Positions 1 through 49,313 of a stretch of DNA of 49,313 bases are shown here, piece by piece. A program made the translations under genes and the position numbers. A model generated the notes under the pieces. The model made no database searches. It saw nothing but the letters and a program-made list of their open reading frames with translations, and had not been told where the DNA came from. Positions within the stretch are counted from its first letter, which is position 1; each line of letters opens with the position of its first letter. This DNA is from a virus: IMG/VR virus record IMGVR_UViG_3300046336_000121, positions 1-49,313 of that record; one strand, given 5' to 3'.

Positions 1-473
1 GTTTTATAATCCCCCCTAACGTACACGCGGGTGACAGCATGCCGATTTGCAATTCGGAATAAATTGAATTTATTCTCGTATCTGACCGCAAATTACATCA
101 GATATTACTTGTGCTATTTTGTTCGTTGGGTCACAACGGCACAATCAAGAGCAGCAACACAGTTTATCGGTCGGTCTCTCGAGTTTAGAAGTTACGACAT
201 AGTTGGGTTTAATATAGGAGAAATTTGTATCTCCGGTGAACTGACGACTGTTTATACGTCTTATGTTGTGGACCCCCACAAATTCACCCTACATCGAAGT
301 AGTCACTCTCAACACATCCTTCAAGGGCACCTCACCGCTAATAGAGTCGTGCTCCCCTCAAATTTTCAGATTGTATATCAATTCTAGTGAAGAATCGATT
401 TGTTATTTATACATGCATAATATATTGGTCAGAACAGTTAAGTAACTCTAGGGTCGCCCGCTGAACTACTTAA
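1..473. other. unassigned left-edge stretch
   Basis: No convincing gene is seen in this stretch. A reading frame entering from the left edge (plus strand, from position 3) ends at a TAA at 60-62 and could be the last 19 codons of an upstream gene. A 118-codon GTG-initiated frame at 31-387 has an unphage-like composition, no ribosome site and no recognisable motif, so it is not called. A shorter frame at 263-445 is equally unsupported. Confidence 0.3.
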
Positions 474-480
474 CTAAATA
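474..480 (+). promoter_or_regulatory. late promoter, CTAAATA
   Basis: CTAAATA lies 27 bases upstream of the nuclease gene at 507. The same motif or TATAAATA recurs at a similar distance upstream of many genes here, and the window encodes a gp55-type late sigma factor. Confidence 0.55.
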
Positions 481-506
481 TCACACTACAATACCCACGG
501 TGAGTT

Positions 507-1004
507 ATGACAAAGATTAATAGTAAGAATAAGGGATCTACCTTCGAGCGGAGAATTGCAAACCGACTCTCCGAGCAATTCTCAGAGCATCTGCAAATGG
601 AGAAGGGGTTTCGCCGAAACCCAGATTCAGGTAGTTTCTTTGGTGGTTCTAATAAGCAGCGCGTCGGTACTCACGATACAAGCATGGCCACTTTTGGAGA
701 TTTGATTTGTCCTGTTTCATTTTTATTCTCCATTGAGTGTAAACACTACAAAACTCCACCATCGATGGGTGTGTTGTTTAGTGGAGAGATTAAGCAGTGG
801 GATGGGTGGTTAGCTCAAGTAACTCAAGATAGCTCTCAGACAGGCAAGGCACCTCTCTTAATTATCAAGTATAACAATGTTCCGGAAATTGTACTAGTCA
901 CAAAACACCACGAGGGAATTCCTTGTAGGTTCAAGTACAAGGATATGTTTGTATACACTCTCGATGATTTGCTCACTCTGCCGTTGACAGAGTTTTTTGC
1001 GTGA
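507..1004 (+). CDS. PD-(D/E)XK nuclease, Holliday-junction-resolvase-like
   Basis: A 165-residue protein with the core of a PD-(D/E)XK nuclease. A basic N-terminus (KGSTFERRIANRL) and an FRRNPDSGS segment precede Asp65 in TFGDLICP, followed by Glu77 and Lys79 in SIECKHYK, which fit the D...ExK metal site. Phage proteins of this shape are usually annotated as resolvases or RecB-like endonucleases. The gene follows a CTAAATA late promoter and stands alone, converging with the gp46 gene with only 10 bases between stops. Acting on recombination or packaging intermediates is an inference from family and timing; the exact substrate is unknown. Confidence 0.65.
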   Translation: MTKINSKNKGSTFERRIANRLSEQFSEHLQMEKGFRRNPDSGSFFGGSNKQRVGTHDTSMATFGDLICPVSFLFSIECKHYKTPPSMGVLFSGEIKQWDGWLAQVTQDSSQTGKAPLLIIKYNNVPEIVLVTKHHEGIPCRFKYKDMFVYTLDDLLTLPLTEFFA

Positions 1005-1014
1005 GTTAAATCAC

Positions 1015-2769
1015 CTACTGAGTAATTTCGATGTGACTAAATCCGTCAGTCTGCCTGACAATCAGTGTGTTATCAAAAGCATTTGAGATCTCGTCTCTGT
1101 GAGATATTACAAATACAGCAAGGTTCTCTTCCCGAGCCTTGCGTTTCAACAGGCGCGATGCGGCACTGATGCCGTGTGAGTCAAGCCCAATATCTAACAC
1201 CTCATCAAATATCTGAATATTAATTTTGCGGTGGATCTTCTGTAGTACATCACAGAACGCTAAACTAAGTGCAAAGTTGACTCGAGCCTTTTGCCCATTG
1301 CTCAAACATCCGTACGACAGCTCTCTACCAAACTGAGTAATGCACGCATTAAGATTGGGAGTGAACTCTACACCATGAGGCAAGCCAAGTGCTTCGAGAT
1401 ATGTGGCCATTCGGCCATTTAAAAATGGAATGTTTTTCAACAAGAGAGCTTTCCTAACAAAAGAATCCTTCTTCGTCAGCAACTTTAATAAGAACGCTTG
1501 GTGTTCATTCAACTTCGAAAGTGTGTTGATTGAATCAAAGTTTGCTTCCTCAGGTTGTGCGTCAAGCAATTCCTGAAGTGTGTCGAGGTGTGGGTTTAAC
1601 TGAGCTCGCAACCCTTCTAGTCTCGTCTGAAGTTGTTGGTGTTGTGTGTGTAATTCTACTAGATGATTGAAATCATCAACCGTTGACTTCGATTGGGCAG
1701 CCTCCAGTAGTCTTGTTACAGTGTCTAACTTAGTCTTCATTTCGACTGATTCAGAATCGCAGTTCAGAATGTCCGTCTCCAATTGACTCAGCTTTGCAGC
1801 AACATCAGCCTGCTTCTCCTTAGAGCCCTTAAATTCCTGTTCACAATATGGGCACTTAGACTCTGCCAACGCCGCAGCTTCCTTTTTTAGTTTTTTGGAT
1901 TCACGAATCAGGTCGGATATTGTTGATGTTACTTTATCGACACCACGCTTAGTGTCAGATTTTACCTTTTGGAGTTCATTTACAGTAGCGTGTAACTTTT
2001 TCTCGTACTCAAAGTCCACACCCTTGATTGAATCTAGGTCGGTAGTTAGTTGATTGATAGCAATCTTTGACTGGTTTTCCCAACTAATTGACCTTGCCTT
2101 TGCTTTTGAGATCAAATCGTGGTGAGTATCTATTTGTTTGGCTGTTGCCTCAATTATAGTCTGTTGGGTAGACAGTGATTGTTCAGTAACTTTGATCTGC
2201 GTCTTGAGTGTCTGCGCCTTGAGCGACAGTGATTGTAAATCAAACAACTGCTCGATCATATCCGTCTGGTTTGATTCGTAGTGAGAATTAGTAGGTAAGT
2301 CGAAAAAACTCTTGTTCGTTGCACTGAACACCACGATGCGCGAAAACAAGTCGAAGTCAATCCCAACAATTTTCTCGATTAGTGTGTTGGTGTGATCAGC
2401 ACTTGCTGGAGTGATATCGATACCATTCTCTGAAATGCTGACGCCATTCTCGCGGAATCCTTTTCCACCCTTCCGCCAACGTTCGATGTGATATGACACA
2501 TCGTCTATGGAAAAGTCGACAGCACCATGCAAATCTTGTTTATTGATGTTGTTGATCAACTCATCTTTTGTGAGAGAGTCCAACACCTTGTCGTAGAATA
2601 ACCACGTCAGGCAGAATAAGATAGACGTCTTACCTTGCCCGTTTGTGGTCTTGTCATCATCATTTTTACCAATGATTAATGTTGTTCCGGGGACATTGAA
2701 GTTGATATTCGTAGCAATCTTGCCATAAGAGCGGAAATTGCGGAAAGAAATTGATTTAATTACTAGCAT
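1015..2769 (-). CDS. gp46: recombination endonuclease ATPase subunit (SbcC/Rad50-like)
   Basis: A 584-residue SMC/Rad50-type ATPase. The N-terminus carries the start of the ABC fold (FRNFRSYG) and a Walker A in NGQGKTS near residues 43-49, extended by a short acidic insertion. A long predicted coiled coil is interrupted by a zinc hook, CPYC at 306-309. The C-terminal lobe has the signature region (LSNGQKARVNFALS) and Walker B (IQIFDEVLD). In T4 the equivalent gp46 works with nuclease gp47 to resect DNA ends for recombination-dependent replication and host DNA degradation. The gp47 gene lies directly upstream on the same strand, supporting the pairing. Confidence 0.92.
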   Translation of the reverse strand: MLVIKSISFRNFRSYGKIATNINFNVPGTTLIIGKNDDDKTTNGQGKTSILFCLTWLFYDKVLDSLTKDELINNINKQDLHGAVDFSIDDVSYHIERWRKGGKGFRENGVSISENGIDITPASADHTNTLIEKIVGIDFDLFSRIVVFSATNKSFFDLPTNSHYESNQTDMIEQLFDLQSLSLKAQTLKTQIKVTEQSLSTQQTIIEATAKQIDTHHDLISKAKARSISWENQSKIAINQLTTDLDSIKGVDFEYEKKLHATVNELQKVKSDTKRGVDKVTSTISDLIRESKKLKKEAAALAESKCPYCEQEFKGSKEKQADVAAKLSQLETDILNCDSESVEMKTKLDTVTRLLEAAQSKSTVDDFNHLVELHTQHQQLQTRLEGLRAQLNPHLDTLQELLDAQPEEANFDSINTLSKLNEHQAFLLKLLTKKDSFVRKALLLKNIPFLNGRMATYLEALGLPHGVEFTPNLNACITQFGRELSYGCLSNGQKARVNFALSLAFCDVLQKIHRKINIQIFDEVLDIGLDSHGISAASRLLKRKAREENLAVFVISHRDEISNAFDNTLIVRQTDGFSHIEITQ

Positions 2770-2787
2770 TGTGTGTAGGATATATTA

Positions 2788-3819
2788 TCAGAGGGTTTTG
2801 TATATTTCAATTAGCGCTTTATTATCAATCTTTTCAACTGCAATTTGACTTAGCATCTTGTGGACAAGTTCATCTACTGTAGATTTCGTAAGTTCGTCTT
2901 GTGATATTCCTGATAAGGTTTCACCTAGTATTTGCTTTGCTTCAGTCTTATCCTCTTCGATAGCTAGAGACTTGATGCCGAGCTGCTTAATAAACATGTC
3001 TTTGAGTATATTATGTTCCTCGTATGTAATGTGGGTATCTGCCATACACCGCACAAATGTCTTTTCGTTTACCTCATGATTCACTTTACCACTTGCTAAC
3101 TCACTCAGTGTAGTCTTGTAGTATCTGGGGCCCCCCATCCAGTTATGGTACGTCTTTTGTCCGGTATCGAATTGGTAGACACATGCTCCTCGAGCTGTAT
3201 CATTTGCGTCCGCAAATGAGGTTGGGAATGTGTTGCCAATGTATGTAACATTCCCTGTAGTCTGCCTCTTGTGAAAGTGTCCTGACAACACACTTATGTA
3301 TTCCGACAACTGTTGAGCGTCTGGCCCGTGATCCATCTTGGTGTTATATCCAGTTATCACGAAATCTTTAAATTCGAAATGGCCGAGCAAGTGGCTAGCA
3401 GGCTGCTTCAATAGGCAAAAATCATACTCATTGTGAAAGAGATACGGTGAAAACAAAGCACTCTTATCAAATTCTGGGAATATGGTAGGTTGATCAATTA
3501 TCGTGAAATTTTCAAACTTATTGAAAAATACACAACTGTGGATATCTCGTGAGTGTTTGTTGAATAAATCGTGATTACCTACGACAAAGTAGATTGGGAG
3601 CCCAAGATTGTTGAGTCTTGTTGCCAATTTATATGAAAGGTTTAGAGTATCGACGTGGATGTGGCTTCGAGATTCGTGCCAATCTCCTAAGAATCCAATG
3701 CTATCGATTGTCGGATCTCCCTCAACGAGGGAAACCAACCACTCCATATATTCAAGAGTGTTGGTTGTGTAGAATAAATCACGAGATTTACCGACATGGT
3801 AGTCGGTAAACAGAAGCAT
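2788..3819 (-). CDS. gp47: recombination endonuclease nuclease subunit (SbcD/Mre11-like)
   Basis: A calcineurin-like metallophosphoesterase of 343 residues. The start chosen is the ATG at 3817-3819, which gives MLLFTDYHVGK; the frame stays open further upstream but runs through the gp55 gene. Metal-binding motifs appear in the Mre11 order: DYHVGK, GDWHES, GNHD and SGHFHKR. It forms the nuclease partner of the Rad50-like protein encoded next to it and processes double-strand ends. The gene begins one base after the gp55 stop codon and ends 18 bases before gp46, so gp55-gp47-gp46 read as one minus-strand operon. Confidence 0.92.
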   Translation of the reverse strand: MLLFTDYHVGKSRDLFYTTNTLEYMEWLVSLVEGDPTIDSIGFLGDWHESRSHIHVDTLNLSYKLATRLNNLGLPIYFVVGNHDLFNKHSRDIHSCVFFNKFENFTIIDQPTIFPEFDKSALFSPYLFHNEYDFCLLKQPASHLLGHFEFKDFVITGYNTKMDHGPDAQQLSEYISVLSGHFHKRQTTGNVTYIGNTFPTSFADANDTARGACVYQFDTGQKTYHNWMGGPRYYKTTLSELASGKVNHEVNEKTFVRCMADTHITYEEHNILKDMFIKQLGIKSLAIEEDKTEAKQILGETLSGISQDELTKSTVDELVHKMLSQIAVEKIDNKALIEIYKTL

Positions 3820-3820
3820 T

Positions 3821-4468
3821 TTATTTAATTGTTTTTGTTTTTTTGGGTTTTTTGACGACGACATCGTTGAGTGTTGGCGGTTCGGGTTGTTGGGAAACAA
3901 CTTCAGATTGAGACTCTGAGGTATTATATGCTTCAGTGAAAGTATATGATGGATCCAAACCGTTGTCAACCAACAGTGCGTCACGAATGTTTCTATGCTT
4001 GCGTTCGTGGTTTAAATATTGCAAGAAAGAATTGGTTACACAAGTTGTAAAATAAGCAAAAGGGTTCTGAGATTTCTCAGGATTAAAACTGCGCCACGAT
4101 TTTACGAGATTCATCATAGCAAACCCCTGCATATCTTCATTATATGTGTAGCTACTAAAGTTAACCTTTCTCGCATAACGTTGACATATCATCATTACCA
4201 TCTTTGCTAACTTTGGTGTCATCTGATCTTGTTTAATGCTGATGTCAAATTCTTCTAGTAGTGCTTTGTTGTTAACATATGCTTGTGGACGCTTAACCTT
4301 TTCTGCCGGCATAGCAACGGTGTCACCAACAACTGACCCAGTCGTGATCAAATCACTGGAAAGCATTTCCTCTTCAAGTAGCTCAATAGCCAGTATACTT
4401 GTGTCGTCATCGATGCCTTCTAATGGTGGTGTGGGTTGTTTTGGTTGCTTGAGTTTCTTAGTTGCCAT
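3821..4468 (-). CDS. gp55: late-transcription sigma factor
   Basis: A 215-residue protein matching the T4 gp55 family, a minimal sigma factor that directs host RNA polymerase to TATAAATA-like late promoters. The central region has the sigma region 2 pattern (YNEDMQGFAMMNLVKSW, then FNPEKSQNPFAYFTTC and NHERKHRNIRDA). An acidic, low-complexity N-terminus and a lysine-rich tail flank it. It is first in the minus-strand operon with gp47 and gp46, an arrangement also seen in T4 relatives. The late-promoter motifs found throughout the window are its expected targets. Confidence 0.9.
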   Translation of the reverse strand: MATKKLKQPKQPTPPLEGIDDDTSILAIELLEEEMLSSDLITTGSVVGDTVAMPAEKVKRPQAYVNNKALLEEFDISIKQDQMTPKLAKMVMMICQRYARKVNFSSYTYNEDMQGFAMMNLVKSWRSFNPEKSQNPFAYFTTCVTNSFLQYLNHERKHRNIRDALLVDNGLDPSYTFTEAYNTSESQSEVVSQQPEPPTLNDVVVKKPKKTKTIK

Positions 4469-4497
4469 AATGTATATAATTCCTTGGTGTACAGGTT

Positions 4498-4529
4498 ATT
4501 ATATACAGCAGGGACAAGACTGGGGTCAA
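4498..4529 (-). promoter_or_regulatory. possible sigma70 promoter for gp55-gp47-gp46
   Basis: On the minus strand TTGACC (4529-4524) and a perfect TATAAT (4503-4498) lie upstream of gp55. The spacing is 20 bases, longer than the usual 16-18, so this call is tentative. A middle or early promoter would suit a sigma factor needed before late transcription. Confidence 0.35.
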
Positions 4530-4538
4530 CTAAATTTA

Positions 4539-4545
4539 GTAAATA
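4539..4545 (+). promoter_or_regulatory. possible late promoter, GTAAATA
   Basis: GTAAATA sits 34 bases before the nucleotidyltransferase-baseplate gene run. The first base differs from the commoner C or A seen at other sites, so confidence is moderate. Confidence 0.4.
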
Positions 4546-4578
4546 CACAACAATGTATCATCTGAGCTCTATCAATCT

Positions 4579-5175
4579 ATGTTTATATCCTACCTGAATA
4601 CATCAACACTGAAGGAATCTTCTGCTACAGGTGTCGGCCTCGTGATAGGAAAATTCTCTCCCGTAACTAAAGGGCACAAACAGATGGTTGATAGGTTGAT
4701 TCGAGAGTGCGCCGCCCGAAAACTCACACCGATGGTGTGCATTGTTGATGTTGGTCGATTTGCTCCCGATCGCTTACTGACAGGTAAAGAACGGCTTGAT
4801 CAGATTAAGGATCTATATGGTGATCTTGAAATTGTTATTGTGAAGAATGCATTCGATGCACTACTTCAAGTATCTGACTCTAACCGGCGTTGTGGATTGA
4901 TTGTGTGTGGATCTGATAGGTTGTCGGCGTATAAGAGCATGGCTGCCCGCGTATTTGCGGACACTCAGACTGATCCTGTTGAAGTTGTTGCCCTGGCACG
5001 AGATCCAGACTCTGATGGGACTGAAGGACTGTCATCTTCCAAAGCCCGAGCCGCTGTTGTTGCAGATGATTTTAATCAATTTAAACAAATTGTCCCAAGT
5101 AGTGAACCCAAGGCTCAGAAATTATTCGACCTACTTAAGCGCCGATACGACAGTCAACAGAATGTGACCGCGTAA
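4579..5175 (+). CDS. nucleotidyltransferase-superfamily protein (cytidylyltransferase-like)
   Basis: A 198-residue HIGH-type nucleotidyltransferase. The nucleotide-binding signature is GKFSPVTKGH (residues 24-33, the TxGH variant) and the C-terminal SSSKAR (152-157) matches the ISSTxxR phosphate-binding loop. Families with this pair include NMN/nicotinate adenylyltransferases, PPAT and glycerol-phosphate cytidylyltransferases. T4-like phages often carry one annotated as a cytidylyltransferase or NadR-like enzyme. It sits 2 bases before the baseplate gene gp48, so it may be co-expressed late. The substrate cannot be told from sequence. Confidence 0.7.
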   Translation: MFISYLNTSTLKESSATGVGLVIGKFSPVTKGHKQMVDRLIRECAARKLTPMVCIVDVGRFAPDRLLTGKERLDQIKDLYGDLEIVIVKNAFDALLQVSDSNRRCGLIVCGSDRLSAYKSMAARVFADTQTDPVEVVALARDPDSDGTEGLSSSKARAAVVADDFNQFKQIVPSSEPKAQKLFDLLKRRYDSQQNVTA

Positions 5176-5177
5176 CC

Positions 5178-7199
5178 ATGGCATCAAAAATATACACCGA
5201 TGGACTGAATCAACTCCGTGCACCATTCAAGCGGTCAGTTGTATCACTAAGTGTCCCAAAGGTATTAACTGGAGTTAATACACTTCGTCTCCCCACTCAA
5301 TCTCACGACCAAATAGTTCAGATTGCGAGTTCAGTTGCGACTGAAAGCTTGGGTAGCTTAGCTCCTGCAGTAGGGTCTATCGTTGATGTAGGAACCGCCG
5401 CATTTAAAAACGCAGTTACGGGAGCAGTGTTTACGGGATTGCGCTCGGATATCATTGGTAACTCCGCCGCGCTAGGTTTAGCAACTACCGCCGTCGGACC
5501 AATAGTAAATGGACTGACAACCTCCTTCGTCAATACGCTAGGATCATCGATATCATCGCTAGGAACTGCTACAAATTTAGCGAGTTCCCAATTTTCAAAT
5601 TTTACGCAACAAACTACTGCAGCCTTTGAGCAGAATATTGTTTCCTCGACAGCTCCAGCATCGAGTGATGTAGCTGAACCGCAGGTGAGCTTTCGTCAGG
5701 TTGAGATAGCAGCTCAAAATGCAAGCGCTGAGAGTGCTCCTAATGCAGCTCAGACAGAATTGGCAGCCCAAAATCAAGCAGGTTCAAACTCTGACCAATC
5801 GAGTGTAGTCGCTGAGAATGATAATACCACGTCGCCCGCTGACAACTCTGATTTCAGACGTTCGGAAATCAGAGAACAAAACGCAGCCGAGGTTACCCCA
5901 CGAGATAGTTTTAGACAAGCAGAAAACCAATCCCGCGCTGCTGAACCAGTGAACAATGTTGCACAAGCAGCAGCAGTATCTGACCCCGACTTTGGTAAAG
6001 TGTACCTGGTACCCACATTGAGTCCTGGTGATAAATTTGTATTCAAAGCCCAACCTCGAATCAGTACGGGCGATTTGGCAACATACACAGAGATGTCTCC
6101 CACACATATGCCAACGAGTTTTACTTTTTTCAAAGGTAACCCTACTCGCAACTATACAATCACTGATATCAATCTATTTTCTAGGACATTTGAGGAAGCT
6201 AGCGAAAATTTGAGGGATCTCAACAAACTGAGAAGTTGGCTTAAACCATATTTTGGTACTGTGGGGGGTGATGGCGGTGCTACTGAAACAGCAGAACCTG
6301 TTGCTACTACACCAACACCCCCAGCAATTCAAACAGCAGTCGAACCTACGATCACACCAGGAATGACGCAAGCAGAAAAGACGCAACAAGCGATAGAGTA
6401 CGGCAAACAACAAGCAGCAAAGTGGGCCGCTGAGTCAGCGGTATCTGACGCTCGCAACAAAACTGCCGCATCACAACCCACCGCTTCAAATGCTACCCCC
6501 AACTCATCTTCAGCTGTACCAATAATTGCCAATAATGAGAAAGTAGCGAACCCTACACTAATTCCAGCAAATAAACTACCGCAAGCCAACGATTCTCAAA
6601 ACGCCACAGTGGACAAAGGGGCCGCCGGCGCTCCACCTGCTAAACTATCTACGTCAGCTCGTAGCGCCCGATCTCAACCCACAAATATCACTAAACAACT
6701 TGCGCCCACTACTACAGATTCCACCCCTGGATTGACGGGGCACACAGATGCGACTGGTGCATACTATGGGAATATTGAGAGTCCAATTCAACCAGACCAA
6801 ACAGCGACAGAAAGTGCTGCAGATTCTGCGGCTCAAGCTGCACGAAAAGCAGCTCAAGCACAAAAGACAGAAGCTGTAGCCAACCGAATCGCCGCTTCTA
6901 AAGCAGCAGCAACAACCGAATCAAGTATGTTGGGTGCTCCTCCGATGGTGTTGTACCTATATGGATATTCAGACCCTGGAAATTCAACATCCGCTCAAAA
7001 TATAAATAAGATCCCAGTTGTGATTGAGAGTCTGACGTACGATTATCCAAATGACGTCGACTACATACCAACATCTGAGGGTATTCCGTTCCCAGCTGTA
7101 ATGACAATATCAATGACCTTGAGAGAGACACACTCACCTAGGGAAGTTGAGAGTTTTGACATTGCAGCATTCAAGCAAGGTAGGATGTTAGGATGGTAA
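5178..7199 (+). CDS. gp48: baseplate tail-tube cap protein with a long Ala/Ser/Gln-rich insertion
   Basis: A 673-residue protein whose last 90 residues match the gp48/gp54 baseplate family: PVVIESLTYDYPNDVDYI, then PFPAVMTISMTLRETHSP and a short tail. T4 gp48, which caps the hub and helps start the tail tube, is about half this length. The extra length is a low-complexity middle rich in Ala, Gln, Asn, Ser and Thr, with three imperfect copies of an FRQxExxAQNA-like motif near residues 171-185, 224-238 and 243-257. It overlaps the gp53-like gene by 7 bases, supporting the baseplate context. The role of the insertion is unknown. Confidence 0.75.
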   Translation: MASKIYTDGLNQLRAPFKRSVVSLSVPKVLTGVNTLRLPTQSHDQIVQIASSVATESLGSLAPAVGSIVDVGTAAFKNAVTGAVFTGLRSDIIGNSAALGLATTAVGPIVNGLTTSFVNTLGSSISSLGTATNLASSQFSNFTQQTTAAFEQNIVSSTAPASSDVAEPQVSFRQVEIAAQNASAESAPNAAQTELAAQNQAGSNSDQSSVVAENDNTTSPADNSDFRRSEIREQNAAEVTPRDSFRQAENQSRAAEPVNNVAQAAAVSDPDFGKVYLVPTLSPGDKFVFKAQPRISTGDLATYTEMSPTHMPTSFTFFKGNPTRNYTITDINLFSRTFEEASENLRDLNKLRSWLKPYFGTVGGDGGATETAEPVATTPTPPAIQTAVEPTITPGMTQAEKTQQAIEYGKQQAAKWAAESAVSDARNKTAASQPTASNATPNSSSAVPIIANNEKVANPTLIPANKLPQANDSQNATVDKGAAGAPPAKLSTSARSARSQPTNITKQLAPTTTDSTPGLTGHTDATGAYYGNIESPIQPDQTATESAADSAAQAARKAAQAQKTEAVANRIAASKAAATTESSMLGAPPMVLYLYGYSDPGNSTSAQNINKIPVVIESLTYDYPNDVDYIPTSEGIPFPAVMTISMTLRETHSPREVESFDIAAFKQGRMLGW

Positions 7200-7474
7200 C
7201 AGATAAAACGAGATATGGTTTTGGGGGGGTCGTGGACACCAACACCGTTGGTGTCGGCTTCTGGACACGGAAGATACTCCCGTTCCGCTCTGATGACGTG
7301 TATATTAAAATGTCAGTTGTCGAAGCGTTGAAACCAAGTCAAGTCACCTATAAGTTATATGGTAAAGATAATTTATTGTGGCTGTTGCTGCAATATAACA
7401 ATATTATTGATCCGGTGGAAGAATTGTTCCCAGGTAAAGTAATTGTATTACCTCACCCTACCCGTATAAATTAA
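7193..7474 (+). CDS. gp53: baseplate wedge subunit
   Basis: A 93-residue protein resembling the C-terminal, LysM-like part of T4 gp53 (196 residues). The pattern is VTYKLYGKDNLLWLLLQYN followed by NIIDPVEELFPGKVIVLP. This matches the gp53/tail-X style in which the domain reads a short loop and ends with a 'PG..I.LP' strand. It overlaps the end of gp48 and precedes the hub gene. It would join wedges around the hub. Confidence 0.72.
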   Translation: MVTDKTRYGFGGVVDTNTVGVGFWTRKILPFRSDDVYIKMSVVEALKPSQVTYKLYGKDNLLWLLLQYNNIIDPVEELFPGKVIVLPHPTRIN

Positions 7475-7516
7475 CAGCACCCGACTGCGGGTACAGGAAA
7501 GATCTGTCGACTACAT

Positions 7517-9925
7517 ATGCGTATACTAGACTCTGCTCCAGCAGCTACCAAAGCTCGCTTCACTAACCCACTTGACAAGTACAGATCATACTCGTATTTC
7601 CACATATGGGGTATGGCAAATTCAACCCGTCGAGCTGAAGAGGTATTCTCTGATGTTGAACTCCTCCAACAAATAGTATCACAACCCACACCGAAGGATG
7701 AATTTGGCAACCGCTTAGCCGCCACCCCTGCTGGTGGCGACTTCATTATATTGATAAACGAAGCACAAGATGCTGATCTTCGTATAACGAGTATGATCAC
7801 TACCGCCAACCCTATATCAAATCAAATGAGTATGGGGACTTCAAATGCCACGGTCCAAGAAGCCGACATTGTCGTCGAAGAGCCTGCAGGTATCCGGTTT
7901 GCAAATATTTTTCGTGAAGCCAACCGCACGCTCGGTGGGCTTGCTCAGGACAACACTAATGTGATAAAGACTGTCTTCGTCGGTTACACCGACGAAGGAA
8001 CTGTAGAAACAGTTTGGAATGTTGCACCGCTATATTTTAACATACTGAAATCTCGCGCACGAATTGATGAACAGGGTACTGTCTACTCACTATCGCTACT
8101 TCCCATAATTAACAGTGGAGCAATGCACCCAAACATATCCACATCAGCAGGTGGAATCAACATTCGTGGTAGTGGTAGCGTTGGTGATGCGCTTGATACA
8201 ATAGCGGACGCATACACTCAAGATGCGTTGAAGAATTGCAAGACGATGTTTGGTAGTGTTGGTAACAAACGAGTAGCAACATATACAATTGAATTTGACC
8301 CATCAATCGCTGAAGCTTCTGATTGGGCGATAACAGAAGATAAATCCCCACGATCTCAGGGCTCAGGGCAAACAAACGCAATATCTGTAGGACAAAAGAT
8401 CGCAATCGAAGGTGCAATTCGATTGGTATTTGAATCCTGCAAGCAGTACCTACAGCAAGCGAATGAGAAAATCCCAGGCAAATCGTTTACATATCGAATA
8501 GTATCAACCATTTACACGATGAAAGACTCACTCGATGTTGTGTATAGGATTACACCTTCGTATGTTGTGGGTGAACACAAACAGATCTCTGAAGATAAAA
8601 ACCTCCAAGAAACGAGTAATGTATTACACTTTGACTATATTTTTACAGGAAAGAATATAGACATCACAGATTTTGATATGGTAGTAGATGAAGGATTCCC
8701 TTTGTTTCAAACTGTGACCACGAATCAAAGTCTTAGCACCTCATATAGATCACCATCACTCACTCGAGATGGAACAGCGCGAGCAAAGGAGTCGGGGTTT
8801 CTGACAAATGAAAAAGATCCAGCTAAGCAAATCCCTGACAATACTCTTGTTGGGGTGGGGGCAATGTCGGATTCGGTTCGTCAGCGAAATTCAGACATGG
8901 ATGTTGCGATAACGCAGTATAAAAACTTACTTTCCGAATCAACATCTATCACTGTAGCAAAATCTGCCGCGACTTTGGGAATTCGGGGAAATCCAGCTTG
9001 GATCTCATTATTTAACCTGGAGCCGGGGAATGTGATCGATGAGACCATTGATATCGGACTACACACCGCACTTCCGTATATTAAAATACACGTCAAGATG
9101 CCCTCGACTTATACCAAGACGGGAGCAAGTCGAGAAGAAATTCCTACATATGATGCTTTTTGGTACGAAGGGGTCTGGCAAATTCTCCAAGTGAAGTCAA
9201 TATTTGCAGATGGTAAATTTAGGCACGAGCTGGAGATTATTGGGTACCCTATGACGGGAGAGATAGTTCCGACACGAGATGATCAGCCATCTGCTGGGGA
9301 AGCTGCTGGTAAACCTCAGAGCAAGAAAGATGTCCCTGTTGAGCTTGAGGCTGCTCGTGAAGATACTGTGACATCAGAGATCAAAGCTATTCCTGGTGTA
9401 GTACCCACATCATCATTGAGTGGAAAGTTCTTAATAGATAGTGTATCAGCAGAGACCAAGATTACGGAGGACTTTACACTCGGACGAATGTTAGCTACTA
9501 GACAGGTTGCCAACTGGCAGAAGGATAACTTTCCACCATCGCAGGAGATTTTGGATAACATCGTATCTACAATTGGGTACCTCCAGCAGCTGCAGAAATT
9601 TGTTGGGTTCCCGATTCAAATTAACAGTGGATACAGATCTCCTACAGTTAACGCCAAGGTGAAAGGTGCTGCAAAGTCTGATCACGTATCCGGCTTAGCC
9701 GCTGACATCGTTTGTCCTGGCTTTGCAGCGTCCGATGCTGAGGCATTTATGGAAAAGATATTAGCATCTGGGTTGCCTTTCAGTCAAGTCATTTTTGAGC
9801 AACCCCCCAACAAGAGTGTTTGGATTCACGTTGCTTTCAACCCAAAGGGTAAAAAAAGCATTCTCAGATACCTAGGCAACAAACAGTACATCCCGTACAA
9901 GAAAACTCAAAAAACACAGAAGTAA
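7517..9925 (+). CDS. baseplate hub protein with C-terminal M15 peptidase domain
   Basis: An 802-residue protein in two parts. Residues 1 to about 600 look like a gp27-type hub; the segment NPAWISLFNLEPGNVID through ILQVKSIFADGKFRHELEI is typical of hub/LysM-linker proteins. The C-terminus is a D-Ala-D-Ala carboxypeptidase-like (M15) domain with SGYRSPTVN, then SDHVSGLAADI (zinc ligands His723 and Asp730) and WIHVAF (His771). All three metal ligands are present, so it should be an active peptidoglycan peptidase. The next gene is a gp5-like spike without a lysozyme domain, so the wall-cutting activity appears to have moved onto the hub. Confidence 0.75.
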   Translation: MRILDSAPAATKARFTNPLDKYRSYSYFHIWGMANSTRRAEEVFSDVELLQQIVSQPTPKDEFGNRLAATPAGGDFIILINEAQDADLRITSMITTANPISNQMSMGTSNATVQEADIVVEEPAGIRFANIFREANRTLGGLAQDNTNVIKTVFVGYTDEGTVETVWNVAPLYFNILKSRARIDEQGTVYSLSLLPIINSGAMHPNISTSAGGINIRGSGSVGDALDTIADAYTQDALKNCKTMFGSVGNKRVATYTIEFDPSIAEASDWAITEDKSPRSQGSGQTNAISVGQKIAIEGAIRLVFESCKQYLQQANEKIPGKSFTYRIVSTIYTMKDSLDVVYRITPSYVVGEHKQISEDKNLQETSNVLHFDYIFTGKNIDITDFDMVVDEGFPLFQTVTTNQSLSTSYRSPSLTRDGTARAKESGFLTNEKDPAKQIPDNTLVGVGAMSDSVRQRNSDMDVAITQYKNLLSESTSITVAKSAATLGIRGNPAWISLFNLEPGNVIDETIDIGLHTALPYIKIHVKMPSTYTKTGASREEIPTYDAFWYEGVWQILQVKSIFADGKFRHELEIIGYPMTGEIVPTRDDQPSAGEAAGKPQSKKDVPVELEAAREDTVTSEIKAIPGVVPTSSLSGKFLIDSVSAETKITEDFTLGRMLATRQVANWQKDNFPPSQEILDNIVSTIGYLQQLQKFVGFPIQINSGYRSPTVNAKVKGAAKSDHVSGLAADIVCPGFAASDAEAFMEKILASGLPFSQVIFEQPPNKSVWIHVAFNPKGKKSILRYLGNKQYIPYKKTQKTQK

Positions 9926-9926
9926 T

Positions 9927-11348
9927 ATGGCAGAATTTTTTAATACCGAACGAACTCAATATGTCAATAGCGACGCCTCTAGGGGCGGCGCACTGTTTTA
10001 TGGTGTAACAACCGGCCGTGTTGTTAGTACCAATGATCCTCAACAGATGGGTCGATTGTACGTCCATTGCCCCGAACTAGGGGATCCAGTCGATCTTGCT
10101 CAAGATGAATATGAAGATCTGCCACTCTGCACATATTGTTCACCATTAGCAGGAACATCGACTTCAATTTTGAAGCGTGGCCCAAGTTATGAACTAGAGA
10201 AGAACTTAACTAATGGGCCTGTCACTTACGGCATGTGGAATATACCGAAGCCTGGTGCAACAGTCGTCGTAATGTGCATCGATGGAAATCCAACTCAACG
10301 AATCTGGATTGGGTGCATCTACGACCAATTCACAACAAACACCCTCCCTCACGGTAGATTTTTCTATGAGGATGAAGAAGGTAATGTTCCACACCCACTT
10401 GGTGCGCCATATGGTCCATTGAGTGGAACAGAAGAACCAATCCAACCGATCTTCGATAATCAAACAGAAGCGTTCGAACGTAGAGATCACAATTTTGAGT
10501 GGCGCACCCGCGGCGCTGACTATCAAGCCACTGCAATTTTCGATAATTATCTAGACCCAAGTCCGTGTAATGTTACAGACGACGAAATTGTCGAATTCGA
10601 GCAAGAGGATGGTACCGTAATTTTTGTAGTCCAAGGGATGGCTGAGACGATGGATAGAACCAACGCTGACTCTCCTGACAGTTCCGTGTACACATGGACT
10701 ACTCCGGGGTTTCACTCTATTACGATGGATGATCGAATCGAGAACTGTAGAATGCGATTCCGTACCACGGCTGGCCACCAGATTATCTTGGATGATACAA
10801 ATGAGCGCATCTACATCAATACATGCAAAGGCAACAATTGGATGGAGTTTGACGAAGATGGGTGTGTTGAATTATTCTCGACAACTAAGATCTCTGTCAA
10901 TGCACCAGATATTAATTTAATAGGTGAAGCTACCGTACGCTTATTTGCATATGATAGCATTCATCTGAAGACGGAGGGCAGCATTTTTCTCGATGCGGTT
11001 AAGAATATTCAAATGACAGCTGGGGGTGATATAATGCACACCGCCGGCGGTAGTATGCTTGATAATATTGGTAAAAACATCACAGAATCAGCTGGTGGGA
11101 ATATCACTGAAAAAGCTGGTGGGAATATCACTGAAACCGCCGCCCGCATTGATATGAATGGACCAACCGCCCCTACAGCACCGAAAGCTGATCCACTTGA
11201 CTGCTTCTGGCCAAGTCGATATCCTCACCATGAACCGTGGGCTCGAACTGGAACAATGAATGATAATTCACTTGAGCCAAAATATGAGTATGATGATCCA
11301 ATGGTCGGTCGCGAGCACAAAGTTCGTGATGAGCGATGGAGGCGCTAA
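9927..11348 (+). CDS. gp5: baseplate spike/hub subunit, gp5-like without lysozyme
   Basis: A 473-residue central spike protein. The N-terminus has an OB-fold typical of gp5/VgrG (VTTGRVVSTNDPQQMGRLYV), and the C-terminal part is a run of beta-helix repeats (HQIILDDTNERIYI, ISVNAPDINLIG, then repeated SAGGNITEKAGGNIT). T4 gp5 has a lysozyme domain between these parts; nothing with the lysozyme catalytic pattern is visible here. It lies immediately after the hub-peptidase gene. It probably forms the needle that punctures the outer membrane. Confidence 0.8.
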   Translation: MAEFFNTERTQYVNSDASRGGALFYGVTTGRVVSTNDPQQMGRLYVHCPELGDPVDLAQDEYEDLPLCTYCSPLAGTSTSILKRGPSYELEKNLTNGPVTYGMWNIPKPGATVVVMCIDGNPTQRIWIGCIYDQFTTNTLPHGRFFYEDEEGNVPHPLGAPYGPLSGTEEPIQPIFDNQTEAFERRDHNFEWRTRGADYQATAIFDNYLDPSPCNVTDDEIVEFEQEDGTVIFVVQGMAETMDRTNADSPDSSVYTWTTPGFHSITMDDRIENCRMRFRTTAGHQIILDDTNERIYINTCKGNNWMEFDEDGCVELFSTTKISVNAPDINLIGEATVRLFAYDSIHLKTEGSIFLDAVKNIQMTAGGDIMHTAGGSMLDNIGKNITESAGGNITEKAGGNITETAARIDMNGPTAPTAPKADPLDCFWPSRYPHHEPWARTGTMNDNSLEPKYEYDDPMVGREHKVRDERWRR

Positions 11349-11351
11349 ATA
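11345..11351 (+). promoter_or_regulatory. late promoter, CTAAATA
   Basis: CTAAATA overlaps the gp5 stop codon (TAA 11346-11348) and lies 29 bases before the tube-like gene at 11381. Confidence 0.55.
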
Positions 11352-11380
11352 ATAGACCACATTTGTAAGTTATCACCCTA

Positions 11381-12271
11381 ATGGCAGACCCTAGAATACC
11401 AACAGTAGCCCAACGATCGTTCGTTTCGGGGGCACGTGCCCCTGAAGTAGCGCCGGGTGCTACTAGGGACGTATCTGCATATGCCCGAGATCTTGATAAG
11501 TTTTTCCCCAAACATAAGTTTTTGTTTGTTACGATGATAACATTCAATGCTCCTTATGATACAATTGTTGGGGTGGATAAGTTCTCGCTACTGACTCAGA
11601 CGATGACTCGACCAAAGCCGAAGTTTGAATATGGTGATGTGAACCTCTATGGAATGCGGACTGGTGTATTGAAAAAAACCACTTATGACAATATGTCTAT
11701 GTCATTTCTGGACGATTCTCAAAATCAGATGATGAACTTTTACGCTAATGTACTAAGGCTTCAGAGTCCACTATCTAATTCAGATACAAGCTCATTGTTG
11801 GAATCGGGGCAGTATCTGTATAACTTTGGGGCAGCTGAGTATGACGAACCTACCAACCCCAATGAAACACCAGCAAACTTATACAGTGTTAGTTCGGGGC
11901 CCTTAGGACTGCCAGGTGGTGGAACCCCACCACAATTAATTAAATCTATTGAATTGTATCACGTGTATCGATTCGGCCGCACGTTCAACAAATACACATT
12001 CATAAACCCTAGAGTAGCAACGCTTGAGTTGGATGAATTGTCTATGGAAGCTACCGACAACTCAATATTGAGATTCACATTCGATTATGATGCGTTCCGC
12101 CTGGACTTAGGTGTCCCCTTTGAGCAGAATCCTGATATCTCAAATATGTGTGGAAACATAGAGTACCCAATTAGGCGAGACATCAACGAAGAGTCTCAAG
12201 CAGCACAATCATCTGCCCGAGCAAAAGCTGAGGCTCTCAGGCAATCGATTAAAAATCTTGTTATTACATAA
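11381..12271 (+). CDS. gp54: tail-tube/baseplate tube initiator-like protein
   Basis: A 296-residue protein of the tail-tube fold family. Features are VGVDKFSLLTQTMTRPKPKF near the N-terminus, the FxYGDVNLYGMRTGVLKKTTY segment and a C-terminal INPRVATLELDELSMEATDN strand pair. Size and position at the end of the baseplate cluster fit gp54, which initiates the tube; a gp19-like tube protein would be shorter (about 160-200 residues). The C-terminal tail is Ala/Glu-rich and helical. An intrinsic terminator follows at once. Confidence 0.6.
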   Translation: MADPRIPTVAQRSFVSGARAPEVAPGATRDVSAYARDLDKFFPKHKFLFVTMITFNAPYDTIVGVDKFSLLTQTMTRPKPKFEYGDVNLYGMRTGVLKKTTYDNMSMSFLDDSQNQMMNFYANVLRLQSPLSNSDTSSLLESGQYLYNFGAAEYDEPTNPNETPANLYSVSSGPLGLPGGGTPPQLIKSIELYHVYRFGRTFNKYTFINPRVATLELDELSMEATDNSILRFTFDYDAFRLDLGVPFEQNPDISNMCGNIEYPIRRDINEESQAAQSSARAKAEALRQSIKNLVIT

Positions 12272-12294
12272 AAAGCCGCTTGAAGCGGCTTTTT
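12270..12294. terminator. bidirectional intrinsic terminator
   Basis: AAAAAGCCGCT / AGCGGCTTTTT with a 3-base loop; A- and T-runs on either side let it work on both strands. It lies between convergent genes (baseplate plus strand, small unknown minus strand). Confidence 0.9.
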
Positions 12295-12301
12295 ATTGAT
12301 G

Positions 12302-12628
12302 TTAGATGTAGTAATTTCGGTGCTCGTACTCAGGTACCATAAGTCTGCGAACACACGAGTCTACTCCACTAGTACCTTGAGCTTCTTGGAGAGATCGCGT
12401 CAAGTCATTTACCCATTGTAGTACAAACATACTCAACTTTGACTGGTCATATGCTGGCCCACGTTGAATGTCGTCAATAAAGTATGTAAATTTAACCTGA
12501 AGCTTTCTCAAATTAGGGGAAGAGTGTGGTAGTGCTCGAGTAGCACTACGAAACATTGCTGATAGCTTATTCGTCATTGCCTCGGAATTGAAAGCTGGGC
12601 GTTGTTGATATTGGGTTTGTTGTTCCAT
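12302..12628 (-). CDS. unknown small protein
   Basis: A 108-residue protein of no recognised family, with a Gln-rich N-terminus and mostly helical character (RSATRALPHSSPNLRKLQVK, then YDQSKLSMFVLQWVNDLTRS). It is isolated on the minus strand, bounded downstream by the bidirectional terminator and upstream by a TATAAATA late promoter on its own strand. That supports it being real and late-expressed. Function unknown. Confidence 0.6.
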   Translation of the reverse strand: MEQQTQYQQRPAFNSEAMTNKLSAMFRSATRALPHSSPNLRKLQVKFTYFIDDIQRGPAYDQSKLSMFVLQWVNDLTRSLQEAQGTSGVDSCVRRLMVPEYEHRNYYI

Positions 12629-12708
12629 GGTTTCCTTGTCAGAACTGAGTTGTTGATATGTGATAAACGCGAATTTAGTATCGTGTTTACTGAGTGAATA
12701 CTCCCGTA

Positions 12709-12716
12709 TATTTATA
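12709..12716 (-). promoter_or_regulatory. late promoter, TATAAATA (minus strand)
   Basis: Reading the minus strand gives a perfect T4-type TATAAATA, 81 bases before the start of the 108-residue minus-strand gene. Confidence 0.5.
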
Positions 12717-12763
12717 TTGTAGTAAACATGTTAATTTTGGAGCATAGTTCACACTCATGTGTA

Positions 12764-12770
12764 CTAAATA
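12764..12770 (+). promoter_or_regulatory. possible late promoter, CTAAATA
   Basis: CTAAATA 100 bases upstream of nrdA, farther than other late sites. RNR is usually early or middle, so this may add late expression or be incidental. Confidence 0.3.
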
Positions 12771-12869
12771 GATCCACTTCATGTGATCCGATCACATACG
12801 AGAAATCTCTTCACGCATTTGATTTGTTATTAGATTCCACACCATCCCTTAACCTGAAAGTCTGAACCC

Positions 12870-14696
12870 TTGACAACCACTCTCCCACCTGCAATAGCAG
12901 GCATTACCGTAGACTACTCACGCGATTCATTGTTTGATCAACTCGGTCTACAGAGGCTCAGAGAATCATATATGACCTCCGACGAGGTCAGTCCACAAGA
13001 GCGGTTCGCTAAAGTATCCAAGCAGTTTTCTAGCAATCCTGAACACGCTCAGCGGTTATACAATTACGCTAGTAAACACTGGTTGAGTTATTCAACGCCA
13101 ATCTTATCACATGGCCGCAACAAGAAAGGTCTTTCTGTTAGCTGCTACCTTAGTTTTTTGCCTGATTCATCTGATGGGTTGGTTGATACCTATAAAGAAA
13201 CCTGTATTCTGAGTATGCTTGGGGGAGGCGTTGGCGTAGGTGTTGGCCTTCGTACTAGCGACGATAAATCTACTGGCGTACTTGCCCATATGAAGACGTA
13301 TGACAGCGCGAGTATGGCCTACAAACAAGGATCTACGCGCAGAGGTAGTTTCGCCATGTATTTGGATATCTCACACCCCGAGATTATCCCATTCTTAGAA
13401 ATGAGAAAACCTACTGGCGATGCTAATACACGTTGCACAAATTTGAATCACGCAGTCAATATCCCAGATGCTTTCATGCACATCATCGAACGATGTATGA
13501 AGGACAGTAATGCTAATGATGATTGGCCACTGATTGATCCATTCAGCAAAGAAGTTACTAAGGTGGTATCTGCCAAAGCTCTCTGGTCTCAACTGCTCAA
13601 ACTCCGCAAAGAAACCGGCGAACCATATTTTCTGTTCATCGACACCGCAAATAAGAAGCTCCCTCACTGGCAAAAAAAATTAGGATTGAAAATCCGACAG
13701 TCGAATCTGTGCTCTGAGATAACACTACCTGTCGATGAAAATCGAACTGCAATCTGCGTACTATCATCTGTAAATGCGGAGTACTACGATGAGTGGAAGA
13801 ACGACAACTTGTTTATATCTGATGTTATGGAAATGTTGGATAATGTGCTGCAATATTTTATAGATAATGCGCCAGATTCGATTGCTCGAGCTCGCTTCTC
13901 AGCTCAACGAGAGAGATCAGTTGGTTTGGGTTTGCTTGGTCTGCACGCATATTTCCAAAAAAATAATGTTGCGTTTGGATCACCCGAATCGCGAGCAATG
14001 AATATCCAAATATTCAAACAGCTAGACGATCAATCACTCGAATCCTCAGAGAGACTTGGGGTAGAGCGTGGAGCAAACCTCGACTATATCGAAGGTGGTG
14101 GGGACATGACCAAACCACTTAGATTCTCTCACAGATGCGCACTTGCGCCAAATGCGTCGTCTAGTTTGATTCTAGGAAACACTTCACCAAGCGCCGAACC
14201 GTTCAGAGCCAACTGCTATCGTCAGGACACACTCTCTGGATTCAACTTCCATCGCAACCCATACCTTGATAAATTGATTATTGCTCTGTGTGCTGCAGAT
14301 AAAAAGTTGGACCGTGATGATATTTGGTCGGACATCAATGCACACGATGGGTCAATCCAACACTCTGATTTATTTGACGCACATACAAAAGACGTGTTCA
14401 AGACAGCAATGGAAATTGACCAACAACATATCATTGATCTCGCTGCTGATCGTCAACCCCACATCGACCAAGCGCAGAGTGTTAATGTGTTCACCAAACC
14501 TAACGTGACTACTAAGGTATTGCACGACATTCACTTCAATGCTTGGAAACAAGAATTGAAGACGCTATATTACCTTAGAAGTGAGAAACTTAAATCTACT
14601 GAAAAAATCTCCAAAACAATCAAACGAGTTAAAATCGACGAACAGTCTCCTACCACAGAAGCTGTTGATTCTACAGAGTGTATCGCCTGCCAATAA
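12870..14696 (+). CDS. nrdA: ribonucleotide reductase class I, large (alpha) subunit
   Basis: A 608-residue NrdA that reduces ribonucleoside diphosphates. It has the substrate cysteines in SVSCYLSF and AICVLSSVN, the thiyl-radical cysteine in SNLCSEI, the GLLGLHAYFQ motif and the redox-active C-terminal tail ECIACQ. The start is a TTG at 12870: the conserved LFDQLGLQRL segment must be included, and an in-frame stop lies at 12855-12857. At about 150 residues shorter than E. coli NrdA it lacks the N-terminal ATP-cone, so overall activity would not be dATP-inhibited. The nrdB start follows 6 bases after. Confidence 0.95.
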   Translation: MTTTLPPAIAGITVDYSRDSLFDQLGLQRLRESYMTSDEVSPQERFAKVSKQFSSNPEHAQRLYNYASKHWLSYSTPILSHGRNKKGLSVSCYLSFLPDSSDGLVDTYKETCILSMLGGGVGVGVGLRTSDDKSTGVLAHMKTYDSASMAYKQGSTRRGSFAMYLDISHPEIIPFLEMRKPTGDANTRCTNLNHAVNIPDAFMHIIERCMKDSNANDDWPLIDPFSKEVTKVVSAKALWSQLLKLRKETGEPYFLFIDTANKKLPHWQKKLGLKIRQSNLCSEITLPVDENRTAICVLSSVNAEYYDEWKNDNLFISDVMEMLDNVLQYFIDNAPDSIARARFSAQRERSVGLGLLGLHAYFQKNNVAFGSPESRAMNIQIFKQLDDQSLESSERLGVERGANLDYIEGGGDMTKPLRFSHRCALAPNASSSLILGNTSPSAEPFRANCYRQDTLSGFNFHRNPYLDKLIIALCAADKKLDRDDIWSDINAHDGSIQHSDLFDAHTKDVFKTAMEIDQQHIIDLAADRQPHIDQAQSVNVFTKPNVTTKVLHDIHFNAWKQELKTLYYLRSEKLKSTEKISKTIKRVKIDEQSPTTEAVDSTECIACQ

Positions 14697-14702
14697 ACTA
14701 CT

Positions 14703-15752
14703 ATGTCCAAAAAGAAATTAAAATTAACAGACCCACGTCCATCGTACAAGCCATTCAACTACCAGTGGTGCTACGAAACGTGGATGGATCACGAACGCAT
14801 GCATTGGGGTCACTGGGAGGCCCCTCTCCTGGAGGATGTTAAAGATTGGAACACCAAATTAACACAGTCTGAACAAAACTTCTTGACCCACATCTTCAGA
14901 TTTTTCACTCAAGGTGACATCAGTGTAGCAAATGCATATGTGATGAATTATCTACCGGTATTTCCCCAACCAGAAGTTCGGATGATGTTGTTAAGTTTTG
15001 CGGCTCGTGAAGCTACTCATATTGCAGCATACTCTAACCTAGTGGAAACGCTAGGAATGCCTGACACAATCTACAATCAGTTCTTAGAATATGATGCGAT
15101 GCGTGAAAAATACGAATATGTTGAGAATTTTATCGGAACTGACACCGAGTCCATTGCTCAACAGCTAGCAGTATTCTCAGCATTCACTGAAGGTATGCAA
15201 TTATTTTCATCATTCATCATGTTATTGAACTTCCCCCGTCACGGAACGATGGTTGGAATGGGCTCAAACATCTCTTGGTCGATCCTTGATGAGAAGTGTT
15301 TGGTTGCCGGCACAGAAGTTATGACACTAGATGGGTGGTTACCTATCGAATGTGTCACACTATCTACTGAACTGTTAGAGTATGATACCGAAACCAGTCA
15401 GACTAATTTTGTGACTCCAACCAATCTTACCAAGAAAACAGTACCGACAGTGTACCATTTTAAGGGTGAAGGTTTCTCACAATCAGTATCACCAAATCAT
15501 AGAATGATTTTAGAGATGGGTGATGGTCGGATACAGGACGTTCAGGCGAAGGATATTGAATCTGTAACTGAGGAGTTTAGTTACGTGTGCTCGGGCACTA
15601 AGAGTGGCTCCTTGAAAGTATTGACAGACAAGCATAAGGAATTGTGTAGACTCACCAAAGAAGGTGTATTGTCTTTGGAGTGGGTATTGCCACTGCTCCC
15701 AATAATGGACTCATCGTGGGCGAAGGAATTTCTACTAGAGTACATGAGCTGA
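14703..15752 (+). CDS. nrdB: RNR small subunit, N-terminal half fused to split-intein N-fragment
   Basis: A 349-residue protein in two parts. Residues 1-198 are the N-half of NrdB (SEQNFLTHIFRFFTQGDIS; FAAREATHIAAY with metal ligands and the likely radical Tyr110), ending SWSILDEK. At Cys199 the sequence becomes an intein (CLVAGTEVMTLDGWLPIE, block A; SVSPNHRMIL, block B with a histidine). The C-half resumes in another gene at 16950. The break falls inside the iron-ligand motif DEK/CH, so the enzyme cannot work until trans-splicing joins the halves. The tail after block B (LSLEWVLPLLP, AKEFLLEYMS) resembles the start of a LAGLIDADG endonuclease domain, probably a remnant. Confidence 0.92.
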   Translation: MSKKKLKLTDPRPSYKPFNYQWCYETWMDHERMHWGHWEAPLLEDVKDWNTKLTQSEQNFLTHIFRFFTQGDISVANAYVMNYLPVFPQPEVRMMLLSFAAREATHIAAYSNLVETLGMPDTIYNQFLEYDAMREKYEYVENFIGTDTESIAQQLAVFSAFTEGMQLFSSFIMLLNFPRHGTMVGMGSNISWSILDEKCLVAGTEVMTLDGWLPIECVTLSTELLEYDTETSQTNFVTPTNLTKKTVPTVYHFKGEGFSQSVSPNHRMILEMGDGRIQDVQAKDIESVTEEFSYVCSGTKSGSLKVLTDKHKELCRLTKEGVLSLEWVLPLLPIMDSSWAKEFLLEYMS

Positions 15753-15780
15753 AGAGAATATTACGTGGTACAACGAAGAC

Positions 15781-15787
15781 ATAAATA
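15781..15787 (+). promoter_or_regulatory. late promoter, ATAAATA
   Basis: ATAAATA preceded by C, 28 bases before the GIY-YIG endonuclease. It would give the endonuclease its own late expression, as known for T4 homing endonucleases. Confidence 0.55.
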
Positions 15788-15814
15788 TGGTACCACGTAA
15801 CATCTTGAATCTGA

Positions 15815-16774
15815 ATGAATTATATCGTGTACCAGACAACTAACGTAATCAATGATCGCATATATGTGGGGATCCACAAGCAGTTTGCCGATCAATTTGA
15901 TGGGTATTTGGGTTCGGGTATATTGTTAGCTAGGGCCGTCGAAAAATATGGTAGAGATAACTTTGTGAGAATCACATTGCATGAGTGTGACACTTGGGAC
16001 GAAGCTCGAGCTGTAGAACGTCAACTAGTTGACGTTAATTTTGTATCAAGGGATGATACCTACAACATAGCAATAGGTGGCCAAGGTGGAGACACACTAG
16101 CGGGTGTACCTGATTATGTGCGTCAAACCGCAAGGTCAAAAGCTACCGCTACGCGTGCAAAAACATCTGCTGCCCGGCGATTATTAAATGGTGGTAGTTA
16201 CTATTCGGCGGATGAACTAGAATGTGTGACTAGGCGCAACATCAAGCGGTTGCAAGACCACCCACATAGTATTCCCAACAACACAGGACGAGTGTATACT
16301 GAAGAAGCAATAGAGATTAGGCGCAAGGCCTCAGCAACTCGAGTAGGGAAGTTTAGGTGGATTACTGATGGTACAACGTCGACACAAATGCTAAAAACAG
16401 CCCAACTACCAGTTGGGTGGAGATTTGGTAAACATCCACCCCCACCCCAAATCCGTACTGCTGCCCAAAGGATGCAAGTATCAAATCACCCAAATATTAG
16501 GGGTGTAATTTGCTATACAGATGGCACAACCAATCTGAAGCTTCAGCCTAATATAGATCCTCCAATTGGATTCTGGGCTGGGATGACCCAAAAGAAGCGC
16601 GATAAGCAGTGGATAACCAACGGCACTGAATCTAAAACTATTGGTAGGCTAGCTGAGATACCAACTGGGTGGAAATTAGGTAGAACCATAAAACACATTG
16701 ACAAACTGCTAGCCGCTGCAGCAGCGGCTCGCGCAAAAACATTAACTAGTGCTCAGAATACAACAAATGAATAA
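15815..16774 (+). CDS. GIY-YIG homing endonuclease inside fractured nrdB
   Basis: A 319-residue Seg-like endonuclease. The GIY-YIG core is IVYQTT...RIYVGIHK (residues 4-22), followed by LGSGILLARAVEKYG and a conserved Glu in AVERQL near 68. The C-terminal half has three copies of a short DNA-binding-type repeat: WITDGTT..LPVGWRFGK, CYTDGTT..PPIGFWAG and WITNGTE..IPTGWKLGR. It sits exactly in the gap between the two intein halves of nrdB and has its own late promoter. By analogy it cuts intein-less nrdB alleles and spreads the insertion; this is inferred, not shown. Confidence 0.9.
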   Translation: MNYIVYQTTNVINDRIYVGIHKQFADQFDGYLGSGILLARAVEKYGRDNFVRITLHECDTWDEARAVERQLVDVNFVSRDDTYNIAIGGQGGDTLAGVPDYVRQTARSKATATRAKTSAARRLLNGGSYYSADELECVTRRNIKRLQDHPHSIPNNTGRVYTEEAIEIRRKASATRVGKFRWITDGTTSTQMLKTAQLPVGWRFGKHPPPPQIRTAAQRMQVSNHPNIRGVICYTDGTTNLKLQPNIDPPIGFWAGMTQKKRDKQWITNGTESKTIGRLAEIPTGWKLGRTIKHIDKLLAAAAAARAKTLTSAQNTTNE

Positions 16775-17624
16775 AACAAATACGGATATTATCAATATGC
16801 TTCAGGCGATTGCTGGTAGCTTACCACCGATCCCCAAATCAGCAGTACAAGTGACCAAAGAACTTCAGTCAACAGAAGTGTTTTGTCTCAGCGTCCCTGG
16901 TACAGCGTTTCAAATTAGACATGCTAACACACTATCCATTTCTGGTAATTGTCATACAGACGCTATGATTAAGTTGTTCCGTGTGTTTATTGAGGAAAAT
17001 CGACACATCTGGAAAGATAGCCTGAAGAGTCAACTCTATACAATTGCAGAGCGCATGGTTGATTTGGAGGATAAGTTTATCGATCTCGCGTTTGAGATGG
17101 GTGAAATGAAAGACCTTACGGCAGCTGATGTGAAGTTGTATATTAGGTACATTGCAGATCGCCGATTGATCGCCCTTGGATTAAAGGGGATATTCAAAAT
17201 TAAAAAGAATCCGCTACCATGGGTAGAGCAGATGATTGATAGCGTAACTCACGGAAACTTTTTCGAACAAAAAGTATTTGAGTATTCCAAAGGTGCTACA
17301 GAGGGTGATTGGGATGACGTCTGGGGCCAATACAGCGGTGATGATGCTCCAATGTTTGGTTCAGCAGATCGATATGTTGGAATTCCAGAATTTACTGTAT
17401 ATTCCAAACCCGGCTGTCCACAGTGCGATCAAGCTAAAGCGCTACTGACAAACAAGGATAAACAATTTATAACCAAGATGTTGGATGTTGACTTCACGCG
17501 TGATGACTTTAGTGAGAAGTTTCCAAGCGCTCGAAGCTTCCCGCAAATAGTGTGCCCTGATGGCACCTCCATTGGCGGACTGCCTGATCTGCATAAATAT
17601 CTCACTAATTTGGTTGTGAATTAA
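16767..17624 (+). CDS. nrdB: split-intein C-fragment, RNR small subunit C-half and glutaredoxin fusion
   Basis: The chosen ATG (16767) overlaps the endonuclease stop. A GTG at 16749 is the alternative start. Residues 1-61 are the intein C-fragment, ending TLSISGN with Asn61 before Cys62 (+1). The penultimate residue is Gly, not the usual His. From Cys62 (CHTDAMIKLFRVFIEENRH) the NrdB C-half continues through the last metal-ligand helices. The final ~75 residues are a glutaredoxin (FTVYSKPGCPQCDQAK, with CPQC), which could supply electrons to the large subunit. After trans-splicing the product would be a full NrdB-Grx fusion. Confidence 0.92.
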   Translation: MNKTNTDIINMLQAIAGSLPPIPKSAVQVTKELQSTEVFCLSVPGTAFQIRHANTLSISGNCHTDAMIKLFRVFIEENRHIWKDSLKSQLYTIAERMVDLEDKFIDLAFEMGEMKDLTAADVKLYIRYIADRRLIALGLKGIFKIKKNPLPWVEQMIDSVTHGNFFEQKVFEYSKGATEGDWDDVWGQYSGDDAPMFGSADRYVGIPEFTVYSKPGCPQCDQAKALLTNKDKQFITKMLDVDFTRDDFSEKFPSARSFPQIVCPDGTSIGGLPDLHKYLTNLVVN

Positions 17625-17628
17625 TAAA

Positions 17629-18660
17629 ATGCCAGGAACCTACGTAGTCGACCATAGCGACAATACAAAACCACAGATTATAATTCCCCCACTGAGTTTC
17701 GACCACTCAACATCACTCAAGATGGTTGGGTATCGATCTCCAGTGTACGGAGAATTGATTTGGGAGAATATGCTCCATACAATGGAGCACTTCGCGAGTG
17801 ATTATCCCCCTGTCAACCCAACCCCGGGGCAGATGTGGTATGATACTGGAGCCCAGGAGTTGAAATTGTACGACTCTGTTGGAGTCTGGCAATTAGTCTG
17901 GCCAATTCCTGAGGAAGTAATCGTTAGCCCTAATCAACCAGCAAATGAAATTGGTTTGCTCTGGCACAATACCGCGGTCAATAAGTTATACATCTGCGAC
18001 ACAGCTGGTACATGGCAATTAGTCTGGCCGATTGAGCAACCCTATCCAGCAGTTTGGGTTAGCAACCCCAGCACACTGATTGGTGCTGGGATTTGTCTGG
18101 CTGTCGGTGCCCAATGGTATCAATACGACACAGGGAATGGTGATGGTGTAGCAATCTTCCGAGGTAGGGACTTTGCAACTGAAGCTGGAGGAGTTACAAT
18201 TCCCTCTGGCAGCAATCCACCCGCGTATCTAAGTTATTCATATACAAATCCGACAAATCAATCGGTACTATTTGAAGCAGACCTCACTGGACACGGCAAT
18301 TTGTATTATGGATTACCCAACGCCGCATTTGGTTTGGTTTATACAATCGGTGAGAATTTAAATATAACAATGCCTGCTGGATACAGTGGTAATGGTGACC
18401 CAAATCTACAAGGCACGATGAGACAGGATGTGTACTCTTCGGGCCTCAATACGCGAAGTGCTGGCGGCTTCGACGTCTACACAGAATCTACTGTATCAGG
18501 AGCGAGATTTTTCAAAGTTATCCCACCTGGTGGAACGGTGACAGTATACGCTCAATGGTGGGGCATTCTATATCAAGCCCATAGTTGGAACGGATACGCT
18601 GTAATTCACGGCAATATGGCAATGAAAGTTAAAGTAACACGCGGAGGAGCATATCTATGA
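17629..18660 (+). CDS. virion/tail-fibre-like structural protein, paralogue A
   Basis: A 343-residue protein. The first ~100 residues (MPGTYVVDHSDNTKP, MVGYRSPVYGELIWEN, PGQMWYDTGAQELKLYD) are shared with the protein at 19140. The GQxWYDT..LKLYD..WQ segment repeats, as in phage collar/fibre and receptor-binding proteins. The C-terminal half is Gly/Thr/Asn-rich beta sequence with no recognised enzyme motif. It is likely a late structural or adhesion protein carried on the virion. It overlaps the next gene by ATGA. Confidence 0.6.
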   Translation: MPGTYVVDHSDNTKPQIIIPPLSFDHSTSLKMVGYRSPVYGELIWENMLHTMEHFASDYPPVNPTPGQMWYDTGAQELKLYDSVGVWQLVWPIPEEVIVSPNQPANEIGLLWHNTAVNKLYICDTAGTWQLVWPIEQPYPAVWVSNPSTLIGAGICLAVGAQWYQYDTGNGDGVAIFRGRDFATEAGGVTIPSGSNPPAYLSYSYTNPTNQSVLFEADLTGHGNLYYGLPNAAFGLVYTIGENLNITMPAGYSGNGDPNLQGTMRQDVYSSGLNTRSAGGFDVYTESTVSGARFFKVIPPGGTVTVYAQWWGILYQAHSWNGYAVIHGNMAMKVKVTRGGAYL

Positions 18661-19082
18661 TAACAAAATATTACACACTAGGTGAACTCAATGACTCATT
18701 TGGAACAGGTCTAACACTTGCGTGTTACAATCAAGATGACAATGGTGAGTGGATTGGTGTAATGCGAACTACAGATGGTAGTGTATTTTTGGGGTACAAG
18801 CCCACAGAGATCTCAGAAGCTGAATATATTACCCTGCAACAACAAATTGCTTCCCCCGACATGATCACTTACTTTCCTGGTAAATTTCCAAGGGTTGGTG
18901 TAGTTGACAAGACAACCTATACCAAACTACAAAAAGAGCAGGCAAAGCTACAAAAAGTATATGATAAAGAACAACTCAAACTATCTACAGAGCAAGCTGA
19001 GAAAGAAGCCGCACTGTGCGCTAAGCTAGGAGTTACCAGTGATGAGTTAAAATTACTTGCAAAAATAGCACTAGCAACGTGA
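18657..19082 (+). CDS. small protein downstream of fibre gene, possible assembly chaperone
   Basis: A 141-residue protein translationally coupled (ATGA overlap) to the preceding fibre-like gene. The N-terminal half is a small beta domain (GEWIGVMRTTDGSVFLGY). The C-terminal half is a charged helix (LQKEQAKLQKVYDKEQLK). Size, coupling and the coiled-coil tail resemble fibre-assembly chaperones, but there is no direct family match. Confidence 0.45.
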   Translation: MITKYYTLGELNDSFGTGLTLACYNQDDNGEWIGVMRTTDGSVFLGYKPTEISEAEYITLQQQIASPDMITYFPGKFPRVGVVDKTTYTKLQKEQAKLQKVYDKEQLKLSTEQAEKEAALCAKLGVTSDELKLLAKIALAT

Positions 19083-19098
19083 CGTATCACTCATCGCA

Positions 19099-19105
19099 CT
19101 AAATA
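19099..19105 (+). promoter_or_regulatory. late promoter, CTAAATA
   Basis: CTAAATA 34 bases before the second fibre-like gene, in a 57-base gap. Confidence 0.55.
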
Positions 19106-19139
19106 AACAATACTACAACCAGAGAAACTGCCATCCATC

Positions 19140-20375
19140 ATGCCAGGAACCTATTCAGTCGAACACAGCGACCCAACAAAAACCCCCATATCCATCCAAC
19201 CCCTTGGTATAGATATGAGCACATCACTGACACTTTTAGGTTACAGATCTCCTGTATACCAAGAAGCTGTTTGGACAAACTTCTTACAAATGCTAGAGCA
19301 CTTTGCTCGCAATTCTCCACCCATCCATCCAATTGCTGGACAAATTTGGTTGGATACAGGAACTACTCCAGGTACACCCAAATTCTATGGTGTAGACAAT
19401 CTATGGCACACAATCGGATCCGGCGTATACGTAGGACCCACAGCCCCCGCCAACAGCAATACTCTCTGGTACAACCCCATCACTGGTGGTTTATACTATT
19501 ATGATGGCGCAGCCTGGATCAACACAGTATGCATCGCAGTTGCTGGTGTGTGTGAGTACGACGAACTGGTTGCGCTTGTAAACGCTGACTCAATCGCAGT
19601 TGGTCAGACTGAAATCCTACCGTCTCCGACACCGGCTACTGTGTACAGAATTACCGACGCTCAGTGGCAGACTCTGATTAATCGAGTGAAGCAACTTGCA
19701 TATGCAAAATCTGTTCCAACTGCTACAATCAATGCTGTAGCATTTAACAACTTCCGCCTCTGTTCGGATGCTCGCTGTGGCTTGGCTACAGTATTGAGTG
19801 AGTATAGTAAGCTACAAACGCTGTTGAATCAAGCGCTACTGTCACCAACCATTAACACGTCGTGCTTCGAGACGATCACACCACCGAATGCATCAGCTGC
19901 TCGCACCGCCGCATGGATAGGGACAATCGCACACACTGTGACTTTGTCATGGGCAGACGCCGGTTCTGTTGGTAGATTTTTTAACACAGGCGGTAAGATT
20001 GTCTGGACCGGAGCAGTTACTAATACCAGTAGCGCTGTTGACGTAGCTTGGCAAACAGCGTTAGCTTCAATTCCAAACGTCACGGTCACAAAGAGCAATA
20101 CAACTCAAGGAGCTCAGACTTCGACCATTGGGTTTGAGGATCTAACAACCGCAAATCAAACAATGTTCTCGCACGTACTAGCTACTCGATCTGTCTTGAT
20201 TCAAGGCAAAGTTAATACAACAGGAAATGTATTAACTTTAACCATATCATTCAACGACTCAGCTACAGTAACAGGCTCGTTCACAAGTGGAATATCACTC
20301 ACACGAGTTGGAGCACTGTGCTACAATAATCCGCCTGTAGCATACCCAGCAAGTTCATCTGTTGGTATCGCCTGA
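19140..20375 (+). CDS. virion/tail-fibre-like structural protein, paralogue B
   Basis: A 411-residue protein whose first ~100 residues are paralogous to the 17629 protein (MPGTYSVEHSDPTKTP, LLGYRSPVYQEAVWTN, GQIWLDTG). The remainder is different: an alpha segment (RITDAQWQTLINRVKQLAYA) followed by Ser/Thr/Asn-rich beta sequence ending near ICYNNPP-like text. The shared N-terminus with variable C-terminus is typical of a virion-attachment domain carrying different receptor-binding parts. It is followed by a large terminator hairpin. Confidence 0.6.
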   Translation: MPGTYSVEHSDPTKTPISIQPLGIDMSTSLTLLGYRSPVYQEAVWTNFLQMLEHFARNSPPIHPIAGQIWLDTGTTPGTPKFYGVDNLWHTIGSGVYVGPTAPANSNTLWYNPITGGLYYYDGAAWINTVCIAVAGVCEYDELVALVNADSIAVGQTEILPSPTPATVYRITDAQWQTLINRVKQLAYAKSVPTATINAVAFNNFRLCSDARCGLATVLSEYSKLQTLLNQALLSPTINTSCFETITPPNASAARTAAWIGTIAHTVTLSWADAGSVGRFFNTGGKIVWTGAVTNTSSAVDVAWQTALASIPNVTVTKSNTTQGAQTSTIGFEDLTTANQTMFSHVLATRSVLIQGKVNTTGNVLTLTISFNDSATVTGSFTSGISLTRVGALCYNNPPVAYPASSSVGIA

Positions 20376-20399
20376 CCTATTGAACTAAAGCTTCCCCCC

Positions 20400-20450
20400 A
20401 ACAAGGAAAAGTTGTACGGTGATTAACACCTGTTGCAACTTTTCCTTGTT
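20400..20450 (+). terminator. intrinsic terminator with 15-bp stem
   Basis: AACAAGGAAAAGTTG (20400-20414) pairs perfectly with CAACTTTTCCTTGTT (20436-20450). The 21-base loop holds a second small stem, GGTG/CACC. T residues follow. It separates the structural genes from the 20487 gene. Confidence 0.75.
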
Positions 20451-20486
20451 TTGAATGTAGGCTATAAGCCTATAGAACTCGCTTAT

Positions 20487-21218
20487 ATGTTTGATATTGT
20501 ACTAATTAGTTATGATGAACCAACCGCTGATTCAACATATGCAAAACTCCAGGAAGACTTCCCATATGTAAAACGCGTCCACGGTGTGGTTGGTATAGCA
20601 GCGGCACATTACGAAGCCGCCAAGCTTGCTAGCACTGAGATGTTTTATGTAATTGATGGTGATAATGAACCATTGAGTACGTTTAAGTTTGACACTGAGG
20701 TCCAACCTTGGGATCAGGGATATACCCACATATGGCCAACAAAAAATATTGTGAACGGTAGCACGTATGGTTACGGTGGTATAAAATTATTCAACACTCA
20801 GTTGATGACCGTAGACAAACCACCCACATGGATTGATTTCTGCTCGACGCGAGGACTCGGCATAAAATGCATGAACACTCCACCCGCAAGTATAACTCAT
20901 TTTGACCAAACTCCATTCCACACATTCAGAGCAACAGCTCGGGAGGTGTTTAAACTAGCAACCGCTCAACACCACTACGAAACTACCCTATCACTAGCTG
21001 AGTTATCGACCAACACAGAATATGCTGATGTGATAGCGAGGCTTAGCCTCTGGCGTACGGATGATCCGAATACTGAATATCAATTGGAATATAACGCTGG
21101 GGTTTGTGCTGCACAAACGTGGTATGATCAGAATATAGATCCAACACTCATTAATAATTTCACATGGTTGAGAGACCAATGGACATCACAATCACCCAAT
21201 GAATACATCACACACTGA
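20487..21218 (+). CDS. glycosyltransferase-like protein
   Basis: A 243-residue protein starting at ATG 20487 (MFDIVLISYDEP). A TTG at 20433 in the same frame lies inside the terminator stem and is not used. The N-terminus is Rossmann-like, and MFYVIDGDNEP carries a DxD-type motif like GT-A glycosyltransferases. A YGYGGIKLFN segment recurs in phage proteins annotated that way. The acceptor is unknown; modified DNA bases or virion glycans are both possible. The inverted repeat TAGGCT-ATA-AGCCTA lies just upstream of the start. Confidence 0.5.
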   Translation: MFDIVLISYDEPTADSTYAKLQEDFPYVKRVHGVVGIAAAHYEAAKLASTEMFYVIDGDNEPLSTFKFDTEVQPWDQGYTHIWPTKNIVNGSTYGYGGIKLFNTQLMTVDKPPTWIDFCSTRGLGIKCMNTPPASITHFDQTPFHTFRATAREVFKLATAQHHYETTLSLAELSTNTEYADVIARLSLWRTDDPNTEYQLEYNAGVCAAQTWYDQNIDPTLINNFTWLRDQWTSQSPNEYITH

Positions 21219-21867
21219 TCTAGTACTACACCTCACAACTTCTTACTCTTGGGATATATTGAGCGATAACCACATTCCTGCTGCCCTAACCAGTGACCTT
21301 GTTAGCGAACTATACCACCAACCAATGCGAGTGCAAGCTGATGCCGTCAGAGACGCACTATCAGAGGGACAACTTGCGAGTAAGATATTAGCTTGCGATA
21401 TGCTATACAACACAGGTCTCGACCACGACACAGCTCTGGTGGTTGGTGGGTGGTATGGTACACTAAGCAAATTGTTGTTGAGTAAGAAACAAAACTTACA
21501 CATTACTTCATTGGATATAGACCCAACTGTAGCACCGATCGCAGACGCGTACATCCGTGATCCAAATCGTTTTACTGCTGTTACTGTTGATATGTACGAC
21601 TTCCAGTTGTACGGTGATTACGGTGTAGTAATAAACACAAGTTGCGAACACATACCTGATCTTCCGATGTGGTTGAGTATGCTTCAACGAGGGCAGACTA
21701 TATTGCTGCAGAGCAATAATCTATTCGACTGTGAAGGGCACGTCAATTGTTGCAATTCAATATTTGATTTGGTTGAACAAGCACACAAGCATGTTGACAT
21801 CATTTCATGTAACATACTATACTGTGCTGCATATCAACGGTATACACTATTAGGACAAATCAAATGA
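21199..21867 (+). CDS. SAM-dependent methyltransferase-like protein
   Basis: A 222-residue protein overlapping the glycosyltransferase-like gene by 20 bases. It has a class I methyltransferase core: VVGGWYGTLSKLL (motif I, Gly-rich SAM loop) and HITSLDIDPT (acidic residue at the end of strand 2). VVINTSCEHIPDLP follows where the catalytic loop would lie. The substrate is unknown. It may act with the neighbouring glycosyltransferase-like protein on a sugar or base. Confidence 0.55.
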   Translation: MNTSHTDLVLHLTTSYSWDILSDNHIPAALTSDLVSELYHQPMRVQADAVRDALSEGQLASKILACDMLYNTGLDHDTALVVGGWYGTLSKLLLSKKQNLHITSLDIDPTVAPIADAYIRDPNRFTAVTVDMYDFQLYGDYGVVINTSCEHIPDLPMWLSMLQRGQTILLQSNNLFDCEGHVNCCNSIFDLVEQAHKHVDIISCNILYCAAYQRYTLLGQIK

Positions 21868-22070
21868 GCACCATTATAACGCACGCAGATATTGAGAAGT
21901 ATCTGACACGGGAAAGATCTACGGGAGAATTCAAACAAGTCCACGAAGCGTGGGTCGCGAATACGGTTAGTAATGCTGTGTCTTGGTACACCACAGCTCC
22001 TGAGTCTCCACTGTTCAAGAGTATTCGACAATATACAGATTCTGTTAGTACTACTCCCACCACAACATGA
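21864..22070 (+). CDS. unknown small protein
   Basis: A 68-residue protein with no recognised family. Its ATG overlaps the previous stop (ATGA) and its stop overlaps the next ATG, so it is part of a tightly coupled operon. It is mostly helical (HADIEKYLTRERSTGEFKQV) with a Thr-rich tail. Confidence 0.6.
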   Translation: MSTIITHADIEKYLTRERSTGEFKQVHEAWVANTVSNAVSWYTTAPESPLFKSIRQYTDSVSTTPTTT

Positions 22071-22642
22071 CAATAGTCGTTAACCTGTATGCTGGCCCTG
22101 GCGCTGGCAAATCAACTACAGCACTACGCCTGACGTATGATTTGAAATTAGCTGGATTAACGACTGAGTATGTGTACGAATTTGTCAAGGACGCTGCTTG
22201 GTGGGGACACACAGATGTATTTGATCAGCCTGATTATTGCTTTGCTCAACAACATCGACTATTGCGATCAGTTGTAGGTAAGTGTGAGATTGCAGTATGT
22301 GATTCTCCAATCAACTTGCCAGTTGTGTATGCGTCCCAACGCCCATACGACAAATATTGCCCATTCGATGAGTATAGCGCTCTTGTGAACAAAGTGTACA
22401 AGAGCTACAATAATGTAAACCTATTCATCGATCGTGGTTCACTACCATACAGTCATCTAGGCAGAAATGAAGATGTAGATCAAGCGAAGGTGATCGATGA
22501 GTTGATCACAACTCATCTTATATCTCAAAATATCAAATATATCAAATTTGATCCTAGTAACAAGTTTCAATACGATACAATTTTAAGATACCTACTAAAA
22601 CAAAAGAAAGCACATGAAAACAGTATCAATTCTACTAACTAA
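22067..22642 (+). CDS. P-loop ATPase/kinase-like protein
   Basis: A 191-residue P-loop NTPase. Walker A is GPGAGKST (residues 10-17). CEIAVCDSPINLPVVYA fits a Walker B-like strand with a catalytic acidic residue. The later NLFIDRGSLPYSHLGR and helical tail are seen in AAA-like or NadR-kinase-like phage proteins. It lies in the operon leading to folE. The phosphate acceptor is unknown. Confidence 0.6.
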   Translation: MTIVVNLYAGPGAGKSTTALRLTYDLKLAGLTTEYVYEFVKDAAWWGHTDVFDQPDYCFAQQHRLLRSVVGKCEIAVCDSPINLPVVYASQRPYDKYCPFDEYSALVNKVYKSYNNVNLFIDRGSLPYSHLGRNEDVDQAKVIDELITTHLISQNIKYIKFDPSNKFQYDTILRYLLKQKKAHENSINSTN

Positions 22643-22898
22643 CGGCGCTGAATGGATTGCTCAGCAACAAGAGACACTCGACTCCAATACAGTCTTGTCG
22701 CTGACAAAAGTCCGCAAACTCCACATCATGCCTCAACAAGGAGGCGGGGTCGGCATGGCACTCATTCCCGTACTGATGAGTAACAATGACAAAGAAGATT
22801 TTGAATTGGATCGCAAGCACGTTGTTGTTGTAAGTACTCCACACCCCGATTTTGAGAAGCAGTACCTCACAGAGGTTTCTGGCATTCAATTGATTTAA
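22614..22898 (+). CDS. small conserved phage protein, possibly Sm-like
   Basis: A 94-residue protein overlapping the P-loop gene by 29 bases. The pattern VRKLHIMPQQGGGVGMALIP, then a DRKHVVVV strand and a final YLTEVSGIQLI, is the layout of short Sm-like-fold proteins seen in T4-like phages. The fold assignment is by resemblance only; RNA binding is not shown. Confidence 0.5.
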   Translation: MKTVSILLTNGAEWIAQQQETLDSNTVLSLTKVRKLHIMPQQGGGVGMALIPVLMSNNDKEDFELDRKHVVVVSTPHPDFEKQYLTEVSGIQLI

Positions 22899-22921
22899 CA
22901 AAACTATTATAGGATATAACC

Positions 22922-23614
22922 ATGGCAAGCACAGATAAATTACTTGGAAGTCAAGTACACACCCACTTGAAATCTCTCGGTCTCGAGACACCGACTACAG
23001 ATAAGGTGAACGCTTCCAGAGCGGAAAAATTAGCCGCTATTGAAGCGAGTACCAAAGCAATGTTAGAAGTGCTTGGTTTAGACCTGACGGATGATAGCTT
23101 AACAGAGACTCCGATGCGGGTTGCTAAGATGTGGGTAGATGATATGATGTGGGGGCTTGATTACAACAACTTCCCAAAGTGCACGACCGTAGACAATAAG
23201 ATGTCAGCACCAGATGAATTTGTTGCAGTCGCAGTTTCTGCGGCTTCTCAGTGTGAACATCACCTTTTGTCCATAATTCCTGCGGGTGGCTTGAACCAAC
23301 CTTCAATTGTGATCGCTTACATTCCAGCGGATAAAGTGCTTGGGTTGTCAAAGTTGAGTCGAATTGCGAACTTTTTCGCCGCCCGCCCACAGGTACAGGA
23401 ACGTCTCACACATCAAATTTTGGAAGCTGTCAAGTTTGTCACAAAATCCGACAGTGTCGCTGTGTTTGCATCCATGGCACATTTGTGTATGTCAACACGG
23501 GGAGCAAAAGATACAGCTTCGGATACAACAACGTGTGCGATGAGTGGAAAATTTGTAACCGACTCGAGTGTCCGCTCAGAATTTCTGGCCATCGCCCGTC
23601 AAAAATTATCATGA
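22922..23614 (+). CDS. folE: GTP cyclohydrolase I
   Basis: A 230-residue FolE. The zinc site is Cys111 and the following CEHHLLS histidines plus Cys189 in AHLCMSTRGAKD, and the substrate-binding GLSKLSRIANFFA and RPQVQERLT segments are intact. It converts GTP to dihydroneopterin triphosphate, the first step of both folate and 7-deazaguanine (queuosine-type) synthesis. A queD-like gene two genes downstream and a dpdA-like gene at 33774 favour the 7-deazaguanine route, that is, DNA base modification. DHFR at 36473 leaves a folate role possible too. Confidence 0.95.
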   Translation: MASTDKLLGSQVHTHLKSLGLETPTTDKVNASRAEKLAAIEASTKAMLEVLGLDLTDDSLTETPMRVAKMWVDDMMWGLDYNNFPKCTTVDNKMSAPDEFVAVAVSAASQCEHHLLSIIPAGGLNQPSIVIAYIPADKVLGLSKLSRIANFFAARPQVQERLTHQILEAVKFVTKSDSVAVFASMAHLCMSTRGAKDTASDTTTCAMSGKFVTDSSVRSEFLAIARQKLS

Positions 23615-23793
23615 CCACAGCCCGCAATGACATCACTGGTGACGCACTGATTTCCAAGAAAGCATCAGACTCATATCGAACAGGTTGGGATAGAATATTC
23701 GGCACAAAACAACCGAACGTTGAGTGGTCCGACCACGAAGAAATTGAAGAAGATCTGAATCCTGACCTCCATACTGATAACTCAACTGATTAA
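23611..23793 (+). CDS. small conserved phage protein
   Basis: A 60-residue acidic protein starting at the ATG that overlaps the folE stop (ATGA). It has the SDSYRTGWDRIFG motif, seen in short T4-like phage proteins of unknown role, and an acidic tail. Coupled to folE; function unknown. Confidence 0.6.
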   Translation: MTTARNDITGDALISKKASDSYRTGWDRIFGTKQPNVEWSDHEEIEEDLNPDLHTDNSTD

Positions 23794-23847
23794 AGTATAC
23801 TGCAAATAATTATGACCCTAACGTGCTACCTATAATTAGTATCCGTG

Positions 23848-23855
23848 TATAAATA
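23848..23855 (+). promoter_or_regulatory. late promoter, TATAAATA
   Basis: A perfect TATAAATA 24 bases before the homing endonuclease at 23879, which gives the inserted gene its own late expression. Confidence 0.65.
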
Positions 23856-23878
23856 CTCTTTTAATTAGGAGCACGGAT

Positions 23879-24844
23879 ATGGTAATGACGGTACAAGACT
23901 ACATCGATAAATATGGTAACGATCGAGGGGTTGAGAAATTTGAGGCTACCCAACGGCGATTGGCTATACGAGCACAAACTTACGCCACTCACCCGTATAC
24001 ACGACTAACCAAGGAGTGGTTTGTGTGGAGATATCCACTAGATGGTTTAACTAGATTTAATAATCATGTGAATAAATCCAGGCAGTCGGAAGAAAATATG
24101 ATTGCTAGGTGGGGTGAAGAGTTAGGTAGAAAAAAATGGCAGGACACTGTCGCTAAGAAGAACACTGTCGCTCTAGTCCGAGCAAGTGGTGGAGAGGTTG
24201 CGGTAGATGCAATGCATGCAAAACGAAAAGCTGCTATTGATAAGTATTGGTCCAATCTATCTGAGACAGAACGGCAATACCACATCACGACGAGAGCTGC
24301 GAAATCATCCGCAACCAAAAAAGAGCGATATGGTAATAAAACAAAGCTCCAAATTTACATCGACAAGCATGGTGAGCTTGGTCACGAATTATACGCCCGT
24401 TACCTCCAGAAAATTTTCAAGTCTATCGGCCATTCGAAGGAAGCTGAAATACTAATCGATCGAGTGTTGTTGGAAAATCCATGGCTATTAAATTACTCGC
24501 TGTATTACAGAAGTTCCTCCGACAAATCCAAATGTGAGTGGTTTTTGAGTTCTAAGAGTGGTGTTAATTTTTATGATTTCTGTGTACGTGAAGCCAAATC
24601 AATTTTAGAGTATGATGGATTTCGGTGGCACCCAACTAAACAGCAAGCTGAGGAATTTCCTGATGAGCTGATGGAGATAACTGGCATGACATATGCACAA
24701 AAATATTCAAAAGACCAAGCTAAAATACAAATGGCTGAAGATCGAGGGTACAAAGTCTTTGTCGTCCGATCTGACTTCACGGAGCAACAAACAGTAGAAG
24801 TTCTGAGCGAATTTATTAACTATACTACAGAAAGATTACAATGA
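23879..24844 (+). CDS. free-standing Vsr-like (EDxHD) homing endonuclease
   Basis: A 321-residue protein. The C-terminal catalytic core is LEYDGFRWHP (Glu244, Asp246, His251), then a KDQAK helix and YKVFVVRSDF, the Vsr-like/EDxHD arrangement. The N-terminal two-thirds hold repeated short modules of the form YIDKYGxxxG, MIARWGEELGRKKW and YIDKHGELGHELY, shared with the endonuclease at 27944 and likely DNA-binding. It lies between the folE operon and queD under its own late promoter, and its stop overlaps the queD start, so it looks like an inserted mobile gene. Its cutting site is unknown. Confidence 0.75.
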   Translation: MVMTVQDYIDKYGNDRGVEKFEATQRRLAIRAQTYATHPYTRLTKEWFVWRYPLDGLTRFNNHVNKSRQSEENMIARWGEELGRKKWQDTVAKKNTVALVRASGGEVAVDAMHAKRKAAIDKYWSNLSETERQYHITTRAAKSSATKKERYGNKTKLQIYIDKHGELGHELYARYLQKIFKSIGHSKEAEILIDRVLLENPWLLNYSLYYRSSSDKSKCEWFLSSKSGVNFYDFCVREAKSILEYDGFRWHPTKQQAEEFPDELMEITGMTYAQKYSKDQAKIQMAEDRGYKVFVVRSDFTEQQTVEVLSEFINYTTERLQ

Positions 24845-25356
24845 CCCCACAACATCAGCCAATCGCATACAAATTCACATCCACAAAAGAGTACGTTGAC
24901 GCATTCCCGTGTGCATATCGCCAGTGGAAATCAGACACCTGGTGCAACACTGTACACGGGTACTGTTTTTCAATGAAGTTTTACTTCGGTACAAATGATC
25001 TTGACAAAAGAAACTGGGTTTGTGACTATGGCGGCCTCAAAGAATTAAAACAAGTTTTGGCAGATCAATTTGACCATACACTACTAGTCGCCCAGGATGA
25101 TCCATATATTACGCTCTATGAAGCAATGCAGAGTGCAGGCATTGCTAAGCTAACGATCCTCCCTAGATTGGGCTGTGAAGGATTGGCAGACATGTTATAC
25201 AAATACGTCAATGGCGTTTACATTCCCGACATGTTGGGGCAAAGCGAAGCTGAGCGGCTCTGGTGCTATAAAGTTGAGGTCCGTGAAACACAAGCGAATA
25301 TGGCCTTTCGGGAAGGTCACAGAGAGTGGAATGAAGATCTACTCTCTGAATTTTAA
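24841..25356 (+). CDS. queD: QueD-like 6-carboxytetrahydropterin synthase family protein
   Basis: A 171-residue protein of the 6-pyruvoyl/6-carboxy-tetrahydropterin synthase fold. Markers are FPCAYRQWKSD, TVHGYCFSMKF, WVCDYGGLKELK and FDHTLLVAQDDP. The second step of 7-deazaguanine synthesis converts the FolE product. In canonical QueD three His bind zinc (AAHR and HGH); here they read AYR and HGY, so only His39 remains. Phage relatives I recall carry the same change, so either the metal site is different or another residue substitutes. It ends with a strong terminator, so it closes the folE operon. Confidence 0.75.
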   Translation: MTPQHQPIAYKFTSTKEYVDAFPCAYRQWKSDTWCNTVHGYCFSMKFYFGTNDLDKRNWVCDYGGLKELKQVLADQFDHTLLVAQDDPYITLYEAMQSAGIAKLTILPRLGCEGLADMLYKYVNGVYIPDMLGQSEAERLWCYKVEVRETQANMAFREGHREWNEDLLSEF

Positions 25357-25384
25357 TCCTACTACAATCTAGCTAACAACTCAC

Positions 25385-25411
25385 AACTCACCTGATAATA
25401 TTAGGTGAGTT
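25385..25411 (+). terminator. intrinsic terminator after queD
   Basis: AACTCACCT (25385-25393) pairs with AGGTGAGTT (25403-25411), loop of 9, followed by TTATCTTTTC. It closes the operon before the polymerase gene. Confidence 0.8.
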
Positions 25412-25445
25412 TTATCTTTTCTTAGTATACAAAACACCCAAATCA

Positions 25446-27941
25446 ATGTACATTGCAGCTAGTAGACACTTCGATCACGTAACCATCTGGGAACAACGCC
25501 TGACACCTAACCACGCCCCGACGATTAAGACAGTCAGGGCGCTGTACAATTGCTACATCAAGTGTAGCGACTGGTACTCAACCCACGCTGAGTTTAGTGA
25601 TTCGGTAGAAGAAGGAACGCCTGATGGAGTGTTAAAAAAGTTTCTGGGGCTTGGTACTACTGCAATTGATGAAACTACCAAATATCAATCAATGTTTGGT
25701 GATGATTTGTATGAACTAGAATTCTCAAATAAGAAGGAGATGTCGAAGTTTCTAGATAGCAAACCAATCGATGTTGATTTATTTGAGAGCGACATTCCAC
25801 CTGAACTAAAGGCGCTGAGTGCGCTGTATTATAAATGTGAATTGCCTCACATCAACACAACATACTATGACATCGAGGTAGATTACCGGCCCAAAAAGTA
25901 CGACGCGGACCATAAAATCAAACTTCGCAATATTGGTTCAGAATCCTTCGAAGCTACAGTTTGGGACCTTCGCGATTATAGGAGCGATCCTGATGTTGAG
26001 GTGTGGGATGAGCCGGTAAAGAAGTGGGTGGCGGTTAAAAATTCATTGTACACATACGATGGGCCAATCGGTTTCAGCTCACCACTCGATCCATACGCAC
26101 CACTAAACTCAATTGCGTTCTACCACACCTGGAAAGACGAGTACGTCATCTTTTCTGTCCCACCCAAGTCCTGGACAGGATGCAATGTCGAAGAACTGTT
26201 TGACTACAGTTTATTTGAAGATATTGATTCCAAGGTTACAATTGTGTTCTGTAAAAATGAGACTGAGCTACTCACTCGGTCCGTTGAGGAAATTCAACAA
26301 TCAGATTTGTTGTCTGGTTGGAACTCCTCACGATTTGATGATCCATACTTCGCTAAACGAGTGGAGATTGTGTTAGGCAAAGAGTGGTTGCAGATGCTGT
26401 CATTTCCAAAAGGTAAAGCGCCGTGGTTCCAGACCAAAGAAGTATTCTTCCAAGAGCAATTATTTGTTCAGTTTGATGGCCGCGTCACACTCGACTACAT
26501 GGAGTTATTCAAGAAGTTTACAGTCGAGGATCGAGACTCGTGGAACTTGGAAACTGTTTCCCAGGACCATCTCGGCGAGCGATTCAAGAAGTTGGATTAC
26601 GAAGGCACTCTGCACCATCTGTACAACAACAACTTTAGTAAGTTTGTGAGGTACAATTGCCGTGACACTGAAATTCTTCGAGAGTTAGATAAGAAGTATA
26701 AATTTATAAATTTAGCTAATACACTAATTCATGAATCTACGTGCCATTTCAAAAACATTGTGGGTACTGTCCGGTCTGCAGAGATGGCTATCAATAATTA
26801 CTGTTGGTACGAGTTAAATGTTCGGGTCCCTGATACAAAACAGCTAGACGAACAAGGGCAAGCTGCCGGTGCATATGTGTTAGTTCCGCAAACTGGTATG
26901 CATAACTGGATAGTTTGTTATGATATAAATTCTCTATACCCAAATACAATCCGCACCGTCAACATTTCACCCGAGACGTTAATCGGACAATTCAGTGAGT
27001 TTGAGTCTGCGTGGACTGAGATTAATGCTGGGTCAACCGCCCAATTAACATTTAGATGGGAAAAAACTCAGGAAGTAGAAACTAAGTCAGCTAGAATGTG
27101 GAAGGAGCATCTCATTGAACTGAAGTATGCCATTTCAGGGTACGGTACAGTTTTCCGCCAAGATGTTGAAGGCATCATTCCAGCATTACTCGGTAGGTGG
27201 TATTCGACAAGGAAGCAATTCCAAGCTCAATCCAAACAAGTATTGGGTGCCATAGCAGCAACGACTGATGCTCATCAAGCGGCATTACTGCAGACAGAGT
27301 ATGAATTCGCAGATATGACGCAATATGCGATGAAAATTAAGCTCAATTCAGCATACGGTGCATTACTCAATCAAAATTTCCGGTTCTATGATAAGCGGAT
27401 GGGGCAATCAGTGACTGCAACAGGTAGGTGCATACTCGGGCACCAAATTCGCAAGGGTTGTGAAATTATAGATGGAGATTACAACATCAACCCAATTACT
27501 AGTGATGAAGACCCACGGGCGATCAACAACGAGATTGCAAGCCCATGTCTGATCTATGGCGACACCGACTCGGTTGTTGGGGGTACCGCGATTTATGTAA
27601 ACGGAATTCAAAAAACTATTGCCCAGTTTTACGAGGAGCAGCCAGGTGATTTCATAAAACACGACCCGATTACCAACAATTATGTCAAGCGAGTAGTCGG
27701 CTCAACGAGTGTGGGTTTTGATGGGTCCAACCCAGTAACCAAACCCATTAATTATGTCATGAAACATACTGTCAAAAAACGCATGTTTGAGGTTAGGGTA
27801 AATGGAGCATCGGTTACTATAACAGCTGATCACTCCATTATAGTCCGCCGCGGCACTGAAATAATAAGCACAACACCGATGAATATAGTAAGGGGGGATA
27901 AGTTGATTAGTGTAAATACCCCCGAATCTGTATCTCCATAA
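25446..27941 (+). CDS. gp43: DNA polymerase, N-terminal part fused to split-intein N-fragment
   Basis: An 831-residue protein. Residues 1-708 are a family B (T4 gp43-type) polymerase: exonuclease motifs TYYDIEVDYR, NSSRFDDPYF and NCRDTEILR, then palm motifs CYDINSLYPNTIR and KLNSAYGALLNQ, ending LIYGDTD. At Ser709 an intein N-fragment (123 residues) begins: SVVGGTAIYVNG (block A) and TITADHSIIV (block B, TxxH). The break is in the catalytic motif YGDTD/S, a known intein site in PolB proteins. The second half is encoded at 29025 after an endonuclease gene, so polymerase activity depends on trans-splicing. Confidence 0.93.
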   Translation: MYIAASRHFDHVTIWEQRLTPNHAPTIKTVRALYNCYIKCSDWYSTHAEFSDSVEEGTPDGVLKKFLGLGTTAIDETTKYQSMFGDDLYELEFSNKKEMSKFLDSKPIDVDLFESDIPPELKALSALYYKCELPHINTTYYDIEVDYRPKKYDADHKIKLRNIGSESFEATVWDLRDYRSDPDVEVWDEPVKKWVAVKNSLYTYDGPIGFSSPLDPYAPLNSIAFYHTWKDEYVIFSVPPKSWTGCNVEELFDYSLFEDIDSKVTIVFCKNETELLTRSVEEIQQSDLLSGWNSSRFDDPYFAKRVEIVLGKEWLQMLSFPKGKAPWFQTKEVFFQEQLFVQFDGRVTLDYMELFKKFTVEDRDSWNLETVSQDHLGERFKKLDYEGTLHHLYNNNFSKFVRYNCRDTEILRELDKKYKFINLANTLIHESTCHFKNIVGTVRSAEMAINNYCWYELNVRVPDTKQLDEQGQAAGAYVLVPQTGMHNWIVCYDINSLYPNTIRTVNISPETLIGQFSEFESAWTEINAGSTAQLTFRWEKTQEVETKSARMWKEHLIELKYAISGYGTVFRQDVEGIIPALLGRWYSTRKQFQAQSKQVLGAIAATTDAHQAALLQTEYEFADMTQYAMKIKLNSAYGALLNQNFRFYDKRMGQSVTATGRCILGHQIRKGCEIIDGDYNINPITSDEDPRAINNEIASPCLIYGDTDSVVGGTAIYVNGIQKTIAQFYEEQPGDFIKHDPITNNYVKRVVGSTSVGFDGSNPVTKPINYVMKHTVKKRMFEVRVNGASVTITADHSIIVRRGTEIISTTPMNIVRGDKLISVNTPESVSP

Positions 27942-27943
27942 AC

Positions 27944-29017
27944 ATGCTAACCTTACGAACACTACGCAATAAAGCAACTACATTCAACCTAGACATATCA
28001 GATATCGACTTAATTAAATACCAGCAACTGAGTAAGCAATTGGAAGATAGTGGGAACAAAAATCACCACAAGTTTACGTATAACTTCTTGAAATATGAAA
28101 TTCATAAGATCGAACCTAATATGTTTGATCGGTATTGGAGGATTGTTATTGAGCATAAAGGAGGGTTATCCCACACATATGACCGCTACGTATTATCATA
28201 CGGCGCTTACGCAGATGCAAAATGGGCCGCACGTCGGGCATTCATGGCTGAAAAAAATACATTTGTGTATAAATCGCGTACACATGGGTGGACCCTCGAT
28301 CAGTTTGATGAATACAACTCAACCAGAAAGCAGACTAAAGAAAGAATGATCGCCCGCCATGGTGAACAAGAGGGGTTGCTTAGATGGACCAGTTATGTCG
28401 AGAAGCAACGAACTGCAGGAGTATCCCTACAGTGGTTCCAGGACAAGCATGGGGTGGATGAGGGGTTGGTAGTATGGGATGCGCTATGTAAATCTAAAGC
28501 CCACACAATTGACAACTATATCCAACGGTATGGGGATATTGAGCTTGCTACTCAGAAATTGGTTGAGAAGTTCTCAAATCAATTTAACTTTTATTCCGTA
28601 AAGTCGCAAGTATTGTTCGACTTAATAGTCAATGACTTACAGCTTCCGGATGAGCACGTATATTACGCCACAAAAAATACCGAATTTGGGTCATTTGACC
28701 CGTTGGGTAGACGATTTTACAAATATGATTACGTTGATACCAACCACAAGATTTGTATAGAATTCAACGGGGATCACTATCATGGGAATCCAACGCTATA
28801 TGGTCCAACCGACTTCCCAAAAGCACTCCGCGGTAGAGGCAGAAAAACCGCATCTCAGTGTTGGGACGCAGACGCTAAAAAACTTGCCCACATACAAAGC
28901 CGGAACTATCGCACTATAGTAGTGTGGGAGCGAGATTTTGATCGTGATCCCAGCCACGTGCTTGACATAATACGTGCAGAATATAAACTACCACCTCGTG
29001 ATCCCCCTGAAGAGTAA
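27944..29017 (+). CDS. Vsr-like (EDxHD) homing endonuclease inside fractured DNA polymerase
   Basis: A 357-residue protein filling the gap between the two intein-polymerase halves, 2 bases after the first and 7 before the second. The C-terminal catalytic part is IEFNGDHYHGNP (Glu273, Asp277, His280), followed by a WDADAKKLAHI helix and YRTIVVWERDF, the EDxHD/Vsr-like pattern reported with split inteins of fractured genes. N-terminal modules (MIARHGEQEGLLRW, FQDKHGVDEG, YIQRYGD) match those of the endonuclease at 23879. Presumed role: cutting uninterrupted polymerase genes to spread the insertion. Confidence 0.88.
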   Translation: MLTLRTLRNKATTFNLDISDIDLIKYQQLSKQLEDSGNKNHHKFTYNFLKYEIHKIEPNMFDRYWRIVIEHKGGLSHTYDRYVLSYGAYADAKWAARRAFMAEKNTFVYKSRTHGWTLDQFDEYNSTRKQTKERMIARHGEQEGLLRWTSYVEKQRTAGVSLQWFQDKHGVDEGLVVWDALCKSKAHTIDNYIQRYGDIELATQKLVEKFSNQFNFYSVKSQVLFDLIVNDLQLPDEHVYYATKNTEFGSFDPLGRRFYKYDYVDTNHKICIEFNGDHYHGNPTLYGPTDFPKALRGRGRKTASQCWDADAKKLAHIQSRNYRTIVVWERDFDRDPSHVLDIIRAEYKLPPRDPPEE

Positions 29018-29024
29018 AAAATAG

Positions 29025-29978
29025 ATGAATATAGTTGAGACAGATAATTTTGAAATTATTGATTTGGGTCTACAAGAGCTTGATGTGTACGACATTGAGG
29101 TTGATGGGGTACATAATTTTTTCGCCAACGGTATATTGGTGCACAACAGTTTGTATTGTTCACTCAGTGAGATAATCCCACCCAATGCCAATCCAAACCT
29201 TGTAGTTAAGATTGCTGACAAGATAGGTCATGAGATCAATGCCTCATTCCCCGCGTACAATCGATCAGCATTCTTGGTACAACCCGGGTTCGACCAGCAC
29301 ATTAAAACTGGTAGAGAATTGGTTGCTGATAAAGGATTTTTCATTCAGAAGAAGCGGTATGTCATCCATGTGATCGACAAAGAAGGCAAGGCCAAGGATG
29401 AACTGAAGGCTATGGGGGTCGACATGCGCAAGACTACGACCCCCCGCCCCGTCAAAGCATTCCTGCGATCTACGTGTCACAAAATGCTTACAGGAACCCC
29501 TGATGAAGAGCTAGATGATTTTATCATGGAATATCGTGATGAAATGATTGATGAGATTGATCTAATGGATCTCGGCCTTCCAAAAGGTATCAAGGGAATT
29601 GAACAGTACACAGCCTCGTTTAGAGACTACCCAACTACACGCCTACCCGGCCATGTATCAGCAGCAATTTTATATAATGATTTTAGACAAGCTGCGGGAG
29701 ATACTGAGTCGCTGTTAATATCGAGTGGTATGAAAATTAAGATTTTCAAACTAAAATATGAAATGGAACACGCCGGTCGTATGTTTAAGGCGATTGCTGT
29801 CCCGACAGATGAGGAGATGATTCCTCAGTGGTTCAAGGATGAATTCTTTGATAAAATTGATAGGCAACGCCACGTTGGTATGTTGGTTGACAATATGCTG
29901 CATAATATGTTCGATTCGATTCCCAGACAAGTCCCCACTCGCCAAAGTAAGGCGTATGAGTCTGACTTCTCGTTTTGA
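29025..29978 (+). CDS. gp43: split-intein C-fragment and DNA polymerase C-terminal part
   Basis: A 317-residue protein. Residues 1-41 are the intein C-fragment (ELDVYDIEVDGVHNFFANG, ILVHN; canonical His-Asn end), and Ser42 is the +1 residue. From Ser42 (SLYCSLSEI) the polymerase palm resumes directly after YGDTD, followed by the thumb. The C-terminus (RQSKAYESDFSF) suggests a clamp-binding tail like those of other gp43 proteins. Joined, the extein would be about 984 residues, close to T4 gp43 (898) and its relatives. Confidence 0.93.
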   Translation: MNIVETDNFEIIDLGLQELDVYDIEVDGVHNFFANGILVHNSLYCSLSEIIPPNANPNLVVKIADKIGHEINASFPAYNRSAFLVQPGFDQHIKTGRELVADKGFFIQKKRYVIHVIDKEGKAKDELKAMGVDMRKTTTPRPVKAFLRSTCHKMLTGTPDEELDDFIMEYRDEMIDEIDLMDLGLPKGIKGIEQYTASFRDYPTTRLPGHVSAAILYNDFRQAAGDTESLLISSGMKIKIFKLKYEMEHAGRMFKAIAVPTDEEMIPQWFKDEFFDKIDRQRHVGMLVDNMLHNMFDSIPRQVPTRQSKAYESDFSF

Positions 29979-29986
29979 CGCTTTTG

Positions 29987-29994
29987 TATAAATA
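29987..29994 (+). promoter_or_regulatory. late promoter, TATAAATA
   Basis: A perfect TATAAATA 30 bases before the inner-membrane spanin gene. Confidence 0.7.
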
Positions 29995-30023
29995 GACCAC
30001 AGACCAACAGTGGCCATACGCAC

Positions 30024-30452
30024 ATGAGTATATCAATAATTGTATCTTTATTAAGACGAGTACCACTCGCCGCCTGGGGGTATGGCGTATGTTCGATAGT
30101 CATTATCGTCATGTATGGTATGCTGCAACACTCACAATCAGTGGTATCTAAACTCGAAGTCAAAGTTAAACAACAAGAAACAGATTTAATTGTTGCTTCA
30201 GAGTTGAATACCCAACAAGCAGATAGCTTCCGAGACACAATAGCACTCCAAAATGCGGCTGTCAACAAACTCAAGACCCAAGTTATTGAGCAACAAACGA
30301 GAGTAACCACTGCTGAAAAGTCCAACCAACGAGTGGTTGTCGATGGCAACCGCAAGATTGCGACTATTCGCCAGGATGAAAATATTGCCCTTACTTGTGT
30401 TGATGCAATTAGTGTGCTAAGAAACCTAGAGGCCTTACAATGGAAAAAATAA
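30024..30452 (+). CDS. inner-membrane spanin (Rz-like)
   Basis: A 142-residue protein. Residues ~17-35 are a single transmembrane segment (AAWGYGVCSIVIIVMYG) with a short basic N-terminus, followed by a long periplasmic helical/coiled-coil region (KLEVKVKQQETDLI). This is the i-spanin layout. The o-spanin lipoprotein starts inside its 3' end in another frame. The pair fuses inner and outer membranes at lysis, which indicates a Gram-negative host. Expressed from the adjacent late promoter. Confidence 0.85.
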   Translation: MSISIIVSLLRRVPLAAWGYGVCSIVIIVMYGMLQHSQSVVSKLEVKVKQQETDLIVASELNTQQADSFRDTIALQNAAVNKLKTQVIEQQTRVTTAEKSNQRVVVDGNRKIATIRQDENIALTCVDAISVLRNLEALQWKK

Positions 30453-30733
30453 TTTTACCCGTCGTGTTGTGTGTACTACTCAGTGGATGCTTTGCGCTCC
30501 CGAAATCTAAGTTTGTTCGAGTAGAAACCCAAGTTGTTGAAGTGCCTGTTGCACTGGATCTACCCAAGGTTGTAGTGCCACCCCGCCCCGCCCTAGAAAT
30601 TGCTAAAATCACTCCTACAAGCTCAGTATCAGAGTTGGTAATTGCGTATAGAGTCACAATTGTGCAATTGCAGACTTACGCTAGCCAGCTAGAATCACTG
30701 TTGAATGCGGTGAATCAAACCCCATCGAAGTAG
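30440..30733 (+). CDS. outer-membrane lipoprotein spanin (Rz1-like)
   Basis: A 97-residue lipoprotein. The signal peptide is hydrophobic with a lipobox, LLSGC, Cys17 being the lipidated residue. The mature part is proline-rich near its N-terminus (VVVPPRP) and then helical, as in o-spanins. It overlaps the i-spanin gene by 13 bases. Confidence 0.88.
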   Translation: MEKIILPVVLCVLLSGCFALPKSKFVRVETQVVEVPVALDLPKVVVPPRPALEIAKITPTSSVSELVIAYRVTIVQLQTYASQLESLLNAVNQTPSK

Positions 30734-30745
30734 TGTTGTGACCAC

Positions 30746-31060
30746 ATGAGACTCGAAACTGTACTCGCGGAATCTGCACTAAGCACATCATTGCTAACAA
30801 TTGCGGCTGGATTCGCAACAGGGATAGTTGCTTTTAATATGAACAAAAAGCTCAAAGTGATGATCCCAGCTAGCAAGAAGTTTCAGGATATCGTGAAGTT
30901 GCCTCCCTATCAACGAACATCACTCACATTCACTGCGGACGACAAGAAAACGATTGATGAAACTCAACACCTAGTGGATATGCTTATCAAGAAAGCATCA
31001 TACAAAATATCCAAGACCGGCACAGGTATCCTTCACAAATCGTGGGAATTGCGGCTCTGA
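30746..31060 (+). CDS. unknown membrane-anchored small protein
   Basis: A 104-residue protein with one likely membrane segment near the N-terminus (SLLTIAAGFATGIVAFNM) and a basic, helical cytoplasmic or periplasmic remainder (KKASYKISKTG). It follows the spanins by 12 bases, so a lysis-related role is possible, but nothing specific is recognised. Confidence 0.5.
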   Translation: MRLETVLAESALSTSLLTIAAGFATGIVAFNMNKKLKVMIPASKKFQDIVKLPPYQRTSLTFTADDKKTIDETQHLVDMLIKKASYKISKTGTGILHKSWELRL

Positions 31061-31078
31061 GTTCTTAACACCACGCAG

Positions 31079-31085
31079 ATAAATA
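31079..31085 (+). promoter_or_regulatory. late promoter, ATAAATA
   Basis: ATAAATA 28 bases before the gene at 31113. Confidence 0.55.
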
Positions 31086-31112
31086 ATTAACTAACTACAG
31101 TAGTAACATACC

Positions 31113-31484
31113 ATGGCATCATTCTCAGACTCTACATCAGCATACGTTGTGTTGGTAAACAACACAATCCACAGCATAACTAGCGAACGCTCTATTGCAG
31201 ATGCTATTTCAGCAGATACTAGAGGGAGTGTAGTACAAGCATTCCCAATTATCACATCATACCAACCTCAAGTAGCAGTGACAGAAGCACACGATGTGCC
31301 AACATTTGGTGAATTTTTGGATAGCTTGCCAAATAAGACTACAGTCCCAACAATCGCCGATATTTTCAAAGGCAAAAAATCTGCAAGCAAACTGACGTCT
31401 ATTTCACATCAAGTGAAACAAGACTCCAATACTGCGTATGTAGTTGTAGATACACTTGCTGTAATCGATCACCCAACTCCATGA
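31113..31484 (+). CDS. unknown small protein
   Basis: A 123-residue protein of unrecognised family. It has beta-rich halves (AYVVLVNNTIHS; TAYVVVDTLAVID) and a basic central linker. It overlaps the next gene by four bases and follows a late promoter, so it may be virion-associated; this is only suggestive. Confidence 0.5.
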   Translation: MASFSDSTSAYVVLVNNTIHSITSERSIADAISADTRGSVVQAFPIITSYQPQVAVTEAHDVPTFGEFLDSLPNKTTVPTIADIFKGKKSASKLTSISHQVKQDSNTAYVVVDTLAVIDHPTP

Positions 31485-31798
31485 TACTGTCCGACTTACA
31501 ATTAGCACTACTAGCCCAACTGTGGCAATCACGAGATTCGGCGATTGATTGTTACAACTTGGTAAATGCTAACACCAAGACACTGTCTTTTGGCAAACTC
31601 TTGGAATCCGAACACTTGATTTCGATAGGCCCTGAGAGCGTTGTTGTGGATGTAGTTGCAACTCAAGCGAAGTGTGTTGAGTATGGTATTATCGATGATG
31701 TCGGAGAGTTGACAGAACTAGGACAGAGCTACATCGACATGGTGATTACCGAATCATTACAAGCGATGTTTCTTCACAATCGAGCAAAACGACACTAG
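31481..31798 (+). CDS. unknown small protein, winged-helix-like appearance
   Basis: A 105-residue protein coupled to the previous gene by ATGA overlap. The helix-turn-strand pattern ending in VGELTELGQSYIDM resembles small winged-helix proteins, but the match is weak. A 9-bp hairpin overlaps its stop. Confidence 0.45.
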   Translation: MILSDLQLALLAQLWQSRDSAIDCYNLVNANTKTLSFGKLLESEHLISIGPESVVVDVVATQAKCVEYGIIDDVGELTELGQSYIDMVITESLQAMFLHNRAKRH

Positions 31799-31814
31799 TG
31801 GTTCTCCACTAGTG
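31793..31814 (+). terminator. hairpin at operon end
   Basis: CACTAGTGG / CCACTAGTG with a TTCT loop, overlapping the last codons of the 31481 gene. It lacks a T-run, so it may act in RNA stability rather than termination. Confidence 0.45.
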
Positions 31815-32157
31815 AGTACCTGTGTTGTCGGTAATGATACGTAGTGGGTATAAAATTTAGAACTAAGACTTTCCTCAACGACACTAGCGATATACAAACT
31901 GAAGTAATGTGTCGCCGCCGGCACCTCTCCGCAGATTGTAGTAAAGTCCTGCCACAATACCTCAAGTGATAATATTATGTGGGTGCATGATTGATCTACT
32001 AAAAAACCTTTCACGTGATCGTCAATTAAAACATCCGGAAAAAAGGTATGTAATTTTCCGTTGCGGGTAATGGTCTGTAGTTTCTTCACGTGTATGTTGA
32101 GCTGAGTGCTGAGATATTCAAGGTGTACTTAGTCGGACTATCCTTGTAGTCACGCTC
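31815..32157. other. non-coding gap
   Basis: About 340 bases with no supported gene. A 110-codon minus-strand frame (31757-32089) has a GTG start, no ribosome site and no internal Met, and it runs across the hairpin at 31793. It is not called. A late promoter ends the gap. Confidence 0.4.
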
Positions 32158-32164
32158 CTAAATA
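32158..32164 (+). promoter_or_regulatory. late promoter, CTAAATA
   Basis: CTAAATA 27 bases before the gene at 32192. Confidence 0.55.
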
Positions 32165-32191
32165 GTAATACACTTAAAACAATCTAATATT

Positions 32192-32566
32192 ATGCGATTA
32201 TTTCAAATCCTAGAATCTCCAATCGTATCTTTTGCTGCTATCCCTGACACCACAGAAGATCAAGTTGATGATCAAACGGAAGATCAGGATGATCCAAACA
32301 AACAAGGTACTATCCGTACTGTTAAAGGCGCTCACTTGGTATATAAACGCAAAGATGATGCTACTCGGTACAGTGAACTGTGGATATACAAAAGCAACAA
32401 GTTAGCTAAGCGCGAAGATGTGGTATACACAGCAATTCTTGCTGGTACAGATATTTCCAAACACTCTCGCAAGAGTCCCGATGGAGAGCAAACAGTTGAT
32501 GTGTGGAGTGTAGGGGCACCTGAAGATACATTAAATTTTGTCCAAATAAATGGCCTCTCTAACTAA
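32192..32566 (+). CDS. unknown acidic protein
   Basis: A 124-residue protein with a highly acidic stretch near the N-terminus (DQVDDQTEDQDDPNKQ) followed by a mixed domain (RTVKGAHLVYKRKDD; YSELWIYKSNKLAKRED). Similar short proteins with an acidic leader occur in T4-like phages without known role. It overlaps the next gene by 17 bases. Confidence 0.5.
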   Translation: MRLFQILESPIVSFAAIPDTTEDQVDDQTEDQDDPNKQGTIRTVKGAHLVYKRKDDATRYSELWIYKSNKLAKREDVVYTAILAGTDISKHSRKSPDGEQTVDVWSVGAPEDTLNFVQINGLSN

Positions 32567-32873
32567 AATCGTCCCAACTCCAGCAACATTTTTTGCTTGG
32601 TTTAGGGTCGTGATCGCACTATATGCACTACCCAGTGATCAAATAACTCAGGTTCAGCTCACACAGCGAAATAAGATGTACGAACTGCTGTTGGCGGATT
32701 GCCTGTCTAATAACCCCGTCTTGCAAGGATTGACGCGGTTGCGGGCTATCGGAACTCTCAAGCTGCTTGATGAAGGCGCTTATGAAAAAAGTTGGGTAGC
32801 CACTGAGGCTCGCCGAAAATTAGAACAACAAGCCGTTCTCGCATCATCTACTCCACTGTCTGTTGTCAACTAA
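32550..32873 (+). CDS. unknown small helical protein
   Basis: A 107-residue mostly helical protein (QLTQRNKMYELLLADCLSNN) of no recognised family. It overlaps the preceding gene and belongs to the same late unit. Confidence 0.5.
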   Translation: MASLTKIVPTPATFFAWFRVVIALYALPSDQITQVQLTQRNKMYELLLADCLSNNPVLQGLTRLRAIGTLKLLDEGAYEKSWVATEARRKLEQQAVLASSTPLSVVN

Positions 32874-32900
32874 TTCAGATGTGTGTATGCTGCATACACT

Positions 32901-33242
32901 ATGATATACACATCCACAAAAAGTAAACCTAAAAAATTAACAAAAGCGCAGCGAGAGTTGTTAGTCGAATGGGAAGCCCTCAAGCTTCGATACCGAGCCA
33001 ACACATCCGCCTCGGCAACCAAGACCACCACTAATAGTAACTCTTTTTGGCAACCAAAATCTCCGCCTCGTGGAGAGTCGCCGAAGCTCTCGTCCTATGG
33101 TGACCTGGTCGGAAATGGCACAACCCCAATTCACAAGCCGGTGCTAACAGTTACTGCTACCATAGCACCAATCTGTAACAAAGGTGCGTACCAAGTAATT
33201 ACAGACAGCAAAGACTTTCATACGATGGGTAGGAAAGTTTAA
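32901..33242 (+). CDS. unknown basic small protein
   Basis: A 113-residue protein. The ATG at 32901 is preferred over an in-frame GTG at 32883; neither has a strong ribosome site. The N-terminal basic helix (KPKKLTKAQRELLVEWEALK) and a Ser/Thr/Pro-rich linker precede a short conserved-looking end (HTMGRKV). Function unknown. Confidence 0.45.
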   Translation: MIYTSTKSKPKKLTKAQRELLVEWEALKLRYRANTSASATKTTTNSNSFWQPKSPPRGESPKLSSYGDLVGNGTTPIHKPVLTVTATIAPICNKGAYQVITDSKDFHTMGRKV

Positions 33243-33264
33243 TAACTCATTGAGATCAGATTTT

Positions 33265-33489
33265 ATGTCTTTTGAAGTTCAGCAACGCATCGACCAATCT
33301 CGCTACCCCCTTGACCCAACCTGCATGTTTTGTGGTAGTGATGTTGGGCACACAGAGGAGGTGTGGACAGGCGCAACCGAAGAAGATAAGTCTGGTTGGG
33401 AGGTGTGGTTTTGTTGCCACCCCTGTAGAGATATTGGAGCCGATTCTCCATGCGAAACATTCTACCCTATTCGATTAACCACTAACTAG
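33265..33489 (+). CDS. small zinc-finger-like protein
   Basis: A 74-residue protein starting at ATG 33265. It has CMFC (CxxC) and a later FCCHPC, which could form a four-cysteine zinc site. Start is supported by an upstream GAGATCAG. No family recognised. Confidence 0.5.
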   Translation: MSFEVQQRIDQSRYPLDPTCMFCGSDVGHTEEVWTGATEEDKSGWEVWFCCHPCRDIGADSPCETFYPIRLTTN

Positions 33490-33499
33490 AACATACTAC

Positions 33500-33709
33500 A
33501 TGCAATCAAGAACAGTAACAGAGTTTAGCTCAATAACCAACAAAATCGAATATGCACTACCAGATTGTGATGTCGACTCATTTTTGAGATTTGCTCGAGC
33601 AACGAGAACCACCCGGTGCATATTGGTTGACGGCGAAGTTGTACATTCGGGGTTATTTGATCCTACATCCATTGCTAAAATAGTAAAGTCGAGTAGACCC
33701 ACTAAGTGA
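33500..33709 (+). CDS. unknown small protein
   Basis: A 69-residue protein 10 bases after the preceding gene. It shows a small alpha/beta pattern with a short DGEVVHSG turn. No family recognised. Confidence 0.45.
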   Translation: MQSRTVTEFSSITNKIEYALPDCDVDSFLRFARATRTTRCILVDGEVVHSGLFDPTSIAKIVKSSRPTK

Positions 33710-33773
33710 GCTTTGACACCATCTTTAGATTACCACATAATTAGATCACTCCCATCACTATATTCAAACATCC

Positions 33774-34625
33774 ATGAAACAACATCCACAATTCTGTACA
33801 ATCACACCAACGGCATACTTGCCTAAATTTGCCCGTGCAAACGGCTCCGACTTCCACTTGCTTTTGGCACATTTAATTGATCCCAATTCATCTCACTATG
33901 ATCCCGGCTACGCATCATTCTATAAGGAGTCGAAGTATTCCAACGAAACATACATCTGCGACAATGGAGCTTTCGAGTTAAATCAGTCATATGCTCCTGA
34001 CCGATTAATCACAATTGGTAAGTCGGTAGGAGCTGATGTATTAGTGTTGCCTGATTACCCTGGGCAACCATCCGATGTCACAATTACAGCAGCGAAGAAA
34101 TATATTCCACAATTCAAAGACGCGGGATTCAAAACATTCTACGTCCCACAATCAGCACCAGGTGATTGGGGTGGGTGGCTACGAAGCTTCGAGTGGGCTC
34201 TATTCAATCCTGAAATTGACATGATCGGTATGTCAATCCTCGCACACCCAATTGCACTTCCCCACATCCCAAAATCATACGTCCGTGTTGTAGCAGCCGA
34301 TCGTATTGCAACCTGGCTAACACAAGATACTGAGCGTGCTGAAGCATTCTACTACAAACACATCCATTGGTTGGGTTTGTTGAATCCTGGACTGGAGTTA
34401 CCGGCACTGTTGGGGATGGGTCTCGTTGATACCCTCGATAGCTCCAATCCTGTGTGGTTTGGTCACTGTGGAATTCCTTACAATCAATTTAGTGAATCAC
34501 TGACTCCTGTTGACAAGAAATATGTACCAGAGGTAGACTTCTCAGTTCACCCCGTTAAAGATGACTCAATCATCTCCCATAACCTCGCAATTATTGACGA
34601 GATTTTTAGATCGTATCAAAAATGA
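33774..34625 (+). CDS. dpdA: DpdA-like DNA transglycosylase (TGT-fold)
   Basis: A 283-residue TIM-barrel-type protein resembling phage DpdA, a relative of tRNA-guanine transglycosylase that swaps guanine for a 7-deazaguanine in DNA. Supporting segments are LAHLIDPNS, YICDNGAFELNQ (Asp63 candidate), VLVLPDYPGQ, FYVPQSAPGDW, IDMIGMSILAHP and a later WLGLLNPGLELPALLGMG, with NPVWFGHCG near the end. With folE and queD-like genes in the window, a 7-deazaguanine DNA modification is likely. queC and queE are not seen here and might lie elsewhere or come from the host. Confidence 0.7.
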   Translation: MKQHPQFCTITPTAYLPKFARANGSDFHLLLAHLIDPNSSHYDPGYASFYKESKYSNETYICDNGAFELNQSYAPDRLITIGKSVGADVLVLPDYPGQPSDVTITAAKKYIPQFKDAGFKTFYVPQSAPGDWGGWLRSFEWALFNPEIDMIGMSILAHPIALPHIPKSYVRVVAADRIATWLTQDTERAEAFYYKHIHWLGLLNPGLELPALLGMGLVDTLDSSNPVWFGHCGIPYNQFSESLTPVDKKYVPEVDFSVHPVKDDSIISHNLAIIDEIFRSYQK

Positions 34626-35209
34626 TTATTTCACCACAAAAAGCCTACGACCTCGGGATTGTTACAAAACTATTAAACGCTACCAAACAAATTGGCAGTG
34701 ATGGTATTGATTTGACAATCAAATCTATCTCGCGGGTGGCTAGTCCACACCGACCAGTTACCCTATCAGAATCCAAACAACGGACACAGTACCTCGATCA
34801 TACCCCTATTATACCGGTATCGACCCCGGGTGCAGATTCTAGTCTACCACGATCGTACTTCTTGCACCCGGCTGTGTATGATGTTACATTTAATGAAGGG
34901 TGTGCATTGCCCTTGGGGGTAGCTGCAACATTGCACCTGCGCAGTACATTCGTGCGCAATGGTTGCTTTGGGGTAAGTGGTTTGTACGATTCCGGCTTCA
35001 CTTCAACAAACTGTGGAATGCTGTTACACGTCAATTACACAATCGCCGTTGAAGAGAATATGCGGTTAGCCCAGATGGTGTTGTGGGACAGTGATTCAGC
35101 TAAGTTGTATGATGGTACGTACAACAATCAACTTGGTACATCCTGGAAGGACACAGCCACCAGCAATATTGCTCGTCCAACGACAGAATTTGATAAGGAC
35201 GTATTGTGA
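34622..35209 (+). CDS. dCTP deaminase/dUTPase-family protein
   Basis: A 195-residue protein of the dUTPase/dCTP deaminase fold. Markers are KQIGSDGIDLTIKSI near the N-terminus, LPLGVAATLHLRSTFVRNG in the middle, GLYDSGFTSTNCGMLLHV and MRLAQMVLWDSDSAKLYDG. It would either deaminate dCTP or hydrolyse dUTP, feeding dTTP synthesis and limiting uracil in DNA. Which reaction cannot be told by eye. It overlaps dpdA by 4 bases and the exonuclease gene by 4. Confidence 0.75.
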   Translation: MIISPQKAYDLGIVTKLLNATKQIGSDGIDLTIKSISRVASPHRPVTLSESKQRTQYLDHTPIIPVSTPGADSSLPRSYFLHPAVYDVTFNEGCALPLGVAATLHLRSTFVRNGCFGVSGLYDSGFTSTNCGMLLHVNYTIAVEENMRLAQMVLWDSDSAKLYDGTYNNQLGTSWKDTATSNIARPTTEFDKDVL

Positions 35210-35790
35210 GCAAAGTCTTATTCATTGACGTTGAGACTAGTGGATATAGTAGGAATACCGGCATGGATCGGAGCAACGGCTACAAGTACCAAATTGTATC
35301 CCTTGGAGGGGTAGTATCAGATACTAAAACGCTCAAAGAAGGAAACTCATTCTATATTGAAATTAAACCAAATGGTATGAGTTTGTGGGACAGTGAAGCA
35401 GAGGCTGTACACGGACTGTCGAGAGAGTACCTAGAGGAGAATGGTGTTGAAGAAGAGGAAGCTCTTGCAGCATTCTGTGAATTCTTGAGCGAAAACTTCG
35501 ACACGAACAAGGCTCTAACGCTTGGTGGACACAATGTAGATACGTTCGACCGGCATTTCTTACTAAGTTGGTTCGACAAATACAACATGGCTCTCAAGTT
35601 GTCGGGGCACAGCATCGATTCGTTCTCAGTTGGGTCTATCCTATATAACACCAAGGACTCGAATGAGTTGTTTGAGATGTTCAATGTAGTTCGTGACAAG
35701 CACAATTCACTTGAAGATGCTCAAGCTGCACTCAAAGCGGTCAGAATGATTCGTACTATTTTCAATAAAGCACTAGACACAAATGTTTGA
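35206..35790 (+). CDS. DEDDh 3'-5' exonuclease (DnaQ-like)
   Basis: A 194-residue protein starting at GTG 35206, overlapping the previous stop. It has the three DnaQ motifs: LFIDVETSG (DxE), GGHNVDTFDRHF and the final HNSLEDAQAA, where the His and Asp complete the DEDDh set. It could act as an RNase T-like or proofreading exonuclease, or process nucleic acid in nucleotide recycling. Confidence 0.85.
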   Translation: MSKVLFIDVETSGYSRNTGMDRSNGYKYQIVSLGGVVSDTKTLKEGNSFYIEIKPNGMSLWDSEAEAVHGLSREYLEENGVEEEEALAAFCEFLSENFDTNKALTLGGHNVDTFDRHFLLSWFDKYNMALKLSGHSIDSFSVGSILYNTKDSNELFEMFNVVRDKHNSLEDAQAALKAVRMIRTIFNKALDTNV

Positions 35791-36262
35791 ATTCATCAAG
35801 AAACTCCATATATTATTGGAAGCAAAGAAACCCGCCGGGGATTATGCTGCACTCTCACTGAGTGATACCAGTATTGCTGCCATCAAAGATTGGGCGCGCA
35901 ATCATAATATCAAAATTGATGATGAGTACGACCTACACATCACAACTGCGTACTCAAAGACACCATTTGAGTATGATTGGACCACTCTCAAAACTGATCT
36001 GGAGAATGTGGAGGCTCAGCCGACTAAGTTTGATGTGTTTGAAACACCAAATACCCAGACTAAACTGTTGGTAGTCCGTGTGAAGTGTCCCTATGCGACA
36101 AAGAGGTTCAAAGAATACATGAAGTGTGGAGCTGAGTATGATTATGATGAGTATCTCCCTCACATCACACTGTCTAAGGAATGGTCAGGTGAGTTGCCTG
36201 ACGTATCAACACTACCAAGAATCGTGCTCACGAGCGAATATCACTCTAAGTTGGAGGACTGA
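35783..36262 (+). CDS. acb1: 2H phosphoesterase, anti-CBASS Acb1-like
   Basis: A 159-residue protein with two HxT motifs: LHITTAYS (His52, Thr54) and PHITLSKEW (His127, Thr129), with a GDYAALSLSD start. The order and spacing match the Acb1 family (T4 gene 57B), which cleaves the cyclic nucleotides that activate CBASS immunity. Other 2H enzymes (RNA 2',3'-cyclic phosphodiesterases) share the motifs, so the specific name is an inference. It sits between a nucleotide-metabolism exonuclease and DHFR, overlapping the former. Confidence 0.65.
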   Translation: MFEFIKKLHILLEAKKPAGDYAALSLSDTSIAAIKDWARNHNIKIDDEYDLHITTAYSKTPFEYDWTTLKTDLENVEAQPTKFDVFETPNTQTKLLVVRVKCPYATKRFKEYMKCGAEYDYDEYLPHITLSKEWSGELPDVSTLPRIVLTSEYHSKLED

Positions 36263-36266
36263 TAAA

Positions 36267-36476
36267 ATGGTACAACTAGAATTCGACTTTCCCACACCGC
36301 TAGACCAACTCAACACTGAACTCGCTGAGATTATGGATTCAATCGCGGCCCTGTGCATCAGACGAGATACTGTAAAAAGCAAAATACGCCAAATGCACAA
36401 TATTGATATGGTGAACAGTGTTCTTGGTGCCCGGATTGTAGGCACTACAATTTATTTTCCCCACCAAACTAAATGA
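36267..36476 (+). CDS. unknown small protein
   Basis: A 69-residue protein. The start at ATG 36267 is set by GGAGG at 36253-36257, 9 bases upstream; the same frame extends far upstream without one. Mainly helical with a conserved-looking middle (RRDTVKSKIRQMHNIDMV). Its stop overlaps the DHFR start. Confidence 0.6.
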   Translation: MVQLEFDFPTPLDQLNTELAEIMDSIAALCIRRDTVKSKIRQMHNIDMVNSVLGARIVGTTIYFPHQTK

Positions 36477-37027
36477 TATTTCAAAATGTAACCCCTGCGG
36501 TTAACGCACTAACTATCGATAACGGCTTCAAGCACATCGTCAGTGTCAATTCGTACGGTGGAATCGGCAAAGACGGCAAACAACCTTGGTACATAAAGGA
36601 AGATTTGAAGCGATTCAAAGAACTGACTATGGGGCACACTGTCGTGATGGGGAGGAGGACGTATCTGGATGTTGAGCGAATTGCTCAAGAGAAGGGTATT
36701 GAATTTCTGCCAGGTCGCAAGTGTTATGTTGTTAGTAATACTGAGGACTTTACCCCGGCCCACGCCACCAAAATTCCCAGCGTAGGTAAATTGCGTGATA
36801 TAAACATCATGCAGGATGGTGAGACTGTATTTGTAATTGGAGGGTATTATTTGTTTGTAGAAACACTACCCTTCACAACACACTGTTACATGACTGTAGT
36901 CAAGAACACAGATGATTGCGATGTATTCTACCCCATAAAGGCGATTTCCACAAACTTTGTGCCTGTAAATAAAGCCGGCGAGCTCGACGGAGATAATTTT
37001 GTCTTTGTCGACTATGTGAGAACTTAA
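36473..37027 (+). CDS. frd: dihydrofolate reductase
   Basis: A 184-residue DHFR. The N-terminal strand and Met20-type loop read HIVSVNSYGGIGKDGKQPW, the acidic residue lies in IKEDLKRFKEL, the cofactor region is GHTVVMGRRTYLDV and VFVIGGYYLFVE follows. It regenerates tetrahydrofolate for dTMP synthesis and complements the nearby dCTP/dUTP enzyme and RNR. Overlaps the preceding small gene by 4 bases. Confidence 0.93.
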   Translation: MIFQNVTPAVNALTIDNGFKHIVSVNSYGGIGKDGKQPWYIKEDLKRFKELTMGHTVVMGRRTYLDVERIAQEKGIEFLPGRKCYVVSNTEDFTPAHATKIPSVGKLRDINIMQDGETVFVIGGYYLFVETLPFTTHCYMTVVKNTDDCDVFYPIKAISTNFVPVNKAGELDGDNFVFVDYVRT

Positions 37028-37045
37028 TTTACACACAAAGGTACG

Positions 37046-37729
37046 GTGAATCAGGCAATGAGCAAAATCTCCAAAAATAACAATCTTGATGAAGAAGCAG
37101 AATTAGATGATGCCCCGATTAACATCGTATACAAGCAAAGTCTTTCGCGGGTAATCCCCGTAAAACAACATCCGTACTACTTGTATGGACCGATCGGCGC
37201 ACCCGCTAATTATGTTGAGATGATCAATACGATTCGCACTGCAGAACCACACGATGACATCACGATATACCTAAATTCGGATGGTGGGAGACTCGATACT
37301 GGTATTGCAATTTGTAGCGCAATTGCTGAATCACGAGCGACTGTTACGACAGTGCTAGATTCTAGTGCTAGCTCGATGGCTGCAATTATTTTCCTTGCGG
37401 GGCACCAGTATGTTGTGCATGATTGTACAATGTTGATGTTCCACACATTCAGTGGTGGATTCTATGGTAAGAGTTCGGACGTCGATCGACAGATTGTCGC
37501 ATACAAGAGACAATACTCAAATCTCGTCAAGAAGATATGTTCAAAGTTTCTCACCAGCGATGAGATTAAGAAGATAGACAACGGTGAAGAACTTTGGTTA
37601 CTTTCTGAGACAATTGAGAAGCGACTGAAGGAACTAGCCAAGCAAGCGCAATCAACTCTCCAAGAACCTAAACCAAAAAAATTAACTTCAAAATTAGCTA
37701 AACCCAATCCCGATCAACCCATTGAATAA
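37046..37729 (+). CDS. ClpP-like protease
   Basis: A 227-residue ClpP/crotonase-fold protein. The core is YLYGPIGAPANYV, ITIYLNSDGGRLDTGIA and SSASSMAAII, with the candidate nucleophile Ser, and MLMFHTFSGGFYG carries the His. The usual third residue (Asp) after that is not clear. Start is uncertain: GTG 37046 or ATG 37058. Phage ClpP-like proteins often act as capsid proteases, but here it lies among metabolism genes, away from capsid genes, so a regulatory or host-directed role is possible. Confidence 0.75.
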   Translation: MNQAMSKISKNNNLDEEAELDDAPINIVYKQSLSRVIPVKQHPYYLYGPIGAPANYVEMINTIRTAEPHDDITIYLNSDGGRLDTGIAICSAIAESRATVTTVLDSSASSMAAIIFLAGHQYVVHDCTMLMFHTFSGGFYGKSSDVDRQIVAYKRQYSNLVKKICSKFLTSDEIKKIDNGEELWLLSETIEKRLKELAKQAQSTLQEPKPKKLTSKLAKPNPDQPIE

Positions 37730-37740
37730 TACATACACAC

Positions 37741-38730
37741 ATGGTACTGCCTGGATCTGACGACACTCTCGAGCAGATAATCACATCAAGCGGGATCCTA
37801 GGATCCCGCTCCCCGTCTGGGTGGTATACACTGCGTTGTCCGGTGTGTAATGATAAGAAGTCGCGCGGCGGGTGGAAATTTGAGGGTGGAAGCGCAAGCT
37901 ACCACTGTTTTAATTGCTCTACCACAGCTGGATACAAAGCCGGCGCTAGCCGATTCTCTGAAAAAATGGTAACGGTTTTATCAGACTTTGGGTTATTGGA
38001 TAGCGCAAAATCAGTACTATTCTCGGCATTCGCCGCAGGTGGTCGGCAAGTCGACTCTACTCAGTATATCCCAGCTAACCTCGCTGAAGCCTCTCAGATT
38101 GAACTACCGACCTTCTTCAGACCGCTGGATCCAACTCGAGATACTACATATGTGGATTACTTACGCACTCGAGCACTCGAGCCTTCCAGTCATGAGTTTA
38201 TGGTGAGTGATAAAATAGGAGGCAAGTGGCAAGACAGGTTGATTGTTTTGTGCCGCAACCAAGCTAATCAGGTAACTTTTTTTCAAGGTCGTGACATAAC
38301 AGGCAACCCCAACACAAAGCGTTGGGAATCACCTATCCACCCCAAGACGAACGTGTTGTTCAATTACAATTCAATTCCGCGGTTCTCGGAAGATGATATT
38401 GTAGTGTGTGAGGGATCATTGGATGCTCTATCGGTGTCTAATGGTGTTGCAATACTGGGGAGCACTTTCTCTAAGTATCACGTTCACAAATTGACGCAAG
38501 CGCGTGGTAGAAAAATCATCGTACCAAATAAAGATGCAAATGGCGCTGTGATGGCTAAGCAAGCCCTTAGTGTTGGGTTCTCACTGAGTTTCCCCGACAT
38601 TGGATCTTGCAGCGATCTTAACGAAGCCCTGCGCAAATATGGGAGTATGTACCTCGAAAGTGCAATTACACAAGGAATTGTTGATAGTGAATTTAGTGCA
38701 CAAATGAAACTGGGACATTGGGCATCATAA
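37741..38730 (+). CDS. gp61: DNA primase
   Basis: A 329-residue primase. The N-terminal zinc site is CPVC (Cys33, Cys36) and CFNC (Cys56, Cys59). A Toprim domain follows with VVCEGSLDALSV as the acidic motif. T4 gp61 makes pentaribonucleotide primers with helicase gp41; length and motifs fit. A 22-base perfect palindrome lies near its 5' end (37789-37810). Followed by an early-type promoter that starts the accessory region. Confidence 0.88.
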   Translation: MVLPGSDDTLEQIITSSGILGSRSPSGWYTLRCPVCNDKKSRGGWKFEGGSASYHCFNCSTTAGYKAGASRFSEKMVTVLSDFGLLDSAKSVLFSAFAAGGRQVDSTQYIPANLAEASQIELPTFFRPLDPTRDTTYVDYLRTRALEPSSHEFMVSDKIGGKWQDRLIVLCRNQANQVTFFQGRDITGNPNTKRWESPIHPKTNVLFNYNSIPRFSEDDIVVCEGSLDALSVSNGVAILGSTFSKYHVHKLTQARGRKIIVPNKDANGAVMAKQALSVGFSLSFPDIGSCSDLNEALRKYGSMYLESAITQGIVDSEFSAQMKLGHWAS

Positions 38731-38744
38731 ATCCAAAATAAGTG

Positions 38745-38781
38745 TTGACTTGATGTTGAATTAGGGTATAATTGAACCTAA
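38745..38781 (+). promoter_or_regulatory. early sigma70 promoter P1 with inverted repeat
   Basis: TTGACT (38745-38750), 16-base spacer, TATAAT (38767-38772). TTAGGGT and AACCTAA flank the -10 with one mismatch in the repeat. Drives the 38803 gene. Confidence 0.8.
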
Positions 38782-38802
38782 GATCAAACAAGGAAGTTCA
38801 AA

Positions 38803-39033
38803 ATGATTAAAATTACAAAAATTCACACTGTTGAGATTTTTATGAAATCTGGAAACTCACTGGTACTCGATCGGGTCAAGGAAATAACTGTGGACTATAC
38901 GAATAGTGTGATTTCGTCATTTAAACTTGCTCAAAGCACTCAAGCAAAGACCAGATTGTTGGTCCAATCCATTGAGCTCTTGCAAATTGAAGCGATCACG
39001 TATTCAAACCCAACATACACACTATTTTATTGA
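38803..39033 (+). CDS. unknown small protein
   Basis: A 76-residue protein with ribosome site AAGGA before ATG, in an AAGGAAGTTCAAAATG leader. Residues MKSGNSLVLDRVKEITVDY resemble the start of the 39759 protein, so the two are likely paralogues. Function unknown. Confidence 0.6.
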   Translation: MIKITKIHTVEIFMKSGNSLVLDRVKEITVDYTNSVISSFKLAQSTQAKTRLLVQSIELLQIEAITYSNPTYTLFY

Positions 39034-39093
39034 AACGCAATTTAACAATACTGTGGACTTTTGTGAGTAAAAATCTCATTTCTCAAATAAGTG

Positions 39094-39130
39094 TTGACAT
39101 GATGTAGAATTAGGGTATAATTGACCCTAA
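39094..39130 (+). promoter_or_regulatory. early sigma70 promoter P2 with perfect inverted repeat
   Basis: Consensus TTGACA (39094-39099), 16-base spacer, TATAAT (39116-39121). TTAGGGT (39110-39116) and ACCCTAA (39124-39130) form a perfect 7-7-7 inverted repeat centred on the -10. Confidence 0.85.
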
Positions 39131-39155
39131 GATCAAACAAACAAGGAAAACCAAG

Positions 39156-39362
39156 ATGAACTTTTATATTAGCGCTGAAGGTTGTGAAGTGATTAGTGGT
39201 GAAACAGGGACAGCCGTTCCAATCCCACGTGTTGGTGAAACTGTGGCGATGCGCAAAAAAGGACCAGGACAGTTGCGACAGTTGTGCGATACTATCGTCG
39301 AATCGGTGTCGTATGATTTCTTTCAACAAACTGTGGAAATTCGGTGTGCTAGATGTTATTGA
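39156..39362 (+). CDS. unknown small protein
   Basis: A 68-residue protein starting at ATG 39156 with an AAGGAAAA leader, first gene after P2. Sequence is beta-rich then helical (GQLRQLCDTIVESVSYDF) with a CARC end. No family recognised. Confidence 0.55.
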   Translation: MNFYISAEGCEVISGETGTAVPIPRVGETVAMRKKGPGQLRQLCDTIVESVSYDFFQQTVEIRCARCY

Positions 39363-39455
39363 TGAAATTGCTAGAGAGATCAGGTGTGAGAGCTTAGCAC
39401 GAATAATCGTGTAATGTCCGCATGCGATAGAATTCGAACCTGGGAGAAAATAATT

Positions 39456-39650
39456 ATGCAAATTGCAAAAACTATCGACGGGACAATTGTTCAAATCATG
39501 AAATTTGTAGACACTGTTGCTTTTGCTCCAGAGCGCGGTTGGTTTTGCATTTGTGTTGACTTCCATAAACCTCAACACAAGCGGTGTGAAGTCAAGTGGG
39601 TACCAGCGTCTACTAGGTTTGTTTGGACACGCACGATTTCGATCTGTTGA
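39456..39650 (+). CDS. unknown small protein
   Basis: A 64-residue protein. GGGAG at 39442-39446 lies 9 bases before ATG 39456 and fixes the start; an upstream GTG-frame extension lacks one. No family recognised. Confidence 0.55.
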   Translation: MQIAKTIDGTIVQIMKFVDTVAFAPERGWFCICVDFHKPQHKRCEVKWVPASTRFVWTRTISIC

Positions 39651-39675
39651 CCTTATTCCAATTTTAGTATATAAT
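39647..39675 (+). promoter_or_regulatory. early sigma70 promoter P3
   Basis: TTGACC (39647-39652), 17-base spacer, TATAAT (39670-39675), followed by AGACCCTA. The left half of the repeat is degenerate (TTTAGTA). Confidence 0.75.
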
Positions 39676-39758
39676 AGACCCTACATCAACTCACTAGACT
39701 CATGTATGTGAGATGTGAAACCCCATCCAACGAACCCACAACTAATGGAGATCATAAT

Positions 39759-40019
39759 ATGACATATTCATTAAAAATTTACATGAAGTCTGGTGCGATT
39801 ATCGAGCTTGACAAAGTTGAGTCTTGTGACATCGATTTTAACACCGAGAACCTCACGGCATACCCAAATCAGGCATATTCTTCGTACAGCCCCATAAGCC
39901 CTCAGTCTCTGTGCAATCGATCGATCAGCAATTTCGTACAATCTGGTAGTGCACGCAACTTAATTGAGTTGGAAACGCTCGATTTGAATGAAGTTGTAGC
40001 GATTGTTCGAGTATACTAA
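39759..40019 (+). CDS. unknown small protein, paralogue of 38803 protein
   Basis: An 86-residue protein starting at ATG 39759 with GGAG upstream. Residues YMKSGAIIELDKVESCDIDF match MKSGNSLVLDRVKEITVDY of the 38803 gene. Both are short early genes under the same promoter family. Function unknown. Confidence 0.6.
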   Translation: MTYSLKIYMKSGAIIELDKVESCDIDFNTENLTAYPNQAYSSYSPISPQSLCNRSISNFVQSGSARNLIELETLDLNEVVAIVRVY

Positions 40020-40039
40020 AAACATAGAGGAATTAGATT

Positions 40040-40204
40040 GTGAGTAATTATGCAATAGCTTATATTTGCCTGCAGATTGTGGGTGCTTTATTTTTAGCAC
40101 ACATGCATGGTAAGCCGCAAGTCGGAAATTACAACTTTTGGGTTAGTGTCGTGTGCGCTAGCCCAGCTTGGGCGTGTGTATACTTTGGTGGATTTTTCAA
40201 ATGA
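40040..40204 (+). CDS. small membrane protein
   Basis: A 54-residue protein starting at GTG 40040 with AGAGGA 9 bases upstream. It has two hydrophobic stretches (IAYICLQIVGALFLAHM; FWVSVVCASPAWACVYFGG), so it is likely a double-pass inner-membrane protein. Its TGA overlaps the next ATG, which supports it being a real gene. Confidence 0.55.
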   Translation: MSNYAIAYICLQIVGALFLAHMHGKPQVGNYNFWVSVVCASPAWACVYFGGFFK

Positions 40205-40533
40205 ACCAAGTAGAAATCATCAAAGCCATCCTCGCTGGTGATGTCTTAGACATTAAGTTCCTAGGGGAGCAGTGGGACTGTTTCAATAGTGCAGCCACGC
40301 CAGTCGAACGAACTTTGCGAGCATACATCAGTAACTACGAAGGCCGATATGAGCTCGCAGAGTTTCGTATTCGACCCAAGGTGAAGACCTATCAGTCCCG
40401 CGCGTACATTGATAATGAAGGTGGCATCTTTCACTGGGTGTCTACTGGCTCATTGACGCAAGACGAAACCATAAATGCACATGGCTACTGGGCCCGCTGG
40501 ATAGAAGAAACACAAACCAAGGAATATGTATGA
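40201..40533 (+). CDS. unknown small protein
   Basis: A 110-residue protein starting at ATG 40201, inside the previous stop (ATGA). No family recognised; there is a Trp/Tyr-rich C-terminal half (FHWVSTGSLT; HGYWARWIEETQ). Confidence 0.6.
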   Translation: MNQVEIIKAILAGDVLDIKFLGEQWDCFNSAATPVERTLRAYISNYEGRYELAEFRIRPKVKTYQSRAYIDNEGGIFHWVSTGSLTQDETINAHGYWARWIEETQTKEYV

Positions 40534-40925
40534 TTAGAATTAAAACACTACACACAATCAATGTAGATGATTTTGACCAATTAGTCATGGATACATATGG
40601 ACGCATCTACAATTTCCAACAACAAGATAGTTGTAAATCTCGTGGGTTGGAATATATCACAGTTCCATCAGATGGGTATCTTGGGGATTATGATAACGAC
40701 ACAATTCCAGATGAAGTTAATGGTGAAGAGCGGGGTGTGAGTTTCAGCGCCTGGCTCGCTCGTGACCCAAAAGAATGGTACGGTATCCCAGATCAAAATA
40801 CTCAGTGGTATATCGATTTATTCTGGGCTCGAAATTTTTATCCTAGTGTTGATATGGTTATCAATGATCTACATGCCAAAGGTCTACTGCCTGCAGGTGA
40901 GTACGCAATTAATATTGATTGGTGA
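40530..40925 (+). CDS. unknown protein
   Basis: A 131-residue protein overlapping the previous gene by ATGA. Acidic and aromatic-rich (SDGYLGDYDNDTIPDEVN; QWYIDLFWARNFYP). No family recognised. Confidence 0.6.
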   Translation: MIRIKTLHTINVDDFDQLVMDTYGRIYNFQQQDSCKSRGLEYITVPSDGYLGDYDNDTIPDEVNGEERGVSFSAWLARDPKEWYGIPDQNTQWYIDLFWARNFYPSVDMVINDLHAKGLLPAGEYAINIDW

Positions 40926-40928
40926 ATT

Positions 40929-41120
40929 ATGATTAGAATTATTGATACAAAACCACATAAAAGTGTAGTTAAAGAAGTTGTTTGTAAGAACTGCGGTTCG
41001 ACATTGGAATATACACCTTCTGATGTACAACAATCATATTCAACAGATTATACTGGCGATCGAGATTATTTTAATTACATTAAGTGCCCTTCATGTTCTC
41101 ATGAAATCGTAGTAAAATAA
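40929..41120 (+). CDS. small zinc-ribbon protein
   Basis: A 63-residue protein with CKNC and CPSC pairs about 33 residues apart, a zinc-ribbon layout. Likely binds nucleic acid or a protein. Starts 3 bases after the previous stop. Confidence 0.65.
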   Translation: MIRIIDTKPHKSVVKEVVCKNCGSTLEYTPSDVQQSYSTDYTGDRDYFNYIKCPSCSHEIVVK

Positions 41121-41133
41121 TATGTGAATTTAA

Positions 41134-41234
41134 GGTTTCTTCGTTTAACACGGTAAGACCATTACCCTTCGATTAGTCAGAAAACAGGCGTCGCTGACTT
41201 GGTAATGAAATAGGTTCGAGCCCTATAGAGACTA
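41134..41234 (+). ncRNA. tRNA-like RNA A (tRNA-Arg(UCG)-like with insertion in the anticodon loop)
   Basis: A 101-base cloverleaf-like element. Acceptor GGTTTCT/AGAGACT (with G-U pairs), D arm GTTT...AGAC and T arm ATAGG-TTCGAGC-CCTAT are all present. The anticodon stem TTACC/GGTAA closes on C-T-TCG-A, which would be U33, anticodon UCG and A37. A 27-base segment, with a 6-bp AGTCAG/CTGACT hairpin, then follows before the last loop base. That is the canonical tRNA-intron position (37/38). No CCA is encoded. It may be a non-functional tRNA, a spliced one or a tRNA-mimicking RNA. Confidence 0.6.
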
Positions 41235-41253
41235 CAATTAGGAGATTTAAATT

Positions 41254-41529
41254 ATGGCTAGTTTACGTGGTGAATTTTTAGATTATTTGTCAACCGCCGA
41301 AGAATTCATCTTTGCAAATGAAAATTCATTCATGTTTGAGTTTACTGGCGGCTTTGCTAAACAATGTGGGTTATCTAATGAATTAGTTAGTGTTAGTTTT
41401 TCAGCATACGGTGTAAAGATTGTTTATGTTACACCCGACGGGCAACATGTATCTGGCGTGATAGAAGCCAGCCAATATAATGACTGGGTTTCGCATAGAT
41501 GTGTCGTCAACATACAACAATTAATCTGA
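41254..41529 (+). CDS. unknown small protein
   Basis: A 91-residue protein with AGGAG before the ATG. Mixed helix/strand; no family recognised. First gene after tRNA-like RNA A. Confidence 0.55.
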   Translation: MASLRGEFLDYLSTAEEFIFANENSFMFEFTGGFAKQCGLSNELVSVSFSAYGVKIVYVTPDGQHVSGVIEASQYNDWVSHRCVVNIQQLI

Positions 41530-41538
41530 GAGTAAATT

Positions 41539-41826
41539 ATGATCGAAATAGCACCAGATAATCACATTGCATCACTGACAAAGTGGAGTGAGTCGAGTTG
41601 GGTGGAGCCAATTCCAGTTTTTCTTTTAGATCTTGAGTGTGAAGAATATCAGGATGAAGACCTTGACCCGCACTATGCATGCAAACATGAGGGTGATTTT
41701 TACTATGACCCATCTACAATTGTTTGTTCTAGTGTAATGCAGGATGATTCCTCTACAGAATTTAATATTGCTATGCTGCACAACAAACCAGACTGGGCAA
41801 CACACGTACACTGGAGTTCAAAATGA
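41539..41826 (+). CDS. unknown acidic small protein
   Basis: A 95-residue acidic protein (LLDLECEEYQDEDLDPHYAC) with no recognised family. Overlaps the next ATG by four bases. Confidence 0.55.
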   Translation: MIEIAPDNHIASLTKWSESSWVEPIPVFLLDLECEEYQDEDLDPHYACKHEGDFYYDPSTIVCSSVMQDDSSTEFNIAMLHNKPDWATHVHWSSK

Positions 41827-42149
41827 TTAAGAAAATCAAAGGGTCATTCCTTAAAGCAGCTAATCTACGTCGGTACAATAATGAACCAATTCGAGATGGT
41901 GATTATGTCGGTATTGGTAAGAACAGGCATTGGCGGATCAATTGTGATAATGAATTTGAATTGTCGGAAAGCAATGAAACATTTGACCGATGGGCGCTTT
42001 CCAAACGTGCAACCAGGTTAATCACTGATGAGCTTACCGATGTAAAGAAATTTGTGGCAATGGTAGATGAGCTGCATGCTGAAATTTTGGTGCATGAGGC
42101 TAATGAGCACTATTGGGATGTTGATCTGTATTTGAGTGTATTGGAGTAG
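41823..42149 (+). CDS. unknown small protein
   Basis: A 108-residue protein coupled to the previous one (ATGA). Short basic N-terminus, then charged mixed sequence and an acidic end. No family recognised. Confidence 0.55.
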   Translation: MIKKIKGSFLKAANLRRYNNEPIRDGDYVGIGKNRHWRINCDNEFELSESNETFDRWALSKRATRLITDELTDVKKFVAMVDELHAEILVHEANEHYWDVDLYLSVLE

Positions 42150-42151
42150 AA

Positions 42152-42340
42152 ATGTACCTATCTCAAATGTCAGTTGGAAAAAACTACAAATATATAAACA
42201 GTACTGTAGTCCTGGTATATTTGGGTGCACAGCGCCACCCGCTTGGTTGGTTCTATCAGTTTGCAAATCTCAACGAACCTAAAATTTGTTGGTTAGAACT
42301 ACAAGAGTATGAACTTAGACAACTTGAGGAGTCCACATGA
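42152..42340 (+). CDS. unknown small protein
   Basis: A 62-residue protein 2 bases after the previous stop, overlapping the next ATG by four bases. Small beta-rich pattern (STVVLVYLGAQRHPLGWFYQ). No family recognised. Confidence 0.5.
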   Translation: MYLSQMSVGKNYKYINSTVVLVYLGAQRHPLGWFYQFANLNEPKICWLELQEYELRQLEEST

Positions 42341-42888
42341 ATGATAAAACTATCAACGTACGCCACGACGACTCGTCCGATACACTAGTCGCAGAAATTG
42401 TACGCATGGCTGAACTGCTGAAAAGGTGGGATGAAGATCACCCTGATTCAGATTATGTCGCCCTGCCTCAAGCATTTGGTCCTAAAATATCCTTCGCGGG
42501 TAGTAATCTACTCATCGATTGTGATGACATTGCAGACCTAATTTTAGGGGAAATTGATTCATATTCTACAACACCAGAGTATGATCCACTTACTACTGGA
42601 TATGTACCGAAACCAAAGTTGACTAATGCTGAATACGCTGAACGCTGGCAGAAACATGAGTCGCTGATATCAAGAATGTCTGAGTGGGTAGATGTCATCG
42701 CCCGCACTCCAAAATATGGCGAACGGGTGTTTGCTATTCACGACCTCAGACCCATTGGTAGGGGTAGATTTGTGGCAGACTATTACTTTAGTGAATATGG
42801 CTTTGTCGCTAATGAAGGAGACACTGATTGTTATGGATATATTACCCATTGGATCTCCGTTGGTGATGTGAAATTAATTTTGAGATAA
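42337..42888 (+). CDS. unknown protein
   Basis: A 183-residue protein, the largest unknown of this operon. Helical acidic N-terminus (LVAEIVRMAELLKRWDEDHP), middle rich in Tyr/Asp, and a C-terminus with RGRFVADYYFSEYGFV. No family recognised. Confidence 0.55.
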   Translation: MNDKTINVRHDDSSDTLVAEIVRMAELLKRWDEDHPDSDYVALPQAFGPKISFAGSNLLIDCDDIADLILGEIDSYSTTPEYDPLTTGYVPKPKLTNAEYAERWQKHESLISRMSEWVDVIARTPKYGERVFAIHDLRPIGRGRFVADYYFSEYGFVANEGDTDCYGYITHWISVGDVKLILR

Positions 42889-42894
42889 TAGTAG

Positions 42895-42921
42895 TTAACC
42901 TTTTGTAAATTAGGGGATAAT
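42895..42921 (+). promoter_or_regulatory. early sigma70-type promoter P4
   Basis: TTAACC (42895-42900), 15-base spacer, GATAAT (42916-42921), with TTAGGGG on the left and CCCAAAG on the right as a degenerate form of the repeat. Confidence 0.6.
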
Positions 42922-42952
42922 AGACCCAAAGCGCAACCAATCTAAGGATACC

Positions 42953-43165
42953 ATGACCACAACAATTTTGACAATCTTGCTTTTTGCCGCATCAGCTTCA
43001 AGCCCTCCTACACTACTTGGTGAATACGCATCTCCGACTGCATGTGAACAAGCTAAAGCGCAAATCTTGAATCACATTACTGTAGGACGCATGATGGGCG
43101 TCCTACCTACATATATTCCCGCCGCTTATATATGCGTACCAACGGGGAAAATTAACAAAAATTAA
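42953..43165 (+). CDS. small exported protein, paralogue of 48394 protein
   Basis: A 70-residue protein with a hydrophobic start (TTILTILLFAASASS) that looks like a signal or anchor, followed by LLGEYASPTACEQAK and a C-terminal cysteine (ICVP). The 48394 protein shares LGNYAS..AC..A and the later Cys. Two cysteines may form a disulphide in the periplasm. Early expression suggests a host-surface or superinfection role, unproven. Confidence 0.55.
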   Translation: MTTTILTILLFAASASSPPTLLGEYASPTACEQAKAQILNHITVGRMMGVLPTYIPAAYICVPTGKINKN

Positions 43166-43168
43166 CCG

Positions 43169-43197
43169 TTGACCTTTTGCAAATTAGGGTAGATAAT
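43169..43197 (+). promoter_or_regulatory. early sigma70 promoter P5
   Basis: TTGACC (43169-43174), 17-base spacer, GATAAT (43192-43197). Preceded by TTAGGGT but without the right-hand repeat. Confidence 0.65.
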
Positions 43198-43233
43198 TAC
43201 CGTATCGACAAACAATTCAACTAAGGTACACAT

Positions 43234-43410
43234 ATGCAATTTGATATCACAGTAACTATCCGAGTGACAGTCGCGGACCGCGACGAGGCGCTAGCAATTG
43301 CTGATCGTTATGGAAACATGTCTACAGGGTATCTCAGCATCGGTGCTGACTCTTTCGATGTGACTGCACTGGCAGAAGTACAGGAAATTTCTTCCAATGG
43401 AGCGAACTGA
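43234..43410 (+). CDS. unknown small protein
   Basis: A 58-residue protein with AAGG 10 bases upstream of ATG 43234. It has one beta-rich segment (QFDITVTIRVTVADRDEALA), like a small ferredoxin-type fold, with no recognised family. Ends 2 bases before the next gene. Confidence 0.55.
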   Translation: MQFDITVTIRVTVADRDEALAIADRYGNMSTGYLSIGADSFDVTALAEVQEISSNGAN

Positions 43411-43412
43411 TA

Positions 43413-43694
43413 ATGACTATTGAATATAAATCCATAATCACAAGCCCTGAATACTTGACAGCCCTCAAAAAATCGTTGCGTGATGGGCAGGTGTGTGACT
43501 ATGAAACTGGTCGAGCGATTAGTTGCGATACCGTAATGGATACAGCAGCAGATGTAATTGAAGTTCTTCAGGAGCGAGTTACATCAATGGAACGATTATT
43601 GAAAATTATTCACCACAACGCCAATGTGGAGGGTATGGTGGGGTTTCGTGAGTGGTGCAGCGGTACTATAGAATACAAATTAAAACATCTTTAA
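43413..43694 (+). CDS. unknown small helical protein
   Basis: A 93-residue mostly helical protein (VIEVLQERVTSMERLLKIIH). No family recognised. The tRNA-Arg gene starts 4 bases after its stop. Confidence 0.55.
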   Translation: MTIEYKSIITSPEYLTALKKSLRDGQVCDYETGRAISCDTVMDTAADVIEVLQERVTSMERLLKIIHHNANVEGMVGFREWCSGTIEYKLKHL

Positions 43695-43698
43695 TAAT

Positions 43699-43773
43699 CT
43701 GGCGTTCGTATAATGGATAATACTGGAGATTTCTACTCTTCAAATAGCGGTTCGATTCCGTTACGCCGGACCA
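43699..43773 (+). tRNA. tRNA-Arg (UCU)
   Basis: A 75-base cloverleaf. Acceptor CTGGCGT/ACGCCGG, anticodon stem GGAGA/TCTTC around TT-TCT-AC and T loop TTCGATT. CCA is encoded. It would read AGA codons. Confidence 0.92.
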
Positions 43774-43784
43774 ACTAATATATT

Positions 43785-43859
43785 GAAACGGAAGCTCAAC
43801 GGTCGAGCGCCATCCTCATAAGATGGGGGAAGTGGGTTCAACTCCCACCCGTTTCACCA
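43785..43859 (+). tRNA. tRNA-Met (CAU)
   Basis: A 75-base cloverleaf. Acceptor GAAACGG/CCGTTTC, D arm GCTC/GAGC, anticodon stem CCATC/GATGG around CT-CAT-AA, T arm GTGGG/CCCAC, encoded CCA. Whether it is Met or lysidine-modified Ile cannot be told. Confidence 0.92.
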
Positions 43860-43889
43860 GTAATAATTTATCATGAAGGAAATTCAAAA

Positions 43890-44321
43890 ATGAAACAGCA
43901 ACTATTTTTATCACAAGAACAGTTTACCAACTGGTTGATTGCTCTGCGCTCTGGCGAATATAATCAAGGTAGAGTACTTCTTAGAACTGAGGATAAAGAA
44001 GTAGGTACGTGTTCTCACTGTTGCCTTGGTGTACTGTGTGAGGTTTCTGGGTTTAAATTTGATGATACGTGTGGGTATTACTTTGATGAAGTTACTGGTC
44101 GTAGATCATCGCATAAATTTCCAACGCTAGATGAGAAAACAGAAAATCCATTAGTTATTGTTACATCTGATGAACAACTAGAGTTTGTCAAAAAGATGCA
44201 GGATAAAACTGGATATAGGATTGGGAATCAGCAATTAGCGTCAATCAATGATTCTGGCAAGTTTACGTTTAGTGACATTGCAGATATTATCGAAATGTTT
44301 TTTGAACCATCCCATCTATAA
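43890..44321 (+). CDS. conserved phage protein with CCLGVLC motif
   Basis: A 143-residue protein of a family seen in many phages, marked by NWLIALRSGEYNQGRVLL and HCCLGVLCEVSG. The cysteines could bind a metal. Function not known. It has the AAGGAAATTCAAAAATG-type leader. Its last 15 codons are duplicated at 45122-45171. Confidence 0.7.
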   Translation: MKQQLFLSQEQFTNWLIALRSGEYNQGRVLLRTEDKEVGTCSHCCLGVLCEVSGFKFDDTCGYYFDEVTGRRSSHKFPTLDEKTENPLVIVTSDEQLEFVKKMQDKTGYRIGNQQLASINDSGKFTFSDIADIIEMFFEPSHL

Positions 44322-44326
44322 GGAAA
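44277..44326 (+). repeat. 50-base repeat, copy 1
   Basis: The end of the 43890 gene and its downstream ribosome site (GCAGATATTATCGAAATG through CATCTATAAGGAAA) recur at 45122-45171 with 3 differences in 50. Confidence 0.85.
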
Positions 44327-44337
44327 GAGAAAATAAA

Positions 44338-44649
44338 ATGATATTGCATAATTTTGATGACTGGTGTCGTATTGTGAGGAACTCCCAGTATTATAATCTA
44401 GATATAAAGCTCGCACTCAAATTGAGTGCGAGCCAACCGGCTGGTTATATGACAACACCCACAGATTCTGTGGGTGTTAGGGCCATATTAGCCTATACTA
44501 GGAAACTTTTGTCTGTTGATGAAGTATTTACTATTCCTGGAAAGTGGTATCTCTTGTGGTGTGGGTATAGTCACCATATGAGGGACCCGGATACCCTCAT
44601 GCTTACTAAAAATAGAACTCAACTGATTAGATATGCAACTATTGTATAA
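44338..44649 (+). CDS. unknown protein with strong internal inverted repeats
   Basis: A 103-residue protein starting at ATG 44338. No family recognised. Within the coding sequence are two perfect 12-1-12 inverted repeats (44409-44433 and 44454-44478) and a 7-bp hairpin at 44578-44600, which are unlikely by chance and could affect mRNA folding. Confidence 0.6.
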   Translation: MILHNFDDWCRIVRNSQYYNLDIKLALKLSASQPAGYMTTPTDSVGVRAILAYTRKLLSVDEVFTIPGKWYLLWCGYSHHMRDPDTLMLTKNRTQLIRYATIV

Positions 44650-44729
44650 AATCTCAACCATCAATGTTGTAGCAAATACCCAAATATGTGTATGATTGTT
44701 GTAACCAACAAACTTTGAGGAAATTCAAA

Positions 44730-45089
44730 ATGGAAAATACCAATATCACTAATGCGATGACAGAAATGGTGGATGAACTCAAATCATCTTTTAAAACTGC
44801 ATTGGATGAAATACAAGAAATTTCCGCTGCTAGCGATCAATATCGTACTGATAAAGTTGAGAAGTACATATCTGACTTGTTTGAACATACCAAACAAGTA
44901 GAAATTAATGTTCAGAAGTATTGTGATGACGTGACTGCTCAAGTAAAATCAACTGAATTAGCTAATCAAACACGTGCTGATAATATTATCAACTCTAATA
45001 GACTTCTCGCATTGGCTACACTATACACAACTATCCGTGATGAAAATGAAGCTATAGCAATGTTATATATTCTGGAGAATAAACTATGA
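44730..45089 (+). CDS. unknown helical/coiled-coil protein
   Basis: A 119-residue protein starting at ATG 44730 with the AGGAAATTCAAAATG leader. Long helical sequence (ELKSSFKTALDEIQEISAAS) suggests a coiled coil. It overlaps the next short gene by ATGA. Function unknown. Confidence 0.6.
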   Translation: MENTNITNAMTEMVDELKSSFKTALDEIQEISAASDQYRTDKVEKYISDLFEHTKQVEINVQKYCDDVTAQVKSTELANQTRADNIINSNRLLALATLYTTIRDENEAIAMLYILENKL

Positions 45090-45166
45090 TTATTTTTGAT
45101 TTGTTGGTTAACAACTGGTTTATTGCAGATAGTATCGAAATGTTTTTTGAACCATCCCATTCATAA
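45086..45166 (+). CDS. short ORF made from a duplicated gene end
   Basis: A 26-codon frame starting at the ATGA overlap. Its last 14 codons copy the end of the 43890 protein (IADSIEMFFEPSHS versus IADIIEMFFEPSHL), so it is probably a by-product of duplication rather than an independent gene, though it could be translated. Confidence 0.4.
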   Translation: MIIFDLLVNNWFIADSIEMFFEPSHS

Positions 45167-45171
45167 GGAAA
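45122..45171 (+). repeat. 50-base repeat, copy 2
   Basis: Copy of 44277-44326 with 3 differences. It carries the ribosome site for the next gene at 45178. Confidence 0.85.
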
Positions 45172-45177
45172 TTCAAA

Positions 45178-45393
45178 ATGAACTTCTCAGAACACGTCAA
45201 TGTGCCCGCTGATTATCTCCCTCGATCTGATTGGGAAATTGTGATGGCTGATAAGCAGCGTTGTGTAAAACTAATCGAAGATGTATATGATTTGTTAGTT
45301 GCTGGTAATCACATTGAGGCGAAGGAATTGATTCAACAGCGTGTCAATAATCTCACAGTAAATGTACCATTCTATATTGATGTAGGTGAATAA
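45178..45393 (+). CDS. unknown small protein
   Basis: A 71-residue acidic protein with the conserved AAGGAAATTCAAAATG leader. Mostly helical; no family recognised. Confidence 0.6.
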   Translation: MNFSEHVNVPADYLPRSDWEIVMADKQRCVKLIEDVYDLLVAGNHIEAKELIQQRVNNLTVNVPFYIDVGE

Positions 45394-45407
45394 TATTAAG
45401 AGCCAAA

Positions 45408-45662
45408 ATGATTAAACAATTCGACCATGATTTCTTCAATATTACAGCACACATTACTGATTACAACAAGGTACTATTCCTGTCCGATGGCGACGTGCGC
45501 TCGGTAGGATTAGTGGATGTTTTCATTGAACTTGGTGGGACTGTATTATTAAAACGCTCGATGCCTTTTGATGTTGATATAGATGATGCAGAACAAGTAT
45601 TTGACGCTATTAAGCGGTCATACTTGCCAGCACTAATCAAAGAGGCAACATCTATGTTATAA
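45408..45662 (+). CDS. unknown small protein
   Basis: An 84-residue alpha/beta protein (DYNKVLFLSDGDVRSVGLVD). No family recognised. 9 bases before the next gene. Confidence 0.55.
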   Translation: MIKQFDHDFFNITAHITDYNKVLFLSDGDVRSVGLVDVFIELGGTVLLKRSMPFDVDIDDAEQVFDAIKRSYLPALIKEATSML

Positions 45663-45671
45663 GGAATTGAT

Positions 45672-46034
45672 ATGATACTAATAGTTCTCACACTCCTGGT
45701 AATTAAACATTTCGTTGTTGATTTCCTAATACAAACAAAGTATCAGTGGAGTAACAAAGGTACATATTTCCACCCAGGTGGATTATTGCACGCTGGACTA
45801 CACGGTATTACTACACTCGCCTGCTTCTCACTACTATCACTCAGTACCGCAATGATTGCTGCTCTGGTTGATTTTGTTGTTCACTACCATATTGATTGGG
45901 CGAAGATGAATATTAATGCGCACTATGGATTTGGACCAAATACTCACGGAGAATTCTGGTGGTTGCTTGGACTAGATCAGTTCCTACACTCGCTGACGTA
46001 TATTGGGTTGTTGTATTACGCATTTTATACGTAG
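45672..46034 (+). CDS. DUF3307-like membrane protein
   Basis: A 120-residue membrane protein with three or four hydrophobic helices. The family pattern KHFVVDFLIQTKYQW, HAGLHGITTL and HYHIDWAK matches DUF3307 proteins, whose role is unknown. Early expression in phages hints at inner-membrane or host-physiology effects. Confidence 0.75.
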   Translation: MILIVLTLLVIKHFVVDFLIQTKYQWSNKGTYFHPGGLLHAGLHGITTLACFSLLSLSTAMIAALVDFVVHYHIDWAKMNINAHYGFGPNTHGEFWWLLGLDQFLHSLTYIGLLYYAFYT

Positions 46035-46066
46035 ATTGTGGTGTCAGCCACGAAGCACGGTGTGCG

Positions 46067-46094
46067 TTGACCTGATCTGAAATTGGGGTATAAT
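46067..46094 (+). promoter_or_regulatory. early sigma70 promoter P6
   Basis: TTGACC (46067-46072), 16-base spacer, TATAAT (46089-46094). The right half of the repeat is absent (TTGAATC). Confidence 0.75.
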
Positions 46095-46124
46095 TGAATC
46101 ATCTAACAAAATAAGGTGGGATTC

Positions 46125-46508
46125 ATGAACATACTAGGAATAGACGACTCGATCACTACCTGTGGTTGCTGTGGGAAATCTGGCTTGAAATTCACGATCC
46201 TAGTTGAGCGAACTGGTGAAGTGTTCAATTACGGTCGTGTATGCGCAACTAAACATACAGGCTTAGGCTACACTCAAATTAAGCAGAACATCACATGCGC
46301 TCGTGAGGCGATCAAAACCGCAGCGAAATTGGAATACACCAATAGCACTGAGTACCTAATGCACTGTAATAAGTTACGGGAGCTTAATAACTCAGGCGTG
46401 AAGAGTGGACGGGAATTCTATGCCGCCCAAATGGTAGATTTGGCGAGAGCTGATGCCAAGAAAATCGAGATCGCTGCAAAGTACAAAATTGCCGCGCACT
46501 CATTCTGA
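46125..46508 (+). CDS. unknown cysteine-containing protein
   Basis: A 127-residue protein. ATG 46125 is preferred because of AAGGTGGG just upstream; an in-frame GTG at 46116 is the alternative. CGCC near the N-terminus and GRVCATKHTG suggest a small metal-binding site, followed by a helical, Lys-rich tail. No family recognised. Confidence 0.55.
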   Translation: MNILGIDDSITTCGCCGKSGLKFTILVERTGEVFNYGRVCATKHTGLGYTQIKQNITCAREAIKTAAKLEYTNSTEYLMHCNKLRELNNSGVKSGREFYAAQMVDLARADAKKIEIAAKYKIAAHSF

Positions 46509-46522
46509 TTACCGTCCATTAT

Positions 46523-47164
46523 ATGACCTCTAGAACAAAATACCCTCGAACGTACCACCTACCATTCTCCCCAGGCCTCCAATCAGACGACAAGGTCATC
46601 CAATCTATGGAGGATCTGATCGGATCTGAAGTTGTCGTGACGCTGAAAATGGATGGTGAAAACACCACGCTGTACCCAGATGGGTATCTCCACGCACGTT
46701 CGATCGACTCGGTGTCTAATTGGACTCGTGACATTGCTAAGAAAATTCACTCACAAATTGCACACGATATACCAACCGGTCACAGGCTGTGTTGTGAGAA
46801 TGTATATGCCAAACATTCGATCCACTATCCAGATGGTTACCTGGAGGGGTACCTATATTTGCTGTCTGTGTGGAATGATGACACTTGCCTGTCATACGAC
46901 GACACGCTGATGTATGCTGAACTATTTTCCCTCCCAACACCAAAACAACTGTATAGAGGTGTATATGATGAGAGTGCACTCAAGGAACTCGCGGCAAATC
47001 TTGATACTGCGATTGAGGAAGGTTTTGTTGTGAGGGCGACACGCGCATTCAATTACGAGAACTTCAGCTCTTGTGTCACAAAGTACGTCAGGGCTGGACA
47101 CGTGCAGACAGATCAACACTGGCTCAAAAATGCTAGTCCAAACGGAAAAATAAGTTCAAAATAA
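46523..47164 (+). CDS. RNA ligase (Rnl2/DRB-type)
   Basis: A 213-residue nucleotidyltransferase. The active lysine is Lys42 in TLKMDGENTT (KxDG, motif I), with later CENVYAKHSI (motif III), EEGFVVRA (motif IV) and KYVRAG (motif V). It joins 5'-phosphate to 3'-hydroxyl RNA ends. Phage ligases repair tRNAs cut by host anticodon nucleases, which fits the tRNA genes and tRNA-like RNAs nearby. No partner polynucleotide kinase is visible in the window. Confidence 0.88.
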   Translation: MTSRTKYPRTYHLPFSPGLQSDDKVIQSMEDLIGSEVVVTLKMDGENTTLYPDGYLHARSIDSVSNWTRDIAKKIHSQIAHDIPTGHRLCCENVYAKHSIHYPDGYLEGYLYLLSVWNDDTCLSYDDTLMYAELFSLPTPKQLYRGVYDESALKELAANLDTAIEEGFVVRATRAFNYENFSSCVTKYVRAGHVQTDQHWLKNASPNGKISSK

Positions 47165-47167
47165 CTG

Positions 47168-47205
47168 TTGCCCATTGATGTGAATTAGGGTATAATAGAC
47201 CCTAA
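47168..47205 (+). promoter_or_regulatory. early sigma70 promoter P7 with perfect inverted repeat
   Basis: TTGCCC (47168-47173), 17-base spacer, TATAAT (47191-47196). TTAGGGT (47185-47191) and ACCCTAA (47199-47205) form a perfect 7-7-7 inverted repeat. Confidence 0.8.
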
Positions 47206-47231
47206 GAGCAATATACGATAGAAAGCCTATA

Positions 47232-47477
47232 ATGAAATATTCAAAGAAACTATTAGTAACATCGATGAAATATGTGATGCCACATCTACAGGAACGATAT
47301 GTTCTGGATGGAGAGTTGCAGGATTTCATAGAAGGTGCCGCCGTAGAATATTTCTTGAAAGACCCTGATCTAACACAAGACGAACAACACGGTCGATATG
47401 TGGTTAAGTGTGCACTCGTCGAACTTCAGCAAACCGACAGTCTGGCGTTTGGGTCGGTAGATGACCATTGGATGTGA
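47232..47477 (+). CDS. unknown small protein
   Basis: An 81-residue acidic protein, first after P7. Helical then charged (GAAVEYFLKDPDLTQDEQ). No family recognised. Confidence 0.6.
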   Translation: MKYSKKLLVTSMKYVMPHLQERYVLDGELQDFIEGAAVEYFLKDPDLTQDEQHGRYVVKCALVELQQTDSLAFGSVDDHWM

Positions 47478-47490
47478 GTAGATCAAAATA

Positions 47491-47769
47491 ATGTTTAAAT
47501 ACACTGCTCACCCAGACGTACTGCGCAAGTATCGGAATATTGTACACCGTTCACCACCTATTGTCGGTGCAGCATATCGGTATGCTTGTGAGATAACAAG
47601 GTCACCACAAGCATACCTCGATTGTGGTGACTTCTGGAGACATTATATTAATATCAATCTGTATAGCTCAACAAAACTTAGTCGAGTTCCTGTGAATGGG
47701 GTACTAATTGACGCACACTGGTTTTTGGAATCAGACAACAATTGTATCGACGCATCAACGGTTTTGTAA
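47491..47769 (+). CDS. unknown small protein
   Basis: A 92-residue protein 13 bases after the previous one, with Trp/His/Tyr-rich stretches (CGDFWRHYININLYSSTK). No family recognised. Confidence 0.55.
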   Translation: MFKYTAHPDVLRKYRNIVHRSPPIVGAAYRYACEITRSPQAYLDCGDFWRHYININLYSSTKLSRVPVNGVLIDAHWFLESDNNCIDASTVL

Positions 47770-47782
47770 CTGAAAGTTTGAC

Positions 47783-47956
47783 ATGAAAAATAAAGTAACG
47801 CTACTCGCTGGCCAACACTTCATTGGTGACCCGTGCTGTGCAACTGAAGATGGTAAAATTCACATCGGGCACATCATGATTGATACTAATCCACTCGACG
47901 AAGACCCGTGCGATGAGGCAGATAGATTGTACTCCGAAGGAATCAATGATGAATAA
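47783..47956 (+). CDS. unknown small acidic protein
   Basis: A 57-residue protein starting at ATG 47783. GDPCC and a later DPCDE suggest cysteine pairs. It overlaps the next gene by 11 bases. No family recognised. Confidence 0.5.
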   Translation: MKNKVTLLAGQHFIGDPCCATEDGKIHIGHIMIDTNPLDEDPCDEADRLYSEGINDE

Positions 47957-48290
47957 TCAAGCATTAACCGAGTTTTTGAACAGACCAATTGTCCCTACCG
48001 TTGACGAGTTACCATTTAAAGTTAACTCGTGTGTGCAAAGAAGAACAGAAGCAATTACGCTTAATCCAGTTTGTATTGGATATGATGAAGTGTCTGGATG
48101 GACAGTGGTCGCGGAAGTTCATGAAGACTATTACAAGTGGGTGAACCACTTTGAAGCATCACACCTAGTGTACGGTAAAGTGGTTGGAGATTTAGAATCG
48201 TTGGTAGAAGCCTCGACGGAAGCTGCCTACAATAATTTTATCGAATCATATGGTTCATGTATTGAAAACTGGGATTACCACGATATCTGA
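47946..48290 (+). CDS. unknown protein
   Basis: A 114-residue protein with GAAGGA upstream of ATG 47946 (a second ATG at 47949). Beta-rich middle (CIGYDEVSGWTVVAEVHEDY), helical end. The same frame is open upstream, inside the previous gene, but has no ribosome site. No family recognised. Confidence 0.55.
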   Translation: MMNNQALTEFLNRPIVPTVDELPFKVNSCVQRRTEAITLNPVCIGYDEVSGWTVVAEVHEDYYKWVNHFEASHLVYGKVVGDLESLVEASTEAAYNNFIESYGSCIENWDYHDI

Positions 48291-48329
48291 ACTTTTTTTG
48301 ATTAAAACCATAAAAACTTGAATTACTTG

Positions 48330-48357
48330 TTGACCTTACTCCGATTTGGGGTATAAT
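48330..48357 (+). promoter_or_regulatory. early sigma70 promoter P8
   Basis: TTGACC (48330-48335), 16-base spacer, TATAAT (48352-48357), then AGACCCTAAGAGCAA. The left arm is TTGGGGT (one change). Confidence 0.8.
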
Positions 48358-48393
48358 AGACCCTAAGAGCAAGTTTAATAAAGGAAATTCAAA

Positions 48394-48594
48394 ATGGCGA
48401 CCGTATACACACTAATTTACATTGCAGCATCATTCCACAATCCATTAGCTGCACCAGCTGTGTTAGGTAATTATGCATCAGAACTTGCTTGCAAAAATGC
48501 AAGCACCACATTGCTTGTGGCTAGTAAAATTGGAGACTCTAATACCAGCCGATTTTTGTGCATCAATTCCAGCACCGGCCAGAAAGTAAATTAA
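48394..48594 (+). CDS. small exported protein, paralogue of 42953 protein
   Basis: A 66-residue protein with a hydrophobic start (TVYTLIYIAASFH) and LGNYASELACKNAS, then a second Cys (FLCINSS), matching the 42953 protein. Leader AAGGAAATTCAAAATG. Follows P8, so it is early. Confidence 0.55.
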   Translation: MATVYTLIYIAASFHNPLAAPAVLGNYASELACKNASTTLLVASKIGDSNTSRFLCINSSTGQKVN

Positions 48595-48601
48595 ATAATT
48601 G

Positions 48602-48629
48602 TTGACTTGTTTGAAACTTCATTGATAAT
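48602..48629 (+). promoter_or_regulatory. sigma70 promoter P9 before tRNA-like RNAs B and C
   Basis: TTGACT (48602-48607), 16-base spacer, GATAAT (48624-48629). No gene with ribosome site follows; the structured RNAs start about 30 bases downstream. Confidence 0.65.
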
Positions 48630-48657
48630 GGATATCAAGTGAGGATTACATTAAAAT

Positions 48658-48802
48658 CTGAACAGTGTAACGATAGCTTAAATAGTAGAGCTAGTACAAA
48701 GGTAGTGGGAAATATTAGCTATAAAGCCCATGAGAATAGTACGACCTGTAACCATCAGGTGGTAGTTGGTGCAAATCCAACCGAGTACTGTGTTCAGTTT
48801 TT
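48658..48802 (+). ncRNA. tRNA-like structured RNA B
   Basis: A folded RNA, likely non-coding. CTGAAC/GTTCAG and AGTGT/GTACT form a closing helix, followed by TTTTT (48798-48802), so it can end transcription. Inside are a D-arm-like GCTT..GAGC, a GTAC..GTAC stem holding a large loop (a GTGGG/CCCAT hairpin within), a class II-like variable arm ACCTG/CAGGT, and a T-arm-like GTTGG-TGCAAAT-CCAAC. The anticodon region is much larger than in a tRNA. Function unknown. Confidence 0.5.
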
Positions 48803-48820
48803 AGTGCAATTCTTGTATAA

Positions 48821-48996
48821 AATAAATTCAGAAAGAGTGGTTGCAAGGCAGCCAACTTCGTGCGGGCATAGATTAGTAGACTCCTAATTAGTATTGAGGA
48901 TCTGTGCCGCGATAGGAGGTAATATTACCTATCGAGAAATCCACTAAGTTGTTAGGGTTCGATCTCCCTTTACCCGCTCTTTCTAAATTTATTTTT
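48821..48996 (+). ncRNA. tRNA-like structured RNA C
   Basis: A second folded RNA. The closing helix AATAAATT-C-AGAAAGAG pairs with CTCTTTCT-A-AATTTATT (one mismatch in 17), then a T-run follows. Inside: a D-arm-like GTTG..CAAC, a long stem (TGCGG/CCGCG and CATAGAT/ATCTGTG) where the anticodon arm would be, a variable-arm-like GATAGG/CCTATC containing a 14-base palindrome, and a T-loop-like GGTTCGATC. It departs from a true tRNA more than RNA B does. Confidence 0.45.
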
Positions 48997-49014
48997 CAAG
49001 TTGAAAAATAATTG

Positions 49015-49042
49015 TTGACCTGTTCAAATAAATGTTGATAAT
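49015..49042 (+). promoter_or_regulatory. sigma70 promoter P10 before tRNA-like RNA D
   Basis: TTGACC (49015-49020), 16-base spacer, GATAAT (49037-49042), followed by GGGGTCTAAG. Confidence 0.65.
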
Positions 49043-49066
49043 GGGGTCTAAGTAGTTAGAAAATCT

Positions 49067-49190
49067 AAAATATTTTCAAATCAAATTTTATAGCTCATTG
49101 GTAGAGCAGTCGGGGCGGCGTTCAATTGCTATCCTATTGGATGGGAGGTTCAAGTCCTTTCTAAACTTTGATTTGAAAATATTTTTAAAA
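49067..49190 (+). ncRNA. tRNA-like structured RNA D inside a 19-bp helix
   Basis: AAAATATTTTCAAATCAAA (49067-49085) pairs perfectly with TTTGATTTGAAAATATTTT (49167-49185), with TTTA/TAAA continuing inside. Enclosed are a tRNA-like D arm (GCTC-ATTGGTA-GAGC) and T arm (GGAGG-TTCAAGT-CCTTT). Between them, instead of a normal anticodon arm, lie a G-rich stretch and a TATCC-TATT-GGATG hairpin. The long helix ending in T-rich sequence may also terminate transcription. Confidence 0.5.
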
Positions 49191-49207
49191 TTTTGGTAAA
49201 ATAATTG

Positions 49208-49236
49208 TTGACTTATATAAATAAAGCATATATAAT
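49208..49236 (+). promoter_or_regulatory. sigma70 promoter P11
   Basis: TTGACT (49208-49213), 17-base spacer, TATAAT (49231-49236). The spacer also contains TATAAATA (49216-49223), the late-promoter sequence. Confidence 0.75.
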
Positions 49237-49265
49237 AGACAGATAGCAAATAAAGAGATCAAGAA

Positions 49266-49313
49266 ATGATTTTGAATTCGTATAATACAGGAAGTGAACA
49301 TTGCCAGACGGAA
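49266..49313 (+). CDS. start of a gene cut by the window edge
   Basis: ATG 49266 is preceded by AAGAGATCAAGAA and promoter P11. The 16 codons visible (MILNSYNTGSEHCQTE) remain open to the window end. Product unknown. Confidence 0.5.
   Translation, partial: MILNSYNTGSEHCQTE

What the first reader, a model, noticed from the sequence alone, without database searches (positions are those of the whole stretch)
14703..17624. NrdB fractured by a split intein with a GIY-YIG endonuclease in the gap
The two halves of the RNR small subunit are separate genes, each ending or starting with an intein fragment (Cys1 at 15297-15299; Asn61/Cys62 before 16950). The break is inside the metal-ligand motif DEK/CH. 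The gap holds a GIY-YIG gene with its own late promoter. Split inteins with free-standing endonucleases at fractured genes are known from metagenomes, so the arrangement type is described. This RNR/GIY-YIG combination may be new.
Basis: partly seen in the sequence, partly recalled or inferred. Interest (0 to 1): 0.85.

Follow-up and report, generated by a model that had tools for sequence, protein, structure and literature searches.

The report
Mobile split intein fracturing phage nrdB
A phage gene for a DNA-building enzyme has been cut in two by a selfish element that should re-join the protein halves after translation, and near-identical phages still carrying the uncut gene indicate that the element jumped recently.

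Summary
NrdB-Grx is encoded in two ORFs that end and start in intein halves (Cys1 at 15297; Asn/Cys+1 at 16947-16952). They break the ligand motif E-K|C-H, and a GIY-YIG ORF lies between. The closest relative is the naturally split AceL NrdHF intein (PDB 6zgq), from a fractured nrdHF that also has a GIY-YIG gene in the gap and that trans-splices in vitro. The combination is therefore already described.

(1) Five IMG/VR contigs, about 99% identical in this region, have an intact nrdB. Mismatches pile up within 43 bp and 15 bp of the insert, like a co-conversion tract from recent homing, and those 15 bp supply the required Cys+1. (2) Three of these siblings instead carry a different split intein, with an HNH gene, in nrdA, where the window is empty. 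(3) Family members at the same codon run from LAGLIDADG cis-inteins to split ones with or without GIY-YIG; the window intein is split inside a LAGLIDADG relic. (4) The intein has both Cys1 and the class-3-type C2:4 Cys; a hairpin precedes the GIY-YIG gene, as in T4.

Splicing and cleavage are inferred, not shown.

The parts
14703..15296 (+). NrdB N-extein, 198 codons, ends ...SILDEK
   Evidence: Pfam PF00268 E=3e-44; 99% identical to intact siblings
15254..15296 (.). upstream conversion tract: 7 mismatches to siblings in 43 bp, none changing the protein
15297..15752 (+). IntN: 151 residues plus stop; Cys1 15297-15299; H68-R-M70 block N3
   Evidence: PDB 6zgq match E=1.7e-18; family alignment; model and Foldseek
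15621..15749 (+). IntN tail: degenerate LAGLIDADG (motif-1 helix 'LTDKHKEL..', start of motif-2 helix 'SSWAKEF'), cut by the stop before the second motif
   Evidence: collinear with L151, PA-SR01 and phiTE cis inteins; three helices in the model
15758..15803 (+). hairpin between IntN stop and GIY-YIG start (arms 15758-15771 / 15790-15803)
   Evidence: z = -3.4, 0 of 200 shuffles; inverted repeat; different-sequence hairpins at the same place in L156 and L150
15780..15787 (+). CATAAATA, late-promoter-like (7/8) in the hairpin loop; weak
   Evidence: exact TATAAATA at the matching place in L150
15815..16774 (+). GIY-YIG homing endonuclease-like ORF, 319 aa, with repeated 'W(I)T(D/N)G...P.GW..G' units
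   Evidence: Pfam E=2.7e-6; phrog_314 E=2.6e-33; homologues in L150, L156
16767..16949 (+). IntC: 61 residues, ATG overlaps the GIY-YIG stop by 8 bp; C2:4 Cys 16884-16886; ends ISGN
   Evidence: same 8-bp overlap in L150
16950..16964 (.). downstream conversion tract: 9 of 15 bases differ from siblings; VHADS in siblings becomes CHTDA; supplies Cys+1
16950..17624 (+). NrdB C-extein plus fused glutaredoxin
   Evidence: PF00268 E=4e-17, PF00462 E=3e-8
13142..13143 (+). nrdA site (nrdA 12870-14696) empty here; filled in siblings by a 1286-bp split-intein + HNH cassette

Best explanation
This is a 1,653-bp mobile split-intein cassette (15297-16949) inserted at codon 199 of nrdB. It encodes IntN, a GIY-YIG endonuclease and IntC. 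Proposed action: (1) the two nrdB halves are translated separately; IntN and IntC associate through the Hint fold and splice in trans, giving a NrdB-Grx of about 422 residues with E197-K198-C199-H200 restored [inferred from homology]. (2) In mixed infection the GIY-YIG protein cuts the uninterrupted nrdB at this site; repair from the filled allele copies the cassette together with short flanks, which replace the recipient's codon (Val in the siblings) by the Cys+1 that splicing needs [allele pair and tract seen; cutting inferred]. (3) A hairpin ahead of the endonuclease gene limits its translation, as at T4 I-TevI, SegB and Aeh1 MobE [inferred]. (4) Evolution: a LAGLIDADG cis-intein at this site lost its endonuclease, and a GIY-YIG gene entered the relic, splitting the gene and taking over mobility [inferred from the series of homologues].
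For: Intact 422-aa NrdB-Grx in five contigs otherwise about 99% identical around the site. 16 mismatches in the 58 bp that touch the insert, against 4 in 2,402 bp around them (binomial P about 3e-31). In the uninterrupted NrdB genes surveyed, the +1 position is Leu, Met, Gln, Ile, Val or His and never Cys (132 matches); all inteins found at this codon have Cys+1. Homology to AceL NrdHF, shown to trans-splice with a half-life of about 4 min. Same break with GIY-YIG in L150 and L156, without it in L153; cis LAGLIDADG forms in L151 and phage PA-SR01; cis relic form in L152. The split clade is separated from the LAGLIDADG clade at 99/98 support. pN is far below saturated pS for IntN, IntC and GIY-YIG. 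Hairpins. No group I intron.
Against: No splicing or cleavage assay. The direction of change is not proved: siblings could have lost the cassette by recombination with an empty allele, which would leave the same mismatches. Only one record holds this filled allele; searches for its intein and its flank found no second copy. It is a metagenome contig, though a chimera would need two crossovers in identical sequence. The late-promoter part is weak, and the L150 hairpin is not better than shuffles (z -0.97).
Confidence: 0.82

Rival explanations
1. The siblings lost the cassette: the filled allele is ancestral and an empty nrdB from another phage replaced it by ordinary recombination.
For: The two genomes are mosaics of identical and several-percent-divergent blocks, so recombination is common. 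The mismatch pattern alone does not give direction.
Against: The tract is only 43 and 15 bp long and ends exactly at the insert, as expected of endonuclease-driven repair. Cys+1 is absent from all uninterrupted NrdBs surveyed, so the window's flank is of the intein-bearing type placed in a background otherwise identical to the siblings.
Confidence: 0.13
2. A group I intron with a GIY-YIG ORF interrupts nrdB and is removed from the mRNA.
For: GIY-YIG genes are usual in phage group I introns, including in RNR genes (PMC2988022).
Against: No Rfam match even at E up to 5. The sequence on both sides of the GIY-YIG ORF is conserved protein with an intein fold and splicing residues, kept under purifying selection.
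Confidence: 0.02
3. The halves do not splice but assemble non-covalently into a working NrdB, like the genes-in-pieces NrdA of phage Aeh1.
For: Precedent for a fractured RNR subunit active without splicing (Friedrich 2007, cited in PMC10448857).
Against: Cys1, block N3 His, C2:4 Cys, terminal Asn and Cys+1 are all kept across four divergent split members, which non-covalent assembly would not need. Here the break separates two metal ligands three residues apart.
Confidence: 0.04
4. Decaying insertion: a broken nrdB, with activity supplied by the host RNR.
For: Single record of this filled allele.
Against: All three ORFs are open, exteins are 99% identical to siblings, and the cassette family is under purifying selection.
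Confidence: 0.03

Closest known systems
AceL NrdHF split class 3 intein (PDB 6zgq; Hoffmann et al. 2020, PMC7891396)
   Same: Same host protein type (R2), same E..H ligand motif, split intein, GIY-YIG gene in the gap, 38% identity in the aligned intein, Met at N3:12, Cys at C2:4, Gly instead of His before the last Asn
   Different: AceL has Ala1, Ser+1 and insertion one codon earlier (DE|SMH), IntN 98 aa. Window has Cys1, Cys+1, DEK|CH, Ser at C1:5, IntN 151 aa with a LAGLIDADG relic, and a near-identical uninterrupted allele exists
Fractured genes (Dassa et al. 2009, NAR 37:2560; known here through citing papers)
   Same: Gene broken by split-intein halves with a free-standing endonuclease gene between
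   Different: Here there is an allele pair with conversion tracts, and the gap gene is GIY-YIG
Cis LAGLIDADG inteins at the same NrdB codon: Aquifex aeolicus (PMC8772380), Pseudanabaena phage PA-SR01, contig L151
   Same: Same insertion codon (E-x|C-H); PA-SR01 and L151 also have Cys1 plus C2:4 Cys
   Different: Single ORF, LAGLIDADG endonuclease intact or nearly so, no GIY-YIG gene
T4 GIY-YIG homing endonucleases (I-TevI, Seg) (PMC2988022)
   Same: GIY-YIG endonuclease, hairpin before the gene, late-promoter-like site, asymmetric co-conversion
   Different: Carried by a group I intron or intergenic, not inside a split intein

Membership tests
Fractured gene with split intein | host protein encoded in two ORFs, first ending in IntN, second starting with IntC | tested here: met
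Fractured gene with split intein | break at the place where cis inteins carry their endonuclease domain | tested here: met
   alignment with L151, PA-SR01, phiTE
Fractured gene with split intein | free-standing endonuclease gene in the gap | tested here: met
   GIY-YIG
Fractured gene with split intein | protein trans-splicing | not testable with these tools
   inferred from AceL NrdHF biochemistry
Class 3 intein | no nucleophile at intein position 1 | tested here: not met
   Cys1; so not filed as class 3 on the definition used in PMC7891396
Class 3 intein | Cys at C2:4 (block F:4) | tested here: met
   Cys 16884-16886, kept in all family members aligned (the AceL chain is the C124A mutant)
Class 3 intein | WCT triplet, or MCT as in AceL | tested here: not met
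   window has Met, Cys, Ser; L150, L152, L153, L156 have Met, Cys, Thr
Class 1 intein | Cys1 or Ser1 acts as first nucleophile | not testable with these tools
   Cys1 present; its use needs C1A and C2:4 mutants
Mobile homing element | uninterrupted allele in near-identical genomes | tested here: met
Mobile homing element | co-conversion of flanking sequence | tested here: met
   16/58 against 4/2402 mismatches
Mobile homing element | endonuclease cuts the empty site | not testable with these tools
   needs purified protein
Group I intron | group I core structure | tested here: not met

The most novel reading that the evidence does not exclude
Split-intein 'fractured genes' are active homing elements in present-day phage populations. 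They arise when a GIY-YIG gene invades the relic LAGLIDADG domain of a cis-intein, and their class-3-type chemistry (C2:4 Cys) predates the loss of Cys1. Two different cassettes, in nrdA and in nrdB, sit in turn in otherwise near-identical phages.
Probability: 0.55. Interest if true: 0.72.

Novelty: new member of a known kind. Interest (0 to 1): 0.62.

Why it matters
How split inteins arise and whether they still move are open questions. This locus supplies a natural filled/empty allele pair, a candidate endonuclease, and intermediates between a LAGLIDADG cis-intein and a GIY-YIG split intein. All are small enough to test in E. coli with purified proteins and plasmids. The family, with both Cys1 and the C2:4 Cys, is also suited to asking how class 1 chemistry turns into class 3, and could give new fast split inteins for protein ligation.

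Tried and rejected
Close-relative searches with IntN and with the GIY-YIG protein in IMG/VR found nothing, so no donor is known. A scan with an NrdB profile returned only uninterrupted genes, because ranking favours full-length matches; the degenerate C-junction pattern then found the family. A pattern for the AceL-type junction, the exact window flank and a Cys1 N-junction pattern found nothing. Pfam does not recognise the LAGLIDADG relic; it rests on collinear alignment with cis homologues. In pairwise shuffle tests the IntN tail against PA-SR01 is better than 498 of 500, while the start of IntC is weaker. Phage records near the site are otherwise intact NrdB. The Dassa 2009 and Tori & Perler 2011 papers are not held in the library, so their detail is from citing papers or memory. 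The structure models are of modest confidence (pLDDT 68 and 62) and are used only as support.

Full report
Observation. The window encodes nrdA (12870-14696) followed by two ORFs that together make one NrdB-glutaredoxin. The first (14703-15752) holds NrdB residues 1-198 and then an intein N-half starting with Cys1 at 15297. The second starts at ATG 16767 with a 61-residue intein C-half ending in Asn61, followed by Cys+1 at 16950. Pfam R2 coverage is contiguous across the break (profile 4-193, then 193-281). The ORF between (15815-16774) is a GIY-YIG homing-endonuclease homologue. The break separates the two ligand residues of D-E-K|C-H. The Aquifex aeolicus R2 intein sits at this codon too, between Glu228 and His231 (PMC8772380).

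What the intein is. The joined halves match the AceL NrdHF split intein at E = 6e-24. A model of IntN alone finds the same structure first, then other inteins. PMC7891396 reports that AceL NrdHF comes from an nrdHF gene in fractured organisation with an intervening GIY-YIG gene, and that it trans-splices with a half-life of about 4 minutes. The RNR/GIY-YIG/split-intein combination is therefore not new. The differences are Cys1 instead of Ala1, Cys+1 instead of Ser+1, Ser instead of Thr at C1:5, insertion one codon later, and a 50-residue IntN tail.

Filled and empty alleles. Five IMG/VR contigs (L001-L005) carry an uninterrupted 422-residue NrdB-Grx in a background about 99% identical to the window. 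The insert is 15297-16949. Mismatches are concentrated next to it: 7 in 15254-15296, none changing the protein, and 9 in 16950-16964, changing VHADS to CHTDA. Around them there are 4 in 2,402 bp (P about 3e-31). This is what co-conversion by a homing endonuclease leaves. The longer tract is on the 5' side; I-TevI produces such an asymmetry by staying bound to one side (PMC2988022). In the uninterrupted NrdBs of this type that I collected (132 matches), +1 is never Cys; every intein found at this codon has Cys+1. The conversion tract thus brings in the nucleophile that splicing needs. Direction (gain here against loss in siblings) is strongly suggested but not proved.

Reciprocal cassette. Three siblings that cover the site (L002, L003, L005; L002 shows only the 3' part) have a 1,286-bp insertion in nrdA between window positions 13142 and 13143. 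It encodes an intein N-half (CFESNTLVETSEG...), an HNH endonuclease homologue on the opposite strand (phrog_655 homing endonuclease E = 4e-24, phrog_12434 HNH endonuclease E = 7e-11) and an intein C-half (...KAVVHN|C). The window's nrdA is empty there. So near-identical phages carry different split-intein cassettes in the two subunits of one enzyme. The window and the two siblings that cover it share the fractured DNA polymerase gene.

Family and origin. A degenerate pattern for the C-junction in viral contigs gave six true relatives at the same codon. They are: L151, a cis-intein with LAGLIDADG; L152, a cis-intein with a relic domain; L150 (and its duplicate L154) and L156, split with GIY-YIG in the gap; and L153, split with only about 30 bp between the halves. 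Phage PA-SR01 has a LAGLIDADG cis-intein there as well. The window's IntN tail aligns with the first LAGLIDADG helix and the start of the second, and the start of IntC aligns with the helix after it. The split lies inside a degenerate LAGLIDADG domain. In the tree, the split forms, AceL and L152 form a clade (99/98) apart from the LAGLIDADG forms. L152 is sister to L150 and may be a re-fused form or an unsplit ancestor. IntN, IntC and GIY-YIG all show far fewer nonsynonymous than synonymous differences, with synonymous sites saturated.

Splicing chemistry. All Cys1-bearing members also have the C2:4 Cys, and the split ones and L152 have Met at N3:12, mostly with Thr at C1:5, the AceL pattern (the AceL chain in the alignment is the C124A, N146A mutant). 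By the definition in PMC7891396 (no nucleophile at position 1) the window intein fails class 3; by chemistry it may still work that way. Mixed class 1/class 3 signatures are, from memory of Tori & Perler 2011 (not held), known in other inteins.

Regulation. Between the IntN stop and the GIY-YIG start lies a hairpin (15758-15803, z -3.4) with CATAAATA in its loop. L156 has a hairpin of different sequence at the same place (z -2.4). In L150 an 11-nt inverted repeat encloses the ribosome-binding site, with TATAAATA at its foot, although its overall fold is not better than shuffles. PMC2988022 describes this layout for I-TevI, SegB and MobE, where long early transcripts hide the ribosome-binding site and short late ones do not. 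In the window the promoter match alone is no better than chance.

Verdict. Confirmed fractured nrdB with a split intein and GIY-YIG gene; a new member of the AceL NrdHF kind. Its main value is the filled/empty allele pair, the reciprocal nrdA cassette and the LAGLIDADG-to-GIY-YIG series. Splicing, cleavage and direction of transfer remain to be shown.

Noticed in passing
25446-29978: Second fractured gene: family B DNA polymerase broken at YGDTD|S, N-half 25446-27941 (TIGR01445 intein_Nterm), endonuclease-like ORF 27944-29017 (phrog_22677, looks like the EDxHD/Vsr type), C-half 29025-29978 (TIGR01443 intein_Cterm...GILVHN|S). Present at 99% identity in two siblings.
   Followed up: partly
23879-24844: Free-standing ORF related to the polymerase-gap endonuclease (phrog_22677 E=4e-11), with an exact TATAAATA about 24 bp upstream.
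   Followed up: no
L156:1941-4182: NrdA split intein at a different site (SNLC), two adjacent ORFs with no endonuclease gene between; the same contig also has the fractured nrdB.
   Followed up: no
L152:1634-2311 (- strand): Cis-intein at the same nrdB codon with a relic LAGLIDADG domain, sister to the split L150; possibly a split intein that became one gene again.
   Followed up: partly
44338-45121: About 785 bp present in the window and absent from sibling G004, bounded by a repeat of roughly 38 bp (TTGCAGATANTATCGAAATGTTTTTTGAACCATCCCAT).
   Followed up: no
17885-18033: Repeat unit of about 126-147 bp in the tail-protein-like ORF; siblings have about two more copies than the window.
   Followed up: no
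12365-13041, 25170-26378, 29484-32045, 43919-44335: Blocks of several percent divergence between window and siblings separated by long identical stretches: mosaic exchange, partly around endonuclease genes.
   Followed up: no

Follow-up and report, generated by a model that had tools for sequence, protein, structure and literature searches.

The DNA analysed here (the window) is a 49.3-kb viral fragment, IMG/VR record IMGVR_UViG_3300046336_000121, and positions refer to it unless another record is named. The top database matches of its family B DNA polymerase are jumbo-phage proteins with 40% identity, and ribonucleotide reductase and baseplate genes are also present. Two close relatives, L005 and L006, are approximately 98.7% identical to the window. 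We also noted a gene for the anti-CBASS protein Acb1 (PF23474, 35783-36262) adjoining an RNase T-type exonuclease (35206-35790), and GTP cyclohydrolase I with a homologue of 6-pyruvoyl-tetrahydropterin synthase (22922-23614 and 24841-25356), a pair that possibly carries out the first steps to 7-deazaguanine (queuosine-type) bases for DNA or tRNA modification.

Near the right end of the window a gene stops at 48594 and a small ORF starts at 49267, leaving a gene-free stretch at 48595-49266. This agrees with the original prediction of about 670 bases without clear genes after 48598, as no gene was found between 48594 and 49267. The sole long ORF in the stretch (GTG start, 48639-48887) was rejected as protein-coding: its frame is destroyed in L005, where a 1-nt indel cuts it short after 12 codons. 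The stretch is occupied by three strongly folded non-coding elements, named B, C and D, and a related element, A, lies further upstream. The features of the locus are as follows.

41134-41234, + strand: element A, which has a tRNA-like body, lacks CCA and carries a hairpin inserted into its anticodon loop.
46523-47164, + strand: ATP-dependent RNA ligase gene (PF09414), about 1.5 kb upstream of element B.
48602-48629, + strand: sigma70-type promoter TTGACT-16-GATAAT, predicted to serve B and probably C (rank 24 of 49,277 positions).
48652-48803, + strand: element B, with closing helix 48652-48669/48786-48803, U8A9, D-arm 48676-48691, inner arm GTAC 48694-48697/48739-48742, variable-arm-like hairpin 48744-48760 and T-arm 48765-48781.
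48819-48995, + strand: element C, with closing helix 48819-48840/48974-48995, enlarged arm 48865-48873/48900-48908, hairpin 48912-48932 and T-arm 48954-48969 with an 8-nt loop.
49015-49042, + strand: sigma70-type promoter TTGACC-16-GATAAT, predicted to serve D (rank 29 of 49,277).
49067-49185, + strand: element D, with closing helix 49067-49090/49162-49185, U8A9, canonical D-arm with GG 49093-49107, a replaced anticodon arm, T-arm GGAGG-TTCAAGT-CCTTT 49144-49160 and no CCA.
49208-49236, + strand: strong promoter TTGACT-17-TATAAT downstream of D (rank 2 of 49,277).

One promoter per element had been proposed, and this was confirmed in part: promoters precede B and D, C has none, and the third follows D. 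The best promoter-like site at the B-C junction ranked only 301st; as C lacks a promoter of its own, B and C are probably co-transcribed. Judged from its position, the third promoter would serve the small ORF that begins at 49267 and is 42 aa long in L005, and no RNA element.

The three elements share a common build in which the leader pairs with the trailer in a helix of 18-24 bp, and all have a tRNA-type T-arm. U8A9 and a D-arm are found in B and D, while C has no clear D-arm; the expectation of D- and T-arm-like motifs in each element was therefore borne out for the T-arm throughout and for the D-arm in B and D only. Inspection of the sequences revealed no encoded CCA and no normal anticodon arm in B, C or D, as anticipated by the claim that the anticodon region is replaced. 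B was detected by folding, and C and D also as inverted repeats. The closing helix of B is paired at 18/18 positions in L005 and L242 (a more distant contig described below) and carries three mismatches and a 1-nt deletion in the window copy; that of C has 22-nt arms with 91% complementarity and one mismatch; that of D has 24-nt arms with 96% complementarity and one mismatch in the window, and is perfect in L005. Minimum free energy (MFE) z-scores against dinucleotide shuffles were -3.6 for B, -5.0 for C and -5.3 for D, and -6.3 for B of L005. An apparent extra T-arm in the insert of D (TTCAATT), of a kind also present in records L195, L225 and L227, was dropped because its closing pair is G-G.

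A run of T residues follows the closing helix of each element, so that the predicted arrangement of three inverted-repeat-closed elements, each with a T-run behind it, was recovered. Taken with the alternation of promoters with B and D, these T-rich tails could indicate cis-acting structures, the closing helix and T-run forming a terminator or attenuator between transcription units. We consider this quite unlikely, since a terminator needs no tRNA core, a scan of the + strand for hairpin-plus-T terminators found none at the B-C-D locus, and the inner arms and T-stem are kept by compensatory changes (see below).

ARAGORN made no tRNA or tmRNA call for B, C or D in either the window or L005. Against the Rfam tRNA family (RF00005, gathering cut-off 29 bits), B and C of the window gave no match and D scored 20.2 bits, below the cut-off, with D of L005 just reaching it at 29.1 bits; D is thus clearly tRNA-derived. 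For B and C, ordinary tRNA, tmRNA, group I intron, YrlA and every other Rfam family were rejected for want of a match, and no group I or II intron was matched at the B-C-D locus. The original prediction had allowed that tRNA finders might resolve the elements as ordinary tRNA remnants: B and C are resolved by no Rfam family or tRNA finder, and D is a recognisable tRNA derivative. Element A scored 38.5 bits to the Rfam tRNA model in L005, with an ordinary 7-bp acceptor and a non-significant MFE; it was missed by ARAGORN, and falls in one of the small number of further DNA blocks alignable with L242.

When the cores of B, C and D were searched against the whole of IMG/VR, only the L005, L006 and L242 contigs were recovered, and a DNA search among the nearest polymerase relatives recovered only L005 and L006, all other matches being chance-level pieces. 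L242 contains a third variant of B-C-D. Alignment of its 38.7-kb contig with the window is confined to a few short blocks, most of the contig having no blastn match, and the gene just upstream of B is unalignable; the elements themselves are 95.4% (B), 96.6% (C) and 94.4% (D) identical between the two. A recent exchange of the cassette between phages may be part of the reason for this contrast between a conserved block and diverged flanks.

In C, 10 base pairs vary among the three variants, three of them by double compensatory change: a stalk pair from A-U to U-A, a pair at the foot of the enlarged arm from C-G to U-A, and a T-stem pair from A-U to G-C. One mismatch is repaired, and no pair is broken except for an end gap. 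The comparison with related phages that had been suggested as a check for covariation thus yielded three double compensatory changes in C between L005 and L242. Among the 13 substitutions separating these two copies, three double compensations have a probability of 0.00025 under random placement of the substitutions, and the absence of non-pairs (0 against 4.1 expected) a probability of 0.0013 under the same model, values obtained on structures derived from those same sequences. The column-shuffle control, which is weak with three sequences, gave 28/500. As only three B-C-D variants exist, the covariation rests on few events.

We conclude that B, C and D are very probably selected structured RNAs. 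The proposal that they are small RNA genes mimicking tRNA is upheld by their arms, compensatory changes, promoters and conservation as a block, by the occurrence of the same build elsewhere and by the absence of an ARAGORN call. A reading as functionless, degenerate tRNA pseudogenes in a tRNA-rich region might appeal to the damaged stalk of B in the window and to the frequency of odd tRNAs in jumbo-phage arrays. It is disfavoured, and we hold it to be very unlikely, in view of the compensatory changes, the strong fold z-scores, the retained promoters and the 94-97% identity of B-C-D while the flanking DNA diverged.

L005 extends beyond the right end of the window, where the 42-aa ORF is followed by a terminator and then an array of tRNAs, at least 15 of them ordinary; ARAGORN found 18 normal tRNAs encoded by L005. 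B-C-D is therefore placed between the RNA-ligase neighbourhood and a large tRNA array. Homologues of the ligase occur in several other jumbo phages, often with tRNA arrays no more than a few kb away. L005 also encodes long tRNAs of 87-95 nt whose anticodons are those for Asn, Thr and Cys (12429-12523, 13832-13918 and 15342-15430); by eye these have a long variable arm, an odd combination. At 13.9-15.1 kb of L005, within the array, one complete and one cut copy of a tRNA-Met-like gene were seen by eye on either side of an ORF with HNH-like features and repeated structured motifs, an arrangement that resembles a tRNA gene invaded by a homing element.

A descriptor combining a T-arm hairpin, an adjacent closing helix of at least 15 bp and a D-arm was run on approximately 1.2 Mb of jumbo-phage DNA, and picked out D together with a single further element, in the unrelated phage L019. 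The same descriptor had no match in 0.5 Mb of shuffled sequence, and a variant with a strict T-loop had none in 2.4 Mb. A second scan, of a further 1.1 Mb including the tRNA-array regions of about 20 jumbo phages, added elements in L195, L225 and L227, under looser settings that also gave three weak shuffled matches with a D-arm. Weak descriptor matches in L073, L074, L194, L203 and L217 were regarded as chance. The elements outside the window's relatives are as follows.

L019, 341-547: 24-bp stalk with one mismatch, U8A9, D-arm with GG and T-arm; about 110 nt stand in place of the anticodon arm.
L195 (Agrobacterium phage Atu_ph07), 3892-4039, - strand: own promoter TTGACG-17-TATATT; the anticodon loop is Tyr-like and is split by an insert of about 45 nt, and the record is unannotated there.
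L225, 12851-12986: descriptor match.
L227, 12169-12295: descriptor match.

Directly after the stalked element of L019 lie about 700 non-coding bases (548-1250) with apparently more folded RNAs and a terminator-like hairpin at the end. Elsewhere in jumbo-phage tRNA arrays we noted T-arms accompanied by D- and anticodon arms that are very short or absent (L072, 4285-4353; L059, approximately 3260-3290). A covariance model, R1, made from A, B, D and the L019 element with their inserts replaced by N, was not diagnostic because it found all tRNAs and missed the long-insert members.

Ordinary-looking tRNAs can carry the same stalk. The acceptor helix is prolonged by at least 10 further pairs in 13 of 602 array tRNAs, 12 of which have no encoded CCA, so that the stalk is present in 12/170 tRNAs lacking CCA versus 1/432 with it (Fisher P = 2e-6). 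An Asn or Pro anticodon is found in 10 of the 13 as opposed to 9.5% of all tRNAs, with P = 7e-9, a value that is optimistic because the phages are not all independent. Stalked tRNAs form tandem triplets in L214 and L226, and most of the 13 lack a strong promoter of their own. Records with stalked tRNAs are L214, L226, L216, L227, L229, L197, L199, L201 and L005 (13812-13936). A literature search found no report of phage tRNAs whose acceptor stem is extended or whose leader pairs with the trailer.

The existence of ordinary-looking tRNAs with this stalk, the inserts within the anticodon loop of element A and of the Atu_ph07 element, the nearby RNA ligase gene and the reading of the L019 element by ARAGORN, with introns allowed, as a tRNA with a 101-nt intron could all point to unusual tRNA precursors, in which RNase III would cut the stalk as in rRNA precursors and the phage ligase would aid removal of the insert to give working tRNAs. 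For B-C-D we regard such maturation as rather improbable: B and C have no discernible anticodon exon pair, CCA is missing, the locus gives no group I or II intron match, and L005 already encodes its 18 normal tRNAs.

We tentatively favour, with somewhat less than even confidence, the reading of B-C-D as unprocessable tRNA mimics, most likely decoys. The cassette would yield B and C from one promoter and D from another, all as tRNA-derived non-coding RNAs with a tRNA-like elbow, an acceptor stem that runs into the 18-24 bp stalk and other hairpins replacing the anticodon arm. The stalk would hide the sites for RNase P and 3′ processing, blocking tail trimming and charging, and the uncharged, unmatured RNA would persist as a stable, nuclease-resistant mimic of the elbow. 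Such a mimic could titrate whatever proteins read the elbow or T-arm of tRNA, the likeliest being defence nucleases of the host that cleave tRNA or enzymes of tRNA processing; decoys and RNA ligase together would protect the phage's own tRNA set. With the two ends zipped in a long stalk, a role in translation is probably to be discounted. Having no normal anticodon loop, B, C and D could not be direct substrates of anticodon nucleases; any decoy action would have to take place via the elbow or stalk.

The suggestion in the original prediction of decoys or partners in tRNA-nuclease or ligase biology appears to fit the genomic context, with the ligase gene upstream of B and tRNA arrays near its homologues. 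Attack by anticodon nucleases and the repair of RNA figure prominently in the biology of jumbo phages (PMC7824862), and YrlA has been suggested, not shown, to be a competitive inhibitor of anticodon nuclease (PMC7790460). Against the decoy reading stand the damage to B's stalk in the window and the lack of a canonical D-arm in C.

More speculatively, and in our estimation somewhat unlikely, jumbo phages may carry an undescribed class of stalk-locked tRNAs and tRNA-like RNAs that absorb host defences targeting tRNA, with B-C-D as its most derived members; the class would be CCA-less and leader-trailer paired, often arranged in tandem and next to tRNA arrays, and not for translation. Phage tRNA arrays are usually viewed as codon supply or tRNA replacement, and selected mimics apparently unable to mature or be charged would constitute a different use of tRNA genes. 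The same stalk is seen in 13 further tRNAs and four tRNA-like RNAs of other jumbo phages, some of which have cultured hosts (Agrobacterium phage Atu_ph07, with its element near 323.9 kb, Sinorhizobium phage Phosso, with one near 461.2 kb, and Stenotrophomonas phage RAS14) and are therefore open to laboratory testing.

Among known RNAs, tmRNA resembles B-C-D in having a tRNA-like domain and a replaced anticodon arm. Unlike B-C-D, it ends in CCA, lacks a D-stem and contains an mRNA domain and pseudoknots. Ordinary phage tRNAs, some of which resist cleavage or replace cleaved host tRNAs (PMC10264068), share the elbow modules and genomic setting, and D of L005 stands just at the cut-off of their family model, whereas B-C-D lacks CCA and an anticodon arm and has the 18-24 bp stalk.

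In YrlA (RF02553) the paired 5′ and 3′ ends form a long stem capped by a tRNA mimic with D- and T-arms (PMC8394870). On this model, in which the YrlA stem binds Ro60/Rsr, the stalk of B-C-D would bind a phage or host RNA-binding protein and the head would recruit or gate an enzyme such as PNPase. Besides the shared architecture, TROVE/Ro60 is encoded in 10 of the 34 jumbo-phage records searched, and Y-RNA-like elements lie beside the gene in three of these, G024 (L258, 329.3-330.2 kb), G010 (L259, 41.2-41.9 kb) and G018 (L260, 278.2-278.6 kb). Those in G024 and G010 are tandem sets; in every case a long stem bears a tRNA module of permuted order (T-arm, acceptor hairpin, D-arm), and all score below the Rfam YrlA cut-off. 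We nevertheless judge a Y-RNA-like scaffold to be unlikely. The order of modules in YrlA is T-arm, acceptor hairpin, D-arm, as opposed to D-arm, enlarged arm, T-arm in B-C-D, and the YrlA stem replaces the anticodon arm whereas that of B-C-D extends the acceptor. The RF02553 model matched nothing in the window record and scored the L005 copy at only 14 bits, where 69 are required; no TROVE/Ro60 gene was found in the window, L005, L006 or L242 contigs, all of which are fragments, and stalked RNAs also occur in records without TROVE (G011, G016, G022 and W06).

T4 RNA C and RNA D are late transcripts of unknown role (PMC3014915, PMC9697503), and RNA C is, like B-C-D, a phage non-coding RNA located at the end of a tRNA cluster, with no CCA. 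On folding, RNA C shows a perfect canonical T-arm, a long variable hairpin and an enlarged arm replacing the anticodon arm, and could thus place B-C-D among late stable RNAs of this kind with another function, such as gene regulation or virion morphogenesis. RNA C, however, folds with neither a long leader-trailer stalk nor a D-arm, and was rejected as a homologue for lack of the long stalk; the fold of RNA D shows no clear tRNA shape. No sequence similarity between B-C-D and T4 RNA C or D was detected, and the T4 RNAs gave no Rfam family match; a distant BLAST search with rnaC listed T4-like enterobacterial phages. We think such a kinship improbable, and as the role of RNA C is unknown the parallel predicts little. 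Conversely, mimics of the kind favoured here, stalk-locked decoys, would offer a concrete way into the long-standing puzzle of the role of the T4-type stable RNAs C and D. T4 RNA C/D and YrlA are the closest known systems, and neither fits B-C-D on the features tested; B-C-D groups with the phage tRNA-like stable RNAs, as a variant outside both of the families compared.
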